Source: Paenarthrobacter sp. GOM3 (GTDB lineage Bacteria > Actinomycetota > Actinomycetes > Actinomycetales > Micrococcaceae). From it: a DNA stretch of 64,000 bases. Positions 1 through 64,000 of the stretch are shown here, piece after piece. The stretch's first letter is position 1, and every line of letters starts with the position of its first letter. Position numbers and translations under genes: made by a program. The notes under the pieces are model-generated. The model had not been told where the DNA came from. It saw nothing but the letters and a program-made list of their open reading frames with translations, and searched no databases. The stretch covers positions 620,001-684,000 of the forward strand of contig NZ_CP136562.1 in NCBI RefSeq assembly GCF_018215265.2. Direction: 5' to 3'.

Positions 1-731
1 ACAAGAAGGTCAACAAGGAGAACGTCCTGATCAAGATCCCGGCCACCCGTGAAGGACTGGGAGCCATCAGCGCGGTTCTTGCGGAAGGCATCAGCGTCAA
101 TGTCACGCTCATCTTCTCGCTCTCCCGATATCGGGACGTGATTGGGGCCTTCCAGTCGGGTATCAAGCGGGCCATGGAGAACGGCCATGACCTCTCCAAA
201 ATCCACTCAGTGGCATCGTTCTTCGTCTCGCGCGTGGACACGGAAATCGATCAGCGCCTTGATGCCATCGGCACAGACGAAGCCAAGGCACTCAAAGGGA
301 GGGCCGGTTTGGCCAATGCCCGTATCGCCTATCACGTCTACGAAGAGCTCTTTTCCACCGAGCGCTGGGCTGTCCTGGCCGCTGCGGGGGCGCGACCACA
401 ACGTCCTCTCTGGGCTTCAACCGGCGTCAAGGACCCGGCCTACCCGGACACCCTCTACGTCACAGAGCTGGTTGCGGCGGGCGTAGTGAACACCATGCCG
501 GAAAAGACGCTGGACGCCACCTTTGACCACGGCATCGTCAAAGGGGACACCATCGCGGGCACCTACGACGAAGCGAGTGCGGTCCTCAGCTCACTCCGAA
601 ACCTTGGCATCACCTACAACGATGTGGTCGAACAGTTGGAAACCGAAGGACTCAACAAGTTCGTCGCCAGCTGGAACGACCTGCTTTCCGACGTCGAAGG
701 CGCCCTCACAGCGGCGCGCAATGCGGCGTGA
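1..731 (+). CDS. tal: Transaldolase, 3' part (5' end outside window)
   Basis: The reading frame is open from the left edge (first full codon at base 3) to a TGA at 729-731, so the N-terminal part lies outside the window. It contains IKIPAT, with the Schiff-base lysine codon at 33-35, followed by an [13 protein letters not shown] stretch; both are hallmarks of transaldolase. The enzyme moves a three-carbon dihydroxyacetone unit between sedoheptulose-7-P/glyceraldehyde-3-P and erythrose-4-P/fructose-6-P in the cytosol. It is followed 45 bp later by rpe, rpiB and fba, so it probably ends a pentose-phosphate or RuMP-regeneration module that begins upstream. An internal ATG at 138 is not the real start because homology continues upstream of it. 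Confidence 0.93.
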
Positions 732-776
732 CCACCCGGCAATGCCAGCTCTGACCCTCACCGAAAGGCAGGCACC

Positions 777-1475
777 ATGTCCTCCTCGCCCCTGACTTGC
801 TGCATAAACCCCAGTATCCTCTCGGCTGACTTCGCCAACCTCGAATCCGAGCTGGCCCGGATCAGCAACGCCGACGCCGTTCATGTAGATGTCATGGACA
901 ACCGCTTCGTGCCCAACCTGACCATCGGTCTGCCCGTCGTCGAGCGGTTGCAAAAGGTCAGTCCGGTCCCGTTGGATGCCCATCTGATGATTGCCGAGCC
1001 GGACAGGTGGGCTCCGCAGTTCGCCGATGCCGGTCTCTCCTCGGTCACCTTCCACGTGGAAGCCGCGATGGCTCCGATCAAGCTCGCACGCGAACTCCGG
1101 GCCAGGGGGGCCAAAGCGGGCATGGCGCTGCGCCCGGCCACTCCAGTGGAGCCGTACCTTGACATGCTTTCGGAACTTGACATGCTGCTGCTCATGACGG
1201 TGGAGCCCGGCTTTGGTGGCCAGGCGTTCCTGGACGTGGTGCTGCCAAAGATCCGGCGTGCCCGCGAGGCGGTCGATGGTTCCGGAGTGAACGTGGCCAT
1301 CCAGGTTGACGGTGGCATTACGGAGGAAACCATCCTCCGTGCAGCGGAGGCCGGCGCCAATGTCTTCGTGGCGGGTTCGGCCGTTTACGGGAAGCCTTCA
1401 CCATCTGAGGCGATTGAGGCACTGAGGGCCAACGGACAGCTAGCATTCGCCTCCAACAATGCACGGAAAGCCTGA
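777..1475 (+). CDS. rpe: Ribulose-phosphate 3-epimerase
   Basis: This 232-aa protein has the full RPE signature set: NPSILSADF near the N-terminus, [26 protein letters not shown] and VDGGI. These supply the metal-binding His/Asp residues and the phosphate-binding loop of the TIM barrel. It interconverts ribulose-5-P and xylulose-5-P. In a RuMP cycle it regenerates the formaldehyde acceptor; in ordinary metabolism it serves the pentose-phosphate path. It lies 45 bp after tal and 8 bp before rpiB on the same strand, so co-transcription is likely. Confidence 0.95.
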
Positions 1476-1483
1476 GGCCACCC

Positions 1484-1957
1484 ATGCGTGTTCACATAGC
1501 GACAGACCATGCCGGGCTGGAACTCAGCTCGCACCTCATCACTGCGTTGACGGCCAGCGGCTACGACTTGGTGGACCACGGACCCACGTCCTTTGACCCG
1601 GACGACGACTACCCGGCGTTCTGCATTAAGGCAGCGACCGCCGTCGTCAATGACCACGAAGCGGGCGTGGATGCGCTAGGGATCGTGCTGGGCGGGTCCG
1701 GCAACGGCGAGCAGATATCCGCGAACAAGGTCAAGGGCGTGCGCGCAGCGCTGGTGTGGAACGTGGACACCGCCGTCCTGGCCCGGCAACACAACGACGC
1801 AAACGTGGTGGCTGTGGGCGGACGCCAACACAGCGTGGAGGAAGCCACGGAATTGATCAAAGCCTTCCTTGCCGAACCGTTCAGCAACGCCGAACGCCAC
1901 GAGCGTCGAATCGGCAAAATCACGGCATACGAGACCGACAGGGAGATTTCCGAGTAG
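1484..1957 (+). CDS. rpiB: Ribose-5-phosphate isomerase B, actinobacterial type
   Basis: This 157-aa protein starts MRVHIATDHAG and carries GGSGNGEQISANK. That loop matches the mycobacterial RpiB type, where a Glu (here about residue 76) replaces the Cys base of the E. coli enzyme. HxxRRI near the C-terminus is also typical. It isomerises ribose-5-P and ribulose-5-P. It sits 8 bp after rpe and 2 bp before fba. Some members of this family act on other phosphosugars (for example tetrose phosphates), so the substrate rests on family resemblance and context. Confidence 0.9.
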   Translation: MRVHIATDHAGLELSSHLITALTASGYDLVDHGPTSFDPDDDYPAFCIKAATAVVNDHEAGVDALGIVLGGSGNGEQISANKVKGVRAALVWNVDTAVLARQHNDANVVAVGGRQHSVEEATELIKAFLAEPFSNAERHERRIGKITAYETDREISE

Positions 1958-1959
1958 CC

Positions 1960-2975
<1,016 letters not shown>

Positions 2976-2979
<4 letters not shown>

Positions 2980-4082
2980 CTGCTCAACAGCACCTGATCA
3001 TCGACGGCCACAACGACATGCTGTGGAAGCACCACGAAATCGCGGGCCTGGACTTCGGCGTTCTCGACCCTGCCCAGGAGCAGCAACAACTGCACACCGA
3101 TCTGGTACGCCTGAAACGCGGCGGCGTGGGAGCACAATTTTGGTCCATCTGGGTCCCGTCCGATTCCGATCCGGCCGAAACAGCTGCCCTGACCTTTGCG
3201 CAGGTCGAGGCCGTCCACCGTCTATGCGAGACCTATCCCCACCTCACGGCCCTCGCGCGGTCCGCGGATGACATCGAGCGCTGCTTCTCCGAAGGGAGGA
3301 TCGCCTCTTTGATGGGTCTGGAGGGAGGGCACCAGATACTCGATTCCCTCGACGTGTTGCGCTTCCTCTATCGCAGCGGGGTCAGGTATATGACCCTCAC
3401 GCACAACAGGAACACGGCGTGGGCTGACAGTGCCACGGACGGCCCCGGGGTGGGTGGCCTGAACTCGTTAGGCGAAACCGTGGTGGAAACGATGAACGAG
3501 CTTGGCATGTTAATTGACCTGTCGCATTGCGCAGACTCAACGATCGAGCATGTCGCACGTCTCAGCGACGCTCCGTTGTTTTTCTCGCACTCCGGCGCCC
3601 GGGCCCTGTCCGACCATCCCCGTAACGTCACTGACGGCATGTTGGACGCCGTCAGGTCCAGCCGGGGGATTGTCATGGTGGTATTCCTCCCGGAGTTCCT
3701 TTCCGAGGAATACCGGCAATGGTCTGCAGCGCGCCAATCCGTGCAAGAAGACTGGAAGGGGCCGGAGGCGACCGCGCAGGAAACCGCCTGGCTCGCAGAG
3801 AACCCCAAGCCTCCCTGCGGCATTCGGGAGATCTGCAACCATATAGAGCACATTCGCGACGTCGCCGGGATAGGGCACGTCGGCATAGGCAGCGACTTCG
3901 ACGGGATGACCCCGCCCGACGACATGGCTTCGGTGGACCGCTTCCCGGCCCTCCTCGGGGAGCTTATGCGCCGCGGATGGTCAGATCCTGAGCTTGCAGC
4001 ACTGACACACGGCAATCTGATCCGCGTCCTGAGGGACACCGAAGCATCCGCGGTAAGCCGCACCCCACGGCACCGCGGCTAA
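2976..4082 (+). CDS. Membrane-dipeptidase family (peptidase M19) protein
   Basis: A GTG at 2976 overlaps the fba stop (GTGA) and gives 368 aa; this is preferred to an in-frame start at 2895 within fba. The metal ligands of M19 dipeptidases are all present: DGHNDM, GLEGGH, DLSHC, SHSGAR and IGSDFDG. The family hydrolyses dipeptides, and some members act on other small amides. There is no signal peptide, so it is probably cytosolic. A dipeptidase tightly coupled to a sugar-phosphate operon is unexpected and its substrate here is unknown. Confidence 0.88.
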
Positions 4083-4167
4083 CGCCTTTGCCACCAATGT
4101 CTTGGGCTCACCCATCCCCATCCCTGTCCAAGCGGACGTGTCCTGGCTTGAGGCGGGCGCTGCCGCG

Positions 4168-4259
4168 AACGGCGGTTTCGGACGCGTGAACGGCATGCTC
4201 CGGGAGTCCGGCGGTAGCCGCTGTTCCGGGGGTTTTGGCGGGCATAGGTTAGCTCTCAG
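4168..4259 (+). promoter_or_regulatory. Conserved promoter element upstream of katG (copy A)
   Basis: This stretch is about 85% identical to the reverse complement of 15771-15863, upstream of the PQQ operon. It has two AACGGC repeats (4168-4173 and 4189-4194), exactly 21 bp apart. It ends in GGCATAGGTTAGCTCTCAG, with TAGGTT at 4245-4250 a plausible -10 box. On the other strand the repeats read GCCGTTCRC, close to known LytTR half-sites. The katG ATG lies about 55 bp downstream. The rest of 4083-4315 shows no convincing gene. Confidence 0.7.
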
Positions 4260-4315
4260 TTCCCACCGTTCGTCACCAAACAGAGTCCTTCGAGGCTCCT
4301 GCTGAAGGAGTAACT

Positions 4316-6550
4316 ATGTCTGGAAGCCCCGACGCCCATGTGGACCTTACGTACGATCAGACTCTTGCAGCGCATCGACCGCCTGGCAAAAGGAATTGTC
4401 CGGTGGCAGGCGGCCACCCACGCGACGAAAGGCCTTCCCAGCTCGACCTGAGGTGCCTTGCCAGGCCCAGTCGCGCCGCTGATCCATTGGGCGATGGTTT
4501 TGACTACGCCAAAGAGTTCCTTTCGGTGGACCTTGACGAGTTAGCCCGGGATGTCGATCAGGTACTGACTACATCCCAGGACTGGTGGCCGGCCGACTTC
4601 GGACATTACGGGCCGCTTGTCTTGCGCATGGCCTGGCACAGCGCCGGTACTTACCGTGTGGGTGACGGGAGGGGAGGGGCCGGCGCCGGGATGCAGCGCT
4701 TTGCACCCCTCAGCGGCTGGCCCGACAACCGTAACCTCGACAAGGCGCGCAGACTCCTCTGGCCGGTGAAGCAAAAGTACGGCTACAAGGTTTCCTGGGC
4801 GGATTTGATGATCTTCGCAGGTAACAGGGCCCTGGAATCCATGGGCTTCAAAACTTTCGGGTTTGCGGGTGGACGCGAAGACGCCTGGGAAGCTGACGAG
4901 ACGTACTGGGGACCGGAGGACACATGGTTCGCCGACGAGCGCCACAGCGGCATCCGGGATCTGAACGAGCCCCTGGCTGCCAGCGAAATGGGCCTGATCT
5001 ACGTTGACCCCCAAGGGCCAGCCACGGTCCCTGACCCGATCGCCGCAGCCCGGGACATCCGTCAAACATTCCGGCGTATGGGGATGGACGACCAGGAAAC
5101 TGTCGCCTTGGTGGCTGGTGGCCACACGTTCGGTAAGACCCACGGAGTTGCACACCCCGCCACCCATCTGGGCGCCGAGCCAGGGTTCGGAGAATACGAA
5201 CTGCAGGGCTTGGGCTGGCCGAATTCGTTTGGCACAGGCAACGGCGCCGACGCCATCACCAGCGGGCTGGAAGGCATCTGGACGCCCACCCCGACCAGGT
5301 GGGACAACAGCTTCCTGGAGACACTCTTTGCCTATGAATGGGACGTGACCCTAAGCCCAGCAGGTCTCTGGCAATGGGTCCCGAGCGACGGCGAAGGAGC
5401 CGGCACAGTTCCCGACGCCCACGACCCGTCCAAGAGCCACGTCCCCACGGTCCTCACCACGGACCTTGCCCTGAAGGAAGACCGAAAATACGGCCTGATT
5501 GCGCGGCAATTCCTGGAGAATCCGGAGCAAATGGCGGATGCCTTTGCCCGTGCCTGGTTCAAACTCACGCATTTGGATATGGGACCCGTCAGCCGATATC
5601 TGGGCCCGCTGGTCCCGTGTGAACCCCTGATCTGGCAGGACCCGATACCCGAACTCGACCACGAGCTGGTCGGCGCCGACGACATCGACGCGTTGAAGAG
5701 CCAGGTGCTCGAATCAGGTCTGTCGGTGGGACAACTGGTTTCGACTGCATGGTCCTCGGCGTCCACGTTCCGAAACAGTGACAAGCGTGGGGGAGCCAAC
5801 GGAGCGCGCATTCGCCTCGTCCCACAGCGGGCTTGGGAGGCCAACGACCCCGAGTCCTTGGCCAAAGTACTGGACACCCTTGAAGCGATCCGAGAGCAGT
5901 TCAACAGTTCCCAGCCTGGTACGAAAAGGATATCCCTGGCGGACCTGATCGTGCTGGGTGGATGCGCAGCGGTGGAACACGCCGCAGCCATGGGAGGCCA
6001 CGACGTCGAGGTCCCGTTCCGGCCGGGCCGCACGGATGCCACGCAGCAGTGGACCGATCCCGACTGGTTCGCCGTGCTGGAACCCACGGCGGATGCCTTC
6101 CGCAATTATGTGGGACCAGGTAACCGCCTCCCGTCAGAAGTCCTATTGGTGGAGCGCGCCCATCAACTGACATTGTCTGCCCCCGAGATGACTGTCCTCC
6201 TCGGTGGGCTCCGGGTGCTGGGTGCCAACCACAAGGGTTCACCACTTGGCGTACTGACCTTGACCCCGGGAGTCCTGACCAACGATTACTTCGTCAACCT
6301 GCTCGACATCGACACCGTCTGGACGCAGACAACGGCGGCCGGCGCGGCAGAAGCGACGTACGAAGGAAAGGACCGCGAGAGCGGGCAACCCAAGTGGGTC
6401 GCAAGCCGCACTGACCTCGTCTTTGCGGGTAATACCGAACTGCGTGCCCTATCGGAGCTCTATGCGAGCCGGCATGCCGAATCAAAGTTCATCAACGATT
6501 TCGTCTTCGCGTGGCAGAAGGTCATGGACCTCGACAGGTTTGATCGATAG
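4316..6550 (+). CDS. katG: Catalase-peroxidase
   Basis: This 744-aa haem enzyme has two peroxidase-like domains and degrades hydrogen peroxide. Key residues sit at the same numbers as in M. tuberculosis KatG: Arg104, Trp107 and His108 (distal pocket), Tyr229 and Met255 (Met-Tyr-Trp adduct) and proximal His270 in [10 protein letters not shown]. The start is preceded by a GAAGGAG ribosome site. Near the N-terminus, where the family usually has RDWWPNQL, this protein has RDERPSQL, losing both tryptophans. It follows the conserved element at 4168-4259 and heads a likely katG-aquaporin-hps operon, which ties peroxide defence to that regulon. Confidence 0.96.
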
Positions 6551-6610
6551 CGATGCAGCAGCCTTCCACGGGTGACAAGAACTGGTAACACCAACTAAAG
6601 GAGTAAATGG

Positions 6611-7351
6611 ATGTCTCTCGGAATAGTCTTCCTTTCCGAATTATTCGGAACAGCAATGCTTACCCTCTTGGGCTGCGGCGTGGTGGCGAACGTTACGCTC
6701 AAAGGCACTAAAGGAAACAATGGCGGATTCCTGATGGTGACCTGGGGGTGGGGTATCGCCGTTTTCGCCGGCGTTTTTGTCGCCGTGAAGTCCGGCGCGC
6801 ACCTCAACCCAGCAGTTACCCTGGGCCTGCTGATCAATGGCAAGGCGGAGTACGCTGCGGGCGTCAAGGTGGACTTCGCGTCCACCCTCACCTATTTCGG
6901 CGGTGAAATGGTGGGTGCGATCCTGGGTGCCGTGGTCATGTGGGCTGCCCACAAACAGCATTTCGATGCGGAGCCTGAGCCCACAAGCAAGCTCGGCGTT
7001 TTCGCTACAGGCCCGGCCATAAGGTCCACTCCCTGGAACCTGGTCACCGAGATTATCGGCACGTTCGTCCTTGTCTTCGGAATCCTCACTTTCGGTGGCA
7101 CTCCTTCTGGCCTTGGTCCCCTTGCCGTCGCACTTCTAGTGGTTGGCATTGGTGTCTCGCTCGGCGGACCGACCGGTTATGCCATCAACCCGGCCAGGGA
7201 CCTTGGTCCCAGGATCGCCCATGCCCTTCTTCCTATCAAGGGCAAGGGATCCAGCGATTGGGGCTACAGCTGGATCCCCGTTGTGGGCCCACTCGTCGGA
7301 GGAGCCCTGGCCGGAGTGGTCGCCGCGGTTGTGCCGATAGTCGCGTCCTGA
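6611..7351 (+). CDS. Aquaporin / glycerol-facilitator family channel
   Basis: This 246-aa integral membrane protein has the two NPA half-helix motifs of the MIP family, HLNPAVTLG and INPARDLGPR. The Asp after the second NPA is characteristic of glycerol-type (GlpF) channels. Six hydrophobic segments are apparent. It has a good ribosome site (AAAGGAG) 60 bp after katG, and hps starts 15 bp after it. Such channels pass small neutral solutes. In this context passage of methanol, peroxide or glycerol is possible, but that is inference. Confidence 0.92.
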   Translation: MSLGIVFLSELFGTAMLTLLGCGVVANVTLKGTKGNNGGFLMVTWGWGIAVFAGVFVAVKSGAHLNPAVTLGLLINGKAEYAAGVKVDFASTLTYFGGEMVGAILGAVVMWAAHKQHFDAEPEPTSKLGVFATGPAIRSTPWNLVTEIIGTFVLVFGILTFGGTPSGLGPLAVALLVVGIGVSLGGPTGYAINPARDLGPRIAHALLPIKGKGSSDWGYSWIPVVGPLVGGALAGVVAAVVPIVAS

Positions 7352-7366
7352 AGAAAGCAGACCATC

Positions 7367-8011
7367 ATGAAACTCCAAGTCGCCATCGACCTCCTTACTA
7401 CCGACGCAGCCTTGGAACTCGCGGGGAAGGTGGCCGAATACGTGGACATCCTGGGGCTCGGGGCTCCGTTGATCAAGTCTGAAGGTCTCCCGGTTGTCAG
7501 CGCCGTCAAGAAGGCGCACCCCGACAAACAGGTCCTGGCGGACCTGCAGACCATGGATGCTGGAGAGCTTGAAGCAAACCTTGCCTTCGCGGCAGGCGCT
7601 GACCTGGTGACGGTGCTGGGTGTTGCTGACGACTCGACCATCGCGGGTGCGATCCGGGCGGCAGCTGAATGCGACAAGGGAGTGATCGTCGACCTCCTTG
7701 GCGTGGAGGACAAGGTGGGCCGCGCCCGTGAGGTCCGAGCCTTGGGCGCCAAATACGCGGGGATGCATGCTGGATTGGACGAGCAAGCCCAGCCGGGGTT
7801 CGACTTGGCGCGGCTGCTCCGTTCGGGCAAAGAAGCAGGCGTTCCGTTCTCTGTTGCAGGTGGGGTAAAGCTGACCACGATTACAGACATTCAGCAGGCC
7901 GGCGCGGACGTGGCCGTCGTCGGAGGTTCCATTTATGGCGCCGCGGACCCCGCCCAGGCGGCGCGGAAGCTTCGAGGTGCTGTCATGTGGCTCCCCGTGC
8001 CGCGGACGTGA
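7367..8011 (+). CDS. 3-hexulose-6-phosphate synthase homologue with altered active site
   Basis: This 214-aa protein closely follows methylotroph HPS (RmpA/HxlA type) along its whole length: MKLQVAIDLL, VTVLGVADDSTI, MHAGLDEQ and FSVAGGVK. HPS fixes formaldehyde onto ribulose-5-P. Asp8, Asp59, Asp64 and His134 are present. However, the Mg-binding Glu expected in IELGTPLI is Gly30 (ILGLGAPLI), and the Lys of DLKTMDAG is Gln61 (DLQTMDAG). Each change could arise by one base change. The protein may therefore be impaired, altered in function, or a second copy beside a normal HPS elsewhere. It is the third gene after the katG promoter element. Confidence 0.82.
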   Translation: MKLQVAIDLLTTDAALELAGKVAEYVDILGLGAPLIKSEGLPVVSAVKKAHPDKQVLADLQTMDAGELEANLAFAAGADLVTVLGVADDSTIAGAIRAAAECDKGVIVDLLGVEDKVGRAREVRALGAKYAGMHAGLDEQAQPGFDLARLLRSGKEAGVPFSVAGGVKLTTITDIQQAGADVAVVGGSIYGAADPAQAARKLRGAVMWLPVPRT

Positions 8012-8017
8012 CCACGG

Positions 8018-8218
8018 ATGCGTAGCTCAATCACCAAAGCCTGGCGCCGGCTGTTGCAGGCGATGTCCTATCTGCACCCGCTTCCGCCCGGGCAGGAACC
8101 CGTCAGTTGCGTGGTGTGCGGGCGCAGGGAACCCGGAGACGACGCGGACCAGCTGGACTGGTTCGTCGTCGCCACCGGGTTCTTGCCGAGCTGCATCAAC
8201 TGCGCCGTTAAGACGTGA
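8018..8218 (+). CDS. Small putative zinc-ribbon protein
   Basis: This 66-aa reading frame begins 6 bp after hps on the same strand. It has two CxxC pairs, CVVC near residue 31 and CINC near residue 59, separated by an acidic linker; this looks like a small zinc ribbon. I do not recognise the family. Close spacing to hps suggests co-transcription. It is convergent with cysE, whose stop is 10 bp away. Its reality is supported by position and cysteine pattern only. Confidence 0.55.
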   Translation: MRSSITKAWRRLLQAMSYLHPLPPGQEPVSCVVCGRREPGDDADQLDWFVVATGFLPSCINCAVKT

Positions 8219-8228
8219 TGCGGCTTCC

Positions 8229-8807
8229 CTATATTAGGAGGGCCGGGTCGATGAAGTCTGTCCTCGGGTCCGCGACAGCTTCCGGGTCTTTCCTACGGAA
8301 AGTTGCGGGAATGCCGATCTCTACGGAGCGGGGCGGAACGTCACGGACGACAACGGCATTCGCGCCTGCGGCAGAGTCCTCGCCGATCGTGATGGGACCC
8401 AGTATCTTTGCGCCCGCGCCGAGCATGACGCGATTTCCGATGGTGGGGTGGCGTTTAGTCTTGCTCAATGCCCGGCCGCCCAGCGTGACGCCTTGGTACA
8501 TGAGGACGTCGTCACCGATTTCAGCCGTTTCCCCCACGACAATACCCGTTCCATGGTCGATGAAAAGTCGTCGCCCGATTCTGGCTCCTGGGTGAATGTC
8601 GATCCCTGTGAGGGTCCTGGTCGCTTGGGATATCAGCCTCGCCAAACCTCGCAGGTGCGGTTTCTGCCAGAGGGCGTGTGCTAAACGGTGGCTCCAGATT
8701 GCGTGAACCCCTGAATAGGCTAGGGCGACCTCGAAGAGGTTGGACGCCGCTGGGTCTTGCGTCTTGGCGGCCTGCAAGTCTTCCTTGAGGAGGTTCAGAA
8801 TCGTCAT
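8229..8807 (-). CDS. cysE: Serine O-acetyltransferase
   Basis: An ATG at 8807 with an AAAGGA site gives 192 aa starting [15 protein letters not shown]; a start at 8906 would add an unrelated Cys-rich tail. The left-handed beta-helix hexapeptide motifs are clear: [39 protein letters not shown] and HPTIGN. It makes O-acetylserine from serine and acetyl-CoA, the first step of cysteine synthesis, in the cytosol. It is a short form, common in actinobacteria. It looks unrelated to the methylotrophy genes that surround it. Confidence 0.92.
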
Positions 8808-8862
8808 TTTGTTCCTTTGGTAGCCGGCAACCACGCACGTCCATACTGATTCATGGGGAAGG

Positions 8863-9393
8863 TCAGAGGAACAACATGACCACTGACAGTAACAAAAGAA
8901 CGCCAAAGACCCGGTTGAGGTTTCTCAGGCCTTTCGTGGTTCGGATCAGTCGTGATCCGCCTTGGCCCAATAGCGCCCAAGCGCTGTTCGATATGAGGTT
9001 GACCGCAGTGAAAAGCACGCCCATAAGCACGAGGCCTTGGATGCCACCACCGAAAGTTGCCGGGTAGGTGGCTGACGCGGTCAGCGCCATAAGCCAGGCT
9101 TTGGGGTTCACTACCTGGAGTGCGCCGAGTTTCCAGAAGCCAGCAGCAGACAGAGAGGCAGACGGTGTTGAAGGGTCACTACTGAAAATCTTCCAGGCCA
9201 AGTAGACCAGATACCCCGCACCCACAACCTTGAGCGAGAAGGATATGGCCGGAACGCTCTGAATCAGAGAACCGATTCCGGTGTTAGTGAGGGCCAGTAG
9301 CGCGAGGAACCCAATGGATATTCCAAAGATCGCAGGTAACGCCGCGCGGAATGGTCTGCCCACAGCCAACGAGGCCACTAAGACATTGTTGGG
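8863..9393 (-). pseudogene. LysE-family exporter, 5'-truncated
   Basis: The frame encodes most of a LysE/RhtB-type amino-acid exporter, with four or five hydrophobic segments and VVNPKAWLMAL. Read upstream of the GTG at 9376-9378, homology continues as PNNVLVASLAVGR, the core of the family's conserved N-terminal PGPNN motif. It then breaks at the first Pro (9391-9393) into unrelated residues and a TGA at 9406-9408. About 15-25 N-terminal residues, including the start, are missing. I read this as a gene cut by a rearrangement next to the PQQ cluster. A shortened 171-aa product from the GTG remains possible. Confidence 0.7.
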
Positions 9394-9440
9394 TAAGAAT
9401 TCGTGTCAAGACATTTTCCTTATCGAAGTTGTTCGTCGGT

Positions 9441-9683
9441 TTACGCTTCTTTTCCGTGTTGGTGGACTTCGCACGGGCAATACATGTTCCGGCACGTGTA
9501 GCAGGCGGGCATCATATTGCACCGTTGGCAGACCTGGCAGTCCACCGGGTCAACGTGCCGACCCGATCCTGCTGCCGTATACGGCTCGCCGCAGTGATAG
9601 CAGGGCGGACGCGTCGGGTCATCCTCATGGGCGCGAATTCGCGTCGGGTCATCCTCATGGGCGCGAATTCCCTTGTTCTCCAT
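9441..9683 (-). CDS. Small cysteine-rich protein with internal duplication
   Basis: This 80-aa protein's start overlaps the stop of the MntP-like gene (ATGA), so translation is probably coupled. The N-terminal half contains two copies of IRAHEDDPTR in tandem, encoded by a perfect 30-bp duplication. The second half has nine cysteines in CxxC-type pairs (CYHC, CQVCQRC, CYTC, CPC) and several His residues, so metal binding is likely. I do not recognise a named family. It is the last gene of the PQQ operon, just before the truncated lysE. Confidence 0.65.
   Translation of the reverse strand: MENKGIRAHEDDPTRIRAHEDDPTRPPCYHCGEPYTAAGSGRHVDPVDCQVCQRCNMMPACYTCRNMYCPCEVHQHGKEA
9611..9670. repeat. Perfect 30-bp tandem duplication
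   Basis: Bases 9611-9640 and 9641-9670 are identical (each ends GGGCGCGAATTC). The duplication is in frame within the small Cys-rich gene and adds ten residues rich in His, Asp and Glu. It appears recent because the copies do not differ. Confidence 0.95.
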
Positions 9684-10267
9684 CAGTCGCCATCCGTATC
9701 GGCGATGCCCTCGTCAATGATGTCTATGCCCAGGAGCATGAGGCACGCCATGACCAGGAGGACTATCCCTGTCAGCAGGTCCATGCGGAGGCGGGGCAGG
9801 AAACGGGGTAGGAAGCTGGCAATCGTTCGGCCGATTTGGTGTCCCGCGACTGACATCACGAACGTGGTCAGGGCGAACAGGGCGGGCGCAAGCCACGGCG
9901 AATGGCCCGCCAGTCCAAGTGTGGCACCGGCTGCGACGTTGTCGAAGCTCAGGGGCAGGGGCAGCCAGCGCCGTGCCGTTTTCATGTCGAGATCGGCATG
10001 TTCGGGAAACCTCAGCGCCTTGATGATGAGCCACAGGCTGTAGGCGCCCAAGCCGATCGCACCGATGACTCCTGCCATGCCTTCAATCTTTGTGCTCAGA
10101 TATGCGCCGATCAGGATCCCAGCCACCGGGGCCACACCATCCCACGCAGCAAAGACCAGTGACGTCCTTACTGACGTGCGCCAGTTGGGTTTGAGGCCGC
10201 CAAGCACAATGGACGTCCGAAAATTGTCCAGGCCAAGGGCAAACCCCAACCCCACCAGGGCGATCAT
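9683..10267 (-). CDS. MntP-like (DUF204) metal exporter
   Basis: This 194-aa protein has about six membrane segments in two repeats. Each repeat holds an Asp-Asn motif, GLDNFRTS (D14-N15) and LSFDNVAAG (D109-N110), as in manganese-efflux MntP proteins. Its ATG overlaps the pqqE stop (ATGA) and its own stop overlaps the next gene, so it belongs to the PQQ operon. Export of Mn is the family role. Here a part in handling the Ca or lanthanide cofactor of the neighbouring quinoprotein is an attractive but untested idea. Confidence 0.8.
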   Translation of the reverse strand: MIALVGLGFALGLDNFRTSIVLGGLKPNWRTSVRTSLVFAAWDGVAPVAGILIGAYLSTKIEGMAGVIGAIGLGAYSLWLIIKALRFPEHADLDMKTARRWLPLPLSFDNVAAGATLGLAGHSPWLAPALFALTTFVMSVAGHQIGRTIASFLPRFLPRLRMDLLTGIVLLVMACLMLLGIDIIDEGIADTDGD

Positions 10268-11445
10268 GGTTTGTCCCTGAGAATGGTGGAGGACAGCTGG
10301 ACGGGTGTGCCTGTGGTCCTTCGCGGGGTCACCGTCATTGTCCGGTTGGGGCGACCCATCGCTGCGCGGGGGATCAGCATCCCGCCCGCGGGCCGGGAGG
10401 GATCGTTGGCTGTCACCACGGCAGCTTCAATGAGGCCGTGGTCAGGGGAAAGGTGGCAGACCGGGTCAGTCCGGGCGGCATCGCCGGTCAGGGCAAAGGC
10501 CTGGCAGCGGCAGCCGCCGAAGTCGATTTCCTTGCGCTCGCAACTGCGGCACGGGTCGGGCATCCATGCGTCACCGCGGAATTGCTGGAAGAGCGGAGCC
10601 TCTTCCCAGATCCAACCCAACGAGTGGTCGCGGACATTGGCCGAAGGGATTCCGTGGCCGATCGTCAATTCGTGGGCGGCTGGACACGGCAGTGCATCGC
10701 CGTTGGGCACTACGGTGAACTGCCGGCTGGCCCACCCGTCCATGCAGGGTTTTGGATACTTGCTGTAGTAGTCCGGGATGACGTAGATGATCTCCATGGA
10801 TCCCTCCAGACGTTCCCGTGCCTCGCGAACCACCACTTCGGCGTGGTCGAGCTGATCCCGGCTCGGAAGTAATTCGGGCTGGTTAATCCCTGCCCAGCCT
10901 GCGTATTGCGTATTTGCCAACTCGATGCGGTCGGCGTTCATCGCTTCAGCCATGGCGATGATGCCGGCGATCCGATCGATGTTCAGCCGATGCAGGACGA
11001 CGTTGAGGGTGAGCGGCCAGCCCAGATCCTTCACTTGCTGGGCGACCACCTGCTTGCGGGCAAACGAGGGAGTGCCAGCGATGAGATCGGAGAGTGGTTG
11101 TTCGTCTGACTGAATGCTGAGCTGCACATGGTCCAGGCCTGCCTCGCGAAGCTCCGCCGCGCGGCTCCTTGATAAGCCAAGCCCGCTGGTGATCAAGTTG
11201 GTGTAGAGGCCCAGTTGGTTGGCGGAGCGCACCAACTCGACAATGTCGTGGCGCTGGAGTGGCTCGCCGCCGGATAGATGCAATTGCAGGACGCCCAAGT
11301 CTGCGGCTTCGGCGAATACCCGTTTCCACTCCTCCGTGCTCAGCTCATCGCGGTAGTCGTCGAGTTGAAGCGGGTTTGAGCAGTAGCCGCATTTGAGCGG
11401 GCAGGCATAGGTGAGCTCAGCGAGCAGTCCGTAGGGCTTATCCAT
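10264..11445 (-). CDS. pqqE: PQQ biosynthesis radical SAM enzyme PqqE
   Basis: This 393-aa protein has the radical SAM cluster motif C15-x3-C19-x2-C22 (YACPLKCGYC), SGGEPLQR, and a C-terminal SPASM region with further cysteines (KPCMDGW, LPCPAAH, CRSCERKEIDFGGCRCQ). PqqE joins the Glu and Tyr side chains of PqqA, the first chemical step of PQQ formation. It overlaps pqqD by a few bases and the MntP-like gene by four. It also carries a roughly 40-residue tail after the usual end of the SPASM domain, which is Thr/Arg-rich. Confidence 0.95.
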   Translation of the reverse strand: MDKPYGLLAELTYACPLKCGYCSNPLQLDDYRDELSTEEWKRVFAEAADLGVLQLHLSGGEPLQRHDIVELVRSANQLGLYTNLITSGLGLSRSRAAELREAGLDHVQLSIQSDEQPLSDLIAGTPSFARKQVVAQQVKDLGWPLTLNVVLHRLNIDRIAGIIAMAEAMNADRIELANTQYAGWAGINQPELLPSRDQLDHAEVVVREARERLEGSMEIIYVIPDYYSKYPKPCMDGWASRQFTVVPNGDALPCPAAHELTIGHGIPSANVRDHSLGWIWEEAPLFQQFRGDAWMPDPCRSCERKEIDFGGCRCQAFALTGDAARTDPVCHLSPDHGLIEAAVVTANDPSRPAGGMLIPRAAMGRPNRTMTVTPRRTTGTPVQLSSTILRDKP

Positions 11446-11734
11446 GTTCTACCTCCATGCCGTGCTTGGTGACGAGCCCCGCCACGAAGCGTTGGATGTC
11501 GCCGAATGCGACCTGGTCGTACTGGCCGCGCAGTTCGGCCTCGATCTCTGCGAGGGTCCTGGTGGAGTCGCACAGCTCCACAATTGCGGCGCCGGTGGCG
11601 TTGATGGTCCAGATGGTCTCGGGTGAGAGCAAGGCGTACTCTCCGCGCGCGGCGTTGAAGACCAGCCGAACGTGGGGGGACAGCCTCGGCCGGTCTGTTG
11701 CATCAACGAGTTCCATAGCCCTGGTCAATCGCAT
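11438..11734 (-). CDS. pqqD: PQQ biosynthesis peptide chaperone PqqD
   Basis: From an ATG at 11734 with a GTGGAG ribosome site the protein is 98 aa. A later ATG at 11716 would give 92 aa, and the choice is uncertain. The sequence PRLSPHVRLVFNAARGEYALLSPE followed by an Asn/Thr-rich helix and IVELCDSTRTLAEI is typical of PqqD. It binds the PqqA peptide and presents it to PqqE. It overlaps both pqqC and pqqE, as in many pqq operons. Confidence 0.92.
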   Translation of the reverse strand: MRLTRAMELVDATDRPRLSPHVRLVFNAARGEYALLSPETIWTINATGAAIVELCDSTRTLAEIEAELRGQYDQVAFGDIQRFVAGLVTKHGMEVEHG

Positions 11735-12395
11735 CGAGCATGCTCCACAGGACATCGCATTTGAAGGACAAGGCGGCGACGGCGGCGGCCTGCGTTTCCG
11801 GGGTGACGCAGTACTTTCGTACGATCTCCAAACCGTGTTCGGAGTCGCGGGGGGCTTGGGAGATGCGGGCCCGGAAATAGGCGAGGCCTTCCGGGGTGAT
11901 CCAGGTGTAATAGCGTTCGAAGGCCGAGAGCCGTTCCGCCATCAGGTCCGGGGCAAACAACTCGGTCAGGGACGATGCGACGGACTCCACCCAGGGCTTG
12001 GTGCGGGTGAAGGTGACATACGCATCCACGGCGAACCTCACCCCGGGAAGCAGGTGCCGGGAGTCCTCCACCTCTTCGCGCGTCAGGCCGACAGCTTCGC
12101 TCAAACGCAGCCAGGACTCGATTCCCCCGGTCCCCTCCGTGACACCGTCGTGGTCGACAATCCGCTGCACCCAGCGTCGCCGGACGTCGCTGTCCGGGCA
12201 GTGGCTGAGGATCGCCCCATCTTTGCGGGGGATATTCATTTGGTAGTAGAAGCGGTTCGCCACCCAGCCCCGGAGTTCCTCCGGGGTGGACTGGCCTGCG
12301 TTCATGCGCCGATGAAAGGGATGCTCGCTGTGATACTTCTTGGCGTGGGCGCGGAGGGACTCTTCGAGCTCATCCGGCGTGAGTATTGCTGTCAT
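11703..12395 (-). CDS. pqqC: Pyrroloquinoline-quinone synthase PqqC
   Basis: This 230-aa all-helical, cofactor-free oxidase catalyses the final ring closure and eight-electron oxidation to PQQ. Family motifs include HPFHRRMNAGQ, RFYYQMNIPRKD and HDGVTEGTGGIESWLRL. Its length is close to the family's usual 230-250 aa. It starts 9 bp after pqqB ends. The TENA/THI-4 fold family also includes thiaminases, but the motifs and neighbours make PqqC clear. Confidence 0.95.
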   Translation of the reverse strand: MTAILTPDELEESLRAHAKKYHSEHPFHRRMNAGQSTPEELRGWVANRFYYQMNIPRKDGAILSHCPDSDVRRRWVQRIVDHDGVTEGTGGIESWLRLSEAVGLTREEVEDSRHLLPGVRFAVDAYVTFTRTKPWVESVASSLTELFAPDLMAERLSAFERYYTWITPEGLAYFRARISQAPRDSEHGLEIVRKYCVTPETQAAAVAALSFKCDVLWSMLDAIDQGYGTR

Positions 12396-12404
12396 AGCTG
12401 CTCC

Positions 12405-13298
12405 TTAGATTTCCAACTCGAGCCCGTCCACGGCGACCTCCATGCCATGCCGGTCGAGGTGCAGGCGTTCTTGTGAGTCGTCGAGCAGGATCGGGTTGGT
12501 GTTGTTGATATGGACGTAGATCTTGCGCCGGATCCCGAGGGCCGACAACGCTTCGAGGCTGCCGCCCGGCCCACTGATGGGTACGTGTCCCATGTCCCGT
12601 GAAGTCTTGTCAGCCAGGTTGAGCCTGGCCAGTTCGTCGTCGCGCCAGAAGCTGCCGTCGATCAGGAGGGCGGAGCAATCCTGGAATTCCTCGAGGATGT
12701 CCGGGGTGAGTCGCTGCACGCCGGGAAGGTAGACGAAGGATCTGTCGGTGGTGGTGTCAGTGATCCGATAGCCCACCACGCGGCCATAGGAAGCTGTGCC
12801 TTCGAAGCGCGTGCGTTTGCTGGTGGGGACGTTGAAGGCGCGGTAGGACAGCCCTGGCCCAAGCTGCGTCTCCACGCCCGGTATCACGGGTTTCCACTTG
12901 ACGGGGCAATATTTTTCGAGCGTTCGCAGCATGCCGCTACCGGAGGTGAGTGTTCCGTGCACTGACTCAGTGGCGTGCACTTCGAGGCCGCGGCCCTCCC
13001 GCATCAGGAGCAGCCCCAGGGAATGATCAAGCTCAGCATCCGTGAGCAGGACGGCCTGTACTTGGGTTCCTTGGCCTGCTACTGGATGCAGCTCTTCGAA
13101 GGATTCCATTTGTGATCGGATGTCCGGCGAGCAGTTGACAAGGAACCATTGCCGACGGTCAGCGCTGACCGCGATGGACGATTGAAGGCGCGGAACACAA
13201 GGACGTGATCCGTCCCTTGCCGCACTGCACGAAGGGCAGGCGCAGTTCCACTGCGGAAAGCCTCCTCCAGCTGCTGATCCCAGTACGCGTACCCACAT
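12405..13298 (-). CDS. pqqB: PQQ biosynthesis protein PqqB
   Basis: The start at ATG 13298 gives 297 aa beginning MWVRVLGSAAGGGFPQWNC, the normal PqqB N-terminus. An upstream start at 13367 would add a proline-rich stretch that runs into the pqqA-pqqB hairpin. It is a metallo-beta-lactamase-fold protein, with LTDAELDHSLGLLLMREG and HINNTNPILL. PqqB is thought to hydroxylate an intermediate tyrosine-derived ring. It follows pqqA after a strong inverted repeat, which may set the pqqA:pqqB ratio. Confidence 0.95.
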   Translation of the reverse strand: MWVRVLGSAAGGGFPQWNCACPSCSAARDGSRPCVPRLQSSIAVSADRRQWFLVNCSPDIRSQMESFEELHPVAGQGTQVQAVLLTDAELDHSLGLLLMREGRGLEVHATESVHGTLTSGSGMLRTLEKYCPVKWKPVIPGVETQLGPGLSYRAFNVPTSKRTRFEGTASYGRVVGYRITDTTTDRSFVYLPGVQRLTPDILEEFQDCSALLIDGSFWRDDELARLNLADKTSRDMGHVPISGPGGSLEALSALGIRRKIYVHINNTNPILLDDSQERLHLDRHGMEVAVDGLELEI

Positions 13299-13337
13299 CT
13301 CTGATGACGCCTTTCGTTGCGGTGGAGGTGTTATGGG

Positions 13338-13374
13338 CGGAGGTATGCCGGCTATGGTTGCCGGCATACCTCCG
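13338..13374 (-). terminator. Hairpin between pqqA and pqqB (attenuator-like)
   Basis: The arms 13338-13352 and 13360-13374 are perfectly complementary over 15 bp, with a 7-nt loop. The hairpin starts 5 bp after the pqqA stop in the direction of transcription. No T-run follows, so partial termination, processing or mRNA stabilisation are more likely than full termination. It would let the peptide precursor pqqA be made in excess. Confidence 0.75.
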
Positions 13375-13379
13375 GACCA

Positions 13380-13475
13380 CTACTTGGTTGCCACGTAAGC
13401 GGTTACTTCTGCCGATACGCGGATTTCCGCGAGCGTGGGAGCTTCCCAGCTCTTTTTGGTGCTTTGCTCAGTCAT
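13380..13475 (-). CDS. pqqA: PQQ precursor peptide PqqA
   Basis: This 31-aa peptide ends EVTAYVATK, with the Glu23-x3-Tyr27 pair that PqqE cross-links to build PQQ. The ATG at 13475 is preceded by a GAAAGGAG site. It was hidden inside a longer reading frame from 13703, which lacks any other sign of coding. It lies between the quinoprotein gene (43 bp upstream in the operon) and the hairpin before pqqB. No pqqF-type protease gene lies in the window. Confidence 0.93.
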   Translation of the reverse strand: MTEQSTKKSWEAPTLAEIRVSAEVTAYVATK

Positions 13476-13518
13476 GTTCCTTCTCCTTTCATTTATGGAT
13501 GGGTTTGCAGGGGACGAT

Positions 13519-15204
13519 TCAGTCGGGGAGTGCGAAGGCGATGACAGCGCTGCCGTGACCTTGGCCGAGGAGACCCGGAACGATCCCTTCCAGCCAACCG
13601 CCCCAACCGACGGGCACCACGACATACTGCTTACCGTCGACGCTGTACGTCGAGGGACTGCTGTGGTGTCCGCTTCCGCACTGGAATTCCCAGAGCTTTT
13701 CACCGGTGCGGGCGTCCAGTGCTACGAATTCGCCGGTAGGGGTGCCAGCGAACACCAGGTCCCCGGCCGTGGCCAGCACGGACGCGGCCATGGGGTAGTC
13801 GATGCGCCAGCGCCATTTCTCTTCACCGTAGGTGTCGAACGCACTGACTGATCCGGCCATGTTGTCGATGTCCACTTGGACACCGGCGCCCCAGTACGGG
13901 ATGCCTTCCTTGAACTCCCGTCGACGACGCGTCGCGGTAGCACCGACGTCGGCCACTGGCACATAGAACAGCTCAGTTTTCTGGCTGTATGCGGCATGCG
14001 TCCATTCCTTCGCACCGGCCGGGCCGGGGTAGAAGTGAACCGGTTCGCCTTCTTTGTCGGGATACTTCCGCGGCGTTACTTTCCCATCCCGGGTGATAAC
14101 GCCCCAGTCGATCCGGTCCACAAAGGGAGTTACGTGCTGCAGCTCGCCGTTGGTGCGGTCCAGGACGAAGAAGTAGCCGTTCTTATCGAAATGGCCGAGT
14201 AGCTTCTTGCCATCACGTTCAAACAGGGTCATCTCCATAGTGGAGTCGTAGTCCCACAGGTCGTGCGGCGTGAACTGGTAGTGCCATTTGATTTCCCCGG
14301 TGTCGACATCCATCGCTACGACACTGTCGGTGTAGAGGTTGTCCCCTTCACGGACGCCGCCATCGAAGTCCGGCGCAGGGTTGCCGGTACCGGCGTAGTA
14401 CAGATTCAGCTCCGGATCATAGGTTCCGGTAACCCAGTGGTTTCCGCCACCGCGCTGCCAGGCCTCGCCGTCGTCGGGCCAGGTCTCCGAGCCCGGTTCG
14501 CCGGGCTTAGGCACCGTGTAAGTGCGCCAGCGCTGCTCGCCCGTTTCAAGGTCCCAGCAGTCGATGTGGCCACGTACGCCGAACTCGCCGCCGGCGCTGC
14601 CGGTGATGAGGGTGTCCTTGATGACAGTTGGGGCAATTGAGGCACTTTCACCTGCGCGCACATCCCCAATGGTCTTCTGCCACACCACATCCCCATTTGT
14701 TGCGTCCAGCGCCAACAGTTGGGCATTCGGGGTCACGAAGAAGACCTTCCCCTTCGCTACCGCACAACCCCGGTTGACGTTGCTGCAACAGAGCGAGACG
14801 TCAAAAGGCACAGCATGCTTGTAGCGCCACAGCTCCTTGCCGGTCACCGCGTCCAACGCCCAGAACCAGCCGTCCCAGCCGGTGACGTACATGACGCCGT
14901 CGACCACCAGTGGGCAGGCTTCGAAAGCATAGGTCGAGGTAGCGGCCATCTGGCCGGACTGCCCAGCCTGGAAGATCCACGCGGGGCTGAGCTTGCTCAC
15001 GTTCCCGGCATTGATTTGGTCCAGCAGGCTGTAGCGCTGTCCGTCATAGGCGCCGTAGTAAGTCAGCCAGTTCTGTGATTCCGAACGCGCCTTCAGGAGC
15101 CGCTCGGAGTCGATGTCGTTTGTCACGGCGGGCGCGATCCTCGCCATGCTGCTCAACGCACTGTGGTTGATAGCCTCGCCGGCGTCCACATACTCAACAG
15201 TCAT
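13519..15204 (-). CDS. PQQ-dependent alcohol (methanol/ethanol-type) dehydrogenase
   Basis: This 561-aa single-domain quinoprotein has the eight-bladed propeller's tryptophan docking motifs (e.g. ALDAVTGKELW, AMDVDTGEIKW, ALDARTGEKLW). Active-site residues are visible: vicinal Cys139-Cys140, Glu207 in GGEFGVRG, Asn275 in GTGNPAP, catalytic Asp318 and Lys341. Asp320, two residues after the catalytic Asp (WDYD), is the mark of lanthanide-dependent enzymes. The N-terminal 45 residues contain no hydrophobic signal peptide or twin-Arg motif, unusual for this normally exported family. There is no cytochrome domain. A GAAAGGA site precedes the ATG. It should oxidise a primary alcohol to an aldehyde; methanol is suggested by the hps context. 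Confidence 0.92.
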   Translation of the reverse strand: MTVEYVDAGEAINHSALSSMARIAPAVTNDIDSERLLKARSESQNWLTYYGAYDGQRYSLLDQINAGNVSKLSPAWIFQAGQSGQMAATSTYAFEACPLVVDGVMYVTGWDGWFWALDAVTGKELWRYKHAVPFDVSLCCSNVNRGCAVAKGKVFFVTPNAQLLALDATNGDVVWQKTIGDVRAGESASIAPTVIKDTLITGSAGGEFGVRGHIDCWDLETGEQRWRTYTVPKPGEPGSETWPDDGEAWQRGGGNHWVTGTYDPELNLYYAGTGNPAPDFDGGVREGDNLYTDSVVAMDVDTGEIKWHYQFTPHDLWDYDSTMEMTLFERDGKKLLGHFDKNGYFFVLDRTNGELQHVTPFVDRIDWGVITRDGKVTPRKYPDKEGEPVHFYPGPAGAKEWTHAAYSQKTELFYVPVADVGATATRRRREFKEGIPYWGAGVQVDIDNMAGSVSAFDTYGEEKWRWRIDYPMAASVLATAGDLVFAGTPTGEFVALDARTGEKLWEFQCGSGHHSSPSTYSVDGKQYVVVPVGWGGWLEGIVPGLLGQGHGSAVIAFALPD

Positions 15205-15218
15205 CTGTCTGTTCCTTT

Positions 15219-15695
15219 CTATGAGCGGGGTTGGGTGGGACGATCGAGTCGGGCTTCAGGGGGCACTTCACCCTGCACGACGATCGCGGCGGTGAGGCCG
15301 CGTCCTTCGTCGTTGCCTCCCGGCGAGCTGTACCAGTAGTAGCCCGGGCCATCCAGGCGGATTGTCGCCTTGCCCCTCGAATGGTTCACCAGCCAAAGGA
15401 ACTTCTGGTCGCCGTTGCTCGGCAACAGACAGGCGTGGGTGTTCTTGTCGTCATTGATGACCGTCAGTTCGAGATCACCACCATGCGGCAGAACGAGAAT
15501 CGCCGGCTCCCAGCAAACCTCGTCTTCCTTGATCCGGATGGTCGCCTCCATAGTGCCGTCGGCACGCTCCGTCGCCTCCGCGATGGAACCTGTGGCCAAT
15601 ACCCGGCCCATGGATGCTTTGTTCTGCCCGTCCAAACCAAGCCTGGCCAGCAACTCTGACCGTTCCTCAGTAATGTGTTCTTCAGCAATCGTCAC
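15219..15695 (-). CDS. Cupredoxin-like PQQ-ADH-associated protein
   Basis: This 158-aa protein starts with GTG at 15695 behind a strong GAGGAGG site and lies 14 bp before the quinoprotein gene. The C-terminal half resembles a cupredoxin fold: beta-strands with NTHACLLPSNG, LDGPGYYWYSSPGGNDEGRG and AAIVVQGE. The usual Cys/His/Met copper loop is not visible; Tyr and Ser stand there, so it may not be a blue copper protein. It lacks a signal peptide, like its neighbour. It resembles small proteins I recall beside PQQ-ADH genes of mycobacteria. A role as electron acceptor or structural partner is inference. Confidence 0.7.
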   Translation of the reverse strand: MTIAEEHITEERSELLARLGLDGQNKASMGRVLATGSIAEATERADGTMEATIRIKEDEVCWEPAILVLPHGGDLELTVINDDKNTHACLLPSNGDQKFLWLVNHSRGKATIRLDGPGYYWYSSPGGNDEGRGLTAAIVVQGEVPPEARLDRPTQPRS

Positions 15696-15770
15696 CAGAC
15701 ATCACCTCCTCGTGAAATCACATACGAATTACGCGAACCTGCATGCGTAACAGCCAGCTCGTCCGAGCAG

Positions 15771-15863
15771 CTGAGAGCTAACCGTATGCCCGCCCAAGCC
15801 CGCCGAACAGCCACTACCGCCGGCCCCCCGGAGCGCGCCGTTCACCCGTCCGAAGGTGCCGTT
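15771..15863 (-). promoter_or_regulatory. Conserved promoter element upstream of the PQQ operon (copy B)
   Basis: This is the reverse-strand counterpart of 4168-4259, with the same order of parts. Two GCCGTT repeats (15858-15863 and 15837-15842) are 21 bp apart, followed by a conserved GCTCCGG...CCGGCGGTAG core. A TACGGT box (15781-15786) then precedes TTAGCTCTCAG. The -10-like box lies about 50 bp from the second repeat in both copies, apart from a 1-bp indel. The GTG of the cupredoxin-like gene is 75 bp downstream. The remainder up to 16055 is the divergent leader of the regulator gene. Confidence 0.7.
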
Positions 15864-16055
15864 CACAGCCGCATCCACAGTGCGTGGACCAGATTTCCGG
15901 CATGGGTTTGCGCGGCACGAAAATAATGCCCGCCAAAGCAAATGTGTGAACTACGTCATGAAATCCACCAAGCCGCCACTAATGGCTATAGACGCAGGCC
16001 ATGGGTTGGCCTTTGGTCCAGAACGCGTTCCTTGACGGGCGCCAAGGAGGTTTCC

Positions 16056-17456
16056 ATGCCAAATGAGCAACGATCACAACCAGCTGCCGTTCACTCAAAC
16101 AGAACTGCCGTATTGCAAGCGTGGGAACGCTTTGTGGGCGGTGAGGATGACGTCCACGGGGTGAGGCCCGAAGTGGCGATATCGTGGCAACGCTCCCGGG
16201 ATGTCTACCGCATAGACCCCTTTTTGACGGAGGCGCCCAACGCCGTGTCGGATGCCACCCACTCCCTGGACCAGGACACCGTCTTCGCCGAGCTGGGGTT
16301 TTGCGCTGCTGCGATGGCGCACGAGGTAGCAAAGGTGGGCGGTGTCGCTACGATCGCCGACGCCAACGGCCGGATAGTTGCCGCATGGGGCGACAGGAAC
16401 ACACGCACGATCGCTTCCGAGGGTGGGCTTGCGCCCTTTTTCAGTTGGTCGGAGAGCTCGGTTGGAACCAACAGCATGGGAACCGCGCTCGAAACACGGC
16501 GCGCAGTGATGATCAGGCAATCAGAGCACTGGCTGCAGGCGTTCCATGACTGGTCCTGCGGTGCAATCGCGGTGCGGGAGTTGGTGAGTGGAGAGCCCAT
16601 CGCAGTCCTCAATATCTCCTGCTGGGGCAGCGAACTGCCGGCGTCCGCACGGAAATGGCTGGAGACCTCCGCAGCCCGAACCCAACACGTCCTGAGGGGG
16701 AGGGCCTACGATAGCGGCAATGAGCTGCTTGCGGTGTTTACCCAGGCCCGGGGACGCTCAACCGATCCGCTCGTCGCCGTTGACACTGAGGGTGGTGTGG
16801 TGATCGCCGACGACAGGGCGAGCATTATCCTGGGCATACCGGGCAATGCACCCGCGGTGGATCCGGTGGTCCGCTGGACTCCGCAACTCCCCCCATTTAT
16901 CCATGCCGCACGTTATGCCACCAAGAGGGCTGCCATAGACTCCGGGTGGACCGGGTCAACCCAAATCTTCACGCGTTTCACCGACGAACCGACATCAATC
17001 GGAATTCGCCCGGTGTTCCTCCACAACAATCTGATCGGCCATTTGATATCTTTCGGGGCATTCGCCGGCGAGCACTTTCCCCAGGCCGAAACAGGCGGGA
17101 TCCTGCTGGGAGGATCGCGGCGGGTTGTAGCCCTCCGTGAGGAGAACCGGATGGTGCTGTTGAGAACCTCCGAAGTGGCGGTGGCGGAAGCCGAGGGAAA
17201 CGAAGTGTGGCTGCTGACCGACGAAGGCAAGCTACGGGCTGCTTTGTCCGGCCTGGACAAGCTCGAAACTGACCTGTCGGATACGGGGAGCTTCCTGCGT
17301 GTGCACCGACAGTACCTGGTCAATCTCAGCCGCATTCGCGAGGTGGAACGGCGGGAAAAGGGCGAATGGGTGCTCATCATGGACAACGCCGAGAACACGA
17401 TGGTTCCCGTTTCGCGAAGGAACACCCGCACAGTGCGCCGCGCACTGAACATCTAA
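16056..17456 (+). CDS. GAF-LytTR transcriptional regulator
   Basis: The ATG at 16056 has an AAGGAGG site 5 bp away and gives 466 aa; a start at 15942 lacks such a site. The first 210 residues look like the sensor part of AcoR-type activators: SWQRSRD, a GAF-like region, SSVGTNSMGTALETRR. Instead of a sigma-54 ATPase domain, the last 100 residues form a LytTR DNA-binding domain (FLRVHRQYLVNLSRIREVER, VPVSRRN). It is divergent from the PQQ operon and next to a promoter with LytTR-spaced repeats. It is the best candidate for the operon's activator, probably sensing a small ligand. Confidence 0.88.
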   Translation: MPNEQRSQPAAVHSNRTAVLQAWERFVGGEDDVHGVRPEVAISWQRSRDVYRIDPFLTEAPNAVSDATHSLDQDTVFAELGFCAAAMAHEVAKVGGVATIADANGRIVAAWGDRNTRTIASEGGLAPFFSWSESSVGTNSMGTALETRRAVMIRQSEHWLQAFHDWSCGAIAVRELVSGEPIAVLNISCWGSELPASARKWLETSAARTQHVLRGRAYDSGNELLAVFTQARGRSTDPLVAVDTEGGVVIADDRASIILGIPGNAPAVDPVVRWTPQLPPFIHAARYATKRAAIDSGWTGSTQIFTRFTDEPTSIGIRPVFLHNNLIGHLISFGAFAGEHFPQAETGGILLGGSRRVVALREENRMVLLRTSEVAVAEAEGNEVWLLTDEGKLRAALSGLDKLETDLSDTGSFLRVHRQYLVNLSRIREVERREKGEWVLIMDNAENTMVPVSRRNTRTVRRALNI

Positions 17457-17477
17457 GCCCACCGACTTTGGTGCGGG

Positions 17478-17945
17478 TCAGCCGACCGTCTTCAAGTAGT
17501 TCCGGATCCCGTCCACCACCAGTTGGTGGTCGTCATCGGATGACAACCCGGACACCGTGATCGCCCCAATGACGCCAACCCCACGAACCCGGATGGGGAA
17601 TGAGCCCCCTGCCAAGGTGTAGTCCTCCGGCGCAAGCCATCCGCCGCCCAGGGGGTCGCGTTCGGCAAACTGCTCAGTCAGCAGGGCCGTGCTGTGTTCA
17701 AAGCGCAGCACCGAAGCGGACTTCCGGCGGATCCACTCTTCCTGGTCGGATGTGGCACCCGGCAGGACGCATCGGAAGAGCACTATGTTGTGCCGCCGGA
17801 TATCGATGGCGACACCAAGGCCGGCGGAAAGGGCGTGGTTGGCGATCAGCGATCCCAACCGCCAGGCGTCGTGGTGATCGAATGCTGCGAAAACCAGTTC
17901 CTCTTCCTGCTGGCGGAGTTCTGCGAGGCGGGGTGAGTCGCTCAT
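17478..17945 (-). CDS. HbpS-like / UPF0303 heme-degrading-domain protein
   Basis: This 155-aa protein resembles the UPF0303/HbpS-like family (LGSLIANHALSAGLGVAIDIRRHN, GGSFPIRV, GVGVIGAITVSGL). Family members have been described as extracellular heme binders or as stand-alone cytosolic proteins of unclear role; no signal peptide is seen here. Its ATG overlaps the stop of the upstream oxidoreductase gene (ATGA), making it the last gene of the sugar operon. It converges on the LytTR gene. Confidence 0.82.
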   Translation of the reverse strand: MSDSPRLAELRQQEEELVFAAFDHHDAWRLGSLIANHALSAGLGVAIDIRRHNIVLFRCVLPGATSDQEEWIRRKSASVLRFEHSTALLTEQFAERDPLGGGWLAPEDYTLAGGSFPIRVRGVGVIGAITVSGLSSDDDHQLVVDGIRNYLKTVG

Positions 17946-18973
17946 GCGGCACCCGCCCCGTTGGAAGCACCGTCGGCGTCGTAGCTCAGGCCGATCTGGC
18001 GGCGGATCTCGTCCATGGCCGCCATGATGGCAACGGTTTCTTCGGGCGGAAGGATAGTTCCGGCAGTGTCACCGGCACGGACCAAGCGTTCCAGTTCCGC
18101 TGCCTGGTACTGCATTCCGCGGCTGGTGACGGGCTGCTCATACCGTTCAATAACCGCACCATCGGCACCCCAAACGGTGAAGGGAACAGGGTTGTACCAA
18201 GTGTGTTCGATATCGATCCAACCCTCGGAGCCGATCACCATGGCCCGGTTGGCGCTCGCAGCGTCCAGTTCGCAGTCCACCAAAGCCTGCGCGCCGCCGT
18301 CGTAATCAAAAATCGCCGCCGTCTGTCGGTCCACACCGGTGGCCGTCGTGGAAGCGCTTGCCCGGATCGTGGCCGGCGTGCCCAGGATGTCGAAAGCGAA
18401 CGAGATGGGGTAGATGCCGAGGTCCAGCAGGGCCCCACCACCCAGTGCGGGATCGTTCAAGCGGTGGGAAGGATCCTTGGGAAGGCTTTGGTTGTGGCTG
18501 GCCACCACTTTCCGGACGTCGCCGATGGTGCCGGCAGCGATGACCTCGCGCACACGGATCATGTGCGGAAGGAACCTCGTCCACATGGCTTCCAACGCCA
18601 CGAGCCCTTTCGATGCGGCCAGGTCAATGATGTCCTGGGCTTCGCGGGCGTTCATGGTGAACGACTTTTCCACCAACACGTGCTTACCCGCATTCAGGGC
18701 CAACAAAGCGTTCGCGTGGTGGAAGGGGTGCGGTGTGGCGATGTACACCACGTCCACCAGGGGGTCGGCAACGAGGTCCTCGTAGCTGGCGTGCGCGGTG
18801 GCGACACCGTTCTGTTCGGCGAATGCCTTGCTCGATTCCAGCGACCGTGATCCGACCGCCTGGACCGTGAAACCGTTGTCTTTGAGGTCCTGCGTTTGCA
18901 GCCCGGCGATGAAGCCGGTGCCGAGAATTCCCCAGCGGATGGTGCCGTCTGAAGTGCCATTGCTGAGGGTCAC
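17942..18973 (-). CDS. Gfo/Idh/MocA oxidoreductase (1)
   Basis: A GTG at 18973 gives 343 aa beginning VTLSNGTSDGTIRWGILGTGFIAG. An upstream start at 19123 would run over the end of the preceding gene. It has the Rossmann motif GILGTGFIAG and the C-terminal Gfo/Idh/MocA substrate domain, and resembles the dihydrodiol-dehydrogenase-like subgroup. The family's EKP motif is EKS here (VEKSFTMNAREA); the lysine is kept. It probably oxidises a sugar or polyol with NAD(P). Confidence 0.87.
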   Translation of the reverse strand: MTLSNGTSDGTIRWGILGTGFIAGLQTQDLKDNGFTVQAVGSRSLESSKAFAEQNGVATAHASYEDLVADPLVDVVYIATPHPFHHANALLALNAGKHVLVEKSFTMNAREAQDIIDLAASKGLVALEAMWTRFLPHMIRVREVIAAGTIGDVRKVVASHNQSLPKDPSHRLNDPALGGGALLDLGIYPISFAFDILGTPATIRASASTTATGVDRQTAAIFDYDGGAQALVDCELDAASANRAMVIGSEGWIDIEHTWYNPVPFTVWGADGAVIERYEQPVTSRGMQYQAAELERLVRAGDTAGTILPPEETVAIMAAMDEIRRQIGLSYDADGASNGAGAA

Positions 18974-18977
18974 GGGC

Positions 18978-19870
18978 TTAGTCCTTTGGTGAGTCGTTGA
19001 GCGGGTACGCCACAAACGCAAAGCGCGTCGAATCCGGCGACCAGCTGTTGACGTTGAGGGTACCTTGGCCGCCGAAAAGTGGCCACGTCTGGAGGGGAGT
19101 GGTCCAGTCTTCGGTCGAAACAAGTACGACGGCGACCGGCAAGTCGGCGGGATGGCCTTCGGTGCCGCTGGGGAACCGGATATACGTCGCGAAGCGGCCG
19201 TCAGGGGAAAGGTGGGGGAACCAGTCCACGGATCCCGAGGTCAGAAGCTGCTCGAATCCGCTCCCGTCACTGCGGACCCGGCCAGTTGCGCGTGGCCGGG
19301 AGCAGAAGTGAAGGACTCGGTATTGAGGTAGATCCACTTGCCGTCCGGCGAGTACTCCGGTCCGTCGCAGTGACCGCGCCCAACATCAACCCGGGCGGTA
19401 GCGCCGCCGTCGGAGGCTATGGTCATGAGGCGACCGGGCTGCGTATAGTCGCCCGCTTCGATACCCACGTAGGCCAACTCTTTGCCGTCGGGACTGACGC
19501 CGTGGAGGAAGTGGAACGTGCCGTCCTCGTCCGTGATCCGCTGGGCAGGACCGCCGCCCAGTGATGCCCGGTAGATGTGACCGTCGTTGGCTGAAAGGTA
19601 GATGTCGGCGCCGTCGGGCGAGAGGACGTGATCGTTGTTCAGGTCCGGGATGCCGGTCAGCGGAACCGTGGTGAGCTCCGCGGAATCGACGTCCAGGGTC
19701 CACAACTTGCCGTCCCCGTTGAGGACCAGTGCCGTCCCGTCGAGGGTCCAATTCGGTGCCTCAAACAGGACGTCAGTGGAGGTGAACAGCAGCTCGGCCT
19801 GACCGCTGACCGACGCGACCCACACCTCGCAACGCTGACCGGGTTGAAGGGTGCGGATCGCGTCGGCCAT
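18978..19870 (-). pseudogene. TolB-like beta-propeller protein, frameshifted
   Basis: The first part (19870 to about 19290) encodes propeller repeats (SPDGADIYLSAN, SPDGKELAYVG, SPDGKWIYLNTES) and then loses frame after PGHAQLA. The second part continues in another frame as VRSDGSGFEQLL, HLSPDGRFATYI and WSPDSTRFAFVAYP up to 18978. One missing G/C in the run at about 19277-19282 would restore one protein of about 297 aa. It is either a real lesion or a base-calling error. The family includes TolB-like and oligogalacturonate-lyase-like proteins. It sits between an isomerase gene and an oxidoreductase gene with spacings of 3-4 bp, so it was part of the operon. Confidence 0.8.
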
Positions 19871-19873
19871 GGG

Positions 19874-20872
19874 CTAGTCCTGGCTGAAGGCGGCGTCGAA
19901 CGAGGTCTGCGACGCGGGGAAGTCGAACTTCTTGAGTGCTGCGAGGGCTTCGGGGGCGCCGTGGAGGCGGTCCATTCCGGCGTCTTCCCATTCGATGCTG
20001 ATGGGTCCGGTGTAGCCGATCGCGGTGAGGGCGCGGAAGGAGGATTCCCACGGCACATCGCCGCGTCCGGCGGAGACGAAGTCCCAGCCACGGCGGGGGT
20101 CGCCCCAGGGCAGGTGCGAGCCCATGACGGTGTTGCGGCCGGTGGGACGGAGCTTGGTGTCCTTGCAGTCCACGTGGTAGATCCGGTCCTTGAAGTCCCA
20201 GATGAAGGAGACGGGATCGATGCCCTGCCACATGAAGTGGGACGGGTCCCAGTTCAGCCCGAACGCCGGCCGGTGGCCGATCGCTTCGAGGGTCCGGACG
20301 GTGGTCCAGTAGTCGTAGGCGATTTCGGAGGGGTGGACTTCGTGGGCGAAACGGACACCGCATTCGTCGAAGACGTCGAGGATGGGGTTCCAACGGTCGG
20401 CGAAGTCCTGGTAGCCGGCCTCGATGACTTTCTCCGGGACGGGCGGGAACATGGCCACGTACTGCCAGATCGAGGAACCGGTGAACCCGACGACGGTGTC
20501 CACTCCGAGTGCTTTGGCGAGGCGGGCGGTGTGCTTCATTTCCTCGGCTGCGCGTTGGCGGACGCCTTCGGGGTCGCCATCGCCCCAGACTTTGGAGCCG
20601 ACGATGGCTTCGTGGCGGAAGTCGATGGGGTCATCGCAGACGGCCTGGCCCTTGAGGTGGTTGGAGATGGCCCAGACCTTGAGATTGTACTTTTCCAGGA
20701 CAGCGAGCTTGGACTCGACGTAGCCGGGTTCGTCCCAGCGCCAGGCGTCCAGGTGGTCTCCGGAGACGGCGATTTCCAGGCCGTCGTAGCCCCAGCCCGA
20801 GGCGAGCTTGGCGACTTCCTCGAAGGGGAGGTCGGCCCACTGGCCGGTGAACAGGGTGTACGGGCGGGGCAT
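19874..20872 (-). CDS. Sugar phosphate isomerase/epimerase (TIM barrel) (1)
   Basis: This 332-aa protein belongs to the AP-endonuclease-2-like xylose-isomerase fold. Likely metal residues appear in HEVHPSEIAYD, NWDPSHFMWQG, YHVDCKDTK and SIEWEDAGMD. It begins MPRPYTLFTGQWADLPFEE, a common form in actinobacterial sugar operons. Members isomerise or epimerise sugars or dehydrate keto-sugars. Partners on both sides are Gfo/Idh/MocA dehydrogenases, so a keto-sugar made by one of them is a plausible substrate. Confidence 0.88.
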   Translation of the reverse strand: MPRPYTLFTGQWADLPFEEVAKLASGWGYDGLEIAVSGDHLDAWRWDEPGYVESKLAVLEKYNLKVWAISNHLKGQAVCDDPIDFRHEAIVGSKVWGDGDPEGVRQRAAEEMKHTARLAKALGVDTVVGFTGSSIWQYVAMFPPVPEKVIEAGYQDFADRWNPILDVFDECGVRFAHEVHPSEIAYDYWTTVRTLEAIGHRPAFGLNWDPSHFMWQGIDPVSFIWDFKDRIYHVDCKDTKLRPTGRNTVMGSHLPWGDPRRGWDFVSAGRGDVPWESSFRALTAIGYTGPISIEWEDAGMDRLHGAPEALAALKKFDFPASQTSFDAAFSQD

Positions 20873-20873
20873 G

Positions 20874-22055
20874 TCAGGCTCCTTTAATAGGGGTTGCGTT
20901 GAGTTGGATCAGTGAGCTTTTGGCGGCTGCGGACTCCTCCACGGCGGCCAGTATGTGTTGGACGTTGAGCCCTTCTTCGAACGACGGCGACGGCTGGCTT
21001 CCGTCGCGAATGGCGAGAAGGAAGTCGCGGATTTGGTGGGTGAAGGTGTGTTCCCAGCCGATGATGTGGCCCTGCGGCCACCACGCTTCCAGGTAGGGGT
21101 GTTCGGGCTCGTTGACCAGGATCCGACGGAAACCCTGCTCCCGGACCGGCACGGTCGCATCCAGGAAACCCAGTTCATTGAGCGCCTCCAGATCGAACAG
21201 GATGGTGCCTTTGTCGCCGTAAATTTCGAGTTTGAGGGAGTTCTTCTGGCCCGTCGCGACCCTGCTGACTTCCACCGAGGCGATTGCTCCGGAGGCGAGA
21301 GTCAGGGTGGCCCAGGCGGCGTCGTCGACCGTTACATCTTCCAGGCCGTCCGCTCCGGGGCGCCGGTCCACAAAGGTGTGCAGGCGGCCGGAGACCTCGG
21401 TGACCGCATCGCCCAGCAGGTAGAGGACCTGGTCGATGGCGTGTGATGCGATGTCCCCCAATGCACCGGAGCCGGCGGTTTCTTTCCGGAGCCGCCAGGT
21501 CATGGGAGACTCTGCGTCGGAGAGCCAGTCCTGGAGGTAGGCGGCGCGGATGTGGCGGACGGTGCCGAGGCGGCCTTCGGCGATCAGTTCACGTGCCAGG
21601 GCCAGGGCGGGGACGCGGCGGTAGTTAAAGCCGATCATGGACTGGACTCCGCGTTTGCGTGCCTTCGCCGCGGCGGCGGTCATGAGTTCGGCTTCGGCCA
21701 GGGTGTTGGCGAGCGGCTTTTCCACCAGCACGTGCTTGCCCGCTTCGAGCGCAGCGATGGCGATTTCGGCGTGCATCCAACCCGGGGCGCAGATGTCAAT
21801 GATGTGGATGTCGTCCCGTTCAATGACCGAACGCCAGTCGGTGGCGGATTCGGCCCAGCCATACTTGGCGGCGGCCTCGGCCACTTGCGTGGCGTCCCGG
21901 CCCACGAGGACTTTCTGCTCGAAGGCCGGGACGTCGAAGAAACTGGCCACGTTCCGCCACGCATTCGAGTGGGCCTTCCCCATGAAGGCGTAGCCGATGG
22001 CGGCCACGCCGAGAGGCTGGTTGGAAGGCAGGGACGAGTGTGTGGGCGTGCTCAT
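20874..22055 (-). CDS. Gfo/Idh/MocA oxidoreductase (2)
   Basis: This 393-aa protein has VAAIGYAFMGKAHSNAW at the nucleotide site and VLVEKPLANTLAEAE around the catalytic Lys. GSGALGDIASHAIDQVLYL and a long C-terminal sheet domain follow. The FMGKAHS form and length are like levoglucosan-dehydrogenase-type members. It probably oxidises a sugar or anhydrosugar hydroxyl with NAD. It starts 33 bp after the next upstream oxidoreductase gene and is 1 bp from the isomerase that follows. Confidence 0.9.
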   Translation of the reverse strand: MSTPTHSSLPSNQPLGVAAIGYAFMGKAHSNAWRNVASFFDVPAFEQKVLVGRDATQVAEAAAKYGWAESATDWRSVIERDDIHIIDICAPGWMHAEIAIAALEAGKHVLVEKPLANTLAEAELMTAAAAKARKRGVQSMIGFNYRRVPALALARELIAEGRLGTVRHIRAAYLQDWLSDAESPMTWRLRKETAGSGALGDIASHAIDQVLYLLGDAVTEVSGRLHTFVDRRPGADGLEDVTVDDAAWATLTLASGAIASVEVSRVATGQKNSLKLEIYGDKGTILFDLEALNELGFLDATVPVREQGFRRILVNEPEHPYLEAWWPQGHIIGWEHTFTHQIRDFLLAIRDGSQPSPSFEEGLNVQHILAAVEESAAAKSSLIQLNATPIKGA

Positions 22056-22088
22056 GGTTCGATTCCTCGCTGGGTTCGCTGCGGATTT

Positions 22089-23210
22089 CTAGAGGGTTGC
22101 GGTTTCCGGCGCCCAGTCCTCGGGCAGGGCAGCCGAGGTGGGGGCGTTGCTGGTGACATCCACGAACGAGCCCGACTCCACGGATTCGGCGATGGAAACC
22201 ATGCTGTCCAGCACGTGGTAGGCGAGGTCGCCAGTGGCGCGGTGCGGGGTGCCGGCTCGCAGGGCGCGGGCCATATCCAGCACGCCGAGCCCACGGCCAT
22301 TGGCGGGCCCGGTCGCGGCGATGATCTCGGGTTCTTCCGCGCCCGGACGCCAGAGCTTCAGGTCGCCGTCGAAATAGTTCGGGTCCGGCAGCGAGAGCGT
22401 CGCCTCCGAGCCGGTGATTTCCACGAAGCCCATGCGTTGGCGCGGCGACTCGAAGGAGAACACACTGTGTGAGGACTGGCCGCCCTCGAACTGAGCCATT
22501 GCCGAAACATGCGTGGGGACCTCGACGGCGAATTCCTCGCCGGCCTTGGGACCGGAACCGATCACGCGGGTCGCCTTCGCGGAGGAGCCGACGGCGGCCA
22601 CCTTGCGGATCGATCCGAAGGTCTGGATCAGTGCGGTGAGGTAGTACGGGCCCATGTCGAACAGGGGCCCGGCGCCGTGCTGGAACAAGAACGCAGGGTT
22701 CGGGTGCCAGGATTCCGGTCCGGGGGTCTGGAACGTGGTCATGCCGGTCAGCGGCGTGCCGATATCACCGCGCTCGATAATCCGTCGCGCGGTCTGCAGG
22801 CCCGCACCGAGGAACGTGTCCGGTGCGGTGCCCAGGCGGATGCCCGCGGCGTCGGCTGCCTTGAGCAGGCCCAGCCCGGACTCGCGGTCCAGGGAGAACG
22901 GCTTCTCGGTCCAGACGTGCTTGCCCGCGTTGACCGCGGCCGTAGCCACCTCGACGTGAGCCGCCGGGATGGTCAGGTTCACGATGATTTCGACGTCGGG
23001 ATGGTTCAGCGCCAGCTCCGGGGCACCCCACTCGGGGATCCCGTATTCCTCGGCGCGGGCCTTGGCCGCCTCTTCGAACAGGTCGGCGATCACCAGGACC
23101 TTGACGTCCGGGAAGGTGGTGAGGTTGTCCAGGTACTGCTTGCTGATGTTGCCCGCACCGATGACTGCTACGCCTACGGCGCCTTTGCGGGTGGAAGGTG
23201 TGAAGCTCAT
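22089..23210 (-). CDS. Gfo/Idh/MocA oxidoreductase (3)
   Basis: This 373-aa protein has the motifs VAVIGAGNISKQYL and VWTEKPFSLDRESG, then a DMGPYYLTALIQTFG segment common in this family. The EKP Lys is present. Its ATG overlaps the preceding isomerase stop. It is one of four such dehydrogenases in the operon, and the differences between them suggest distinct steps or substrates. Confidence 0.9.
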   Translation of the reverse strand: MSFTPSTRKGAVGVAVIGAGNISKQYLDNLTTFPDVKVLVIADLFEEAAKARAEEYGIPEWGAPELALNHPDVEIIVNLTIPAAHVEVATAAVNAGKHVWTEKPFSLDRESGLGLLKAADAAGIRLGTAPDTFLGAGLQTARRIIERGDIGTPLTGMTTFQTPGPESWHPNPAFLFQHGAGPLFDMGPYYLTALIQTFGSIRKVAAVGSSAKATRVIGSGPKAGEEFAVEVPTHVSAMAQFEGGQSSHSVFSFESPRQRMGFVEITGSEATLSLPDPNYFDGDLKLWRPGAEEPEIIAATGPANGRGLGVLDMARALRAGTPHRATGDLAYHVLDSMVSIAESVESGSFVDVTSNAPTSAALPEDWAPETATL

Positions 23211-23953
23211 GCCTTGGCACCTGCCGATTCTGCGTTGAGGAATGCGAGCGATTCCGTGATGCCCTGGAAGATGTCGCCTGAGTAGTCGTCGAACTCAACG
23301 ACGCCAACCTCCAAGGACTTCGCGGCGGCGATGACGTCCAGCACGGGGATGGTGCCCTGGCCTGCGGGCTGCTGGGCCTTGGTGTCGGTGTTGCCCGGGC
23401 CGTCCTTGATGTGGATCAGCTTCACGCGGTCACCCAAACGGGCCAGGAGTTCCACGGGATTCTGGCCGCCAACGGCAACCCAGTAGGTGTCCACCTCGAG
23501 GACGAGTTCCGGATCCAACAGACCCTCGAAGTACTCCAGCGCGGTCTTGCCCTCGATGGTGGACTCCAGTTCCCATGCGTGGTTGTGGTAGCCCACGCGG
23601 ATGCCGTACTCAGCACCCTTCTTGGCCGCGGCGTTGAGCTTGGCCGCCGTACCCTGGATGGTTTCCGCGTCCTGCCAGTGCTCAGCCGGGAGGAACGGGT
23701 CGATCACGGTGGTGATGCCCAGTTCCTTGGCTGCGGCGAAGATCTCATCCTGGTCGGCCGACAGAAGCGGCGCGTGTCCTGAAGGAGCGGTCAGGCCGTT
23801 CTCCTTCAGGGCAGCCCCGAGCTCGGCTGCGGTGGCCACGAAGTTGTACGGCTCAACCTGCGTGAAACCGATCTCGGCGACCTTTTTGATGGTTCCAGGC
23901 AGGTCCTCCTGGATGGCATTGCGGAGGGTGTACAGCTGGAGTGAGTACGACAT
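23207..23953 (-). CDS. Sugar phosphate isomerase/epimerase (TIM barrel) (2)
   Basis: This 248-aa short form begins MSYSLQLYTLRNAIQEDLPGT. It has GYHNHAWELE, EVDTYWVAVGG, LIHIKDG and VGVVEFDDYSGD, the metal-binding pattern of this fold. It lies between the ABC permease genes and the third oxidoreductase gene, with which it overlaps by four bases. A role as a keto-sugar isomerase or dehydratase is inferred from its partners. Confidence 0.89.
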   Translation of the reverse strand: MSYSLQLYTLRNAIQEDLPGTIKKVAEIGFTQVEPYNFVATAAELGAALKENGLTAPSGHAPLLSADQDEIFAAAKELGITTVIDPFLPAEHWQDAETIQGTAAKLNAAAKKGAEYGIRVGYHNHAWELESTIEGKTALEYFEGLLDPELVLEVDTYWVAVGGQNPVELLARLGDRVKLIHIKDGPGNTDTKAQQPAGQGTIPVLDVIAAAKSLEVGVVEFDDYSGDIFQGITESLAFLNAESAGAKA

Positions 23954-24010
23954 TGTTTTCCTTTGCGGGAGTGGTTTATGCAGGGAATTCAGGCGTTGGC
24001 GCCAGTCTAG

Positions 24011-24904
24011 TTAGCGCCCGGCGAGGGAGCCACCGATTCCGCCAACACTGAAGTACTTGTTCAACGTGGCGAAGACGATGATCGGTGGAAGCATCATGAC
24101 GACGGCCAGCGCCATCACGGAGGTCCAGTCTGTGGCGTTCTGCTGGAAGAAGGATTGGACGCCCATGGGGAGGGTGAAGATCTCATTGGAGCGGAGGAAG
24201 ACGATTGCCACGAGGTAGTCGTTCCATGCGAGCAGGAAGGCGAAGATCGCCGTGGAGAGGATGCCCGGCAAGGAGTTGCGCAGCACCACCTTGGTGAACG
24301 ACCCGAAGACCGAGCACCCATCGATCCACGATGCTTCTTCAAGGCTGATGGGGATCGAATCGAAGTAGGCGGCCATCATCCACGTAGCCACGGTCATGGT
24401 GGAACCGACGTAGATGATGGTGATGCCCAGCAGGTTGTCCACCAGTCCCATCCCTGCGAAGAGGATGAACAGCGGAACCACAGAGGTGATGATCGGCAGG
24501 GACTGCATGACGAACAGGAGCAGCGAGTAGCCGGAGACTGCCTTGGACCGCCCGCGGGAGAGGACGTAGCCGGCAGGTGCGGCGACGGCTACGGACACCA
24601 CAACCGTGGAGAGCGTGGTGACCAGGCTGTTCTGCAGCCACGTCGCAGCCAGTGTTCCGTTGAAGACGTTGGCCAGGTTTTCGAAGGTGAACCCGGTCGC
24701 GGTGCTGTTGGGGCCTGGTGTAAACGCCAGCACCACGGTGACCATGATGGGAACCAGGACGATCACGGTGATGGCCAGGATCAGGACAAACCGCCACCAG
24801 CGTCCGCGCATGCCGGCTTCGGAGAGGACCCGGCGGGTTTTGCCCGTTTCGCTGATGCCGAGGGCCGGGCCGGATTCGGGGTGGGCGTGGAGTACAGCGC
24901 TCAT
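24011..24904 (-). CDS. Carbohydrate ABC transporter permease (MalG type)
   Basis: This 297-aa membrane protein has six predicted segments. Its EAA loop, EEASWIDGCSVFGSFTKVVLRNSLPG, couples it to an ATPase. It ends with the usual LNKYFSVGGIGGSLAGR, like other MalG-type sugar permeases. It overlaps the MalF-type gene by one base. No ATP-binding protein is encoded in the operon, so a shared MsmK-like ATPase from elsewhere probably serves it. Confidence 0.93.
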   Translation of the reverse strand: MSAVLHAHPESGPALGISETGKTRRVLSEAGMRGRWWRFVLILAITVIVLVPIMVTVVLAFTPGPNSTATGFTFENLANVFNGTLAATWLQNSLVTTLSTVVVSVAVAAPAGYVLSRGRSKAVSGYSLLLFVMQSLPIITSVVPLFILFAGMGLVDNLLGITIIYVGSTMTVATWMMAAYFDSIPISLEEASWIDGCSVFGSFTKVVLRNSLPGILSTAIFAFLLAWNDYLVAIVFLRSNEIFTLPMGVQSFFQQNATDWTSVMALAVVMMLPPIIVFATLNKYFSVGGIGGSLAGR

Positions 24905-25866
24905 TATTCGACGCTCGACTTTCGGATCTGGCGGTACAGGATGACGGAGATGACCACCAGGGTCATGGTCATGAGGAAGGCGATGGCAACGCCTGGCCCG
25001 GTGGCGAAGTCCTGGAAGACGGTCCGGTAGGCCAGGACCACCAGCGAGGTGGTGGCGCTGACAGGTCCGCCGCCGGTGAGAAGGTAGATGGTGGGGAAGT
25101 CATTGACGCAGAAGATCGTCATGAGGATCCACGAGATGTACGTGGAACGGGCGATCAGCGGCAAGGTGATTTGGGTGAACTGCTGCCAACGGCTGGCACC
25201 ATCCATGCTCGCGGCTTCGTAGACGGTGGTGTCCACCGAGGCCAGGGCTGCGGAGATCATCATCATCATGAAGGGGAAGGAAACCCAGACCTTGAACACC
25301 ATGACAGTGATGGACGCGAGGGTCGGATCGGCCAGGAACAGTGGGGTTCCCAGGCCGAGGCCCCGGAAGATCGAGGGGATCAGGCTGTCAGGTGTGGCAA
25401 CCAGCCAGTTCCACGCGGTGGAGGAGACCACGATCGGCACCACCCACGGCAGGAGCAAGAGGACCTTGAAGGTATTGCCTGCGGGGATTTTGGTCCGCAG
25501 CAGCAGGGCCAGTCCCAGGCCAACAAGCCAGGAGCCGAACACGCCAACAATCGTGAACCACAGGGTGAACTGTGCAGCCTTCCAGAACGCCGGCGAGGAC
25601 AGGACGTTGGCGAAGTTTTCCCCACCAACGAAGTTTCCCGTCTGGAGCAGGTCGCCGTCGTGGGTAGCCTGCACCGCGGCGTGGATCAGCGGATAGCCGT
25701 GGATCAGGACCAGCAGGACCACGGAAGGCAACAGGAGCCAGAAGAAGGTCTTGGTGGTTTGCGCGCTCAGTTTGCTCTTGCGTTTACCAGGGGAGGCCCC
25801 CGGCCCGCCGGGGGCGAGCCCCCGGCGGGCCCGGGACAGGCCCGAAGGTGCGGTGGTGGATGTCAT
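24904..25866 (-). CDS. Carbohydrate ABC transporter permease (MalF type)
   Basis: This 320-aa protein has a basic N-terminal tail, about six membrane segments and an EAA loop (YEAASMDGASRWQQFTQITLPL). It pairs with the MalG-type permease that follows. It starts 13 bp after the binding-protein gene. Together the three genes form an importer for a sugar or glycoside. Confidence 0.92.
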   Translation of the reverse strand: MTSTTAPSGLSRARRGLAPGGPGASPGKRKSKLSAQTTKTFFWLLLPSVVLLVLIHGYPLIHAAVQATHDGDLLQTGNFVGGENFANVLSSPAFWKAAQFTLWFTIVGVFGSWLVGLGLALLLRTKIPAGNTFKVLLLLPWVVPIVVSSTAWNWLVATPDSLIPSIFRGLGLGTPLFLADPTLASITVMVFKVWVSFPFMMMMISAALASVDTTVYEAASMDGASRWQQFTQITLPLIARSTYISWILMTIFCVNDFPTIYLLTGGGPVSATTSLVVLAYRTVFQDFATGPGVAIAFLMTMTLVVISVILYRQIRKSSVE

Positions 25867-25879
25867 GGCTGGACCCGTT

Positions 25880-27211
25880 CTACTTCTTCAGGACGGATTC
25901 GAGGCCGGACTGGAACGTCTGCAGGGCGCTCTTGGCGTCCTTTGCCTGGCCGGTCAGGATGGACTGGCTGAACTGGTTGAGGGCCTGGCCGCCGTCGAGG
26001 GCTGCGAGGTTGGCGTTGAGGGTACTGCCCTGGGAGGCGAACGTCTTGGCGATGGGCTGCCAGTCCTTGACGATCTTGACGTTGTTGGGATCGTTGGCGA
26101 ACTCGGGCGTTTCGGTGATCGACTTGAAGACCGGAAGCGCGGACATGAGCTTCTGCTTCCACAGTTCCTTGAGCTGGCCCATGTAGTAGACAAGGAACTC
26201 TTCGGAGGCCTCCTGCGAGGGGGTGTTCTTGTACATCATGATGTTGTTCGGGAAGACGATGGTGGCTTTGTCGCCGTGCGGGCCGGTGATGGGGTCGGCC
26301 ACGAGCAGGTCGCCGGAAGTGTCACCCACGCGCTGCGGAACGTTGACCTGGAACAGGCCGAATCCTGCCTTGCCGTCCTTCCACTGGGCCGACATGTTGT
26401 CCGTGGTGTAGCTGACCGCGGCTGGATCGATGATGCCATTGGAGACAAGTTCCAGGACGAATTCCATGGCTTCGACGTTGCGGTCGTTGAGGAGGTCCAG
26501 TTCGCCGGCCTTGTTCCAGACGCCGCCGCCGTTGTTGACCATCATCATGATCATGGAGTGGTTGCCGTAGTTGTTGCCCGAACCGGCGCCTGTGGCGAAG
26601 CCGAAGGCGCCAACCTTCTTCAGTGCCTTGCCGGCTTCGAGCAGCGAAGGCCAGTCGGTGGGGAGCGAGACTCCGGCTTTCTCGAACAGCGACTTGCGGT
26701 ACCAGAACACGCGCATGTCCAGCTGCCACGGTACTGCGACGTAGCCCTTGTCCGACTTGAACGGATCGAGCACTCCGGGCAGGAAGTCGTCGAACTGGCC
26801 GTTGGACTTCATCTTCTCAATAACTTTGTCTGCGTAGGCGATCTGACCCTGCTGATCAAACTGGAACGCCTGGAAGCCACCACCGGTGGAAACAGCCGGA
26901 CCGGTTTTGGACGCGATGGCCGAGGAGAACGTCTGGTAGAAGTTGTTCCACTGGATGATCTGGTAGTTGGCCTTGGCGTTGTTGGCGCCGGAGAAGCCCT
27001 CAGCGATCTTCTTGGCGGAATCGTTGTAGGCCGGTGTTGCCCATGGCATATCCCAGAACTTGATGGTGCCACCGGCACCGCCGCCACCGCCGCCCTGGCT
27101 GGCTGAGCCGCCTCCGCAGGCGGCGAGCAGCGGCACTGATGCCGCGGCGGCGGTCAGGCCGAGAAAACCGCGGCGGGAAAATGCTTTGTTGGCTGTGGAC
27201 TGAACATTCAT
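25880..27211 (-). CDS. Extracellular sugar-binding lipoprotein of ABC transporter
   Basis: The ATG at 27211, behind GAAAGGAA, gives 443 aa beginning MNVQSTANKAFSRRGFLGLT. The SRRGFLGL sequence is a twin-arginine-type signal and LLAACGG is a lipobox, so the protein is likely Tat-exported and lipid-anchored. The rest is a typical family-1 solute-binding protein. It delivers the operon's substrate to the MalF/MalG-type permeases. The exact sugar cannot be told from the sequence. Confidence 0.92.
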   Translation of the reverse strand: MNVQSTANKAFSRRGFLGLTAAAASVPLLAACGGGSASQGGGGGGAGGTIKFWDMPWATPAYNDSAKKIAEGFSGANNAKANYQIIQWNNFYQTFSSAIASKTGPAVSTGGGFQAFQFDQQGQIAYADKVIEKMKSNGQFDDFLPGVLDPFKSDKGYVAVPWQLDMRVFWYRKSLFEKAGVSLPTDWPSLLEAGKALKKVGAFGFATGAGSGNNYGNHSMIMMMVNNGGGVWNKAGELDLLNDRNVEAMEFVLELVSNGIIDPAAVSYTTDNMSAQWKDGKAGFGLFQVNVPQRVGDTSGDLLVADPITGPHGDKATIVFPNNIMMYKNTPSQEASEEFLVYYMGQLKELWKQKLMSALPVFKSITETPEFANDPNNVKIVKDWQPIAKTFASQGSTLNANLAALDGGQALNQFSQSILTGQAKDAKSALQTFQSGLESVLKK

Positions 27212-27326
27212 AGTGATTCCTTTCGGGACCGGCAACGCGGAGTCCGCGTCGATACGCCGGTCCAGCTCAACTTTGAGTAGGGCAAACGGATACTGAATGG
27301 CTGGTACTGCTTTGTGTTGCGGTGGT

Positions 27327-28124
27327 TCAGGTGAGATTGGAAACGGATTCGGTCAGTTCCGCAAAGCGGCGCAGATCTGAGGGGACGGTGCCGGCGTCGA
27401 GGTGTTCCTTGAGCCGGCGCCAAGTGGCACGGTGGGCGGATTCGTACAGGGTGGGCAGAAGCAGTTCGCCGTGCGGGTCGGTGACCTTGACCGTCGCCGG
27501 CCACGCCGCGGACGGCTCAGGCAGCGTGAGGTCGACGCCGCCGTCGTCCGTCAGCATGCTGAGCTGCAGGGCCGCAGGCCGGGCGTCGGTCAGCACGCCC
27601 TGCAAGGCCACCGGGGCGCCGTTGGCCAGCGTCGCGGACACCGTGTAGCCGGTGTCGCGGTGGCCCACGGTCCGCAGCTTGCCCAACGGACCCGTGACAC
27701 GCACGACGGCGGCAAGATGGTCCGCGAGCAGCTCACCGGAGTTGGTGCCGGCCGGGGCGGTTGCGACGGTGTCGAGCATCGCGGCACGTCCGGCGAGGGA
27801 GCGGACTGCGTCCTCGGCTGCGGGCATTGCGGGGTTGGATGCCCAGCGCTGGTCGAGGACCACCGCGGCGTTGCTTCGTCCGGCGGCTGCCGAGAGGGAG
27901 TCGGTGTTTTCCGGTGCCGGGTTGACCACCACAATGCCGCGCGCACCGTCGTCGATGGCCGTGGCCGCCTCGGCGGTCCAGCCTGGCCGGCCGGCAATGA
28001 CGTGTACGTGGGCTTGTGCTTCGGTAGCGGGACCGAACGATTCGGGAAGGGACGCGACCACCAAGGCCACGGCACCGGCGACCTGGGCCTCGGGCGCGGC
28101 TTCGACTGTGTACTTGTGGCTCAT
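27327..28124 (-). CDS. Unrecognised protein in sugar operon
   Basis: This 265-aa protein is Ala-rich and has no signal peptide or membrane segment. I do not recognise a family. Its middle (RSLAGRAAMLDTVA...LADHLAAVVRVTGPLGKLRTVG) reads a little like the substrate domain of an oxidoreductase, without a Rossmann motif. It overlaps the fourth oxidoreductase gene by four bases, so it may act with it. The roughly 115 bp between it and the binding-protein gene shows no obvious element. Confidence 0.6.
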   Translation of the reverse strand: MSHKYTVEAAPEAQVAGAVALVVASLPESFGPATEAQAHVHVIAGRPGWTAEAATAIDDGARGIVVVNPAPENTDSLSAAAGRSNAAVVLDQRWASNPAMPAAEDAVRSLAGRAAMLDTVATAPAGTNSGELLADHLAAVVRVTGPLGKLRTVGHRDTGYTVSATLANGAPVALQGVLTDARPAALQLSMLTDDGGVDLTLPEPSAAWPATVKVTDPHGELLLPTLYESAHRATWRRLKEHLDAGTVPSDLRRFAELTESVSNLT

Positions 28125-29200
28125 GCGCGGATTCCTTCGGCTACGGCGCGCTGCGTCTCGAGGGTGGCTACCGTAGCGTCGGCGATGTCCAACGCGAAGG
28201 TCAGGTCGTCAATCAGGGTTTGCGCGGTGGGCGGCTGCTTCGCTCCCGTGGCGAGGGCAGCAAGTTCGCGCCACTCGCCTTCGTAGCCGTTGTGGTCGAA
28301 GGGGCCGAGCACTGTGGTCGTGGTGCCCCGCGTCAAGGTGGCGGTGGCGGAACCGGCCTGCACGTACGACGGTGTGAAGTCGATGCGCAGGGCAGCCTCG
28401 TCGGAGATGGCTTCGAAGGTCCATTCCGGCTTCCACGTGTTGTTCATGGCCGCGCGGAGTTCGATGGTCCGGGTGGGGGTGCGGAGCGAGATGACGTAGC
28501 CGAAGGGGCGAACGTGGCGTGCCGCGAGCATTTCGATGTCCTTGAAATCGGGGGTGAACCGGCGGATCAGCGGGAGATCGTGGATGGCCAGGCCCATGAT
28601 GCCGCCGCGGAGTGCACCCTCGATGACCTCAGGGTCCGAGTAGTCGGGTGTGTCGCCAACGGGGCGGGTGATGATCTCTGTGGCGAAGTCCTCGAACCGG
28701 GCGTTGGGTGGGAGGACGATCGAGGAACGGATGGTGTGCGCGGTCTCGGGGAGGTCAGCCCAGTTCTCCTGGGCGGCGAGCCAGCCGGGATCAAAGGTGT
28801 GCATGGCACCGACGATGATCGGCACTCCGGTTTCCGCGCTGACCGCTGAGATCCGCGCCGCTTCCCCGGCGTTCATGGCGAAGGGCTTCTCGCAGAGGAC
28901 GGCCTTCTTGCCGGCGCGGCAGGCGGCGATGACCTGCTCGGCATGGAACTGGTGGGGGCTGCAGATGGCGACAATCTCGACGGCGGGATCGCTGAGGAGG
29001 GCTTCGACGCTGGTGCTGTGGGTGGCGCCGACGCGGGCGGCGACAGACTCGGCGACGGAGGGGTCCACGTCCATGATGTGGCGGACGGTGAGGATGTCGC
29101 CGAGCCGGGCGAGGGACGGCAAGTGGATGGCCTGGGTGACAGGGCCGGCGCCGAGGATGCCAACACCCAAAGGGCGGGTGGCGTCTGTGTGGCTGGACAA
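28121..29200 (-). CDS. Gfo/Idh/MocA oxidoreductase (4)
   Basis: This 359-aa protein is first in the operon. It has VGILGAGPVTQAIHLPSL, a Rossmann motif with a slightly unusual GAGPV, and VLCEKPFAMNAGEAA with the catalytic Lys. It is followed with a 4-bp overlap by the unrecognised 265-aa protein. The start lies about 90 bp downstream of a strong promoter with an overlapping palindrome. Confidence 0.9.
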   Translation of the reverse strand: MSSHTDATRPLGVGILGAGPVTQAIHLPSLARLGDILTVRHIMDVDPSVAESVAARVGATHSTSVEALLSDPAVEIVAICSPHQFHAEQVIAACRAGKKAVLCEKPFAMNAGEAARISAVSAETGVPIIVGAMHTFDPGWLAAQENWADLPETAHTIRSSIVLPPNARFEDFATEIITRPVGDTPDYSDPEVIEGALRGGIMGLAIHDLPLIRRFTPDFKDIEMLAARHVRPFGYVISLRTPTRTIELRAAMNNTWKPEWTFEAISDEAALRIDFTPSYVQAGSATATLTRGTTTTVLGPFDHNGYEGEWRELAALATGAKQPPTAQTLIDDLTFALDIADATVATLETQRAVAEGIRA

Positions 29201-29289
29201 GTTCAGTTACCTCTTCGTAAGCGGACTTCTGGAGGTGAATCGATGGGGGAGATGGTGAGAATCGATCGCCTTGATGTGCTGCTCATCAC

Positions 29290-29326
29290 AACCTAGGGGG
29301 ACTTTTGCCGAGCGTCAAGCAAAAGT
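29290..29326 (-). promoter_or_regulatory. Promoter and palindrome of the sugar operon
   Basis: Read on the minus strand, TTGACG (29313-29318) and TAGGTT (29290-29295) are separated by exactly 17 bp, a strong actinobacterial promoter. A palindrome overlaps the -35 region: ACTTTTGC at 29301-29308 and GCAAAAGT at 29319-29326, with a 10-bp gap. It fits an operator for the divergent ROK regulator, whose ATG is at 29390. Confidence 0.75.
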
Positions 29327-29389
29327 TGAAATAAGGCCGACATACTTCTGCTGCATGACACGCATAAGCAATCGTGCTTCACTAAAGGC

Positions 29390-30607
29390 ATGACTTCAGC
29401 CAGCGCAAACGACGCCGGAAATGCCTCCGTGGTGGAGGTCGGCAACCTTTCGCGCGCTGGCGATCTGTTCCAACTTCTCCGCGACGGCCAAGCCCGCACC
29501 CGAGCTGAACTTGCCGTCACCACAGGGCTCGCCCGTTCAACAGTTGCTTCCCGCATCGATGCCCTGATTCATTCCGGACTTGTCGGTCCGGCAGGGGAGG
29601 CGAGCTCCAGCGGCGGCAGGCCGCCGTCGCGCTTTGCCTTCAATCCCGCCGCGCGCGTGGTCCTGGCGGTCGACGTCGGCGCGACCCACGTGATTGTTGC
29701 CGTCACCGACCTCAGCGGCAGCATCCTCGCTGAGCGGCGGCTGGGCCAGGAAGTCGCCGACGGCCCCGAAGTGGTCCTGGGCCGTTTGGTTTCCGCGGGA
29801 CGTGAACTCCTGGCCGAGGCAGGACGGGAGCTCGGGGACCTCGCCGGAATGGGCATCGGATTGCCAGGGCCGGTTGAGCACGCCACCGGGCGGCCCGTGA
29901 AGCCGCCCATCATGCCCGGTTGGGACGGGTTCGACGTCGTCACTTACGTTCAGCGATTGCTGCCCGTTCCCGTTTTGGTGGACAACGACGTCAACATCAT
30001 GGCCCTCGGCGAACGGACCGCATTTTGGCCCGACCACGATAACTTCCTGTTCATCAAGGTCGCCACCGGCATCGGCGCAGGCATCATCAGCAGCGGCGAA
30101 CTGCAACGCGGCGCCAACGGCACGGCCGGTGATCTCGGCCACGTCCGTGTTCCGCGCGGCGACGACGTCCTCTGCCGATGCGGCAACCACGGCTGCCTCG
30201 AAGCGCTGGCCTCAGGTCCCGCCGTCGCCCGTCAACTCAAGGCGCAGGGACTCGAAGCCGCCACCGGCGGGGACGTGTTGCGGCTCGTAGGTGAGGGAAA
30301 CCTGCAGGCCATCCAGGCGTTGCGGCAGGCCGGCCGCGACGTCGGCGACGTATTGGCCACTGTGGTCAACCTGCTCAATCCGTCCATGATCATCATCGGC
30401 GGCAGCGTGGGGGAAGCCGGCGAGCACCTCGTAGCGGGCATCCGCGAAGTGGTCTACCGGCGGTCCCTGCCACTGGCCACCACCCACCTGCGCATCGGTA
30501 TCTCCATGGCCGGCGACCGTGCAGCCATCCTGGGCGCCAGCCAAATGGTCACACAACACGTTCTTTCGCCGGCCGTGATTGAAGCCACGCTGCAAGCTGC
30601 AGGCTGA
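29390..30607 (+). CDS. ROK-family transcriptional regulator
   Basis: This 405-aa protein has an N-terminal winged helix (RTRAELAVTTGLARSTVASRI) and a ROK sugar-binding domain. Its zinc motif is CRCGNHGCLEAL, and VDVGATH and GIGLPG are ROK signatures. It is divergent from the sugar operon and adjacent to a palindrome over that operon's promoter. It is therefore probably the repressor, released by the operon's sugar or an intermediate. Confidence 0.93.
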   Translation: MTSASANDAGNASVVEVGNLSRAGDLFQLLRDGQARTRAELAVTTGLARSTVASRIDALIHSGLVGPAGEASSSGGRPPSRFAFNPAARVVLAVDVGATHVIVAVTDLSGSILAERRLGQEVADGPEVVLGRLVSAGRELLAEAGRELGDLAGMGIGLPGPVEHATGRPVKPPIMPGWDGFDVVTYVQRLLPVPVLVDNDVNIMALGERTAFWPDHDNFLFIKVATGIGAGIISSGELQRGANGTAGDLGHVRVPRGDDVLCRCGNHGCLEALASGPAVARQLKAQGLEAATGGDVLRLVGEGNLQAIQALRQAGRDVGDVLATVVNLLNPSMIIIGGSVGEAGEHLVAGIREVVYRRSLPLATTHLRIGISMAGDRAAILGASQMVTQHVLSPAVIEATLQAAG

Positions 30608-30689
30608 GCCCCGTTGGGTGCCGTTCGCCGGGTGGCGGCGTGATAGCAATGAAAGTGATGTCTATTTTCTTTCCTTCCCGGTGCGTCCA

Positions 30690-31883
30690 ATGAGCCAATT
30701 CCTTGCCAGAGTCCCGCGCGGCTGGCTGATCCTCGCGTGTATTGGGCTCATTGCCCTGAACATGCGCGGGCCTTTCGTCGCGGTGGCGCCCGTGGTGGAT
30801 TCCCTGCGGCAGGACCTCGGGTTCTCGCCGGTGGAACTCGGGCTGCTGACTGGCATTCCCGTGCTCTGCTTCTCCTTGGCGTCCCCTCTGGCTTCGTTGG
30901 CCGGGCGGCGCCTCGGAGCCGAGTTCGCGGTGATGCTCACCCTGCTTGGGGTATTGGCCGGTGTGGTGATCCGCTCCAGCGGCGGTGGTGCCCTGGTCAT
31001 GGCCGGCACGGTCATCATTGGCCTGGCCATCACCATCGGCAACATCGCGGTGCCGCTCATCATCCGGCGTGACTTCGCGCCCCGGCGCCAAGCCACTGCC
31101 ATGGGTGTGTACACGGCTGCCCTGAACATCGGCTCGTTCCTCACGTCGGTGGCTACAGCGCCCCTTGCCGAGCTGGTGGGCTGGAGGCTAGCCCTTGCCG
31201 CGAGTGCACTGTTGGCGTTGGCCGCGATTGTTTTTTGGGTGCCCACCGTTGGTGCCCGCCGGGCATTTGTGCCGGCTGCTGTGCCGGTTCCTGCTGCTTC
31301 CGGCGTTGGCCAGGTGGCCGGCGTCGGCTGGCTGGCAGTTGGCCTGACGCTCGGTTTTGCCGGCCAGGCCTTCTCCTACTACGGCGTCACCGCCTGGCTG
31401 CCCAGCTTCCTCGCTGATGAGCTCGCCATGGGCACCGCCGAAGCCGGTGCCGGCTCCTCGCTCTTCCAGATCTTCGCGATTGTTGGCGGCCTGGGCGTGC
31501 CACTCCTGGCCCGCTTCGCCAGTACGACGACGGTGGCGGTCACCTTGAGCGCGCTCTGGCTGGCCGTTCCCGTGGGCCTGTTACTGGCGCCTGGGTTCTG
31601 GTGGCTGTGGTCTTCGATGGGCGGCATTGCCCAGGGTGGCGGCATCACGGTCATCTTCATTGCCATCATCAAGTTCGCACACTCCCAAGCGGCCGCCGGG
31701 AAGATGTCCGCAGTGGTGCAAGGGGTTGGCTACTGCTTCGCTGCGCTGGCTCCCACCATTGTTGGCTACGTCCACAGTGCCTCGGACGGCTGGACTGCTC
31801 CACTCTTCGTGATCCTCGGCTCCGTGCTCACGTTCTGCGTGTGCACCACGTTGTCCGTGCGCTGGGTGGCGCGGCAGAGCTAG
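30690..31883 (+). CDS. MFS transporter, CynX/NimT type
   Basis: The ATG at 30690 gives 397 aa with about twelve membrane segments; the in-frame start at 30579 overlaps the ROK gene. ALNMRGPFVAVAPV near the N-terminus and RRDFAPRRQATAMGVYTAALNIGS are typical of the cyanate/2-nitroimidazole transporter group. The substrate is unknown. It follows the ROK gene by 82 bp and may or may not be read with it. Confidence 0.87.
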   Translation: MSQFLARVPRGWLILACIGLIALNMRGPFVAVAPVVDSLRQDLGFSPVELGLLTGIPVLCFSLASPLASLAGRRLGAEFAVMLTLLGVLAGVVIRSSGGGALVMAGTVIIGLAITIGNIAVPLIIRRDFAPRRQATAMGVYTAALNIGSFLTSVATAPLAELVGWRLALAASALLALAAIVFWVPTVGARRAFVPAAVPVPAASGVGQVAGVGWLAVGLTLGFAGQAFSYYGVTAWLPSFLADELAMGTAEAGAGSSLFQIFAIVGGLGVPLLARFASTTTVAVTLSALWLAVPVGLLLAPGFWWLWSSMGGIAQGGGITVIFIAIIKFAHSQAAAGKMSAVVQGVGYCFAALAPTIVGYVHSASDGWTAPLFVILGSVLTFCVCTTLSVRWVARQS

Positions 31884-31924
31884 GCCGAATTTACGGCATG
31901 CTCCGGGCATGGAGAAGCCCCGTT

Positions 31925-31983
31925 GCTGGGCTGCCTCCCCGACCATCGGGGTCACTTGTTGCGAAGAGTGCAGGCAGCCCAGC
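31925..31983. terminator. Large inverted repeat between convergent genes
   Basis: GCTGGGCTGCCT (31925-31936) pairs perfectly with AGGCAGCCCAGC (31972-31983). A smaller CCCCGA/CGGGG hairpin lies inside. It lies between the ends of the MFS and malate synthase genes, so it is a likely bidirectional terminator, although no clear T-run is present. Confidence 0.6.
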
Positions 31984-32033
31984 GTCGGGGCGTGGTGTCC
32001 GCGACGTGTGTCGCGGGGCTTGGTGGCGCTTCC

Positions 32034-33686
<1,653 letters not shown>

Positions 33687-33786
33687 TTCAAGACTCCTAA
33701 GAAAATGTTCGACGGCGGCACTTCCGCGAGATACGCACGAGGCCGGAGGTGCGGTGATGCGGCAGCCTGCGTAAAAGGGGCCCTGC

Positions 33787-33826
33787 GTCCCGGTCCGTCC
33801 TCGCTCAGCGAGGTCGAAACCGGGAC
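33787..33826 (-). terminator. Hairpin between aceA and aceB
   Basis: GTCCCGGT (33787-33794) pairs with ACCGGGAC (33819-33826), enclosing a CCTCGCT/GCGAGG stem. It lies just after aceA. It may terminate or attenuate transcription before aceB. Confidence 0.65.
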
Positions 33827-33894
33827 ATGGGGAATAGCAGGCAGAGCATTACCGCAGCGGAGGCCGGAGGTGACAACCGACGTCGGGGGTGTGG

Positions 33895-35211
33895 TTAGTG
33901 GAACTGGCCCTCTTCGGTCGATCCGACCAGTGCGAGGGTGGATGCGTTCGGGTTGAGCGCGGTTGCGATGTCGTCGAAGTAGCCGGTACCGACTTCGCGC
34001 TGGTGCTTGGTGGCGGTGTAGCCGCGGGACTCGGAGGCGAATTCCTTTTCCTGGAGCTCGACGTAGGCGCTCATGCCTTCACGGGCGTAGCCGTGGGCGA
34101 GATCGAACATCGAGTAGTTCAGGGCGTGGAAGCCGGCCAGGGTGATGAACTGGAACGTGAAGCCCATGGCACCAAGTTCGCGCTGGAACTTCGCGATGGT
34201 GGTGTCGTCCAGATGCTTGCGCCAGTTGAAGGACGGGGAGCAGTTGTAGGAGAGCATTTGGTCCGGGAACTCGGCCTTGACCGATTCAGCGAACTTGCGG
34301 GCCAACTCCAGGTCCGGGGTGCCGGTTTCCATCCAGATGAGGTCGGAGTACGGTGCGTAGGCCTTGGCACGGGCGATGCAGGGTTCGATGCCGTTGCGGA
34401 CCTTGTAGAAGCCCTCAGCCGTACGTTCGCCGGTGATGAATTCCTGGTCGCGCTCGTCCACGTCCGAAGTGATCAGGGTTGCTGCTTCGGCGTCGGTACG
34501 GGCAATGACAACCGTCGGGGTACCGGCGACGTCGGCTGCCAGGCGGGCTGCGTTGAGGGTCCGGATGTGCTGCTGGGTGGGGATTAGGACCTTGCCGCCA
34601 AGGTGGCCACACTTCTTCTCCGACGCGAGCTGGTCTTCCCAGTGAACGCCCGAGGCGCCGGCGGTGATCATGGACTTCATGAGCTCGTAGGCATTCAGGG
34701 GCCCACCAAAGCCGGCTTCGGCGTCGGCGACGATCGGGACCAGCCAGTCCTCAACACTCTTGACGCCCTCGGCGTACTCGATCTGGTCAGCGCGGAGCAG
34801 GGCGTTGTTGATGCGGCGGACAACCTGCGGAACCGAGTTGGCCGGGTACAGCGACTGGTCCGGGTACGTCTGTCCCGAGAGGTTGGCGTCGGCGGCCACC
34901 TGCCAGCCCGAAAGGTAGATCGCCCGGAGGCCGGCCTTGACCTGCTGCACAGCCTGGTTACCGGTCAGTGCACCCAAAGCGTTGGTGTATCCGCCGGTGG
35001 GAGCTTCCTCGGTGAGCTGCTTCCAGAGCTTCTCCGAGCCGCGGCGGGCCAGGGTGTGCTCTTCGGAGACGCGGCCGCGGAGGCGGACGACGTCGGTTGC
35101 CGAGTAATCGCGGGTGACGCCTTCCCAACGCGGGTTGGCGGACCATTCAAGTTCCAGCGCTGCGGCCTGCTGCTCTGCACTCTGCTCTGCTGGTTCAAAT
35201 GAAGCGGTCAT
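33895..35211 (-). CDS. aceA: Isocitrate lyase
   Basis: This 438-aa enzyme has the catalytic KKCGHLGGK motif and [17 protein letters not shown]. It splits isocitrate into succinate and glyoxylate in the glyoxylate shunt, needed for growth on acetate and other C2 compounds. It is divergent from the RamB/ScfR-like gene; the 180-bp gap probably holds operators. Confidence 0.97.
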
Positions 35212-35394
35212 TTCTGTCTCCTTATATCCAAGCGGGGCTTGCCCGGGCCCGGCCTTTGCTGCGTCGTTGCGGCATCGGCCGGGTTGTCCGGCGTCTGTGC
35301 TTCTTTTTCGTAAGACCTACTTTTCTGCACTTCCAAGAGTCTTTCTAGAGGAAAACTATGGAAAGAAATGCACTTCTTCGCGTATTCTCAAGAA

Positions 35395-36882
35395 ATGTCG
35401 CCTGTGAGCTGGAATCGCGAAGTAGTGTCGCCGTCGTCGTCCCCTGCCGCCCCGGAACTGGACGTCATCAGCCTTGGGCGCCGCGTGCGCCATCTGCGCA
35501 AGCAGGCCGGGCTGACGTTGGACGACCTCAGTGCCGCCGTCGGGACCGCACCAAGCCAGTTGAGTCTGATCGAAAACGGCAAGCGCGAGCCCAAATTGGG
35601 ACTGCTGCAGCAGCTGGCTGCGTCACTCAATGTGAGCATCGACCAGTTGCTCGGGGCGGAGCCGCCGAGCCGTCGCGCTGCCTTGGAAATTGAGCTCGAA
35701 CGGTACCAGCGCGGACCCCTGTACGAGTCGCTGAATCTCCCGAAAATCCGCATCAGTTCGCGGCTTCCACTGGAAGTCCTGGAGTCCCAGGTGGGGCTGC
35801 TTCAGGAGCTTGAACGCAAACTTAATGAGCAAGCCGCGACGCCGGAGGAAGCCCGCCGCGCGAATGGCGAGTTGCGTGCCATGATGCGCGAGCGCGGTAA
35901 CTATTTCCCCGAGTATGAGGCGGAAGCGCAGAAGGTCCTCAAAGGGGTCGGTTACACCACCGGTCCGCTGAGCCAGCATGTCATTGCGGACATCGCCGAG
36001 AACCTCGGTTTCACGCTGCACCACGTGGGCGACCTGCCGCATTCCACGCGTTCCGTGACCGATTTGAAGAACCGCAGAATTTATCTCACGCAGAACCAGC
36101 GGCAAGACCACGATCCACGATCTGTTCTGCTCCAGGCCCTGGGGCATTACGTTTTGGGGCACGAGACTCCACGGAACTACGGGGATTTTTTGGCACAGCG
36201 CGTGGCGACCAACTACTTCGCCGCCGCGCTTCTGCTGCCGGAGCACGCAACGGTGGAGTTCTTGCAGAAGGCCAAGGCTGCGAAGGAAATTGCGGTGGAA
36301 GACATCCGCGATGCGTTTGCGGTGTCGTATGAGACGGCCGCGCACCGCTTCACTAACCTCGCCACCAAGCACCTCGGCATCACCACGCACTTCCAGAAAA
36401 CCCACCAGTCCGGGATCATCTACAAGGCTTACGAGAACGACGGCGTGACCTTCCCGCAGGACCATACCGGGGCCATCGAGGGGCAGCCGTCGTGCAAGGC
36501 ATGGACCTCGCGGGCGGTGTTCGACGTGCCGGACAAATTCAGCGCTTACAGCCAGTACACGGACACTCCCTCGGGCACTTACTGGTGCACGGCGCGGACT
36601 GAGCGCTCGGCTGCCGGTGAGTTCTCGCTGAGCATCGGCGTCCCGTACCAGCATGTGAAGTGGTTCCGTGGGCGGGAAACCACGGCCCGCGCAACATCCA
36701 ACTGCCCGGACCCGAACTGCTGCAAACGTCCGCCGGAGTCACTGGCGAACGAGTGGGCCGGCAACGCCTGGCCCTCCGCCCGGGCACACTCCCACCTGCT
36801 CGCGGCCATGCCTCCCGGAGCGTTCCCCGGCGTGGACGAAACCGAGGTGTACTCCTTCCTGGCGGCGCACTCCGAACGCTAA
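35395..36882 (+). CDS. RamB/ScfR-like XRE-family regulator of acetate metabolism
   Basis: The protein is about 495 aa from ATG 35395; ATG 35368 in the same frame is an alternative start. It has an N-terminal Xre helix-turn-helix (LGRRVRHLRKQAGLTLDDLSAAVG), an IrrE/ImmA-like middle and a Cys-containing C-terminal domain (NCPDPNCC). This is the layout of corynebacterial RamB and related short-chain acyl-CoA-sensing regulators. RamB controls aceA and aceB, which fits its divergent position here. Two TGCACTTC repeats lie in the leader region (about 35324 and 35369). Confidence 0.9.
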   Translation: MSPVSWNREVVSPSSSPAAPELDVISLGRRVRHLRKQAGLTLDDLSAAVGTAPSQLSLIENGKREPKLGLLQQLAASLNVSIDQLLGAEPPSRRAALEIELERYQRGPLYESLNLPKIRISSRLPLEVLESQVGLLQELERKLNEQAATPEEARRANGELRAMMRERGNYFPEYEAEAQKVLKGVGYTTGPLSQHVIADIAENLGFTLHHVGDLPHSTRSVTDLKNRRIYLTQNQRQDHDPRSVLLQALGHYVLGHETPRNYGDFLAQRVATNYFAAALLLPEHATVEFLQKAKAAKEIAVEDIRDAFAVSYETAAHRFTNLATKHLGITTHFQKTHQSGIIYKAYENDGVTFPQDHTGAIEGQPSCKAWTSRAVFDVPDKFSAYSQYTDTPSGTYWCTARTERSAAGEFSLSIGVPYQHVKWFRGRETTARATSNCPDPNCCKRPPESLANEWAGNAWPSARAHSHLLAAMPPGAFPGVDETEVYSFLAAHSER

Positions 36883-36890
36883 CCCCCCAA

Positions 36891-37044
36891 CGCTCTCTCA
36901 CGTTCCGCCTGGTTGGGGTGGACGCTCTCTCACGTTCCGGCGGGTTGGGGTGGAGGCTCTCTCACGTCCCGTCCGGTTGGGGCGGAGGCTCTCTCACGTC
37001 CCGCCTGGTTGGGGTGGACGCTCTCTCACGTCCCGCCTGGTTGC
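36891..37044. repeat. 32-bp-period tandem repeat array 1 (about five units)
   Basis: Units start at 36891, 36923, 36955, 36987 and 37019 (last one partial). Each has CTCTCTCACGT followed by YCCGNCYGGTTGGGG-type sequence. Read on the minus strand the core is ACGTGAGAGAGCG. It occupies the whole gap between two converging genes. Confidence 0.9.
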
Positions 37045-37052
37045 GGGCAAGG

Positions 37053-37541
37053 CTAGACAGCGCGATTGGTTTCGGTCCGCGGCACGCTGCGTGAAGGAAG
37101 CTCGGCGAACGCGGCGGCTTGCGCGCGCTGGGTGCGTGACGCTTGAGGATTCAGGTCGGAGCACCATGCGGGATAGACGCGGAAGCCGCGCTTGCCTGAA
37201 TGGAATTCGGTAGTGACGTACCCAAGCGAGATCAGGTGCGAGGGGGTGAATCGGAAGACCCCGAACCGGTCCCGGTCTTCTACGAAAACCATCAGTCCCG
37301 ACATCGACTCGCCAGCCGTAAATGGCCTAGTTGATCCGCCTTCGCCGCGCTTCCAGACCGCAACAAAGGCGCCCGGTTTCGTCGGTGTGATCCGAGCCGT
37401 GCGGATCCGCCACCGCTCTTTCCCGAACCGTACGACCCCGGATTCATAGTCGCCGTTCTGCTCTTCTGCCTTGATGATGGGTTGCGGATCATCCGAAGCC
37501 TGGACGCAGTCGGCAAAATATTTGAGTGCACTGAAACTCAC
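37053..37541 (-). CDS. MepB-like protein
   Basis: This 162-aa protein resembles the MepB family (PGAFVAVWKRGEGGSTRPF, FGVFRFTPSHLISLGY, GKRGFRVYPAWC). MepB proteins are short cytosolic proteins of unknown activity; the founding member lies in a staphylococcal multidrug-efflux locus. The start is a GTG. Nothing nearby suggests a specific role. Confidence 0.83.
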   Translation of the reverse strand: MSFSALKYFADCVQASDDPQPIIKAEEQNGDYESGVVRFGKERWRIRTARITPTKPGAFVAVWKRGEGGSTRPFTAGESMSGLMVFVEDRDRFGVFRFTPSHLISLGYVTTEFHSGKRGFRVYPAWCSDLNPQASRTQRAQAAAFAELPSRSVPRTETNRAV

Positions 37542-37632
37542 TCCCGAATCTTACTCGTTGAAGAATAGAGACTGCTCCGCGGCTATTGCCATCGACTACC
37601 GTGCCAAGGTCGACCCCGCTGGCCACCGCTTG

Positions 37633-38148
37633 CTACCGGAATTTGCCCTCGGGATCCTGCGCGCATCGAGTGTTGCCGCCGAGGGTGGTTCCGAAGCTGC
37701 TCGTTCCAAGCTGCATGGAGAACTTGCCATCCCCAAAACCAGTGGTCGTCTGGTCTCGGTTCGCCCCCGAAGGCTGTGTTTGTACAACGCTCAGGCCGTT
37801 GCTTTCAAAAACTTCCTTTACCGACTTATGTATCGCTTTAGCCTGATCTTCTGAGATCGCGCCCTGCGTACTGTCGTAATTGAACCGAGTGCCCTCGGTC
37901 CCGTCCGGCAGGGGGCATGCCATGCCGGGTTTATCTGGTGTAATTTTCGTCCAGTCGCCAGGGGCGAGCCCCTGAATTTGTGTGAAGATGTCGAGGTATT
38001 CCGTGCGGGCTTGTTCTGGTCCCATAGTCTGCTCCGCGGCGTTGGTGGGTGGGGTGGTGCTCGGCGTTGTTCCACACCCCGTGAGGGCAACGAGGATGGC
38101 AACGACAAGGCCTTGGATGAGGGATCTTCGCGAAGACATGGTGGTCAT
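37633..38148 (-). CDS. Hypothetical lipoprotein
   Basis: This 171-aa protein has an N-terminal signal (SLIQGLVVAILVALTGCG) with a clear lipobox Cys, then a Thr/Pro linker. The body has two more Cys (MACPLPDG, TRCAQDP). I do not recognise the family. Its ATG overlaps the TGA of a decayed gene upstream (ATGA), so the two were once an operon. Confidence 0.8.
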   Translation of the reverse strand: MTTMSSRRSLIQGLVVAILVALTGCGTTPSTTPPTNAAEQTMGPEQARTEYLDIFTQIQGLAPGDWTKITPDKPGMACPLPDGTEGTRFNYDSTQGAISEDQAKAIHKSVKEVFESNGLSVVQTQPSGANRDQTTTGFGDGKFSMQLGTSSFGTTLGGNTRCAQDPEGKFR

Positions 38149-38740
38149 CGTTGCACATTCGTAAGTTGGTCACTCAAGCCCAAGGCGGTCTTGGCTTGAT
38201 TGCTGCTTGACTCGGTGTCACGATCAAAATATCCATAGACGCCGTCCTTGCCGCCGGTCTGTCCGTTGTGGGTTTTGGTGGGGTTCTCAACGGTGCCATC
38301 GGGCGCGGTGGTGCCGTCTGCGCCGAAGGTGACGGCACCGAATCCGGGGTCTTCGGTGCTTTTACGCTGCCAGCCGAGCCCATGCCCGACCTCGGCTATG
38401 CGGTCCCAGTCGTAGGTTCCCCGGTAACGGTGCCGCCGGGGTTCAGGTGGAGATCTCTTACGGAGGTCACGTTGTCAGGGGCTCCAACGTCCCCTAATGA
38501 GAACGAGGTTATCGACCGGTAGCTCAGATTTTGCTGCCTCCATGGCGCCAAGGGGCCCGAGAAGGCAGATCGGCAACGTTTGGCCGCGAATCGGCATGCT
38601 CCTTGGAGGCTGCTATTAGTGCTGGTTTGCTGAACATGTCGAGAACGGTGGCGGCGCCGAAAGTTAGTGATTGAGCCAACGCCCCGTCACTGGAGATCCG
38701 CTGAGTCGAGTCACTTAGGGCGACAGAAACCAGCGAACAT
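38145..38740 (-). pseudogene. Decayed gene remnants upstream of the lipoprotein
   Basis: On the minus strand a coding-like frame reads YDWDRIAEVGHGLGWQ, then a Gly/Asp/Thr-rich stretch with GGKDGVYGYFDRD, and ends in TGA overlapping the lipoprotein ATG. It lacks a start and shifts frame near 38417-38424, where a second frame reads SLGDVGAPDNVTSVRDLHLN. Farther upstream a third frame (FGAATVLDMFSKPALIAASK) ends in a stop near 38530. I could not identify the parent protein. This is the only content seen in the roughly 600 bp between the lipoprotein and the TetR gene. Confidence 0.55.
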
Positions 38741-38756
38741 CAACGGCTGGAGCAAC

Positions 38757-39371
38757 CTAGCCGACCAGTCGCTGCACCAGCACCGCCGCAGCTTCGACCA
38801 CGGCGTCGGCCTCGCGTTTGGTCCCACTCAACGCGACTTCCTGCCCCGACACCGTCACGATGTCCGTGATCACCGCGACTGTGAGCCTGCCGAGCGTGTC
38901 GTCGCTGGCGCCGAGGAGCACCGAGTTCTGCCGAACCCATTCACGGCCGCGTTCCCGCCTGAGTAATTCGAAGCCCGGGGGAGTGTCGCCCTCGATGAAC
39001 ACCCGTTCCAAGTCCCGGTGCTTCCAGGTGTAGTCGAAGTAGCTGCGGCTGCCCACGTTGAACAGCACCAAGGGATCGTCTTCACCGGCTTTCCGGGCTT
39101 TGGCCACGGCCGCAGCGACCAGCCTTTCGTGTTCGTTCTGGTAGTCGTTCCAGAGGGCGAGGAAGAGCTCCGTCTTGCCGCCGAAGTGGTGGTACAGGCT
39201 GCCCACACTGGATCCGGAACGCGCCACGATGTCCGAAATGCTGGCGTCGGTAAAGCCGTGTTCGATGAAGACCCCGGCCGCCGCGTCCAACAAGTTGCGC
39301 TGGGTGGCCGCCGTGCGGGTCCATTGCCACGAGCCCGCGTTACTGGCAACTTCGGACGTCTTGCGAACCAT
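38757..39371 (-). CDS. TetR-family regulator (1)
   Basis: An ATG at 39371 with AAGGAG gives 204 aa; the frame upstream of it is not coding. The N-terminal HTH (AGVFIEHGFTDASISDIVARSGSSVGSLYHHFGGKTELF) is typical of TetR. It is divergent from the cytochrome b gene across a 301-bp gap. The ligand is unknown. Confidence 0.9.
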   Translation of the reverse strand: MVRKTSEVASNAGSWQWTRTAATQRNLLDAAAGVFIEHGFTDASISDIVARSGSSVGSLYHHFGGKTELFLALWNDYQNEHERLVAAAVAKARKAGEDDPLVLFNVGSRSYFDYTWKHRDLERVFIEGDTPPGFELLRRERGREWVRQNSVLLGASDDTLGRLTVAVITDIVTVSGQEVALSGTKREADAVVEAAAVLVQRLVG

Positions 39372-39672
39372 GCAGGGCTCCTTCCGCGGGCAGAACGAAC
39401 ACCGGAGTGTCGACCGGCTATTTTTTGGAATCCTATCCCCGAAAGAATCCACATAGCCAGCCGCCAGCCTTGACTGACCACTAAGGCACGGGAAATAATT
39501 CTGGAAATCGGTTCTAGAAACACACATTGCGGCACGTATCCGAATGCTGCGATTTTTGACGTCGGACGCCCCGAAACCCGGGTGCCGTTTTCACCGTCGG
39601 GCTGCAACTGGTTGAATCGCTATATAGCGCCAACTGGTCGCAGCCAAACAAGCCAGAGAGGAACGCGGCCTG
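39372..39672. promoter_or_regulatory. Divergent intergenic region between tetR and cytochrome b genes
   Basis: This 301-bp gap holds no credible gene. It contains TTCTAGAA, an 8-bp palindrome at about 39512-39519, with a second TTCTGGAA nearby. These could be regulator half-sites. No clear promoter boxes were assigned. Confidence 0.45.
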
Positions 39673-40602
39673 ATGTCCGTTTCAAGCAAGTCGTCCGGGA
39701 TCACGTCGAACAGGTGGTTCAAACCCGTCGCCGTCACCGCAGGAGCTCTGCTGGTGGCACTGATCCTGGTTCTGGTGGCACAGTGGCTCCGGACCCTTCA
39801 GCCGGTCCAGCAATTCCTGACGGACTACCCCGGCCATTCGGCAATCCCTGAAGGCACTCCTACTGGCTTCCCCGCATGGCTTGGCTGGCAGCACTTCCTG
39901 AACATGTTTTTTATTGTCCTGATCATCCGTTCGGGGTGGCAGGTGCGCACCACCACGCGGCCGGCAGCCAACTGGACCAGGAACAACAAGGGCTTCATCA
40001 AAACCAAGAACCCGCCTACCAAGATCAGCCTGGACCTCTGGTTCCACCTGACCCTGGATGCGCTCTGGGTCTTGAACGGCATCATTTTCATCGTGCTGCT
40101 CTTCGCCACCGGCCAGTGGCTGAGGATCGTCCCCACCAACTGGGATGTCTTCCCGAACGCGGTCTCCGCCGGCCTTCAGTACGCCTCGCTGAACTGGCCC
40201 GTTGAAAACGGTTGGAACAACTACAACAGCCTCCAGCTCCTGACCTACTTCGTCACGGTCTTCATTGCGGCGCCGCTGGCCATCATCACCGGCATCCGGA
40301 TGTCCGGCGCATGGCCCAAGAAGGCTGCGATCAACAAGTTCTACCCGATCGAGCTGGCCCGCAAGATCCACTTCCCGGTAATGATCTACTTCGTTGCCTT
40401 CGTGATCGTCCACGTAACCTTGGTGCTGGCTACCGGCGCGCTGAACAATTTGAACCACATGTACGCGTCCAACAACGACTACAGCTGGTGGGGCTTCGCC
40501 ATCTTCGCGGCTTCCATCGTCTTCACGGCGGCGGCCTGGTTCCTGGCCCGCCCACTGTTCCTGCGTCCCATCGCCTCGCTCATGGGCAAGGTCTCACGCT
40601 AA
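39673..40602 (+). CDS. Cytochrome b/b6-type membrane protein
   Basis: This 309-aa protein has about five membrane segments with paired histidines (GWQHFLNMFF, DLWFHLTLD, ARKIHFPVMIYF, FVIVHVTLVL) that could bind two haems, as in bacterial di-haem cytochrome b561 proteins. It may pass electrons between quinol and a partner oxidoreductase, which is not encoded nearby. A strong terminator follows. Confidence 0.85.
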   Translation: MSVSSKSSGITSNRWFKPVAVTAGALLVALILVLVAQWLRTLQPVQQFLTDYPGHSAIPEGTPTGFPAWLGWQHFLNMFFIVLIIRSGWQVRTTTRPAANWTRNNKGFIKTKNPPTKISLDLWFHLTLDALWVLNGIIFIVLLFATGQWLRIVPTNWDVFPNAVSAGLQYASLNWPVENGWNNYNSLQLLTYFVTVFIAAPLAIITGIRMSGAWPKKAAINKFYPIELARKIHFPVMIYFVAFVIVHVTLVLATGALNNLNHMYASNNDYSWWGFAIFAASIVFTAAAWFLARPLFLRPIASLMGKVSR

Positions 40603-40630
40603 AGCTCACGGCTCAAAGCTCACGCAAAAA

Positions 40631-40664
40631 AGCAGCCGCCTCGGAACATTCCGCGGCGGCTGCT
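40631..40664. terminator. Bidirectional Rho-independent terminator
   Basis: AGCAGCCGCC (40631-40640) pairs with GGCGGCTGCT (40655-40664), extended inward by three pairs past one mismatch. An A-run lies on the left and TTTCTT on the right. It lies between the convergent cytochrome b and thiD genes. Confidence 0.92.
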
Positions 40665-40676
40665 TTCTTATAAGAC

Positions 40677-41522
40677 CTAGGACAACGCCCCGCCCTGCCA
40701 CAGCGCGTCAAAGGGAGCGCCGGAGGACACCCGGTTCTTGATCCCTTCGGTGACAAAAGCCTTGGCAGTGCGCGCGGCTTCCAGCGGTGTCGCGCCCTTG
40801 GCCAGCTCAGCGGTTACGGCAGCGGCCAACGAGCAGCCCGCGCCTGACACAGCAACATCGCCCACCTTCGGAGCGCGCAGGACTTCCAGCGTCTCGCCGT
40901 CGAAATAGACGTCGACGGCGTCCGGGCCTTCCAGCCGCACCCCGCCTTTGGCGAGGACTGCTGCGCCGCTGATCTCGTGGATGCGGATCGCGGCAGCCTT
41001 GAGGGACTCTTCATCGGTAATCGTGAGCCCGGACAAGGACTCGGCTTCGAAGTGGTTCGGTGTGACGAACGTAGCCAGCGGCAGGATCTGGGCCTTCAGC
41101 GCCTGGTCGGTGTCCAGTGCGTGGCCCGGCTCCTGGCCCTTGCAGATCAAAACAGGATCCAAAACCACATTTGCGAAAGCACCATCAGTCAGCGCCTTTT
41201 CCACTGTGCTGATGGTCTCCGGGCTGCCGAGCATGCCGATCTTCACTGTGTCCAAAACGGAAGGCGCGCCGGAAGCGGCGCCGTAGGCCGCCGTCGTGGC
41301 TTCGAGTTGGTCCGCGATGACCTGCTGGTCTACCGGCACAAAGCGGTGGTTCCAGTTGTCCTGCGGGTTGAAGGAAACGATGCACGTGAGGTTCGCGATG
41401 CCGAACACTCCGAGTTCCTGGAAGGTCTTGAGGTCCGCTTGCGCGCCGGCGCCACCGGTCGCTTCGGAACCGGCGATGGTCAGGGCAATGGCAGGGGCAA
41501 CGGCTGAAGTCATGGTTTCCAT
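40677..41522 (-). CDS. thiD: Hydroxymethylpyrimidine/phosphomethylpyrimidine kinase
   Basis: This 281-aa ribokinase-fold enzyme (278 aa if it starts at ATG 41513) has AIALTIAGSEATGGAGAQADLKTFQELGVFG, VLDPVLICK and VSGAGCSLAAAV, with the catalytic GAGC-type anion hole. It phosphorylates HMP twice for thiamine synthesis. No other thiamine gene or TPP riboswitch is visible nearby. Confidence 0.94.
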   Translation of the reverse strand: METMTSAVAPAIALTIAGSEATGGAGAQADLKTFQELGVFGIANLTCIVSFNPQDNWNHRFVPVDQQVIADQLEATTAAYGAASGAPSVLDTVKIGMLGSPETISTVEKALTDGAFANVVLDPVLICKGQEPGHALDTDQALKAQILPLATFVTPNHFEAESLSGLTITDEESLKAAAIRIHEISGAAVLAKGGVRLEGPDAVDVYFDGETLEVLRAPKVGDVAVSGAGCSLAAAVTAELAKGATPLEAARTAKAFVTEGIKNRVSSGAPFDALWQGGALS

Positions 41523-41556
41523 TTTGGCAGTTGCTCCGGTCCCGCTCCTAAACGGC

Positions 41557-42549
41557 CTAGCCGTGCAGCGTCCGGTATGCCGCCTCCGCGGCAGGGTGCA
41601 AGGGCACGCCCGCGGTGTTGATCAGCGTTTCCGGGCTGAGGAATTGCACACCGGTGCTCGACTTCGGAACCAAGTCCTGGGCTTGTTCCACCAGCAGTTC
41701 CACGGTCTGACGAACAACGTGGTCGGCAAGGTCCCTGCGGCAGAGGAGGAGGTTGGCAACGCCGACCGTCCACACAGCGGGCGCGTCACCGTAACTGTTG
41801 GCGGGAATGAGGACGCGGTCGTAGAACGGTCCAAACTGCGAGCGCGTTGCGTTGATGAGGTCCGATAGGTCCACCAAGCGGAGGCCAACGTCCTTTGCAG
41901 TGGATGCGATGGCTGCGGTGGGGACGCCTCCGGACCAGAACAGAGCGTCGATGGTCCGGTTCTGCAGCGCCGCGAGCCCTTGGTTCAGCCCCAGGTTCAC
42001 TTGGGTGAGCGCGGGACCGGTTTTTGCGGATGACAGGCTGGAGGCCTCGATGATCCTGGGAGCAGTGAGGGATGTCCCCGAACCCACTTCGCCCACGCCC
42101 GCGGTCTTACCCGCGAGGTCAGCAAAGTTCCGGATGCCACTGTCCTTCCGTACGATGCAGTGGACGTAGTTCTGGTAGACCTTGCCGAGAGCCACGAGGT
42201 CTGCGGGCAGCGGTGGCCGATCCCCGGGGCTTGACTGCTGGGCTGCCGCATCTGCAAGTGCGACGGCGATCGTCGCCTCGCCGGCCACCACCCGCCTGAT
42301 GTTCTCCAGGCTTCCGCCGGTAACCAAAGGTTCAGCCGTTTCGGCTACGCCTTCTCTCTGGAGCAAGGCTGCGAGCAATGTGGCGAATTCCAGGTAGAAG
42401 CCGCCCGGTTCGCCACCGGCCACCGTGAGTTTCCGAGGGCGTTCGCCCGGGGTGCAGGCTGCTGTTGCGGGAAGGAAAAGACCAGCCACACCCACGGCCA
42501 GCCCGGCCTTAAGAGCAGACCGCCGGGGCATCACCTTCGACTCAGGCAT
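41557..42549 (-). CDS. TAXI-family TRAP solute-binding lipoprotein
   Basis: This 330-aa protein begins with RRSALKAGLAVGVAGLF and a lipobox (ATAAC), so it is exported and lipid-anchored. The GEPGGFYLEFATLLA and TGGSLENIRRVVAGEATIAVALAD patterns are those of TAXI binding proteins. No TRAP membrane subunits are encoded nearby. Instead it overlaps the end of a sensor kinase gene by 8 bp and probably shares an operon with the two-component system, perhaps as an accessory ligand sensor. Confidence 0.88.
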   Translation of the reverse strand: MPESKVMPRRSALKAGLAVGVAGLFLPATAACTPGERPRKLTVAGGEPGGFYLEFATLLAALLQREGVAETAEPLVTGGSLENIRRVVAGEATIAVALADAAAQQSSPGDRPPLPADLVALGKVYQNYVHCIVRKDSGIRNFADLAGKTAGVGEVGSGTSLTAPRIIEASSLSSAKTGPALTQVNLGLNQGLAALQNRTIDALFWSGGVPTAAIASTAKDVGLRLVDLSDLINATRSQFGPFYDRVLIPANSYGDAPAVWTVGVANLLLCRRDLADHVVRQTVELLVEQAQDLVPKSSTGVQFLSPETLINTAGVPLHPAAEAAYRTLHG

Positions 42550-43957
42550 CTTGCGCGTCCTCCGGTTTCGCGAACTCGAGCCGTGCCGTCAGCCCATGCG
42601 GCTCGCGCGGCTCAATGACGAGCCGGCCGCCATTTGCTTGGGCCAGCCGATCCACGATGGTCATGCCCAAACCGTTGCCAGGGATTTTGCTGTGCTGCGG
42701 CGCCCGCCAGAACCTGGTGGTGGAAGCGGTACGCTGCTCGGCTGGGAGGCCGGGACCGTCGTCGGAAATTACGACGGCGGTCCCGCCTTCCGTCTGCTGC
42801 GTGGCCACGGTGATGTCAGCTCCGGGGGCGTACTTGATGGCGTTGGCAATGAGTTCTCCCACCATGTGGGCAAGTTCGTCGGGGTCGCAGTTGATCTGGT
42901 TTTCCTGTGCGGGGCCTTCCAACATCAGCCGGGATCCCGCCCGTTGAGCGGCAGGTACGGCTCGTTCTACTTCGCCCTGCAGGATGGGGAAGGGATCGAT
43001 GACGGCTTGCCGCTGGTGCTCTGCGGCTTGGTCCGGGCGGGTAGACCCCTCGAAGGCGCGGTGTTCCGCCGTCGCCAGCTTCAGCACGCCGTCGAGCATT
43101 TCCTCAACCCGCTCAAGTTCCGCCACAACGCCAGCTGCCGCGGCCTTTTCCTGCTGCCCTTTGAGTTCCAGCTGCAGCAAATCGATCCGCAGCCGAAGCG
43201 CCCCAACAGGGTTTCTGAGTTGATGCGAGGTGTCTGCGATCAGCCGGCGCTGGGACTCCATGCTCTCCGTGACGGTGTCCGCCATGGCGGTGAAGGAGCG
43301 GCTGAGTTCGCGCAGTTCGGGCGGTCCGGCGTCGGGAAGTTGGCTTGTTTTGCCCGTGGTTTCGAGCTCGTGAACTGCTCTGCTGAGCCGGTTGACCGGG
43401 CGCAGGACCCACCCGGTGACCCGCGCTGCGGCGAGCAGGAGCAAAGCTGCCAACGCCAGCGCCGCGAATCCGACCACCAGCCATCGCTCGCGCAGCTTTT
43501 GCCGGGCGGCATCGAGGTTGACTTCCACAACAGCCTCGCCGAGGACTTGGCTGGCCGTGCCGAACGACCTGGAAATGATGTCGTTGCCGGTCCCGAAAGC
43601 ACTGATGGGGTTCAGGGTGGTATCGCTCAGGTTGAGGCTCGCCCGGTTCAGTGCATCCTGGACGTCGGGCCGCTCTTCGCTGAGTCCGCCGGAACGGACG
43701 GTTCCGTCCTGTGTCCGGATCAGGATTCCCTCGCCGTAAAGCTCGGAGTAGCGGTCCATTTCGCGCTGTAACTGGTTGGTGTCTTTGTCTTGGGCGGCGT
43801 CGCTGGCCAGTTGCGCGAAGCGGTTGAGGGCAGCGACGCGGTTGATCTGCAGATCCTGGGTGAGCTCCCGGCTGGCCGAGGTCAGGATCACGCTGGAGAC
43901 CGTCACCACGATGATGACCACCAGCAAGCTCAGGATGCTGAGAACACGGACTTTCAC
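42542..43957 (-). CDS. Sensor histidine kinase
   Basis: This 471-aa protein has two membrane segments flanking an extracytoplasmic domain, then HAMP, a phospho-acceptor motif (SHQLRNPVGALRL), the N box LIANAIKYAP and the G box DDGPGLPAE. It resembles TctE-type kinases for carboxylates. Its gene overlaps that of the response regulator by four bases. The adjacent TAXI protein could feed it a ligand. Confidence 0.93.
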   Translation of the reverse strand: MKVRVLSILSLLVVIIVVTVSSVILTSASRELTQDLQINRVAALNRFAQLASDAAQDKDTNQLQREMDRYSELYGEGILIRTQDGTVRSGGLSEERPDVQDALNRASLNLSDTTLNPISAFGTGNDIISRSFGTASQVLGEAVVEVNLDAARQKLRERWLVVGFAALALAALLLLAAARVTGWVLRPVNRLSRAVHELETTGKTSQLPDAGPPELRELSRSFTAMADTVTESMESQRRLIADTSHQLRNPVGALRLRIDLLQLELKGQQEKAAAAGVVAELERVEEMLDGVLKLATAEHRAFEGSTRPDQAAEHQRQAVIDPFPILQGEVERAVPAAQRAGSRLMLEGPAQENQINCDPDELAHMVGELIANAIKYAPGADITVATQQTEGGTAVVISDDGPGLPAEQRTASTTRFWRAPQHSKIPGNGLGMTIVDRLAQANGGRLVIEPREPHGLTARLEFAKPEDAQDA

Positions 43958-44622
43958 GACTGCTCTACCCGGTAGCCGACGCCCCGGACGTTGATGATGA
44001 ACCCGGGCAGCTGCAGCTTGGACCGCAGGCCTGTGAGGTGCACGTCCAAGGACCTGGAATGCGTCACGAACGCGTCGCCCCAGAGTGCATCCAGGATCTG
44101 CTCGCGGGTCACCACTGAGCCCGCGTTCCTGACGAGGAGGCTGAGGAGGTCGAACTCGGTTGCTGTCAGGGCGAGTTTCCGTTGGCCGACGGCGGCCACG
44201 CGGCGGTCGAGGTCGACCTCGAGTTCGCCCAGGACGATGGCGTGCGGAGCATCCTGGCCGCCGCGGTTGGTGCGCCGGGTGACGGCCTCGATCCTGGCAA
44301 GCAATTCCACGAGCTTCACGGGCTTCACCAGGTAGTCGTCTGCTCCGGACCTGAGACCCAGGACCACGCTCCGCTCGTCATCCCGGGCCGTCAGGATGAG
44401 GATCGGAACTGCGCTCACTTGGCGCAGCTTGCGCAGCACATCCAAGCCATCCAAATCCGGAAGGCCAAGGTCCAACAGGATCACCTGGTGCTCCCGGTGC
44501 GCCAGCAGCGCATCCTCTCCTCTGGACACGCGGGTGTGTGTATGTCCGGCCGAAGCGACGGCAGCGCTCAAGGCCGACGCCATGGCGTCGTCATCCTCGA
44601 CGATGAGCACGTGCACTGTCAT
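43954..44622 (-). CDS. OmpR/TctD-type response regulator
   Basis: This 222-aa protein has a receiver domain with LLDLGLPDLDGLD (phospho-Asp) and a winged-helix OmpR-type output domain. It is first in an operon with the kinase and TAXI genes. Targets may include the MHS transporter upstream, but no sites were found. Confidence 0.94.
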   Translation of the reverse strand: MTVHVLIVEDDDAMASALSAAVASAGHTHTRVSRGEDALLAHREHQVILLDLGLPDLDGLDVLRKLRQVSAVPILILTARDDERSVVLGLRSGADDYLVKPVKLVELLARIEAVTRRTNRGGQDAPHAIVLGELEVDLDRRVAAVGQRKLALTATEFDLLSLLVRNAGSVVTREQILDALWGDAFVTHSRSLDVHLTGLRSKLQLPGFIINVRGVGYRVEQS

Positions 44623-44640
44623 GGTCCTTTGGATTGGGGC

Positions 44641-44679
44641 TGGTTCGCTGTCGGCTGGTTCGCTGTCGGCTGGTTCGCT
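44641..44679. repeat. Short 15-bp tandem repeat
   Basis: TGGTTCGCTGTCGGC is repeated at 44641 and 44656 with a partial third copy to 44679. It lies about 20 bp upstream of the response regulator start, possibly within its leader. Confidence 0.85.
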
Positions 44680-44762
44680 ACTAGAGCTTAACGTTGTGAG
44701 GCCCGCTCTGCGCCCTTCGGAGTACCCAAAGTGCGCAGAGCGGGCCTAACAAGGCAGGAAGG

Positions 44763-46172
44763 TCAGGCGTCGACGCGATCCTTTTTGCCGTCGTCGTCCT
44801 TTGTTGTTGCCGTCGCAGCGCCCTTCGCCACGAACGCGTGGCCTTGCTCCGCATCCAAGTGCGTGGACGTCTTGTTCTTCAGCGCGAAGATGTACACCAG
44901 CAGCGAGATGAAAATGGCTGCCGTGACGTAGGTGAAGAACAGGTCCACCTGGTCCGACTTCTGCAACGCAGCACCGATCAGCGGGACGGTGCCGCCGAAC
45001 AGTGAGTTGGCGATCGCGTAACCGAGTCCTACTCCCAAGGCGCGGATCGAAGCCGGGAATAGCTCAGCCTTCACCAGTGCGTTGATGGAGGTGTAGCCGC
45101 CAACCATGAGCAGGCCGCCCAGCATCAGCAGGAATGCGATGAACGGATCCTTGGTGCCGGAAAGAGTGGAGAGCAGCGGCCAGGTGAACAGGACGCCGGT
45201 GACGCCGAACCAGATCAGCAGCGGTTTGCGGCCTACCTTGTCCGAAATCAGGCCGTAGACAGGCTGCAGCAGCATGAAGATGAACAACGCCCAGAAGTTG
45301 ATCACGGAGGTATCCGTCTTGGCGATGCCGGACGTATCGTTCATGAACTTCAGGATGAAGTTGGTGTACGTATAGAACGCAACGGTACCGCCGAGGGTGA
45401 TGCCGATGCAGATGAGCAGCGGCTTCCAGTGCTTGGTGAGCAGGAGCTTCATAGTGCCAGGCCGGGCCTCGCCCTCCACTTTCACATGTGCGGCACGGAG
45501 CTGATCGGAAGAGAGGGTCTCCTCCATCGAACGGCGGAGCCAGAGAACAACCAGCGCAGCGACGCCACCTACGGCGAACGGGATACGCCATCCCCACGCC
45601 GTCAGGTCTTCCTTGCTCATGGTGTTCTGCAGAATCACGAGCACCAAGAGGGCCAGCATTTGGCCGCCGATCAACGTCACGTACTGGAAGCTGGAGAAGA
45701 AACCGCGGCGCTTGGCCGTCGCAGCCTCGGACATGTACGTGGCGCTGGTGCCGTATTCCCCGCCGACGGAGAAGCCCTGCACAACGCGTATGAACACCAG
45801 CAAGATCAGGGCCCAGAGTCCGATCACATCCTGTGTCGGCAGGATCGCGATCGCGAAGGACCCCGCCGACATCATGGTCACACTGAGCGTCAGCGCGGCC
45901 TTGCGGCCCTTGCGGTCTGCGTAGCGGCCGAAGAACCAACTTCCGATCGGACGCATAAGGAACGACGTCGAGAAGACCGCCATCGCCTCAAGGCCGGCCT
46001 GAAGGTCGTCCGAGGAATTAAAGAAGTGCGACTGGAAATATGCCGCGAAAACCGTATAGACGTAGAGGTCGAACCACTCCACGAGGTTGCCCGCGGAGCC
46101 CTTGAGGATATTGCTCACGGCTTTGCGTGTCTGAGCGGCTTCGCTCAGAGGTGCAGCTTGCTGGGTGCTCAT
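44763..46172 (-). CDS. MHS-family MFS transporter (dicarboxylate/osmolyte type)
   Basis: An ATG at 46172 with AGGAAGG gives 469 aa beginning MSTQQAAPLSEAAQTRK; starts farther upstream would add a poorly conserved tail. GNLVEWFDLYVYTVFAAYF, GRYADRKGRKAALT and GFSVGGEYGTSATYMSEAA are hallmarks of metabolite:H+ symporters such as alpha-ketoglutarate permease. The C-terminus is charged. It lies upstream of, and in the same direction as, the two-component operon. Confidence 0.9.
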   Translation of the reverse strand: MSTQQAAPLSEAAQTRKAVSNILKGSAGNLVEWFDLYVYTVFAAYFQSHFFNSSDDLQAGLEAMAVFSTSFLMRPIGSWFFGRYADRKGRKAALTLSVTMMSAGSFAIAILPTQDVIGLWALILLVFIRVVQGFSVGGEYGTSATYMSEAATAKRRGFFSSFQYVTLIGGQMLALLVLVILQNTMSKEDLTAWGWRIPFAVGGVAALVVLWLRRSMEETLSSDQLRAAHVKVEGEARPGTMKLLLTKHWKPLLICIGITLGGTVAFYTYTNFILKFMNDTSGIAKTDTSVINFWALFIFMLLQPVYGLISDKVGRKPLLIWFGVTGVLFTWPLLSTLSGTKDPFIAFLLMLGGLLMVGGYTSINALVKAELFPASIRALGVGLGYAIANSLFGGTVPLIGAALQKSDQVDLFFTYVTAAIFISLLVYIFALKNKTSTHLDAEQGHAFVAKGAATATTKDDDGKKDRVDA

Positions 46173-46441
46173 CAATGAACCTTCCTGGACGGCAGCGTTT
46201 TGCGGCGGCCGTGTCTTGCCTGAGTTCGTTCTGTCCATGAAGCTCGTGCTCATGGCGTCCTTGCGCATGGCTCTTCGTCGACTAAGAAAGGTCCTCCAAG
46301 GTGAAGAGGACGTATTCCAAACTATGGGTGATGCACGGCACAGCCATAGCCCGCGGGGCATTTCCTAACACTTCCTTAGGATTCGGGTTGCGTGGCTTGG
46401 TTGGGGACGGCGGCCGCACCTTAACGCCCGACGGCGGCTGC

Positions 46442-46912
46442 TCACCTATCAACGCTCCCTCGTGTGAGTGGGGGATTCTGATTGATCCGGACCAGTTTCC
46501 ACACAGCCAGACGGCCCGCGCCGGCCGCGACGGCGATCGACAAGGAGAAAAGAAGCGGACCCGTCGGTGAAAGTCCACCGAAGGGGCCACACATGAGTAA
46601 AGCTCCGGCGAAAAAGGCGACAACGTGAACCCATTGGTTCCGGACGCGACGCAGAGCCAAGCCGAGAAGTGACCCGGCCGCAGCACCAACAGCCCAGACC
46701 GGAAGGAGGCTGTAAATGAAAAAGATGACTGCCCACTCCGGCCCTTGGATGCTGAGGAGAACGCAGAATGTCAGATGGGCTACGGCGATTCCAACTGCAA
46801 GTCCCTTGGTGCCCAGCACCACTCGGTCCTTTGGTCCGTAGCAACATCCTCTGGACGGACCCTTGGTTGCCAGAGCGTACTCATCTTCGTCAGTCCATGG
46901 TTCCTGGCTCAT
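46442..46912 (-). CDS. Hypothetical membrane protein
   Basis: From ATG 46912 (MSQEPWTDEDEYALATKG) the protein is 156 aa with about four membrane segments. A longer frame to 47098 would read through the repeat array and is rejected. I do not recognise the family. Confidence 0.72.
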   Translation of the reverse strand: MSQEPWTDEDEYALATKGPSRGCCYGPKDRVVLGTKGLAVGIAVAHLTFCVLLSIQGPEWAVIFFIYSLLPVWAVGAAAGSLLGLALRRVRNQWVHVVAFFAGALLMCGPFGGLSPTGPLLFSLSIAVAAGAGRLAVWKLVRINQNPPLTRGSVDR

Positions 46913-46931
46913 GGCTACCTTTCTGAACGTG

Positions 46932-47005
46932 GTGAGGGAGGGATCGCTGGAAGGGGCGTTTATGTGAGAGAGGGATCGCTGGAAGGGGCGTTTATGTGAG
47001 GGAGG
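46932..47005. repeat. 32-bp-period tandem repeat array 2
   Basis: Units at 46932-46963 and 46964-46995 differ by one base, and a third begins at 46996 in the end of the next gene. The core is GTGAGRGAGGGATCGCTGG. It resembles array 3 and shares GTGAGAGAG with array 1. Confidence 0.9.
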
Positions 47006-47903
47006 GTTTGGGGGCTTGCTTGGCGATGTCGTTGAGGGCACCGGCCAAGGTTGGGTGCTCGAAGGCGAACCCCGCGTCGAGGAGTTTCCGGGGCTCAACC
47101 CAGCGGCTCTTGAGCACCAACTCGGTCTGTGTCCGGATCAGAACGGCTCCGGCTTCCAGGAGCCAGGCCGGCGTAGGAATGCCAAAAGGGACCCCCATGC
47201 TCTGCCGAACCATCGACATTAGCTCCCGGTTGTCCACCGGGTACGGGGTTGCCGCGTTCACAGGACCCGTCAGCTCAGCGCGCTCGTGGACGAACAGCAC
47301 CGTCCTAAACAAGTCCTCCACATGGATCCAGCTGAATTTCTGCGTACCCGGACCCATGTGCCCACCCAGGCCAAGCCGGGCAAGGTTCCGGAGGGGACTC
47401 ATGACACCACCGGCTCCCAGCACGATCGCAATCCGCAGGGCCACCTTCCGAGTGTCCGGCGCAACGGCAGCCGCCAACTCGTCTTCCCATGCGCGGGCCA
47501 CGTCGACGGAGAACCCAGTGCCCAACTCGCCGGAGGCCTCCGATTGTGGGTGGTCGTCCGCGTGCCGGTAGATGGTCCCGGTGCTCGAGTTGATCCAGGT
47601 TCGGGGAGGTTCGGCACACGCAGCAACCGCCCGGCCCAACGCACGTGTCGTCAAAACCCGGGAATCCATGATCTCGCGCCGGTGCCGCTCGTCGTAACGG
47701 CAATTCACGGATCGTCCGGCGAGATTCACCAGCAGTTCGGCGCCGTCCAGCGCCTTGGCGATGCCGCCGTCGTCGTGCCATTGGGCGTCAGCTGAGACAT
47801 CCCGCCCGACTGTCCGGACCTGCCAGCCTTCTTCGAGGAACCGCCGCGTGAAGTAGCTGCCAATGAACCCGCTGGCACCGGCGATCACCACAGTCCGCGG
47901 CAT
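46992..47903 (-). CDS. TIGR01777-family epimerase-like protein
   Basis: An ATG at 47903 gives 303 aa beginning MPRTVVIAGASGFIGSY. The SDR-like nucleotide site, LVNLAGRSVNCRY, STGTIYRHADDHP and the C-terminal ALRALGVELK-like region (VELVLKSRWVEPRKLLDAGFAFEHP) identify the YfcH/TIGR01777 group. The reaction is not known. It is coupled to the TetR gene by TGATG. Confidence 0.88.
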   Translation of the reverse strand: MPRTVVIAGASGFIGSYFTRRFLEEGWQVRTVGRDVSADAQWHDDGGIAKALDGAELLVNLAGRSVNCRYDERHRREIMDSRVLTTRALGRAVAACAEPPRTWINSSTGTIYRHADDHPQSEASGELGTGFSVDVARAWEDELAAAVAPDTRKVALRIAIVLGAGGVMSPLRNLARLGLGGHMGPGTQKFSWIHVEDLFRTVLFVHERAELTGPVNAATPYPVDNRELMSMVRQSMGVPFGIPTPAWLLEAGAVLIRTQTELVLKSRWVEPRKLLDAGFAFEHPTLAGALNDIAKQAPKPSLT

Positions 47904-48565
47904 CACGAATCTTCCTTGACGCTGCGTACGAGTCCCAAAACGTCGTCGAAGACCTTGCTGACTCCGGGAATCTTTGCCAGAGACAGACCGCGAGCCACAA
48001 GAGGGGCGGCACCGTCGATGAGCTTGCGGGTGCGTCGCTGTCCCTCCGAGCGGTCGTAGACCCAGAACAGTGCGACGCCCATGTACGCCAGCCACAGCAG
48101 TTCGGGCAGCTCCCCGCGCAGCTTCTTCGCGACGGCGGGAGAGGAGCCCTCGACGGCGGAACGGAAGATTGCGAGCGAAGCCTCGCGGGCGGCGGTGGAT
48201 GCCTCGCCGAATGGGTTGACGGGCGACGTCGGCCGGATCGCCGTCGCGATGAAGTCGGAACCGAACTGGTGGTACGGCGCCATGACGTCGACGCCGGTGT
48301 GCAGCACTGCTTTCAGGCGCCCGGCGAGATCCTGAACGCCTTCCAGGGCCTGTGCCGCGACGACTGCATGCTCATTCTGGACCTGGACGTACAGCTCCTG
48401 GACCAGCTCATCCTTGGAAGCAAAGTAGTAGTAGGCGTTCCCTACGGAGACACCGGCTTCCTGCGCTATGGCGCGCATGGTGGTCTTTTCGAAGCCGATT
48501 TCGCGGAACATCTTCAGTGCGACGTCTGCCACGAGTTGCCGGGTCTGTTCGCTCCTTGCTGCCAC
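47903..48565 (-). CDS. TetR-family regulator (2)
   Basis: The GTG at 48565 with an AAGGAG site gives 220 aa. The N-terminal frame upstream to 48766 only translates the repeat array. The HTH is clear (ADVALKMFREIGFEKTTMRAIAQEAGVSVGNAYYYF). Two palindromes just upstream are likely its operators. It is co-transcribed with the TIGR01777 gene. Confidence 0.91.
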   Translation of the reverse strand: MAARSEQTRQLVADVALKMFREIGFEKTTMRAIAQEAGVSVGNAYYYFASKDELVQELYVQVQNEHAVVAAQALEGVQDLAGRLKAVLHTGVDVMAPYHQFGSDFIATAIRPTSPVNPFGEASTAAREASLAIFRSAVEGSSPAVAKKLRGELPELLWLAYMGVALFWVYDRSEGQRRTRKLIDGAAPLVARGLSLAKIPGVSKVFDDVLGLVRSVKEDS

Positions 48566-48586
48566 CTGAGGCTCCTTGATGAGGTT

Positions 48587-48634
48587 TTGAACGTGTTCAA
48601 GACTGAGTATGGCACGGTTTCTGAACGTGTTCAA
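48587..48634. promoter_or_regulatory. Two TGAACGTGTTCA palindromes
   Basis: TTGAACGTGTTCAA at 48587-48600 and CTGAACGTGTTCAA at 48621-48634 share perfect TGAAC/GTTCA arms around GT and lie 34 bp apart. They flank the likely promoter of the TetR gene and should be its autoregulatory operators. Confidence 0.8.
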
Positions 48635-48643
48635 AAGCGGGAG

Positions 48644-48762
48644 GTGAGGGAGGGGCGGCGGGAAGGGGGGTGGGATGTGGGAGAGGGTTGGCGGGAAGGG
48701 GGTGGGATGTGAAGGAGGGTTGGCCGGAAGGGGGTGGGATGTGGGAGAGGGGTGGCGGTGGG
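48644..48762. repeat. 32/33-bp-period tandem repeat array 3 (about four units)
   Basis: Units start at 48644, 48677, 48709 and 48741. Each has GTGRGRGAGG-like and GGGAAGGGGGTGGGAT-like parts, and the array is about 75% identical to array 2. It lies between the TetR gene and the divergent queuosine transporter gene. Confidence 0.85.
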
Positions 48763-48866
48763 ACAATGGAACCGGTGCCGGGCCAGATGCCCCACCACCA
48801 CAGTGCTAATACAGCGGGGCAGCCAGATGCGGCGGCCTGCGCGAACCACTACGAAATGGATGACCC

Positions 48867-49577
48867 ATGTCTTCGCCCTCCGGCTCCAGCACGCTGAGCA
48901 AGCCTGCACCCCGCTTCGCCTCGATCGGTTCCCCGTACTTCGGCATCATGTTGGCCGTCATGGCCGTGGTGCTGATCCTGTCCAACATCGGCGCTTCCAA
49001 GGGTGTGGAGCTCGGGCCGATCATCACCGATGGAGGGTTCTTCCTCTTCCCGTTGGCCTACATCCTGGGCGACGTCATGAGCGAGGTCTACGGCTTCAAA
49101 GTGGCCCGCAAAGCCATCGTCACCTCGTTCGCCCTGAGTGTGTTCGCCTCTCTTTGCTACTGGGTGATCATCATCCTGCCCGGTTTCAATGATGACTACG
49201 GAACCGCCAAGCAGGCAGCCATCGAGGGCGCACTGGGACCCGTGCCGCAGATCGTCCTTGCCTCGCTGCTCGCCTTCCTGGCAGGACAGACCATCAACTC
49301 CTGGATCCTGGTGAAGATGAAAGCCCGCACAGGCGAAAGGAGCCTGTGGGCACGCCTCATGGGTTCTTCCGTGGTGGGCGAATTCGTCGACACCCTGATC
49401 TTCTGCAGCATCGCGGCATCCGTCATCGGGATCTCGGACGCTGGCTCGTTCGTCAACTACGTCCTGGTGGGCTTCGTCTACAAGACCGCCGTCGAGTTCC
49501 TGTTCGTTCCGATCACGGTGCTGGTTGTTGGCTGGATCAAGAAGCGCGAGCCCAGCTACGGAGCAGTCGCAGCCTAG
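48867..49577 (+). CDS. Queuosine precursor transporter (YhhQ/VUT type)
   Basis: This 236-aa membrane protein has six segments. FPLAYILGDVMSEVYGFKVARKAIV and MGSSVVGEFVDTLIFCSIA are family signatures. It imports a queuosine precursor (preQ0/preQ1 or queuine), which fits the convergent tgt gene. No queuosine synthesis genes are in the window, so salvage is likely. Confidence 0.92.
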   Translation: MSSPSGSSTLSKPAPRFASIGSPYFGIMLAVMAVVLILSNIGASKGVELGPIITDGGFFLFPLAYILGDVMSEVYGFKVARKAIVTSFALSVFASLCYWVIIILPGFNDDYGTAKQAAIEGALGPVPQIVLASLLAFLAGQTINSWILVKMKARTGERSLWARLMGSSVVGEFVDTLIFCSIAASVIGISDAGSFVNYVLVGFVYKTAVEFLFVPITVLVVGWIKKREPSYGAVAA

Positions 49578-49601
49578 GACCAGAGCCTAGAACTCGAGGG
49601 C

Positions 49602-50933
<1,332 letters not shown>

Positions 50934-50979
50934 CTACCTAGTGTGCCAGCTTTACCGTGGGTAACCAGCGGAGGAAGCC

Positions 50980-51690
50980 CTACGACCCGTAGTTTTCAGC
51001 CTTCCAGTTGTCCCACGAGGACCGGATGTCCGCCAACGTGTGGGCCCCCAGATCGTAGGTGGAGGCAATCACCATGGACCCGCCGTCGGGCCTTTTCTCC
51101 GGGATCGGTAACTGCTCAGCGACGATCAGCAGGCCTTCCCCATGTTCGGCGTAGCTGTGGACGGTGAGGCCAACCTGGTGCCGGCTCTTGAACCAGACCT
51201 TGCCGGAGATCTTCTCGCCGGTAGCAAGGGTGAGCGAGTATTCCTCCCCAACGGGCGGCAGATCCCCTAGTCCCAACTTCTCGATTGCCGGACCGCCTTT
51301 GCCGGGGAGGGAGACGAAATGAGTCCGTCGGTGCCCGTGCGGATGGCGCTCAAGGGCGAACCGCAGTTGGTGCAGGAAGGTGAGCCAGCCTTGGGTGATG
51401 TCTTCGTCCCAGTCGGCCCACTCGGAATCGTGGTCCAGGGCAACCCTGGTGATCCGCACTTCGGTGCCGCCGGAGACAGGGTGAAGCTCAAAGATGTCGC
51501 CGCCATTGACCGTCAGGCTGGTGTGATCGGGCCCTTCAACGACGTCGGTATTGAAGTAGATCTGTTTGATTTCATCGTTCAGGTCGTCGGCCTCCCAGCC
51601 GTGCCATTGGGCGACCAACGACGGTTCACGCAGCATTGTCCAAACCTGCTGCGCATCGGCATTAACCACAACGCTCAGATTGTTCGTCAT
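50980..51690 (-). CDS. SRPBCC / AHSA1-type protein
   Basis: The ATG at 51690 gives 236 aa (MTNNLSVVVNADAQQVWTML). It has the START-like fold pattern of AHSA1-type proteins in the first half and a beta-rich second half. The ligand is unknown. A frame extending to 52113 overlaps the next gene and is not used. Confidence 0.82.
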   Translation of the reverse strand: MTNNLSVVVNADAQQVWTMLREPSLVAQWHGWEADDLNDEIKQIYFNTDVVEGPDHTSLTVNGGDIFELHPVSGGTEVRITRVALDHDSEWADWDEDITQGWLTFLHQLRFALERHPHGHRRTHFVSLPGKGGPAIEKLGLGDLPPVGEEYSLTLATGEKISGKVWFKSRHQVGLTVHSYAEHGEGLLIVAEQLPIPEKRPDGGSMVIASTYDLGAHTLADIRSSWDNWKAENYGS

Positions 51691-51739
51691 GGCCCCGAAT
51701 CTACCGCCGTTCGTCCCGGCATAACAGGCCCGGAACCTG

Positions 51740-52741
51740 TCAGGCCCGCACCGATTCCAGTTCGTTGCCGATGCGCCGGGCCAGCTCTTCCTCGCCGATG
51801 GTCTTCGATCCGCCGTGGGCACGCAGGAACATGAGGGCCTCCAAGCGGAGGAACCGCCATTCGCGCTCTGCCTCGTGGTTGCCGTTGTCGATTGCGCGGA
51901 AGATTTCCTTGTCGTACAGGTTGGGTTCGTTGAGCGAACGCTGGCGGACCCTCGCGTTGATCCGGGCCTTGAACGGGTCCTCTTCCTGGGATTCGGGCGC
52001 GCGGAGCAGCTTCTCGTAGACGGCAGCCCGTTCGGACTGGCCAGCCTCGCGGCAGATGAAACTGGACAGTGCCAAGGCGCGTTCGATCGACGCCCACCGG
52101 TCCAGGTTCCCATCGAAAGGCAGGACGTTCAGCAGGTCCGCGACCGCCAGCGCGTGGTCCGGATCGCGAAGCACGATGCACAGGTCGAAGGCGAGGTCGC
52201 TGAGGTCCCGGAGGCAGCTTCCGGACTTGGTGTTGATGCCCTTCGCCAGCCGCTCCGCCAGCACCTGGACACCGTTCTTGCCCTTGTGGTCGGCGGCTGC
52301 GGCACGCACCACCGCTTCGGGGGTGCCGTCGGGTTCGGGAATGAGGGCAAGTTCTTCGGCGCTGGGCCCGGTATATGTTGGCGGGGTTTCCGGACGAGGA
52401 GGCACGACGACGGCGGGTCCGGCGGGCGCGTCGGCCTCGGCGTCGGTGGGGGTGCTGGAGCCCGGTTCGGCTTCGGCTGGGGCGTCCACTGGCGCTTCGG
52501 CCCCGGGGTCGGCAGGAACTCCGTCACCCACGGGAACACTGGACCCGACAGCGATCCTGATGGTGCCGCCGTCGACCGTTGTTAACAGCAGCAGCGCGGG
52601 GACACCGTAATCGTCGTTCTGCACCTCGATGGCGCGGATTTCTTCGGCCAGCCCGTCGCCGGGCGGGAACACAAAATCTCCGGGCTGCAGGTCCCCAGCC
52701 TGCTTTTCTTTGTACTGCTGTGTGGCTGGGCTGTGAGTCAT
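51740..52741 (-). CDS. Hypothetical protein with Pro/Ala/Glu-rich linker
   Basis: This 333-aa protein has an N-terminal beta-rich region (residues 1-70), a Pro/Ala/Asp-rich linker (70-130) and a helical C-terminal domain. There is no signal or membrane segment. I do not recognise a function. Confidence 0.78.
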   Translation of the reverse strand: MTHSPATQQYKEKQAGDLQPGDFVFPPGDGLAEEIRAIEVQNDDYGVPALLLLTTVDGGTIRIAVGSSVPVGDGVPADPGAEAPVDAPAEAEPGSSTPTDAEADAPAGPAVVVPPRPETPPTYTGPSAEELALIPEPDGTPEAVVRAAAADHKGKNGVQVLAERLAKGINTKSGSCLRDLSDLAFDLCIVLRDPDHALAVADLLNVLPFDGNLDRWASIERALALSSFICREAGQSERAAVYEKLLRAPESQEEDPFKARINARVRQRSLNEPNLYDKEIFRAIDNGNHEAEREWRFLRLEALMFLRAHGGSKTIGEEELARRIGNELESVRA

Positions 52742-52814
52742 CGGAAGTCCTTTGGTTCTCTTGGGGTCCGCCGTCCAGTCTACAAAGACCGGCCGCCGCA
52801 GGGGCCGGGACCCG

Positions 52815-53354
52815 CTAGAGGACGATGCCCGAGAAAGCCAATGCCTGCCGCACGAGGTTGCCGCGGCCGCCGTCGAATTCCTGCTGGACGTTCTCGCTCA
52901 GTACCTCTTGGGGCGTCATCCAGGTGAGTTCCAGGGCGTCTTGGCGTGGTTCGCATTCGCCGGTCACCGGGATCACGTAGGCCAGTGAAACGGCGTGCTG
53001 GCGGTCGTCCGTGAAACCCGTTTGCGAGGGCGCCGGGAAGTATTCGGCCACGGTGAACGGGACAGGGCTGATGGGGAGCTGCGGGAAAGCCAGGGGACCG
53101 AGGTCCTTTTCCATGTGCCGCAGGAGGGCTGCCCGGATGGTCTCGCGGTAGAGGACACGGCCGGAGACAAGGTATCGGACCATGTTGCCGTCGGCGTCGC
53201 CCTGCAGGAGCGTGCCGACTTCGTTGACATACCCGAGCGGATCCAACCTGACCGGAACAGCTTCCACATAAACCATGGGGAGGCGGCCGCGGGCTTCGAA
53301 GAGGTCTTCATCTGAAAGCCAGCCTGGATACGGGTCGGGTGTACGTACGCTCAT
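52815..53354 (-). CDS. NUDIX-like (DUF4916-type) protein
   Basis: This 179-aa protein resembles a NUDIX-fold subgroup (VEAVPVRLDPLGYVNEVGTLLQ, RETIRAALLRHMEKDLG, ELTWMTPQEV). The classical Nudix-box Glu residues are largely absent, so hydrolase activity is doubtful. Confidence 0.75.
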   Translation of the reverse strand: MSVRTPDPYPGWLSDEDLFEARGRLPMVYVEAVPVRLDPLGYVNEVGTLLQGDADGNMVRYLVSGRVLYRETIRAALLRHMEKDLGPLAFPQLPISPVPFTVAEYFPAPSQTGFTDDRQHAVSLAYVIPVTGECEPRQDALELTWMTPQEVLSENVQQEFDGGRGNLVRQALAFSGIVL

Positions 53355-53598
53355 GGTTAAGTTCTACCCCATCCCCGGTGGAACTTCCGTGGAGGCCCTG
53401 CCGGGTACAGGGCCGTTACGCTCTCGGCTGTATTCCGGGGCGGGGGATTGACTCCAACCTTTGGCGGTAGGAATCACTGCGGATTGTGGTCTCGAAAAAG
53501 ATTATTCGTCCGCAATGTAACCGGGAGACCAGACCCGGAAACAACATGTTCGAGCAAGCAAATCTGCTCAACGACTCCGTGGGGGAAGGAACCCAGAA

Positions 53599-54567
53599 AT
53601 GAACTACCGCCGAACCGGACACGCCAAGTACGCGACCCTTGTATCGCTGGCTTTGGCGTTGACGCTTACTGCCTGCACGCCGTCGTCGCCCGAGCCCGGC
53701 GGCGCACCAACGGAGCGTCCTGCCGCGTCCGCGCAGGAAGTGCTCGCTGAGCCGGTGGCGGAGGTCGATGCCCCTGTGGATGACGCTGCCCCCGTCGCTC
53801 CGATCCCAGCCGCCGAGCCCGCCCCGTTGGTGATTCCGGAGCCCGTGGTGGTTCCTGTTGTTGCCCAGCCTGCAAGTGAAGCACCCGCCCCGGCACCCAC
53901 GGAAACCGTTGAGCCCGCACCTGCGGTGACGGTTCCGCCCACGGCCCCGGTGGTGACGGTTCCGGCCCCGGAACCGGTTGTGACCCCGATTACCCCTCTT
54001 GAGCCCTCAACGCCGCATGTATCTCCGAACTACCCGGAAATCGGGACTTACACCTTCCCGGACGGACACATCTCCTTCGAGGTACCGTCCGGTTGGGGAA
54101 TGCAAGCCGAAGTTCCGGCTGTTGCGCCCGGGGACGACTACCCTTACGACGATCACTTCGCCATTGCCCACATCTTCGATGAAAACGGGCACAACGTGGT
54201 GGACATTACCAGCGGAGGTGTCGGCGGAGTGGTGGCCGGGCCCGTCAACCGCACCATTCTGGACTCGCAGAAGCTCAGCTCTTTTGACAACCGGGACGGG
54301 GCATCCTACTTTGCGGTCTTCCGGGACGTTTACCCCTTCGACACCGCGGAAACCAGGTACTTCGTGGGCATCGTCCCGGAAATGCTGGTGACCGAAGGTC
54401 CTGAGAGCACCTCTGCTGCAAGCTTCCTGATCATGGGCAACGGCGCTGCCACCGCCCAGGTGAACATCGACCCGTACATGACGCAGGAGGCCGCGGAGGC
54501 CTGGATGCAGTCCGAGCAGTACAGCAAGCTCAAGGGACTGCTTACCAGCCTCCGGTACGCACAGTAG
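53599..54567 (+). CDS. Hypothetical lipoprotein with long Pro/Val/Ala linker
   Basis: This 322-aa protein has a lipoprotein signal (LVSLALALTLTACTP, Cys26). A roughly 100-residue linker rich in Pro, Ala, Val and Glu follows, then a C-terminal domain (FPDGHISFEVPSGWGMQAEVP). It is surface-anchored, with the linker likely spanning the cell wall. The function is unknown. The 244 bp upstream hold only leader sequence. Confidence 0.83.
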   Translation: MNYRRTGHAKYATLVSLALALTLTACTPSSPEPGGAPTERPAASAQEVLAEPVAEVDAPVDDAAPVAPIPAAEPAPLVIPEPVVVPVVAQPASEAPAPAPTETVEPAPAVTVPPTAPVVTVPAPEPVVTPITPLEPSTPHVSPNYPEIGTYTFPDGHISFEVPSGWGMQAEVPAVAPGDDYPYDDHFAIAHIFDENGHNVVDITSGGVGGVVAGPVNRTILDSQKLSSFDNRDGASYFAVFRDVYPFDTAETRYFVGIVPEMLVTEGPESTSAASFLIMGNGAATAQVNIDPYMTQEAAEAWMQSEQYSKLKGLLTSLRYAQ

Positions 54568-54588
54568 CCCCCCGGGCGCCCGTTCCGC

Positions 54589-55293
54589 TCAGGCGGGCGC
54601 CCGTTCCACCACGATCGAGGCCGGTGCCGCGCCACCCGCGGCATCGGGGTTGGCGACGTACAGGATGCCTTCGCTGATCCGGGCCTCAGTGGCCGCTTCG
54701 GTGAGCCGTGCCAGCAGTGGTTCCAGTTCGCCGTCGTACTCGAACGCAAGCACACCGCTGGTTCCGTCCGCCCCGTGGATGATCTGGAGAATGCCGCCGT
54801 TCTTGGTGGTGAAGGTGGCTGATTCGTCGTCCGACGTCCGGGGCCGGGCGCCGATGCCGCGGAGCACACCGGCCGACAACTCCACGAGTGGGCTGACCCA
54901 GGTGGCCACGACGGCCAAGGCAGGGTCGGCTTCGGGGGACGTCGCCCACGTGCCATCAGCCGCCCGGGTCGCAGGGAAAGCGAAGAACTCGAAACCATCG
55001 TCGGCTGAGATGCGGGCCGTGGTGGCATCAGGGGTTTCGTGGATCTCGGCCTGGGTGCCGGCTTCCTCGGTTCGCCGCACGAACTCGTCCACGTCCCCCA
55101 CTTCGACGCTAAAAAGCGTGGACCCATCCAAGGGATGGCCGTGCTCCACATGCCCCAATGCGAGGCGACCCGAACCGGCGTCGAACTCCAGCCACTCACC
55201 GTCGTCAACGGTCTTCACCAAACCCAGCGCGTGCAGGATGGCGGCCCAGTCTTCCGGGCGGGAGGTGTAGTGGATGGGGCGGGCTCGCAACAT
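54589..55293 (-). CDS. VOC-family (glyoxalase-like) protein
   Basis: This 234-aa protein has two glyoxalase-like beta-alpha-beta modules (HYTSRPEDWAAILHALGL, STLFSVEVGDVDEFVRRTEEAG). No specific catalytic assignment is possible. It is divergent from the YdeI-type gene. Confidence 0.8.
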   Translation of the reverse strand: MLRARPIHYTSRPEDWAAILHALGLVKTVDDGEWLEFDAGSGRLALGHVEHGHPLDGSTLFSVEVGDVDEFVRRTEEAGTQAEIHETPDATTARISADDGFEFFAFPATRAADGTWATSPEADPALAVVATWVSPLVELSAGVLRGIGARPRTSDDESATFTTKNGGILQIIHGADGTSGVLAFEYDGELEPLLARLTEAATEARISEGILYVANPDAAGGAAPASIVVERAPA

Positions 55294-55343
55294 GGGGTCT
55301 CCTGGTGGGTTTCGGGATCCTCGTCCAAGCCTATGCTGGGGCC

Positions 55344-55934
55344 ATGCCCATTGAATTGGAAGAACTACTGGTCAAAGACGGCAACGCGTGGCGGGCCTGG
55401 TTGGCCGCCCATGCCGCCGAAAGCCCCGGGGTTTGGCTGATCCTGCACAAGAAGGGCGGCACCGTCACCGAACTGGATTACGATGCCGCGCTGGACGAAG
55501 CGTTGTGCTTTGGCTGGATCGATGGCCAGTCCAGGAGCCGCGACGCCGAAAGCTACTTCCAGCGCATGACGCCGCGGGGGCGCCGTAGCATCTGGTCCGC
55601 ACGGAACGTGGGGCACATTGCCCGGCTCGAATCTGAAGGCAGGATGACCGACGCCGGCCGTTCCGCGGTCGAGGCCGCCAAGGCAGACGGCCGTTGGGAG
55701 GCGGCCTACGCGGGGCCCGCCGATTCGGTGGTGCCGGCGGACCTGGCAGCGGCCATCGCAGCCGTGCCGGAGGCGCAGGCCATGTTCGACGTGCTCACAT
55801 CGCAGAACCGCTTCGCCCTCATCCACCGCACCAACCTGGTCAAAAGGGCCGACACGCGGGAGCGGAAGATCGCAGGCTTCGTGGAAATGCTGGCCCGCCA
55901 CGAAGCCCCGTACCCGCAACGCAAAAAGCCCTAG
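55344..55934 (+). CDS. YdeI/OmpD-associated family protein
   Basis: The ATG at 55344 gives 196 aa. VWLILHKKGG, DEALCFGWIDGQSRSRD and YFQRMTPRGRRSIWSARN are typical of the YdeI family. The in-frame start at 55158 lies within the VOC gene. The biochemical role of the family is not established. Confidence 0.85.
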   Translation: MPIELEELLVKDGNAWRAWLAAHAAESPGVWLILHKKGGTVTELDYDAALDEALCFGWIDGQSRSRDAESYFQRMTPRGRRSIWSARNVGHIARLESEGRMTDAGRSAVEAAKADGRWEAAYAGPADSVVPADLAAAIAAVPEAQAMFDVLTSQNRFALIHRTNLVKRADTRERKIAGFVEMLARHEAPYPQRKKP

Positions 55935-55940
55935 GCCGGC

Positions 55941-57107
55941 TCATTCACCGAAGGGGAAAGCCACACCCTCGCCAACCACGCGCAGGCACAATTCCGTCCC
56001 CGGCTTGGTGATGGAGGCGTTCCAGTGGCGGATGGTAATGATTTCGCCGCCCCCGGGGTAACGATAGCTGTTGCCCGAAGCGCTGCCGTCCGGCGCGGTG
56101 TACTCGCCGAGTTTGATGCGGACAGTGGTCTCCGGGCCGAAATAGTCCGTGTCCACCACCACGCCGCGGATCGGGCCGTCGGACGCGATCCGGATCTGCT
56201 CCGGGCGCAGCATGAGCTGGACCTTGCCCTGGGCCGGTGGTCGCCGGACGGGTATGCCGCCCAGGGAGCAGGTGGCCAACGAGCCCTCCATCCAAGCATC
56301 CAGGATCACCGCGTCGCCCAGGAACTCGGCGGTGGCGCGGTCAGCCGGGCGTGTGTAGACGACGAACGGGTTGCCGATCTGGGCCAGTTTCCCGCCGCGC
56401 ATGATTGCCACCTGGTCAGCGAAGGACAACGCCTCCGCTTGGTCGTGGGTCACCAGGATGGTGGTTACGCCGGCAGCATTGAGCACCTTCGCCACGGCCC
56501 TGCGGGTAGCCACGCGGAGGCCGGCGTCGAGGGCTGAGAACGGCTCGTCCAGCAGCATGAGCTCAGGTTCCCGCGCCAGCGCACGGGCAAGGGCCACGCG
56601 TTGTTGCTGTCCGCCGGACAACTGATGCGGCCGCCGTTTGGCCATGGACGCGTCAAGGGACACCATCTCCAGCAGTTCCTGGACACGCGCCCGTACCCCG
56701 CGCCGACCGCCGTCGAGCTTTGCCGAATCGAGGCCGAAGGCCACGTTCTGCCCCACCGTCAGGTGCGGAAAGAGTGCGCCGTCCTGGGCGACGTAGCCTA
56801 CTTGCCGCCTGTGTGCCGGCACCCAGAGGCCCTCTCCGGATACCGGTGAGCCGTTAAGGCTGATGGTCCCGGTATCCGGATGTTCAAAACCGGCTATCAG
56901 GCGCAGCAAGGTGGTCTTGCCCGAACCCGACGGCCCGACAATAGCGGTGGTGCCGCCCTTGGCCACCGACAAGTTCACGCCCTTCAGGACAGCCTGGGAA
57001 CCGAAGTTCTTGGTGACTTCGGCGATGTCCAGGTGGGCGTTGGTGGAGGTGGCCACTGAGGGTGCTACCCGGGGTGCAGGAAGCCTGGAAGGGGATTGTT
57101 CGGTCAC
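55941..57107 (-). CDS. Iron ABC transporter ATP-binding protein
   Basis: A GTG at 57107 overlaps the permease stop (GTGA) and gives 388 aa; the open frame continues upstream but inside the permease gene. Walker [10 protein letters not shown], signature LSGGQQQR and Walker [13 protein letters not shown] are complete, with a C-terminal TOBE-like domain. It is an FbpC-type ATPase powering ferric iron import. Confidence 0.93.
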
Positions 57108-58705
57108 TGTCCGGCTACTTTCTTGGACTGTTGGAAAAGCAAGTACGTCATGGGGGCCGAGAGCAGGATCATGAGCAAGGCGTAGGGCGCTGCGCCTGCG
57201 TAGTCGATCTCGCTGCTCTTGCTCCAGAACTCCGTGGCCAGCGTCCGGGTGCCGTTCGGAGAGAGCAGCAGCGTAGCCGTGAGTTCGTTGACGATGGCAA
57301 GGAACACCAGCGCTGCACCACCGGCAGCTGCCGGTGCCGTCAGCCGCAACGTGACCCGGAAGAAGGACGTCAAAGGGGCCTTGCCCAGTGATTGGGCGGC
57401 CTCGTCGAGTTCCTTGGGCGCCTGGGCCAGGCCCGAGCGGATGTTGACCAACGCCCGCGGCAGGAAGAGCAGGACATAGGCTGCGATCAGCACACCGGCC
57501 GTCTGGTAAACACCGGGGACCACCCGAATGCTGACGGTAACGAACGCCAGACCCACCACGATGCCGGGGAGCGAACTGGTGACGTAGTTGGAGAGTTCCA
57601 GCATCTTGCTGAACCAGCTGGGCCGCCTCACAGCGAGGTAGGCCATGGGGAACGCCACCACCGTGGTGACCACAGCGCCTGCCGCCCCGTACAGGAGGGT
57701 CTGGATCAGTGCCGGCATGAACTCCTCCGCGGCCCACACCTCCGTACCACCGGCAAACAGCCACTTCAGCACGAACCACAGGGGCAGTCCGAACGCCAGG
57801 GCTGTCAGGGCCAGGAGTGCCAGCTGGGCGGGGACCTGGAAAACGCCAAGGGGCAGCCGTGTGGCTTTGGCTTGCGCACCGGAACCGATGCGTGCGTAAC
57901 GGGCGGTGCCGCGGCTCCTGACTTCGGCCAACAACAGGATCAGGCACAGGAGAACAAGGACACTGGCCAGCATGTTGCCCGCGGTTCCGTTGAACGTTGA
58001 CTGGAACTGGACCATGATGGCGGTGGTAAACGTGTCAAAGCGGATCATGGCGAAGGCGCCGTATTCAGCCAGCAAATGCAAGGAAACCAGCAAAGCGCCG
58101 CCGGTCATGGCGATGCGCAGCTGCGGCAGCACCACCCGGAAAAAGACTGCCCACGAGCCCAGCCCCAACGAAGCCGCGGATTGTTCAATGGCTGGATCCA
58201 AGCGGCCCAACGTGGCTGCCGCGGGGATGTAGACCAACGGGAAATAGGAGAGCGTGGCAATCAGGACACCCGACCCGAGGCCCGCCATCGACGGAACAGC
58301 GGACACCCAGGCATAGCTGTTCACGAAAGCCGGAATGGCCAGGGGAGCCGCCAACGCAACCGCCCACCAACGGTGCCCGCGCAGCTGGGTCCGTTCCACC
58401 AACCAGGCCCCGCCCACGCCCAGGACCAAGCAGAGCGGCACCGTGAACACCGTGAGGAGGACAGTGTTCAGCAGCAGCTCGCCCACCCTGGGCCGCACGA
58501 TGAGGCTGACGGCCGTCTCCCATCCGGTGGTGGCCGTCATGTACACCACGTAGCCCAGCGGAATCAGGGAAAAGAGCGCGATGAGCACGGCCAACAGGGA
58601 CACTGTTGAAACGCCGAAAGGCGGGCGGGGGCGCTTGCCCCTGCCCGCCGTCGTCGTGCTTCCCTGGGAACGTGGAACGTCGGGAGCCGCTAGATCAGTG
58701 GTCAC
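57104..58705 (-). CDS. Iron ABC transporter permease (FbpB type)
   Basis: This 533-aa protein has about twelve membrane segments in two halves, each with an EAA-like loop. The start is GTG at 58705. It begins 4 bp after the binding-protein gene and overlaps the ATPase gene. Confidence 0.93.
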
Positions 58706-58709
58706 AGAA

Positions 58710-59759
58710 CTAGAGGAGTCCTGCCTTGGTCATCAGGTCGGTGACCTTGGTGGAGTTCAGCTTGGCCGGGTCCACCGTGGGAGCCTGCAGTTCCTTGATG
58801 GGAACCAGCTTGGCGTTGGAATCAACCTGCGAGGCAATGGCGTATTCGAAGGACGTGCCATCCTTGAGGATTTCCTGGCCCTTTTTGCCGGTGATGAACT
58901 TCAGGAACGCCTGGGCGTCAGCAGCCTTCTTGGAGGACTTGAGGACGCCGCCGCCGGACACGGAAACGAATGCGCCCGGGTCCTGGTTCTTGAAGTAGTA
59001 CGGCGTGACGTTCTTGGAGTTTTCGCCGGTCTTGGCCTGGTCGCCGTAGTAGTAGTAGTGGTAGATCAGCGCGGCATCCACTTCGCCGGCGTTGACGGCC
59101 TTCATTGCGGTGCTGTTGCCCTTGTAGGCCTTGAAGTTCTCCTTCATGCCCTTGAGCCATTCCTCAGTGGCGGCTTCGCCCTTGAGTTCCAGCAGGGCGG
59201 AGACGATCGCCTGGAAGTCGGCGCCGGAGGGCGACGCGGCCCACTTGCCCTTCCACTCAGGCTTGGCCAGGTCCAGCATGGACTTGGGCAGCTTGTCTTC
59301 GCTGATCTTGTTCTTGTCGTACACCAGCACGGTTGAACGGGCGGCGATGCCGGTCCACTTGCCCGTGGAGGGGCGGAATTCTGCGGGAACCTGGTCCAGG
59401 GTGGCCTTGTCTACGTCGGCGAAGAGGCCCGCGTTCTCAACCTGCGCCATTGCAGGGGAGTTTTCAGTGAGGAACACGTCGGCCGGTGAGGCTGCGCCTT
59501 CCTGGACGATCTGGTTGGACATTTCGGTGTCGTCGCCCTGGCGGACGGTGACCTTGATGCCGGTTTCCTTAGTGAAAGCGTCGATCCATTCCTTGGTGAG
59601 GCTTTCGTGCTGGGCGTTGTAGACCGTAATCCCGTCGCCAGCAGCGGCTGGTTCGGAGGAGTTCGGAGCTGTGCTGGCGTTGGAGCCGCAGGCGCTGAGG
59701 CCAAGCGCGGCCGATGCGAGGAGCGCGATTCCCGCCAGGGCTTTCTTGGGAAAGTTCAT
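58710..59759 (-). CDS. Iron ABC transporter substrate-binding lipoprotein
   Basis: An ATG at 59759 gives 349 aa ([25 protein letters not shown]) with a clear lipobox. The body is FbpA-like ([38 protein letters not shown] with a Tyr-rich iron site). It lies downstream of an iron-box-like sequence and heads the three-gene operon. Confidence 0.93.
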
Positions 59760-59849
59760 GAGGGCTTCTTTCTGGGAACACGACACGGAGTCAATGGAGG
59801 TGGGTTTGGCCCGTGCTGGCGGGAAGGTTGGGGACCCGCTCTAAAAAGG

Positions 59850-59868
59850 GTAGGTTAGCCAACCCTTC
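59850..59868. promoter_or_regulatory. DtxR/IdeR-like iron box
   Basis: GTAGGTTAGCCAACCCTTC matches most of the DtxR/IdeR consensus TTAGGTTAGSCTAACCTAA. It lies about 90 bp upstream of the iron ABC operon, so the operon is probably repressed when iron is plentiful. Confidence 0.8.
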
Positions 59869-59938
59869 TTAACACCATCCACACCGGTAAATGTGACAGG
59901 GGTCACCACAATTACGGAAGTATTGCGTGCCGTAATTG

Positions 59939-61087
59939 TTAGGGCAGTGTGGCTGCGGCCTCGAAAGCCATCCACGCCTGCAATTGCGTTGAAAGCTCGA
60001 CGGCGGTACCTGGGGGATACGTTTCGCCCGCCGGCCGCGGGGGATCGAAGGAGAACAGCAGGGAAGGGGAGTCGTTCCGGCGCTCGGCGCGGCCCGCCCA
60101 GAACGCCTCGGCGGTGTCCCGGACCAAGGATGCTGCGGCCCTCCTGGTAGGTTCCGGCAGCCGGTCATCGCGGGCAGCCAACGCGAGGTACCGGAGCAGG
60201 ATGCCGGTGAACAGGCCGCCGTCGCCCGTGCCGTCGCCGCGGACCACGTTCGTGCCGGGGTGGGTCAACTCGCGGGCAACCGCTTCAACCAACTCGGCAG
60301 CCCGGCCAAGGTTGCGCTCCCCACCGAGTTCCAGCAGTGCTCCCAGCACCGGCCCCTGGTTGTAGGTGTAGACAGCATCATCGACGCGTAATTGGCCGTC
60401 GCTGATCCTCACCCCGTCCAGGTAAACGCCACGCTCGGGGTGGAGAAGCTTGCTGTTGAGCCAGTCCACTAAGGACTGCGCTTTGGTGCGGTGACCCGTC
60501 CGGGAGTAGTACAGGGCCACCGGTGCCGTGGCCGGGGTGTTCTTGAAATCCCGCTTGGTGCTCCAAAACGTTCCTCCGCCCATGTGGTCCGTGGATGCGG
60601 AATCGAACTGCAGGGTGAGTCTCCTGCGGATGTACGCGTTGCGGCGGCGGCCCGGATTCCTGGACTCCTCCGCGAGCTTTTCGAGCCGGAGTGTTGCAAG
60701 GGCAAGCCACGCCATGTCGTCGTAGTAGTGGTTCTCGAAGCGCAGCAGATTCCTCAGCCGGATGGTGGTGACCAGTCGCGAAGCCAGCTTTCCCGCACTC
60801 GGGCGGGAGTCGCCGTCGAACTTCACCTTGGTGGCCAGCTCGCGGCGACCGGCGTCCACCAGGCAGTCCACATAGTGCGCCTGCCACCAGTAATGCCACG
60901 GGCCCAGGCGGCTCTTGAGGCCGTCAGTGGGGAGGCTTACCGCCGCGATGTGGGTGCCGGGCAGGAAGAACAGCCGGCGGCCGAAACCGTGGGTGACCGA
61001 TCGTGCCGCCTGGTCTGCGCGCGCAGCCCATTCCGTGGCGTCCGCGGTGGAAGCGGGAAGGCTGTCCGGGTGGTCGTGGGTTGGCAT
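59939..61087 (-). CDS. Glycoside hydrolase family 76-like protein
   Basis: This 382-aa protein has an (alpha/alpha)6-barrel pattern. The paired Asp of GH76 is in NHYYDDMAWLALA; YNQGPVLGALLELGG and GDGGLFTGILLRYLALAA also fit. GH76 enzymes cut alpha-1,6-mannan. No signal peptide is seen, so it may act on cytosolic oligosaccharides or be wrongly placed in this role. Confidence 0.82.
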   Translation of the reverse strand: MPTHDHPDSLPASTADATEWAARADQAARSVTHGFGRRLFFLPGTHIAAVSLPTDGLKSRLGPWHYWWQAHYVDCLVDAGRRELATKVKFDGDSRPSAGKLASRLVTTIRLRNLLRFENHYYDDMAWLALATLRLEKLAEESRNPGRRRNAYIRRRLTLQFDSASTDHMGGGTFWSTKRDFKNTPATAPVALYYSRTGHRTKAQSLVDWLNSKLLHPERGVYLDGVRISDGQLRVDDAVYTYNQGPVLGALLELGGERNLGRAAELVEAVARELTHPGTNVVRGDGTGDGGLFTGILLRYLALAARDDRLPEPTRRAAASLVRDTAEAFWAGRAERRNDSPSLLFSFDPPRPAGETYPPGTAVELSTQLQAWMAFEAAATLP

Positions 61088-61180
61088 GCCACCAGCCTAG
61101 CGGGACGGTCCGAGGTGCGCTGGCTCACAATTCCAGTTAACATGCATTAACGGATTCAGGTTCTGCATCAAGGAGGATGG

Positions 61181-61972
61181 ATGGACATCAAGGGCACGGT
61201 CGCGCTGGTCACCGGCGGGGCGTCAGGGTTGGGGGCCGCCACCGCGAAGCGCTTGTTCGACGCCGGAGGGTCAGTGGTGCTGGTGGACCTGCCACAGTCG
61301 GCTGGCGAGGATTACGCGGCGCAACTGAACTCCGGTGGAAGCGGTGCCCGGGCCGTCTTCGCTCCCGCTGACGTCACCAACGAAGCCCAGGTCCAAGCCG
61401 CCGTCGATGCTGCGGTGTCGTTGGGACCACTCCGGATCGTCGTCAACTGCGCGGGGATAGCCACGCCCGGGAAAGTCCTGGGCCGTGAGGGTGTGCTGCC
61501 CCTCGAGACCTTCAACAAAGTCATCCAGATCAACCTCGTCGGCACCTTCAACGTGATCCGGCTCGCCGCCACAGCCATGGTGGAAACCGAACCAGTCACC
61601 ACCGAACTGGGAGGCCCGGAACGCGGGGTCATCATCAACACCGCCTCCGTCGCCGCGTTCGAAGGACAGATCGGACAGCCAGCCTACGCAGCGTCCAAAG
61701 GCGCCGTAGCCGCCATGACCCTGCCCTTGGCCCGCGAGTTTGCCCGGTCGCTGATCCGGGTAGCGACCATTGCGCCCGGCATCTTTGAAACGCCCATGAT
61801 GGCTGGACTTCCCCAAGCCGCCCAGGAATCCCTGGGACAGCAGGTCCCGCATCCGGCCCGCCTGGGACGGGCAGCAGAATACGCCAACCTGGCCGCCCAC
61901 ATCGTGGAGAACGCGATGCTCAACGGCGAAACCATCCGGCTGGACGGCGCCATCCGCATGGGACTCAAATGA
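61181..61972 (+). CDS. SDR-family 3-hydroxyacyl-CoA dehydrogenase-like protein
   Basis: This 263-aa short-chain dehydrogenase has [15 protein letters not shown] (cofactor), [10 protein letters not shown] and the catalytic YAASKGAV. The length and the [11 protein letters not shown] region resemble 3-hydroxy-2-methylbutyryl/acyl-CoA dehydrogenases. Its stop overlaps the acyl-CoA dehydrogenase ATG, which supports a beta-oxidation-type role. Confidence 0.88.
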
Positions 61973-63264
61973 TGGGCGACTACAGCAGTCAAGGCGCTGC
62001 CCCGTCCGCGGGAGCACGCCCTGCGACCTCCACTGGCACCCTCCCACCCTCCATAGCAGGGCTGCCCACGGCCGACTTTTTCGACTTCGAATCGCTGTTG
62101 AGCGTCCAGGAACAGCGGAAACTCAACGAACTGCGGGCATTCCTCGACTCGGAGATAGCTCCCTACGCCGGGCAATGGTGGGAAAAAGCCGAATTTCCGG
62201 AACACATCCTGCCAAAACTCGCGGCATTGCGCCTCAGCGCCCCCGCGCAGCGCGGCTACACGCACCTCTTCGCTGGCCTGGTGATCGCGGAGATGACACG
62301 GGTGGACACCTCGATCGCGACCTTCTTCATGGTCCACCATGATCTGTTCGTCGAATCGCTCTACGACTTCGGCAGCGACGCGCAACAGGACCGCTACCTT
62401 GACGATGCGTCCAACCTCCGGACCACGGGTGCCTTCGCCCTCACCGAACCGGACCACGGCTCCGACGTCGCCGGCGGCATGCAGACAACCGCGCGGAAAG
62501 TCCAGCGTGCAGAGTCCGACGGCGGCAACTACTGGGTGATTAACGGCGCCAAGCGCTGGATCGGGAACGGGACGTTCTGCGATTACATGCTGGTGTGGGC
62601 CAAAGATGAAGCCGATGGCTCTGTGCGCGCGTTCATTGTGGACGCAACGTCGCCGGGGATCACCCGCAGCCGCATCGAAAACAAGATCGCACTGCGAACC
62701 GTTCAGAACGCAGACATCGTGCTCCGGGACGTCGAAGTGGCGGAGGCGGACCGCTTTGCCGGCATCAGCAGTTTCGCGGACACCAACCACTTGCTGCGTG
62801 GCTCCCGAATCATGGTCGCCTGGCAGGCAGTAGGCCAGCAACTGGCGGCGTTCGACGTCGCCCGGCAGTACGCCGTCGAACGTCTCCAGTTCGGCAAGCC
62901 GCTGGCAAAGTTCCAGCTGATCCAACAGCACCTGGTGGACATGCTTGGAAACGCGGTGGCCAGCATGGGCATGATGGTTCGCATAGCGCAACTGCAGGAG
63001 GGCATCTCCACGGATGCGCACGGCGTGCGGCACGGGGGCGCAGACATGGCCCAAGTAGCACTCGCGAAAGCCTACTGCAGTGCCAGGATGCGAGAGACAG
63101 TCGCCCTGGGACGGTCGATCCTTGGCGGGAACGGCATCGTCACCGACTATCGGATGGCGAAAATCTTTGCCGATGCCGAAGCCATTTACACCTACGAGGG
63201 CTCCTACGAAATCAACTCCCTCATCGTCGGCCGTGCGGTGACGGGCGTGTCCGCCATCGCCTAG
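61969..63264 (+). CDS. Acyl-CoA dehydrogenase
   Basis: This 431-aa flavoenzyme has [29 protein letters not shown] and, at the C-terminus, [20 protein letters not shown] with the catalytic Glu. It resembles glutaryl-CoA-type acyl-CoA dehydrogenases. It oxidises acyl-CoA to enoyl-CoA; the SDR gene before it would catalyse a later step. The exact acyl substrate is unknown. Confidence 0.92.
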
Positions 63265-63294
63265 ACTCCCTGCCTCACCCGTGGTGCTGGCGGC

Positions 63295-64000
63295 TCAGTC
63301 CTGGGGGAGTTTTTCGCCTGCCTCCACGCGGACATCAATCGAATTGCCGCGGACCGGCATGGGGCACGTGCCGTACGGCGAAAAAGCGCTGGGGTAGTTG
63401 ATGGTGCGGTTGAAGTCGATGACAACCGACCCGTCCGGGCGGGGACGCGGGATGAAGACCTTTCGCCACTCATCCGTGGAATCCCCGTTGGTCTCATCAT
63501 GGAAGGTCACGTTCAGGGCCCCAAGCTTCTCTCCCTCGGCATGAAGGCGAATGTGGTGGGGGACGCCCGGAACCCGGAAGACCACCTCGCCCACCGACCG
63601 GTGGACACCGTCAACCAACGGGTTCGCAGTGCCGATGGGGACGTCCACCGGCTCCGGGTAAGCCTCGAATTTGCCCTCGATAACCCAATCGGGGTTGTAG
63701 TCGTAGGTAGGAACGCCCTTGAACTCCGTCAGCACGGGAGAGCTGTTGTCCCGGGTACGGATCGCATACTTGTCCGCCCGCATGGCAAGTTCCACCACGA
63801 CCTGGCGGCCATCTGCCCCGCCAAACTGGACCCACATCAGCGATTCTTCATCCTGCAGCTCCGCGCTGACCGTACCGTCAACCGATTCTCCGGTTTCAAC
63901 GAATGAGAGGCCCTCGGCAGCGCTCGCTGTAAGGAATGCTGTTGTGCCGTCCGTGGACCAGAGACCTGGCACCAGTTCGAGTTCCGAAGGCTCTGGCTGC
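63295..64000 (-). CDS. DUF1684 protein, partial (start outside window)
   Basis: The frame is open to the right edge; an internal ATG at 63972 would give 225 aa. FEAYPEPVDVPIGTAN, IDFNRTINYPSAFSPYGTCPMP and FNDETNG-like parts match DUF1684, a protein family of unknown function. It is convergent with the acyl-CoA dehydrogenase gene. Confidence 0.85.
   Translation of the reverse strand, partial: QPEPSELELVPGLWSTDGTTAFLTASAAEGLSFVETGESVDGTVSAELQDEESLMWVQFGGADGRQVVVELAMRADKYAIRTRDNSSPVLTEFKGVPTYDYNPDWVIEGKFEAYPEPVDVPIGTANPLVDGVHRSVGEVVFRVPGVPHHIRLHAEGEKLGALNVTFHDETNGDSTDEWRKVFIPRPRPDGSVVIDFNRTINYPSAFSPYGTCPMPVRGNSIDVRVEAGEKLPQD

Follow-up and report, generated by a model that had tools for sequence, protein, structure and literature searches.

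Two runs of genes in the window analyzed here, a 64,000-nucleotide stretch of Paenarthrobacter sp. GOM3 (GCF_018215265.2, contig NZ_CP136562.1, positions 620,001–684,000 of the forward strand), are preceded by closely similar segments of about 92 bp. Element A (4165–4250, + strand) lies before katG-aqp-hps and element B (15866–15781, − strand) before MSMEG_3727-PQQ-ADH-pqq genes (Table 1), which raises the question whether the two runs are controlled together, and by what. The run behind B serves alcohol oxidation, and that behind A the disposal of peroxide and formaldehyde, which such oxidation can generate. Comparison of the sequences indicates that A and B are very probably activator-dependent promoters of one regulon, switched by a LytTR protein of the one-component type whose sensor part is DhaR-like.

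Table 1. Positions in the window of the promoter features, the genes behind them and the regulator gene.
Feature	Position	Strand	Remarks
Half-site r1, element A	4165..4173	+	GCGAACGGC
Half-site r2, element A	4186..4194	+	GTGAACGGC
Half-site r3, element A	4207..4215	+	TCCGGCGGT
Weak −35, element A	4222..4227	+	TGTTCC; 17 bp before −10
−10 box, element A	4245..4250	+	TAGGTT; 29 bp after r3
katG, catalase-peroxidase	4316..6550	+	TIGR00198, NF011635
MIP-family channel (aquaporin/aquaglyceroporin-like)	6611..7351	+	
hps, 3-hexulose-6-phosphate synthase	7367..8011	+	TIGR03128
pqqE	10264..11445	−	TIGR02109
pqqD	11438..11755	−	TIGR03859
Putative pqqC-like ORF	11703..12395	−	230 aa
pqqB	12405..13367	−	TIGR02108
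ORF with PqqA match at C-terminus	13380..13703	−	PF08042
PQQ-dependent alcohol dehydrogenase, methanol/ethanol family	13519..15204	−	TIGR03075; D-x-D motif present
MSMEG_3727-family PQQ-associated protein	15219..15695	−	TIGR04339; first gene of PQQ run
−10 box, element B	15781..15786	−	TACGGT; 29 bp after r3
Weak −35, element B	15804..15809	−	TGTTCG
Half-site r3, element B	15816..15824	−	GCCGGCGGT
Half-site r2, element B	15837..15845	−	GTGAACGGC
Half-site r1, element B	15858..15866	−	GTGAACGGC
LytTR regulator	16056..17456	+	466 aa, from ATG behind AAGGAGG; DhaR-like N-terminal region, LytTR output domain

The elements are 84% identical, and no other pair in the genome is that alike. When positions 4160–4262 were compared with the whole genome (4,464,400 bases), the best matches were the segment itself and 635771–635864 on the − strand (window 15771–15864; 84%, E 4.8e-22), the next best of the 16 matches reaching E 0.115; local alignment of 4159–4259 with the reverse complement of 15872–15771 contains a single 1-base gap. 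A common element of this length with a 1-bp indel, described in an earlier note on this DNA, is therefore borne out, except that its proposed start, 4168, is 3 bp too far in, as the first repeat begins at 4165. Each element consists of three 9-bp direct repeats in 21-bp steps (pattern NNSRNCGGY), followed after 29 bp by a TANNNT −10 box. The two AACGGC copies 21 bp apart reported in that note are present in both elements, and the TANNNT boxes lie where it had placed them. It had overlooked the third half-site, which differs from the first two in both elements. The first T of the −35 is invariant in all 14 aligned sites.

The 12-bp gaps between the three repeats fall within the 10–13 bp of canonical LytTR sites, which are paired 9-bp direct repeats, RcoM1 and CoxC using three (PMC11347149). 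Read on the reverse complement, the repeats (GCCGTTCRC/ACCGCTCAC) resemble published LytTR sites, and the reading as LytTR-type repeats has strong comparative support, with three half-sites rather than two. Short patterns find these sites poorly. The genome-wide pair search that had been proposed returned both elements among three exact GAACGGC-N14-GAACGGC sites, but with up to two mismatches it gave 214 matches against 379 for the reversed control. The third exact pair (2,392,080) lies under overlapping ORFs, the longest of 352 and 255 aa, and was set aside. A loose triple (up to one mismatch) gave 55 matches in the window genome against 45 in the control, and we consider pair-only or loose triple patterns useless as search tools in these GC-rich genomes.

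The candidate regulator is encoded next to element B; an alternative start at 15942 would give 504 aa, which is probably too much. Its C-terminus contains a LytTR DNA-binding domain (PF04397, E 9.2e-18, 64.7 bits against a cut-off of 22.6), and chain 3d6w_A gives a profile match over the same region (E 1.6e-6). The motif FLRVHRQ fits the LytTR DNA-contact motif FhRhHRS (PMC4227749) save for the last residue; F.RVHR is found in all 12 aligned sequences, including that of the window, followed by Q or R in place of S. The N-terminal region gives a DhaR match (NF008485, E 1.4e-8), whose 33.5 bits are far under the cut-off of 551, and a match to PDB entry 4lrx (E 5e-4). We take this region to be of GAF type, although a Pfam scan of the regulator gave no GAF match. 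The same scan gave no AAA+ or Fis-type output domain; unlike in DhaR/AcoR-type regulators, a LytTR domain stands in that place.

Several known systems, as far as the consulted parts of the sources describe them, share part of this layout. CoxC and RcoM1 combine a sensor fused to LytTR with three short direct repeats at gaps of about 12–13 bp before an oxidation operon, but their repeats are TTCNNGCA and TTNNNGCN rather than NNSRNCGGY, CoxC has an MHYT sensor, compared with a DhaR-like one here, and the metabolism served is that of CO rather than alcohol (PMC11347149). LRS and AgrA-type sites are likewise 9-bp direct repeats upstream of −35, mostly with 12-bp gaps, and their cores ACCGCTTAT and GCCGCTTAG are near the window reverse complement ACCGCTCAC/GCCGTTCAC, yet they comprise two repeats, not three (PMC6193735, PMC4227749). 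In S. mutans, the repeats lie 4–11 bp before −35, and the orientation in the LRS tables is opposite to that on the promoter strand here (PMC6193735). For AlgR of Pseudomonas aeruginosa, the CCGTTCGTC/CCGTTCATC core resembles GCCGTTCRC, site RB3 of algD at −45 has the opposite orientation, and maximal transcription needs all three algD sites; AlgR sites differ in not necessarily being 12-bp-spaced direct repeats, and AlgR is a response regulator (PMC4064291).

Unlike LRS regulators as described in these sources, window-type regulators show no element upstream of their own gene (0/13; best scores −18.0 to −4.6, control maximum 5.9), in a search that a differing repeat would escape; autoregulation through this element was accordingly rejected. 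The lone + strand ORF scanned downstream of the regulator (17600–18850) as a candidate for the inhibitory membrane protein of LRS loci gave no Pfam match.

Within the same family, the LytTR regulator is present in 9 of 395 genomes and MSMEG_3727 above cut-off in 7, all of them among the nine (hypergeometric 1.3e-13). The three-repeat plus TANNNT anatomy precedes MSMEG_3727 in each of these seven (anatomy score 33; the top value among 5 × 265,224 bases of Markov sequence was 30, counting both strands). Absence from relatives with the same genes had been named as a reason to abandon the element; it is kept before MSMEG_3727, while of the katG genes tested only those of G000 and G300 have their own. 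The other testable same-family genomes gave none (0/5, G339 being left out because of a contig end), and neither did the second family discussed below (0/27, best score 1.3; G757 enters both counts). The katG genes of G377, G017 and G129 follow MSMEG_3727-ADH-pqqA in the same orientation, with a pqqB fragment intervening in G017. The match search recovered the ADH of G381 as a 117-residue piece and none at E ≤ 1e-50 in G264.

With a weight matrix and leave-one-out scoring, 13 same-family sites reached 39.3–57.8 bits and the G757 site 18.4, against a maximum of 5.9 at 91,820 control positions of the window. Information per column was 1.07 bits in the repeats, 0.48 in the spacers and 0.20 in the upstream flank, a contrast that is partly circular because the sites were found using some of these columns. 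The strict pattern had nine matches in five of the nine regulator genomes, located before MSMEG_3727 (7), katG (1) and a Na/Ca exchanger (1), and 20 matches in 18 of the other 386; over all 395 genomes, the reversed control without mismatches gave 17 matches against 29 for the true pattern. A tighter triple with up to one mismatch yielded 60 matches in the regulator genomes, most of them not before recognized regulon genes, against 24 in the control.

For the second family, a matrix trained on the first family alone was applied to 27 examined loci with the regulator nearby and 14 without. Scores of at least 14.5 were obtained in 23/27 and 1/14, respectively (Fisher 1.6e-6), with the threshold fixed after the score gap was known (next regulator locus 4.3). 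As the best of 30 shuffles of one upstream region reached 16.7 (L185), 16.1 (L198) and 15.5 (L202), the four lowest of the 23 (14.5–15.6) are weak individually. When the repeats were placed independently, TANNNT was found at 29 bp in 23/27 and at 30 bp in one, and never elsewhere between 15 and 40. Among the four low scorers, L202 and L203 retain two repeats and the placed TANNNT with a poor third repeat, L199 has one good repeat and the placed TANNNT, and L204 shows no site. The one high scorer without a regulator nearby (L206, 22.8) belongs to a genome with a regulator at L205.

katG is present at all 27 second-family regulator loci and at none of the 14 others. The proposals that the adjacent regulator is linked to both gene runs and that katG and the PQQ-ADH form a joint regulon gain strong comparative support. 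Regulator, ADH clade and katG occur as a set, so their co-occurrence does not amount to many independent events. The inclusion of formaldehyde fixation held in part: hps is in the gene run behind element A, but it is less constant than katG (12 of the 27 regulator-bearing stretches; tblastn match >45% identity). The elements, their conserved anatomy and their co-occurrence with the regulator and katG can be read directly from the genomes.

Could the two elements be alike merely through recent duplication of a promoter segment, with repeats devoid of regulatory meaning? We consider this scarcely credible. Spacers of the katG and ADH elements are indeed 75% identical in the window genome and 68% in G300, and in G377 the element of pqqA and that of ADH have 72% in common. 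Since the window katG element is nearer to its own ADH element (75%) than to the G300 katG element (51%), part of the 84% identity probably stems from a recent promoter duplication. Duplication alone does not explain why repeat and −10 columns are kept at a median spacer identity of 49% (all pairs of 14 sites), down to 25% between the window katG element and the G757 site, nor why the 29-bp distance persists in the second family. We think that duplication and function are compatible, and that both are true.

Control by another, linked regulator is very unlikely as well: LuxR-type ORFs with CsgD/NarL-like DNA-binding ends were seen close to the G300 regulator and to one of the two regulator copies of G264, but the sites track the presence of the LytTR gene, and the repeats agree with the LytTR sites described in the sources consulted in their length, 12-bp gap, ACCGYTYAC-like core and position ahead of −35. 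Less improbable, though still unlikely, is that the LytTR protein binds but represses, with alcohol or aldehyde relieving the repression. CoxC, a LytTR repressor with three repeats, offers a precedent (PMC11347149), and r3 is close to −35 in both elements. The CoxC operator, however, overlaps −35 (PMC11347149). In the window elements, 6 bp separate the end of r3 from the poor −35 that follows it, and this corresponds to the layout of activated promoters (PMC6193735).

Under activation by the LytTR protein, we infer that the regulator would bind the three half-sites just upstream of −35 in both promoters, that these would sit on one DNA face, and that bound regulator would recruit or hold RNA polymerase at the −10 box 29 bp past the third repeat. 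Its ligand may be an alcohol, an aldehyde or a related signal. Sensing would switch on PQQ synthesis and the PQQ-alcohol dehydrogenase, presumably as one transcript per gene run, together with catalase-peroxidase, membrane channel and hexulose-phosphate synthase. Such a promoter with fixed geometry (21-21-29 bp) would be useful for studying transcription activation by LytTR proteins.

In the PQQ run, the true pqqA start is probably inside ORF 13380..13703, and the ORF at 11703..12395 is what we take to be pqqC-like from its position. The window ADH carries the D-x-D motif of lanthanide-dependent PQQ alcohol dehydrogenases: TPHDLWDYD aligns with TPHDGWDFD of 6zcv/6zcw, including the extra active-site Asp (6ZCW is PedH; PMC11996626, in the part consulted), and its metal dependence is putative. 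As a mark of regulator-bearing loci, the motif was rejected, since a motif search of the second family found it in 27/27 with the regulator and also in 8/14 without.

Little work has been done on PQQ-dependent alcohol oxidation in actinobacteria. The consulted part of one source credits the M. smegmatis cluster MSMEG_3721-3727 with no more than a putative role (PMC6529628), and among the open-licence papers listed by literature searches, no title or abstract dealt with this LytTR/PQQ-ADH/katG regulon. The operator would supply a regulon with a candidate sensor and, for the constant pairing of PQQ dehydrogenase with catalase-peroxidase, an explanation that can be tested. A possible but rather doubtful extension is a co-inherited or mobile module of at least two actinobacterial families, in which a cytosolic lanthanide-type PQQ-ADH would be obligatorily paired with KatG as its electrons (or the acceptor MSMEG_3727) reach O2 and make peroxide; the LytTR/DhaR-like sensor and three-half-site operator would be its dedicated switch, and KatG would occur only in ADH clades with that switch.

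A PepC-like peptidase (PF03051) was also considered, either as a member of the regulon throughout or as the protease of PqqA, and rejected. Searches of the window genome and of G300, G297 and G757 gave no match at E ≤ 1e-50, and four of the six genes tested had no element. The gene of G377 has an equivocal one (30-bp distance, poor first repeat, score −3.3), and a good element was found in G381 only.

Within the window (620001-684000 of the 4.46-Mb genome), katG is followed on the + strand by genes for a MIP channel and Hps, with intergenic gaps of 60 and 15 bp, and the - strand carries the run MSMEG_3727, PQQ-alcohol dehydrogenase (PQQ-ADH), pqqA, pqqB, a pqqC-like ORF, pqqD and pqqE. Divergent from this run lies the regulator gene, encoding a LytTR protein of 466 aa, the ATG of which (16056) is preceded by AAGGAGG. 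Pfam identifies the LytTR domain (PF04397), in which the DNA-contact motif is retained as FLRVHRQ. The N-terminus is DhaR-like and presumably of GAF type; Pfam returned no GAF match in this region. Of three named regulator-bearing loci, that of Paenarthrobacter sp. AR 02 is the closest (best segment 92% identical). An M19 membrane-dipeptidase ORF is located directly 5' of the katG promoter, with rpe and a class II aldolase gene upstream on the same strand, and an HbpS-like (haem-degrading-domain) gene, also present in AR 02, is convergent with the regulator gene.

Both runs are preceded by a promoter element (A and B in the table). The near-identity claimed in the earlier note (about 85%, with a 1-bp indel) was reproduced, as A and B are 84% identical with one gap. 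The 21-bp spacing of the repeats also holds in both, but each element contains three 9-bp half-sites rather than the two described (r1/r2/r3: GCGAACGGC/GTGAACGGC/TCCGGCGGT in A, GTGAACGGC/GTGAACGGC/GCCGGCGGT in B). The distance from r3 to the -10 box (TAGGTT in A, TACGGT in B) is 29 bp and a weak -35 (TGTTCC in A, TGTTCG in B) is spaced 17 bp from the -10, so that the third half-site ends 6 bp upstream of the -35. A lone ACCGTTCGT, resembling the AlgR-site core and oriented opposite to element A, is found just 3' of the katG -10 box.

Coordinates of features in the window and in the stretches (L) of compared genomes
Feature	Position	Strand	Remark
Element A	4165-4250	+	before katG
Element B	15866-15781	-	before MSMEG_3727
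Lone ACCGTTCGT	4265-4273
M19 membrane-dipeptidase ORF	2895-4082	+
PQQ-ADH	13519-15204	-
HbpS-like gene	17478-17945	-
Duplicated promoter-MSMEG_3727-ADH units	L062 17306/18336 with L122 4861; L120 6157-8804 and L064 1269
C1-type peptidase	L061 14772-16148; L060 745-2070; L062 5787-7118; L063 5602-6921; L065 11704-13023; L120 1127-2470
Na/Ca-exchanger-like protein	L067 11321-12541 (-); L064 6665; L118 14938; L137 8133-9338
Paired LytTR paralogues	L137 876-2222 and 2976-4343; also L179-L197

The regulator is present in 9 of the 395 genomes of the same family (E <= 1e-30). MSMEG_3727 matches were obtained in 10/395 genomes at E <= 0.001 and above the family cut-off in 7/395, all seven with the regulator. 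A simple anatomy score, which looks for three repeats followed by TANNNT after 28-30 bp, recovered the element in related strains with the corresponding genes: the full anatomy precedes MSMEG_3727-ADH in the window genome (G000), G129, G017, G297, G300, G339, G377 and AR 02, with two identical copies each in G129 and G017. The ADH promoters of the remaining two regulator genomes are unreadable, since ADH gave no match in G264 and a 117-residue piece in G381. Before katG the full anatomy was detected in G000 and G300, and elsewhere before genes for a Na/Ca exchanger (G300), pqqA (G377) and a C1-type peptidase followed by hps (G381). In all 13 distinct same-family sites aligned, excluding duplicates and the equivocal G377 peptidase site (30 bp, poor first repeat), r3 lies 29 bp from TANNNT. 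The duplicated promoter-MSMEG_3727-ADH unit of G129 and G017 is followed by pqqB-E in one copy and by katG in the other.

In Markov controls (5 x 265,224 bases with the loci's own dinucleotides, both strands) the best simple score was 30 of 33; 33 was reached by A, B and nine sites in relatives, the latter representing seven different sequences. Under a leave-one-out matrix the 13 same-family sites scored 39.3-57.8 bits, and the site of G757, a member of a second family, 18.4; among 91,820 positions of a control stretch the maximum was 5.9. The strict triple pattern yielded 9 matches in 5/9 regulator genomes (seven before MSMEG_3727, one each before katG and the exchanger gene), 20 in 18/386 genomes without the regulator and 17 in total (summed by hand) for the reversed control, counts that are partly circular because the pattern was built from some of those very sites. 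Over 14 sites, mean information was 1.07 bits in repeat columns, 0.48 in spacers and 0.20 in the 25 bp upstream. Columns unused in site finding are conserved as well, namely the first T of the -35 (14/14), the C preceding it (13/14) and a T at the 13th position (13/14).

MSMEG_3727 exceeded the cut-off in 2/394 genomes sampled from the class, one of them G757, and in 90 of the 297 genomes of the G757 family. We analyzed 40 stretches from 39 of these 90 genomes, plus G757 itself; the first 20 were picked mostly for likeness to the G757 protein and the next 20 for spread across genera. Owing to this choice, the proportion of loci that have a regulator (a LytTR relative within the 9-20 kb examined) does not describe the population at large. 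Scored against a matrix built solely from the 13 same-family sites, 23/27 loci with regulator reached at least 14.5 versus 1/14 without, the threshold having been fixed after the gap (4.3 to 14.5) was visible; p-values for second-family counts are indicative only, as loci share ancestry. Thirty shuffles per upstream region gave means of -0.5 to -10.0 and highest single values of 16.7 (L185), 16.1 (L198) and 15.5 (L202), and sites at 14.5-15.6 (L194, L208, L207, L197) therefore rest also on position and -10 distance. The sole high scorer without regulator, L206 (22.8), holds the second MSMEG_3727 copy of G807, the other locus of which (L205) carries the regulator. The weak regulator loci have two repeats and a poor third (L202, L203) or one good repeat (L199), each with a correctly placed TANNNT; the matrix scan of the upstream region found no site in L204, and L200 offered only ~200 bp of upstream sequence. 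When the triple was placed by repeats alone, TANNNT stood at 29 bp in 23 of the 27 regulator loci, at 30 bp in one, and at no other distance from 15 to 40 bp. All 27 stretches with regulator contain katG, as opposed to 0/14 without, and 12/27 an hps-like match (>45%). Many second-family loci carry two divergent LytTR paralogues side by side, one sharing ~38% and the other ~58% identity with the window protein.

Spacers of the katG and ADH elements match better within a genome (75% identity in the window genome, 68% in G300) than those of the two katG elements between these genomes (51%), and on this sequence comparison the katG promoter was probably acquired by within-lineage duplication, separately in G000 and G300. 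In G377, G017 and G129, katG follows MSMEG_3727-ADH-pqqA in the same orientation and is presumably part of their operon. In our view, nothing points more strongly to katG belonging with PQQ-ADH than joint control having arisen repeatedly, by different routes. The dehydrogenase carries the D-x-D motif (TPHDLWDYD) of lanthanide-dependent enzymes, also found in many loci without regulator, and its closest PDB match is 6zcv/6zcw (quinoprotein ethanol dehydrogenase). No hydrophobic stretch was found at its N-terminus (Kyte-Doolittle means over 19 residues peak at 0.46 within the first 60 residues). Given the motif and this N-terminus, the enzyme may be cytosolic and of the lanthanide type. Peroxide formation by PQQ-ADH, if true, would account for KatG.

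In reverse complement the half-sites read GCCGTTCRC or ACCGCTCAC with 12-bp gaps, resembling the ACCGCTTAT/GCCGCTTAG-like LytTR pairs, which mostly have 12-bp gaps and lie 4-11 bp upstream of the -35 (PMC6193735). They also resemble CCGTTCGTC of AlgR, the sites of which include one at -45 in opposite orientation (PMC4064291). The three-half-site layout is similar to the triple repeats of RcoM1 and CoxC (PMC11347149). The regulator is probably a one-component activator that occupies the three half-sites on one DNA face and contacts polymerase at the poor -35; that the LytTR protein represses instead is possible but less likely. For such an activator, the DhaR-like sensor and the regulon content suggest an alcohol- or aldehyde-linked ligand. 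Taken singly, the LytTR domain, the DhaR-like sensor and the direct-repeat operator are all of known kinds; a search of open-licence papers did not find this combination, the 21-21-29 triple operator or a PQQ-ADH and KatG regulon.

The C1-type (bleomycin-hydrolase-like) peptidase, which has a good element 5' of it in G381, occurs in 6/9 regulator genomes, at most 3 kb from the regulator in five and ~20 kb in G017, and has no match in the window genome; we would guess that it acts in PqqA processing. In several genomes the PQQ-ADH module comes with a gene for a Na/Ca-exchanger-like protein, which possibly handles calcium or lanthanide; the G300 copy matches PF01699 and has its own element.
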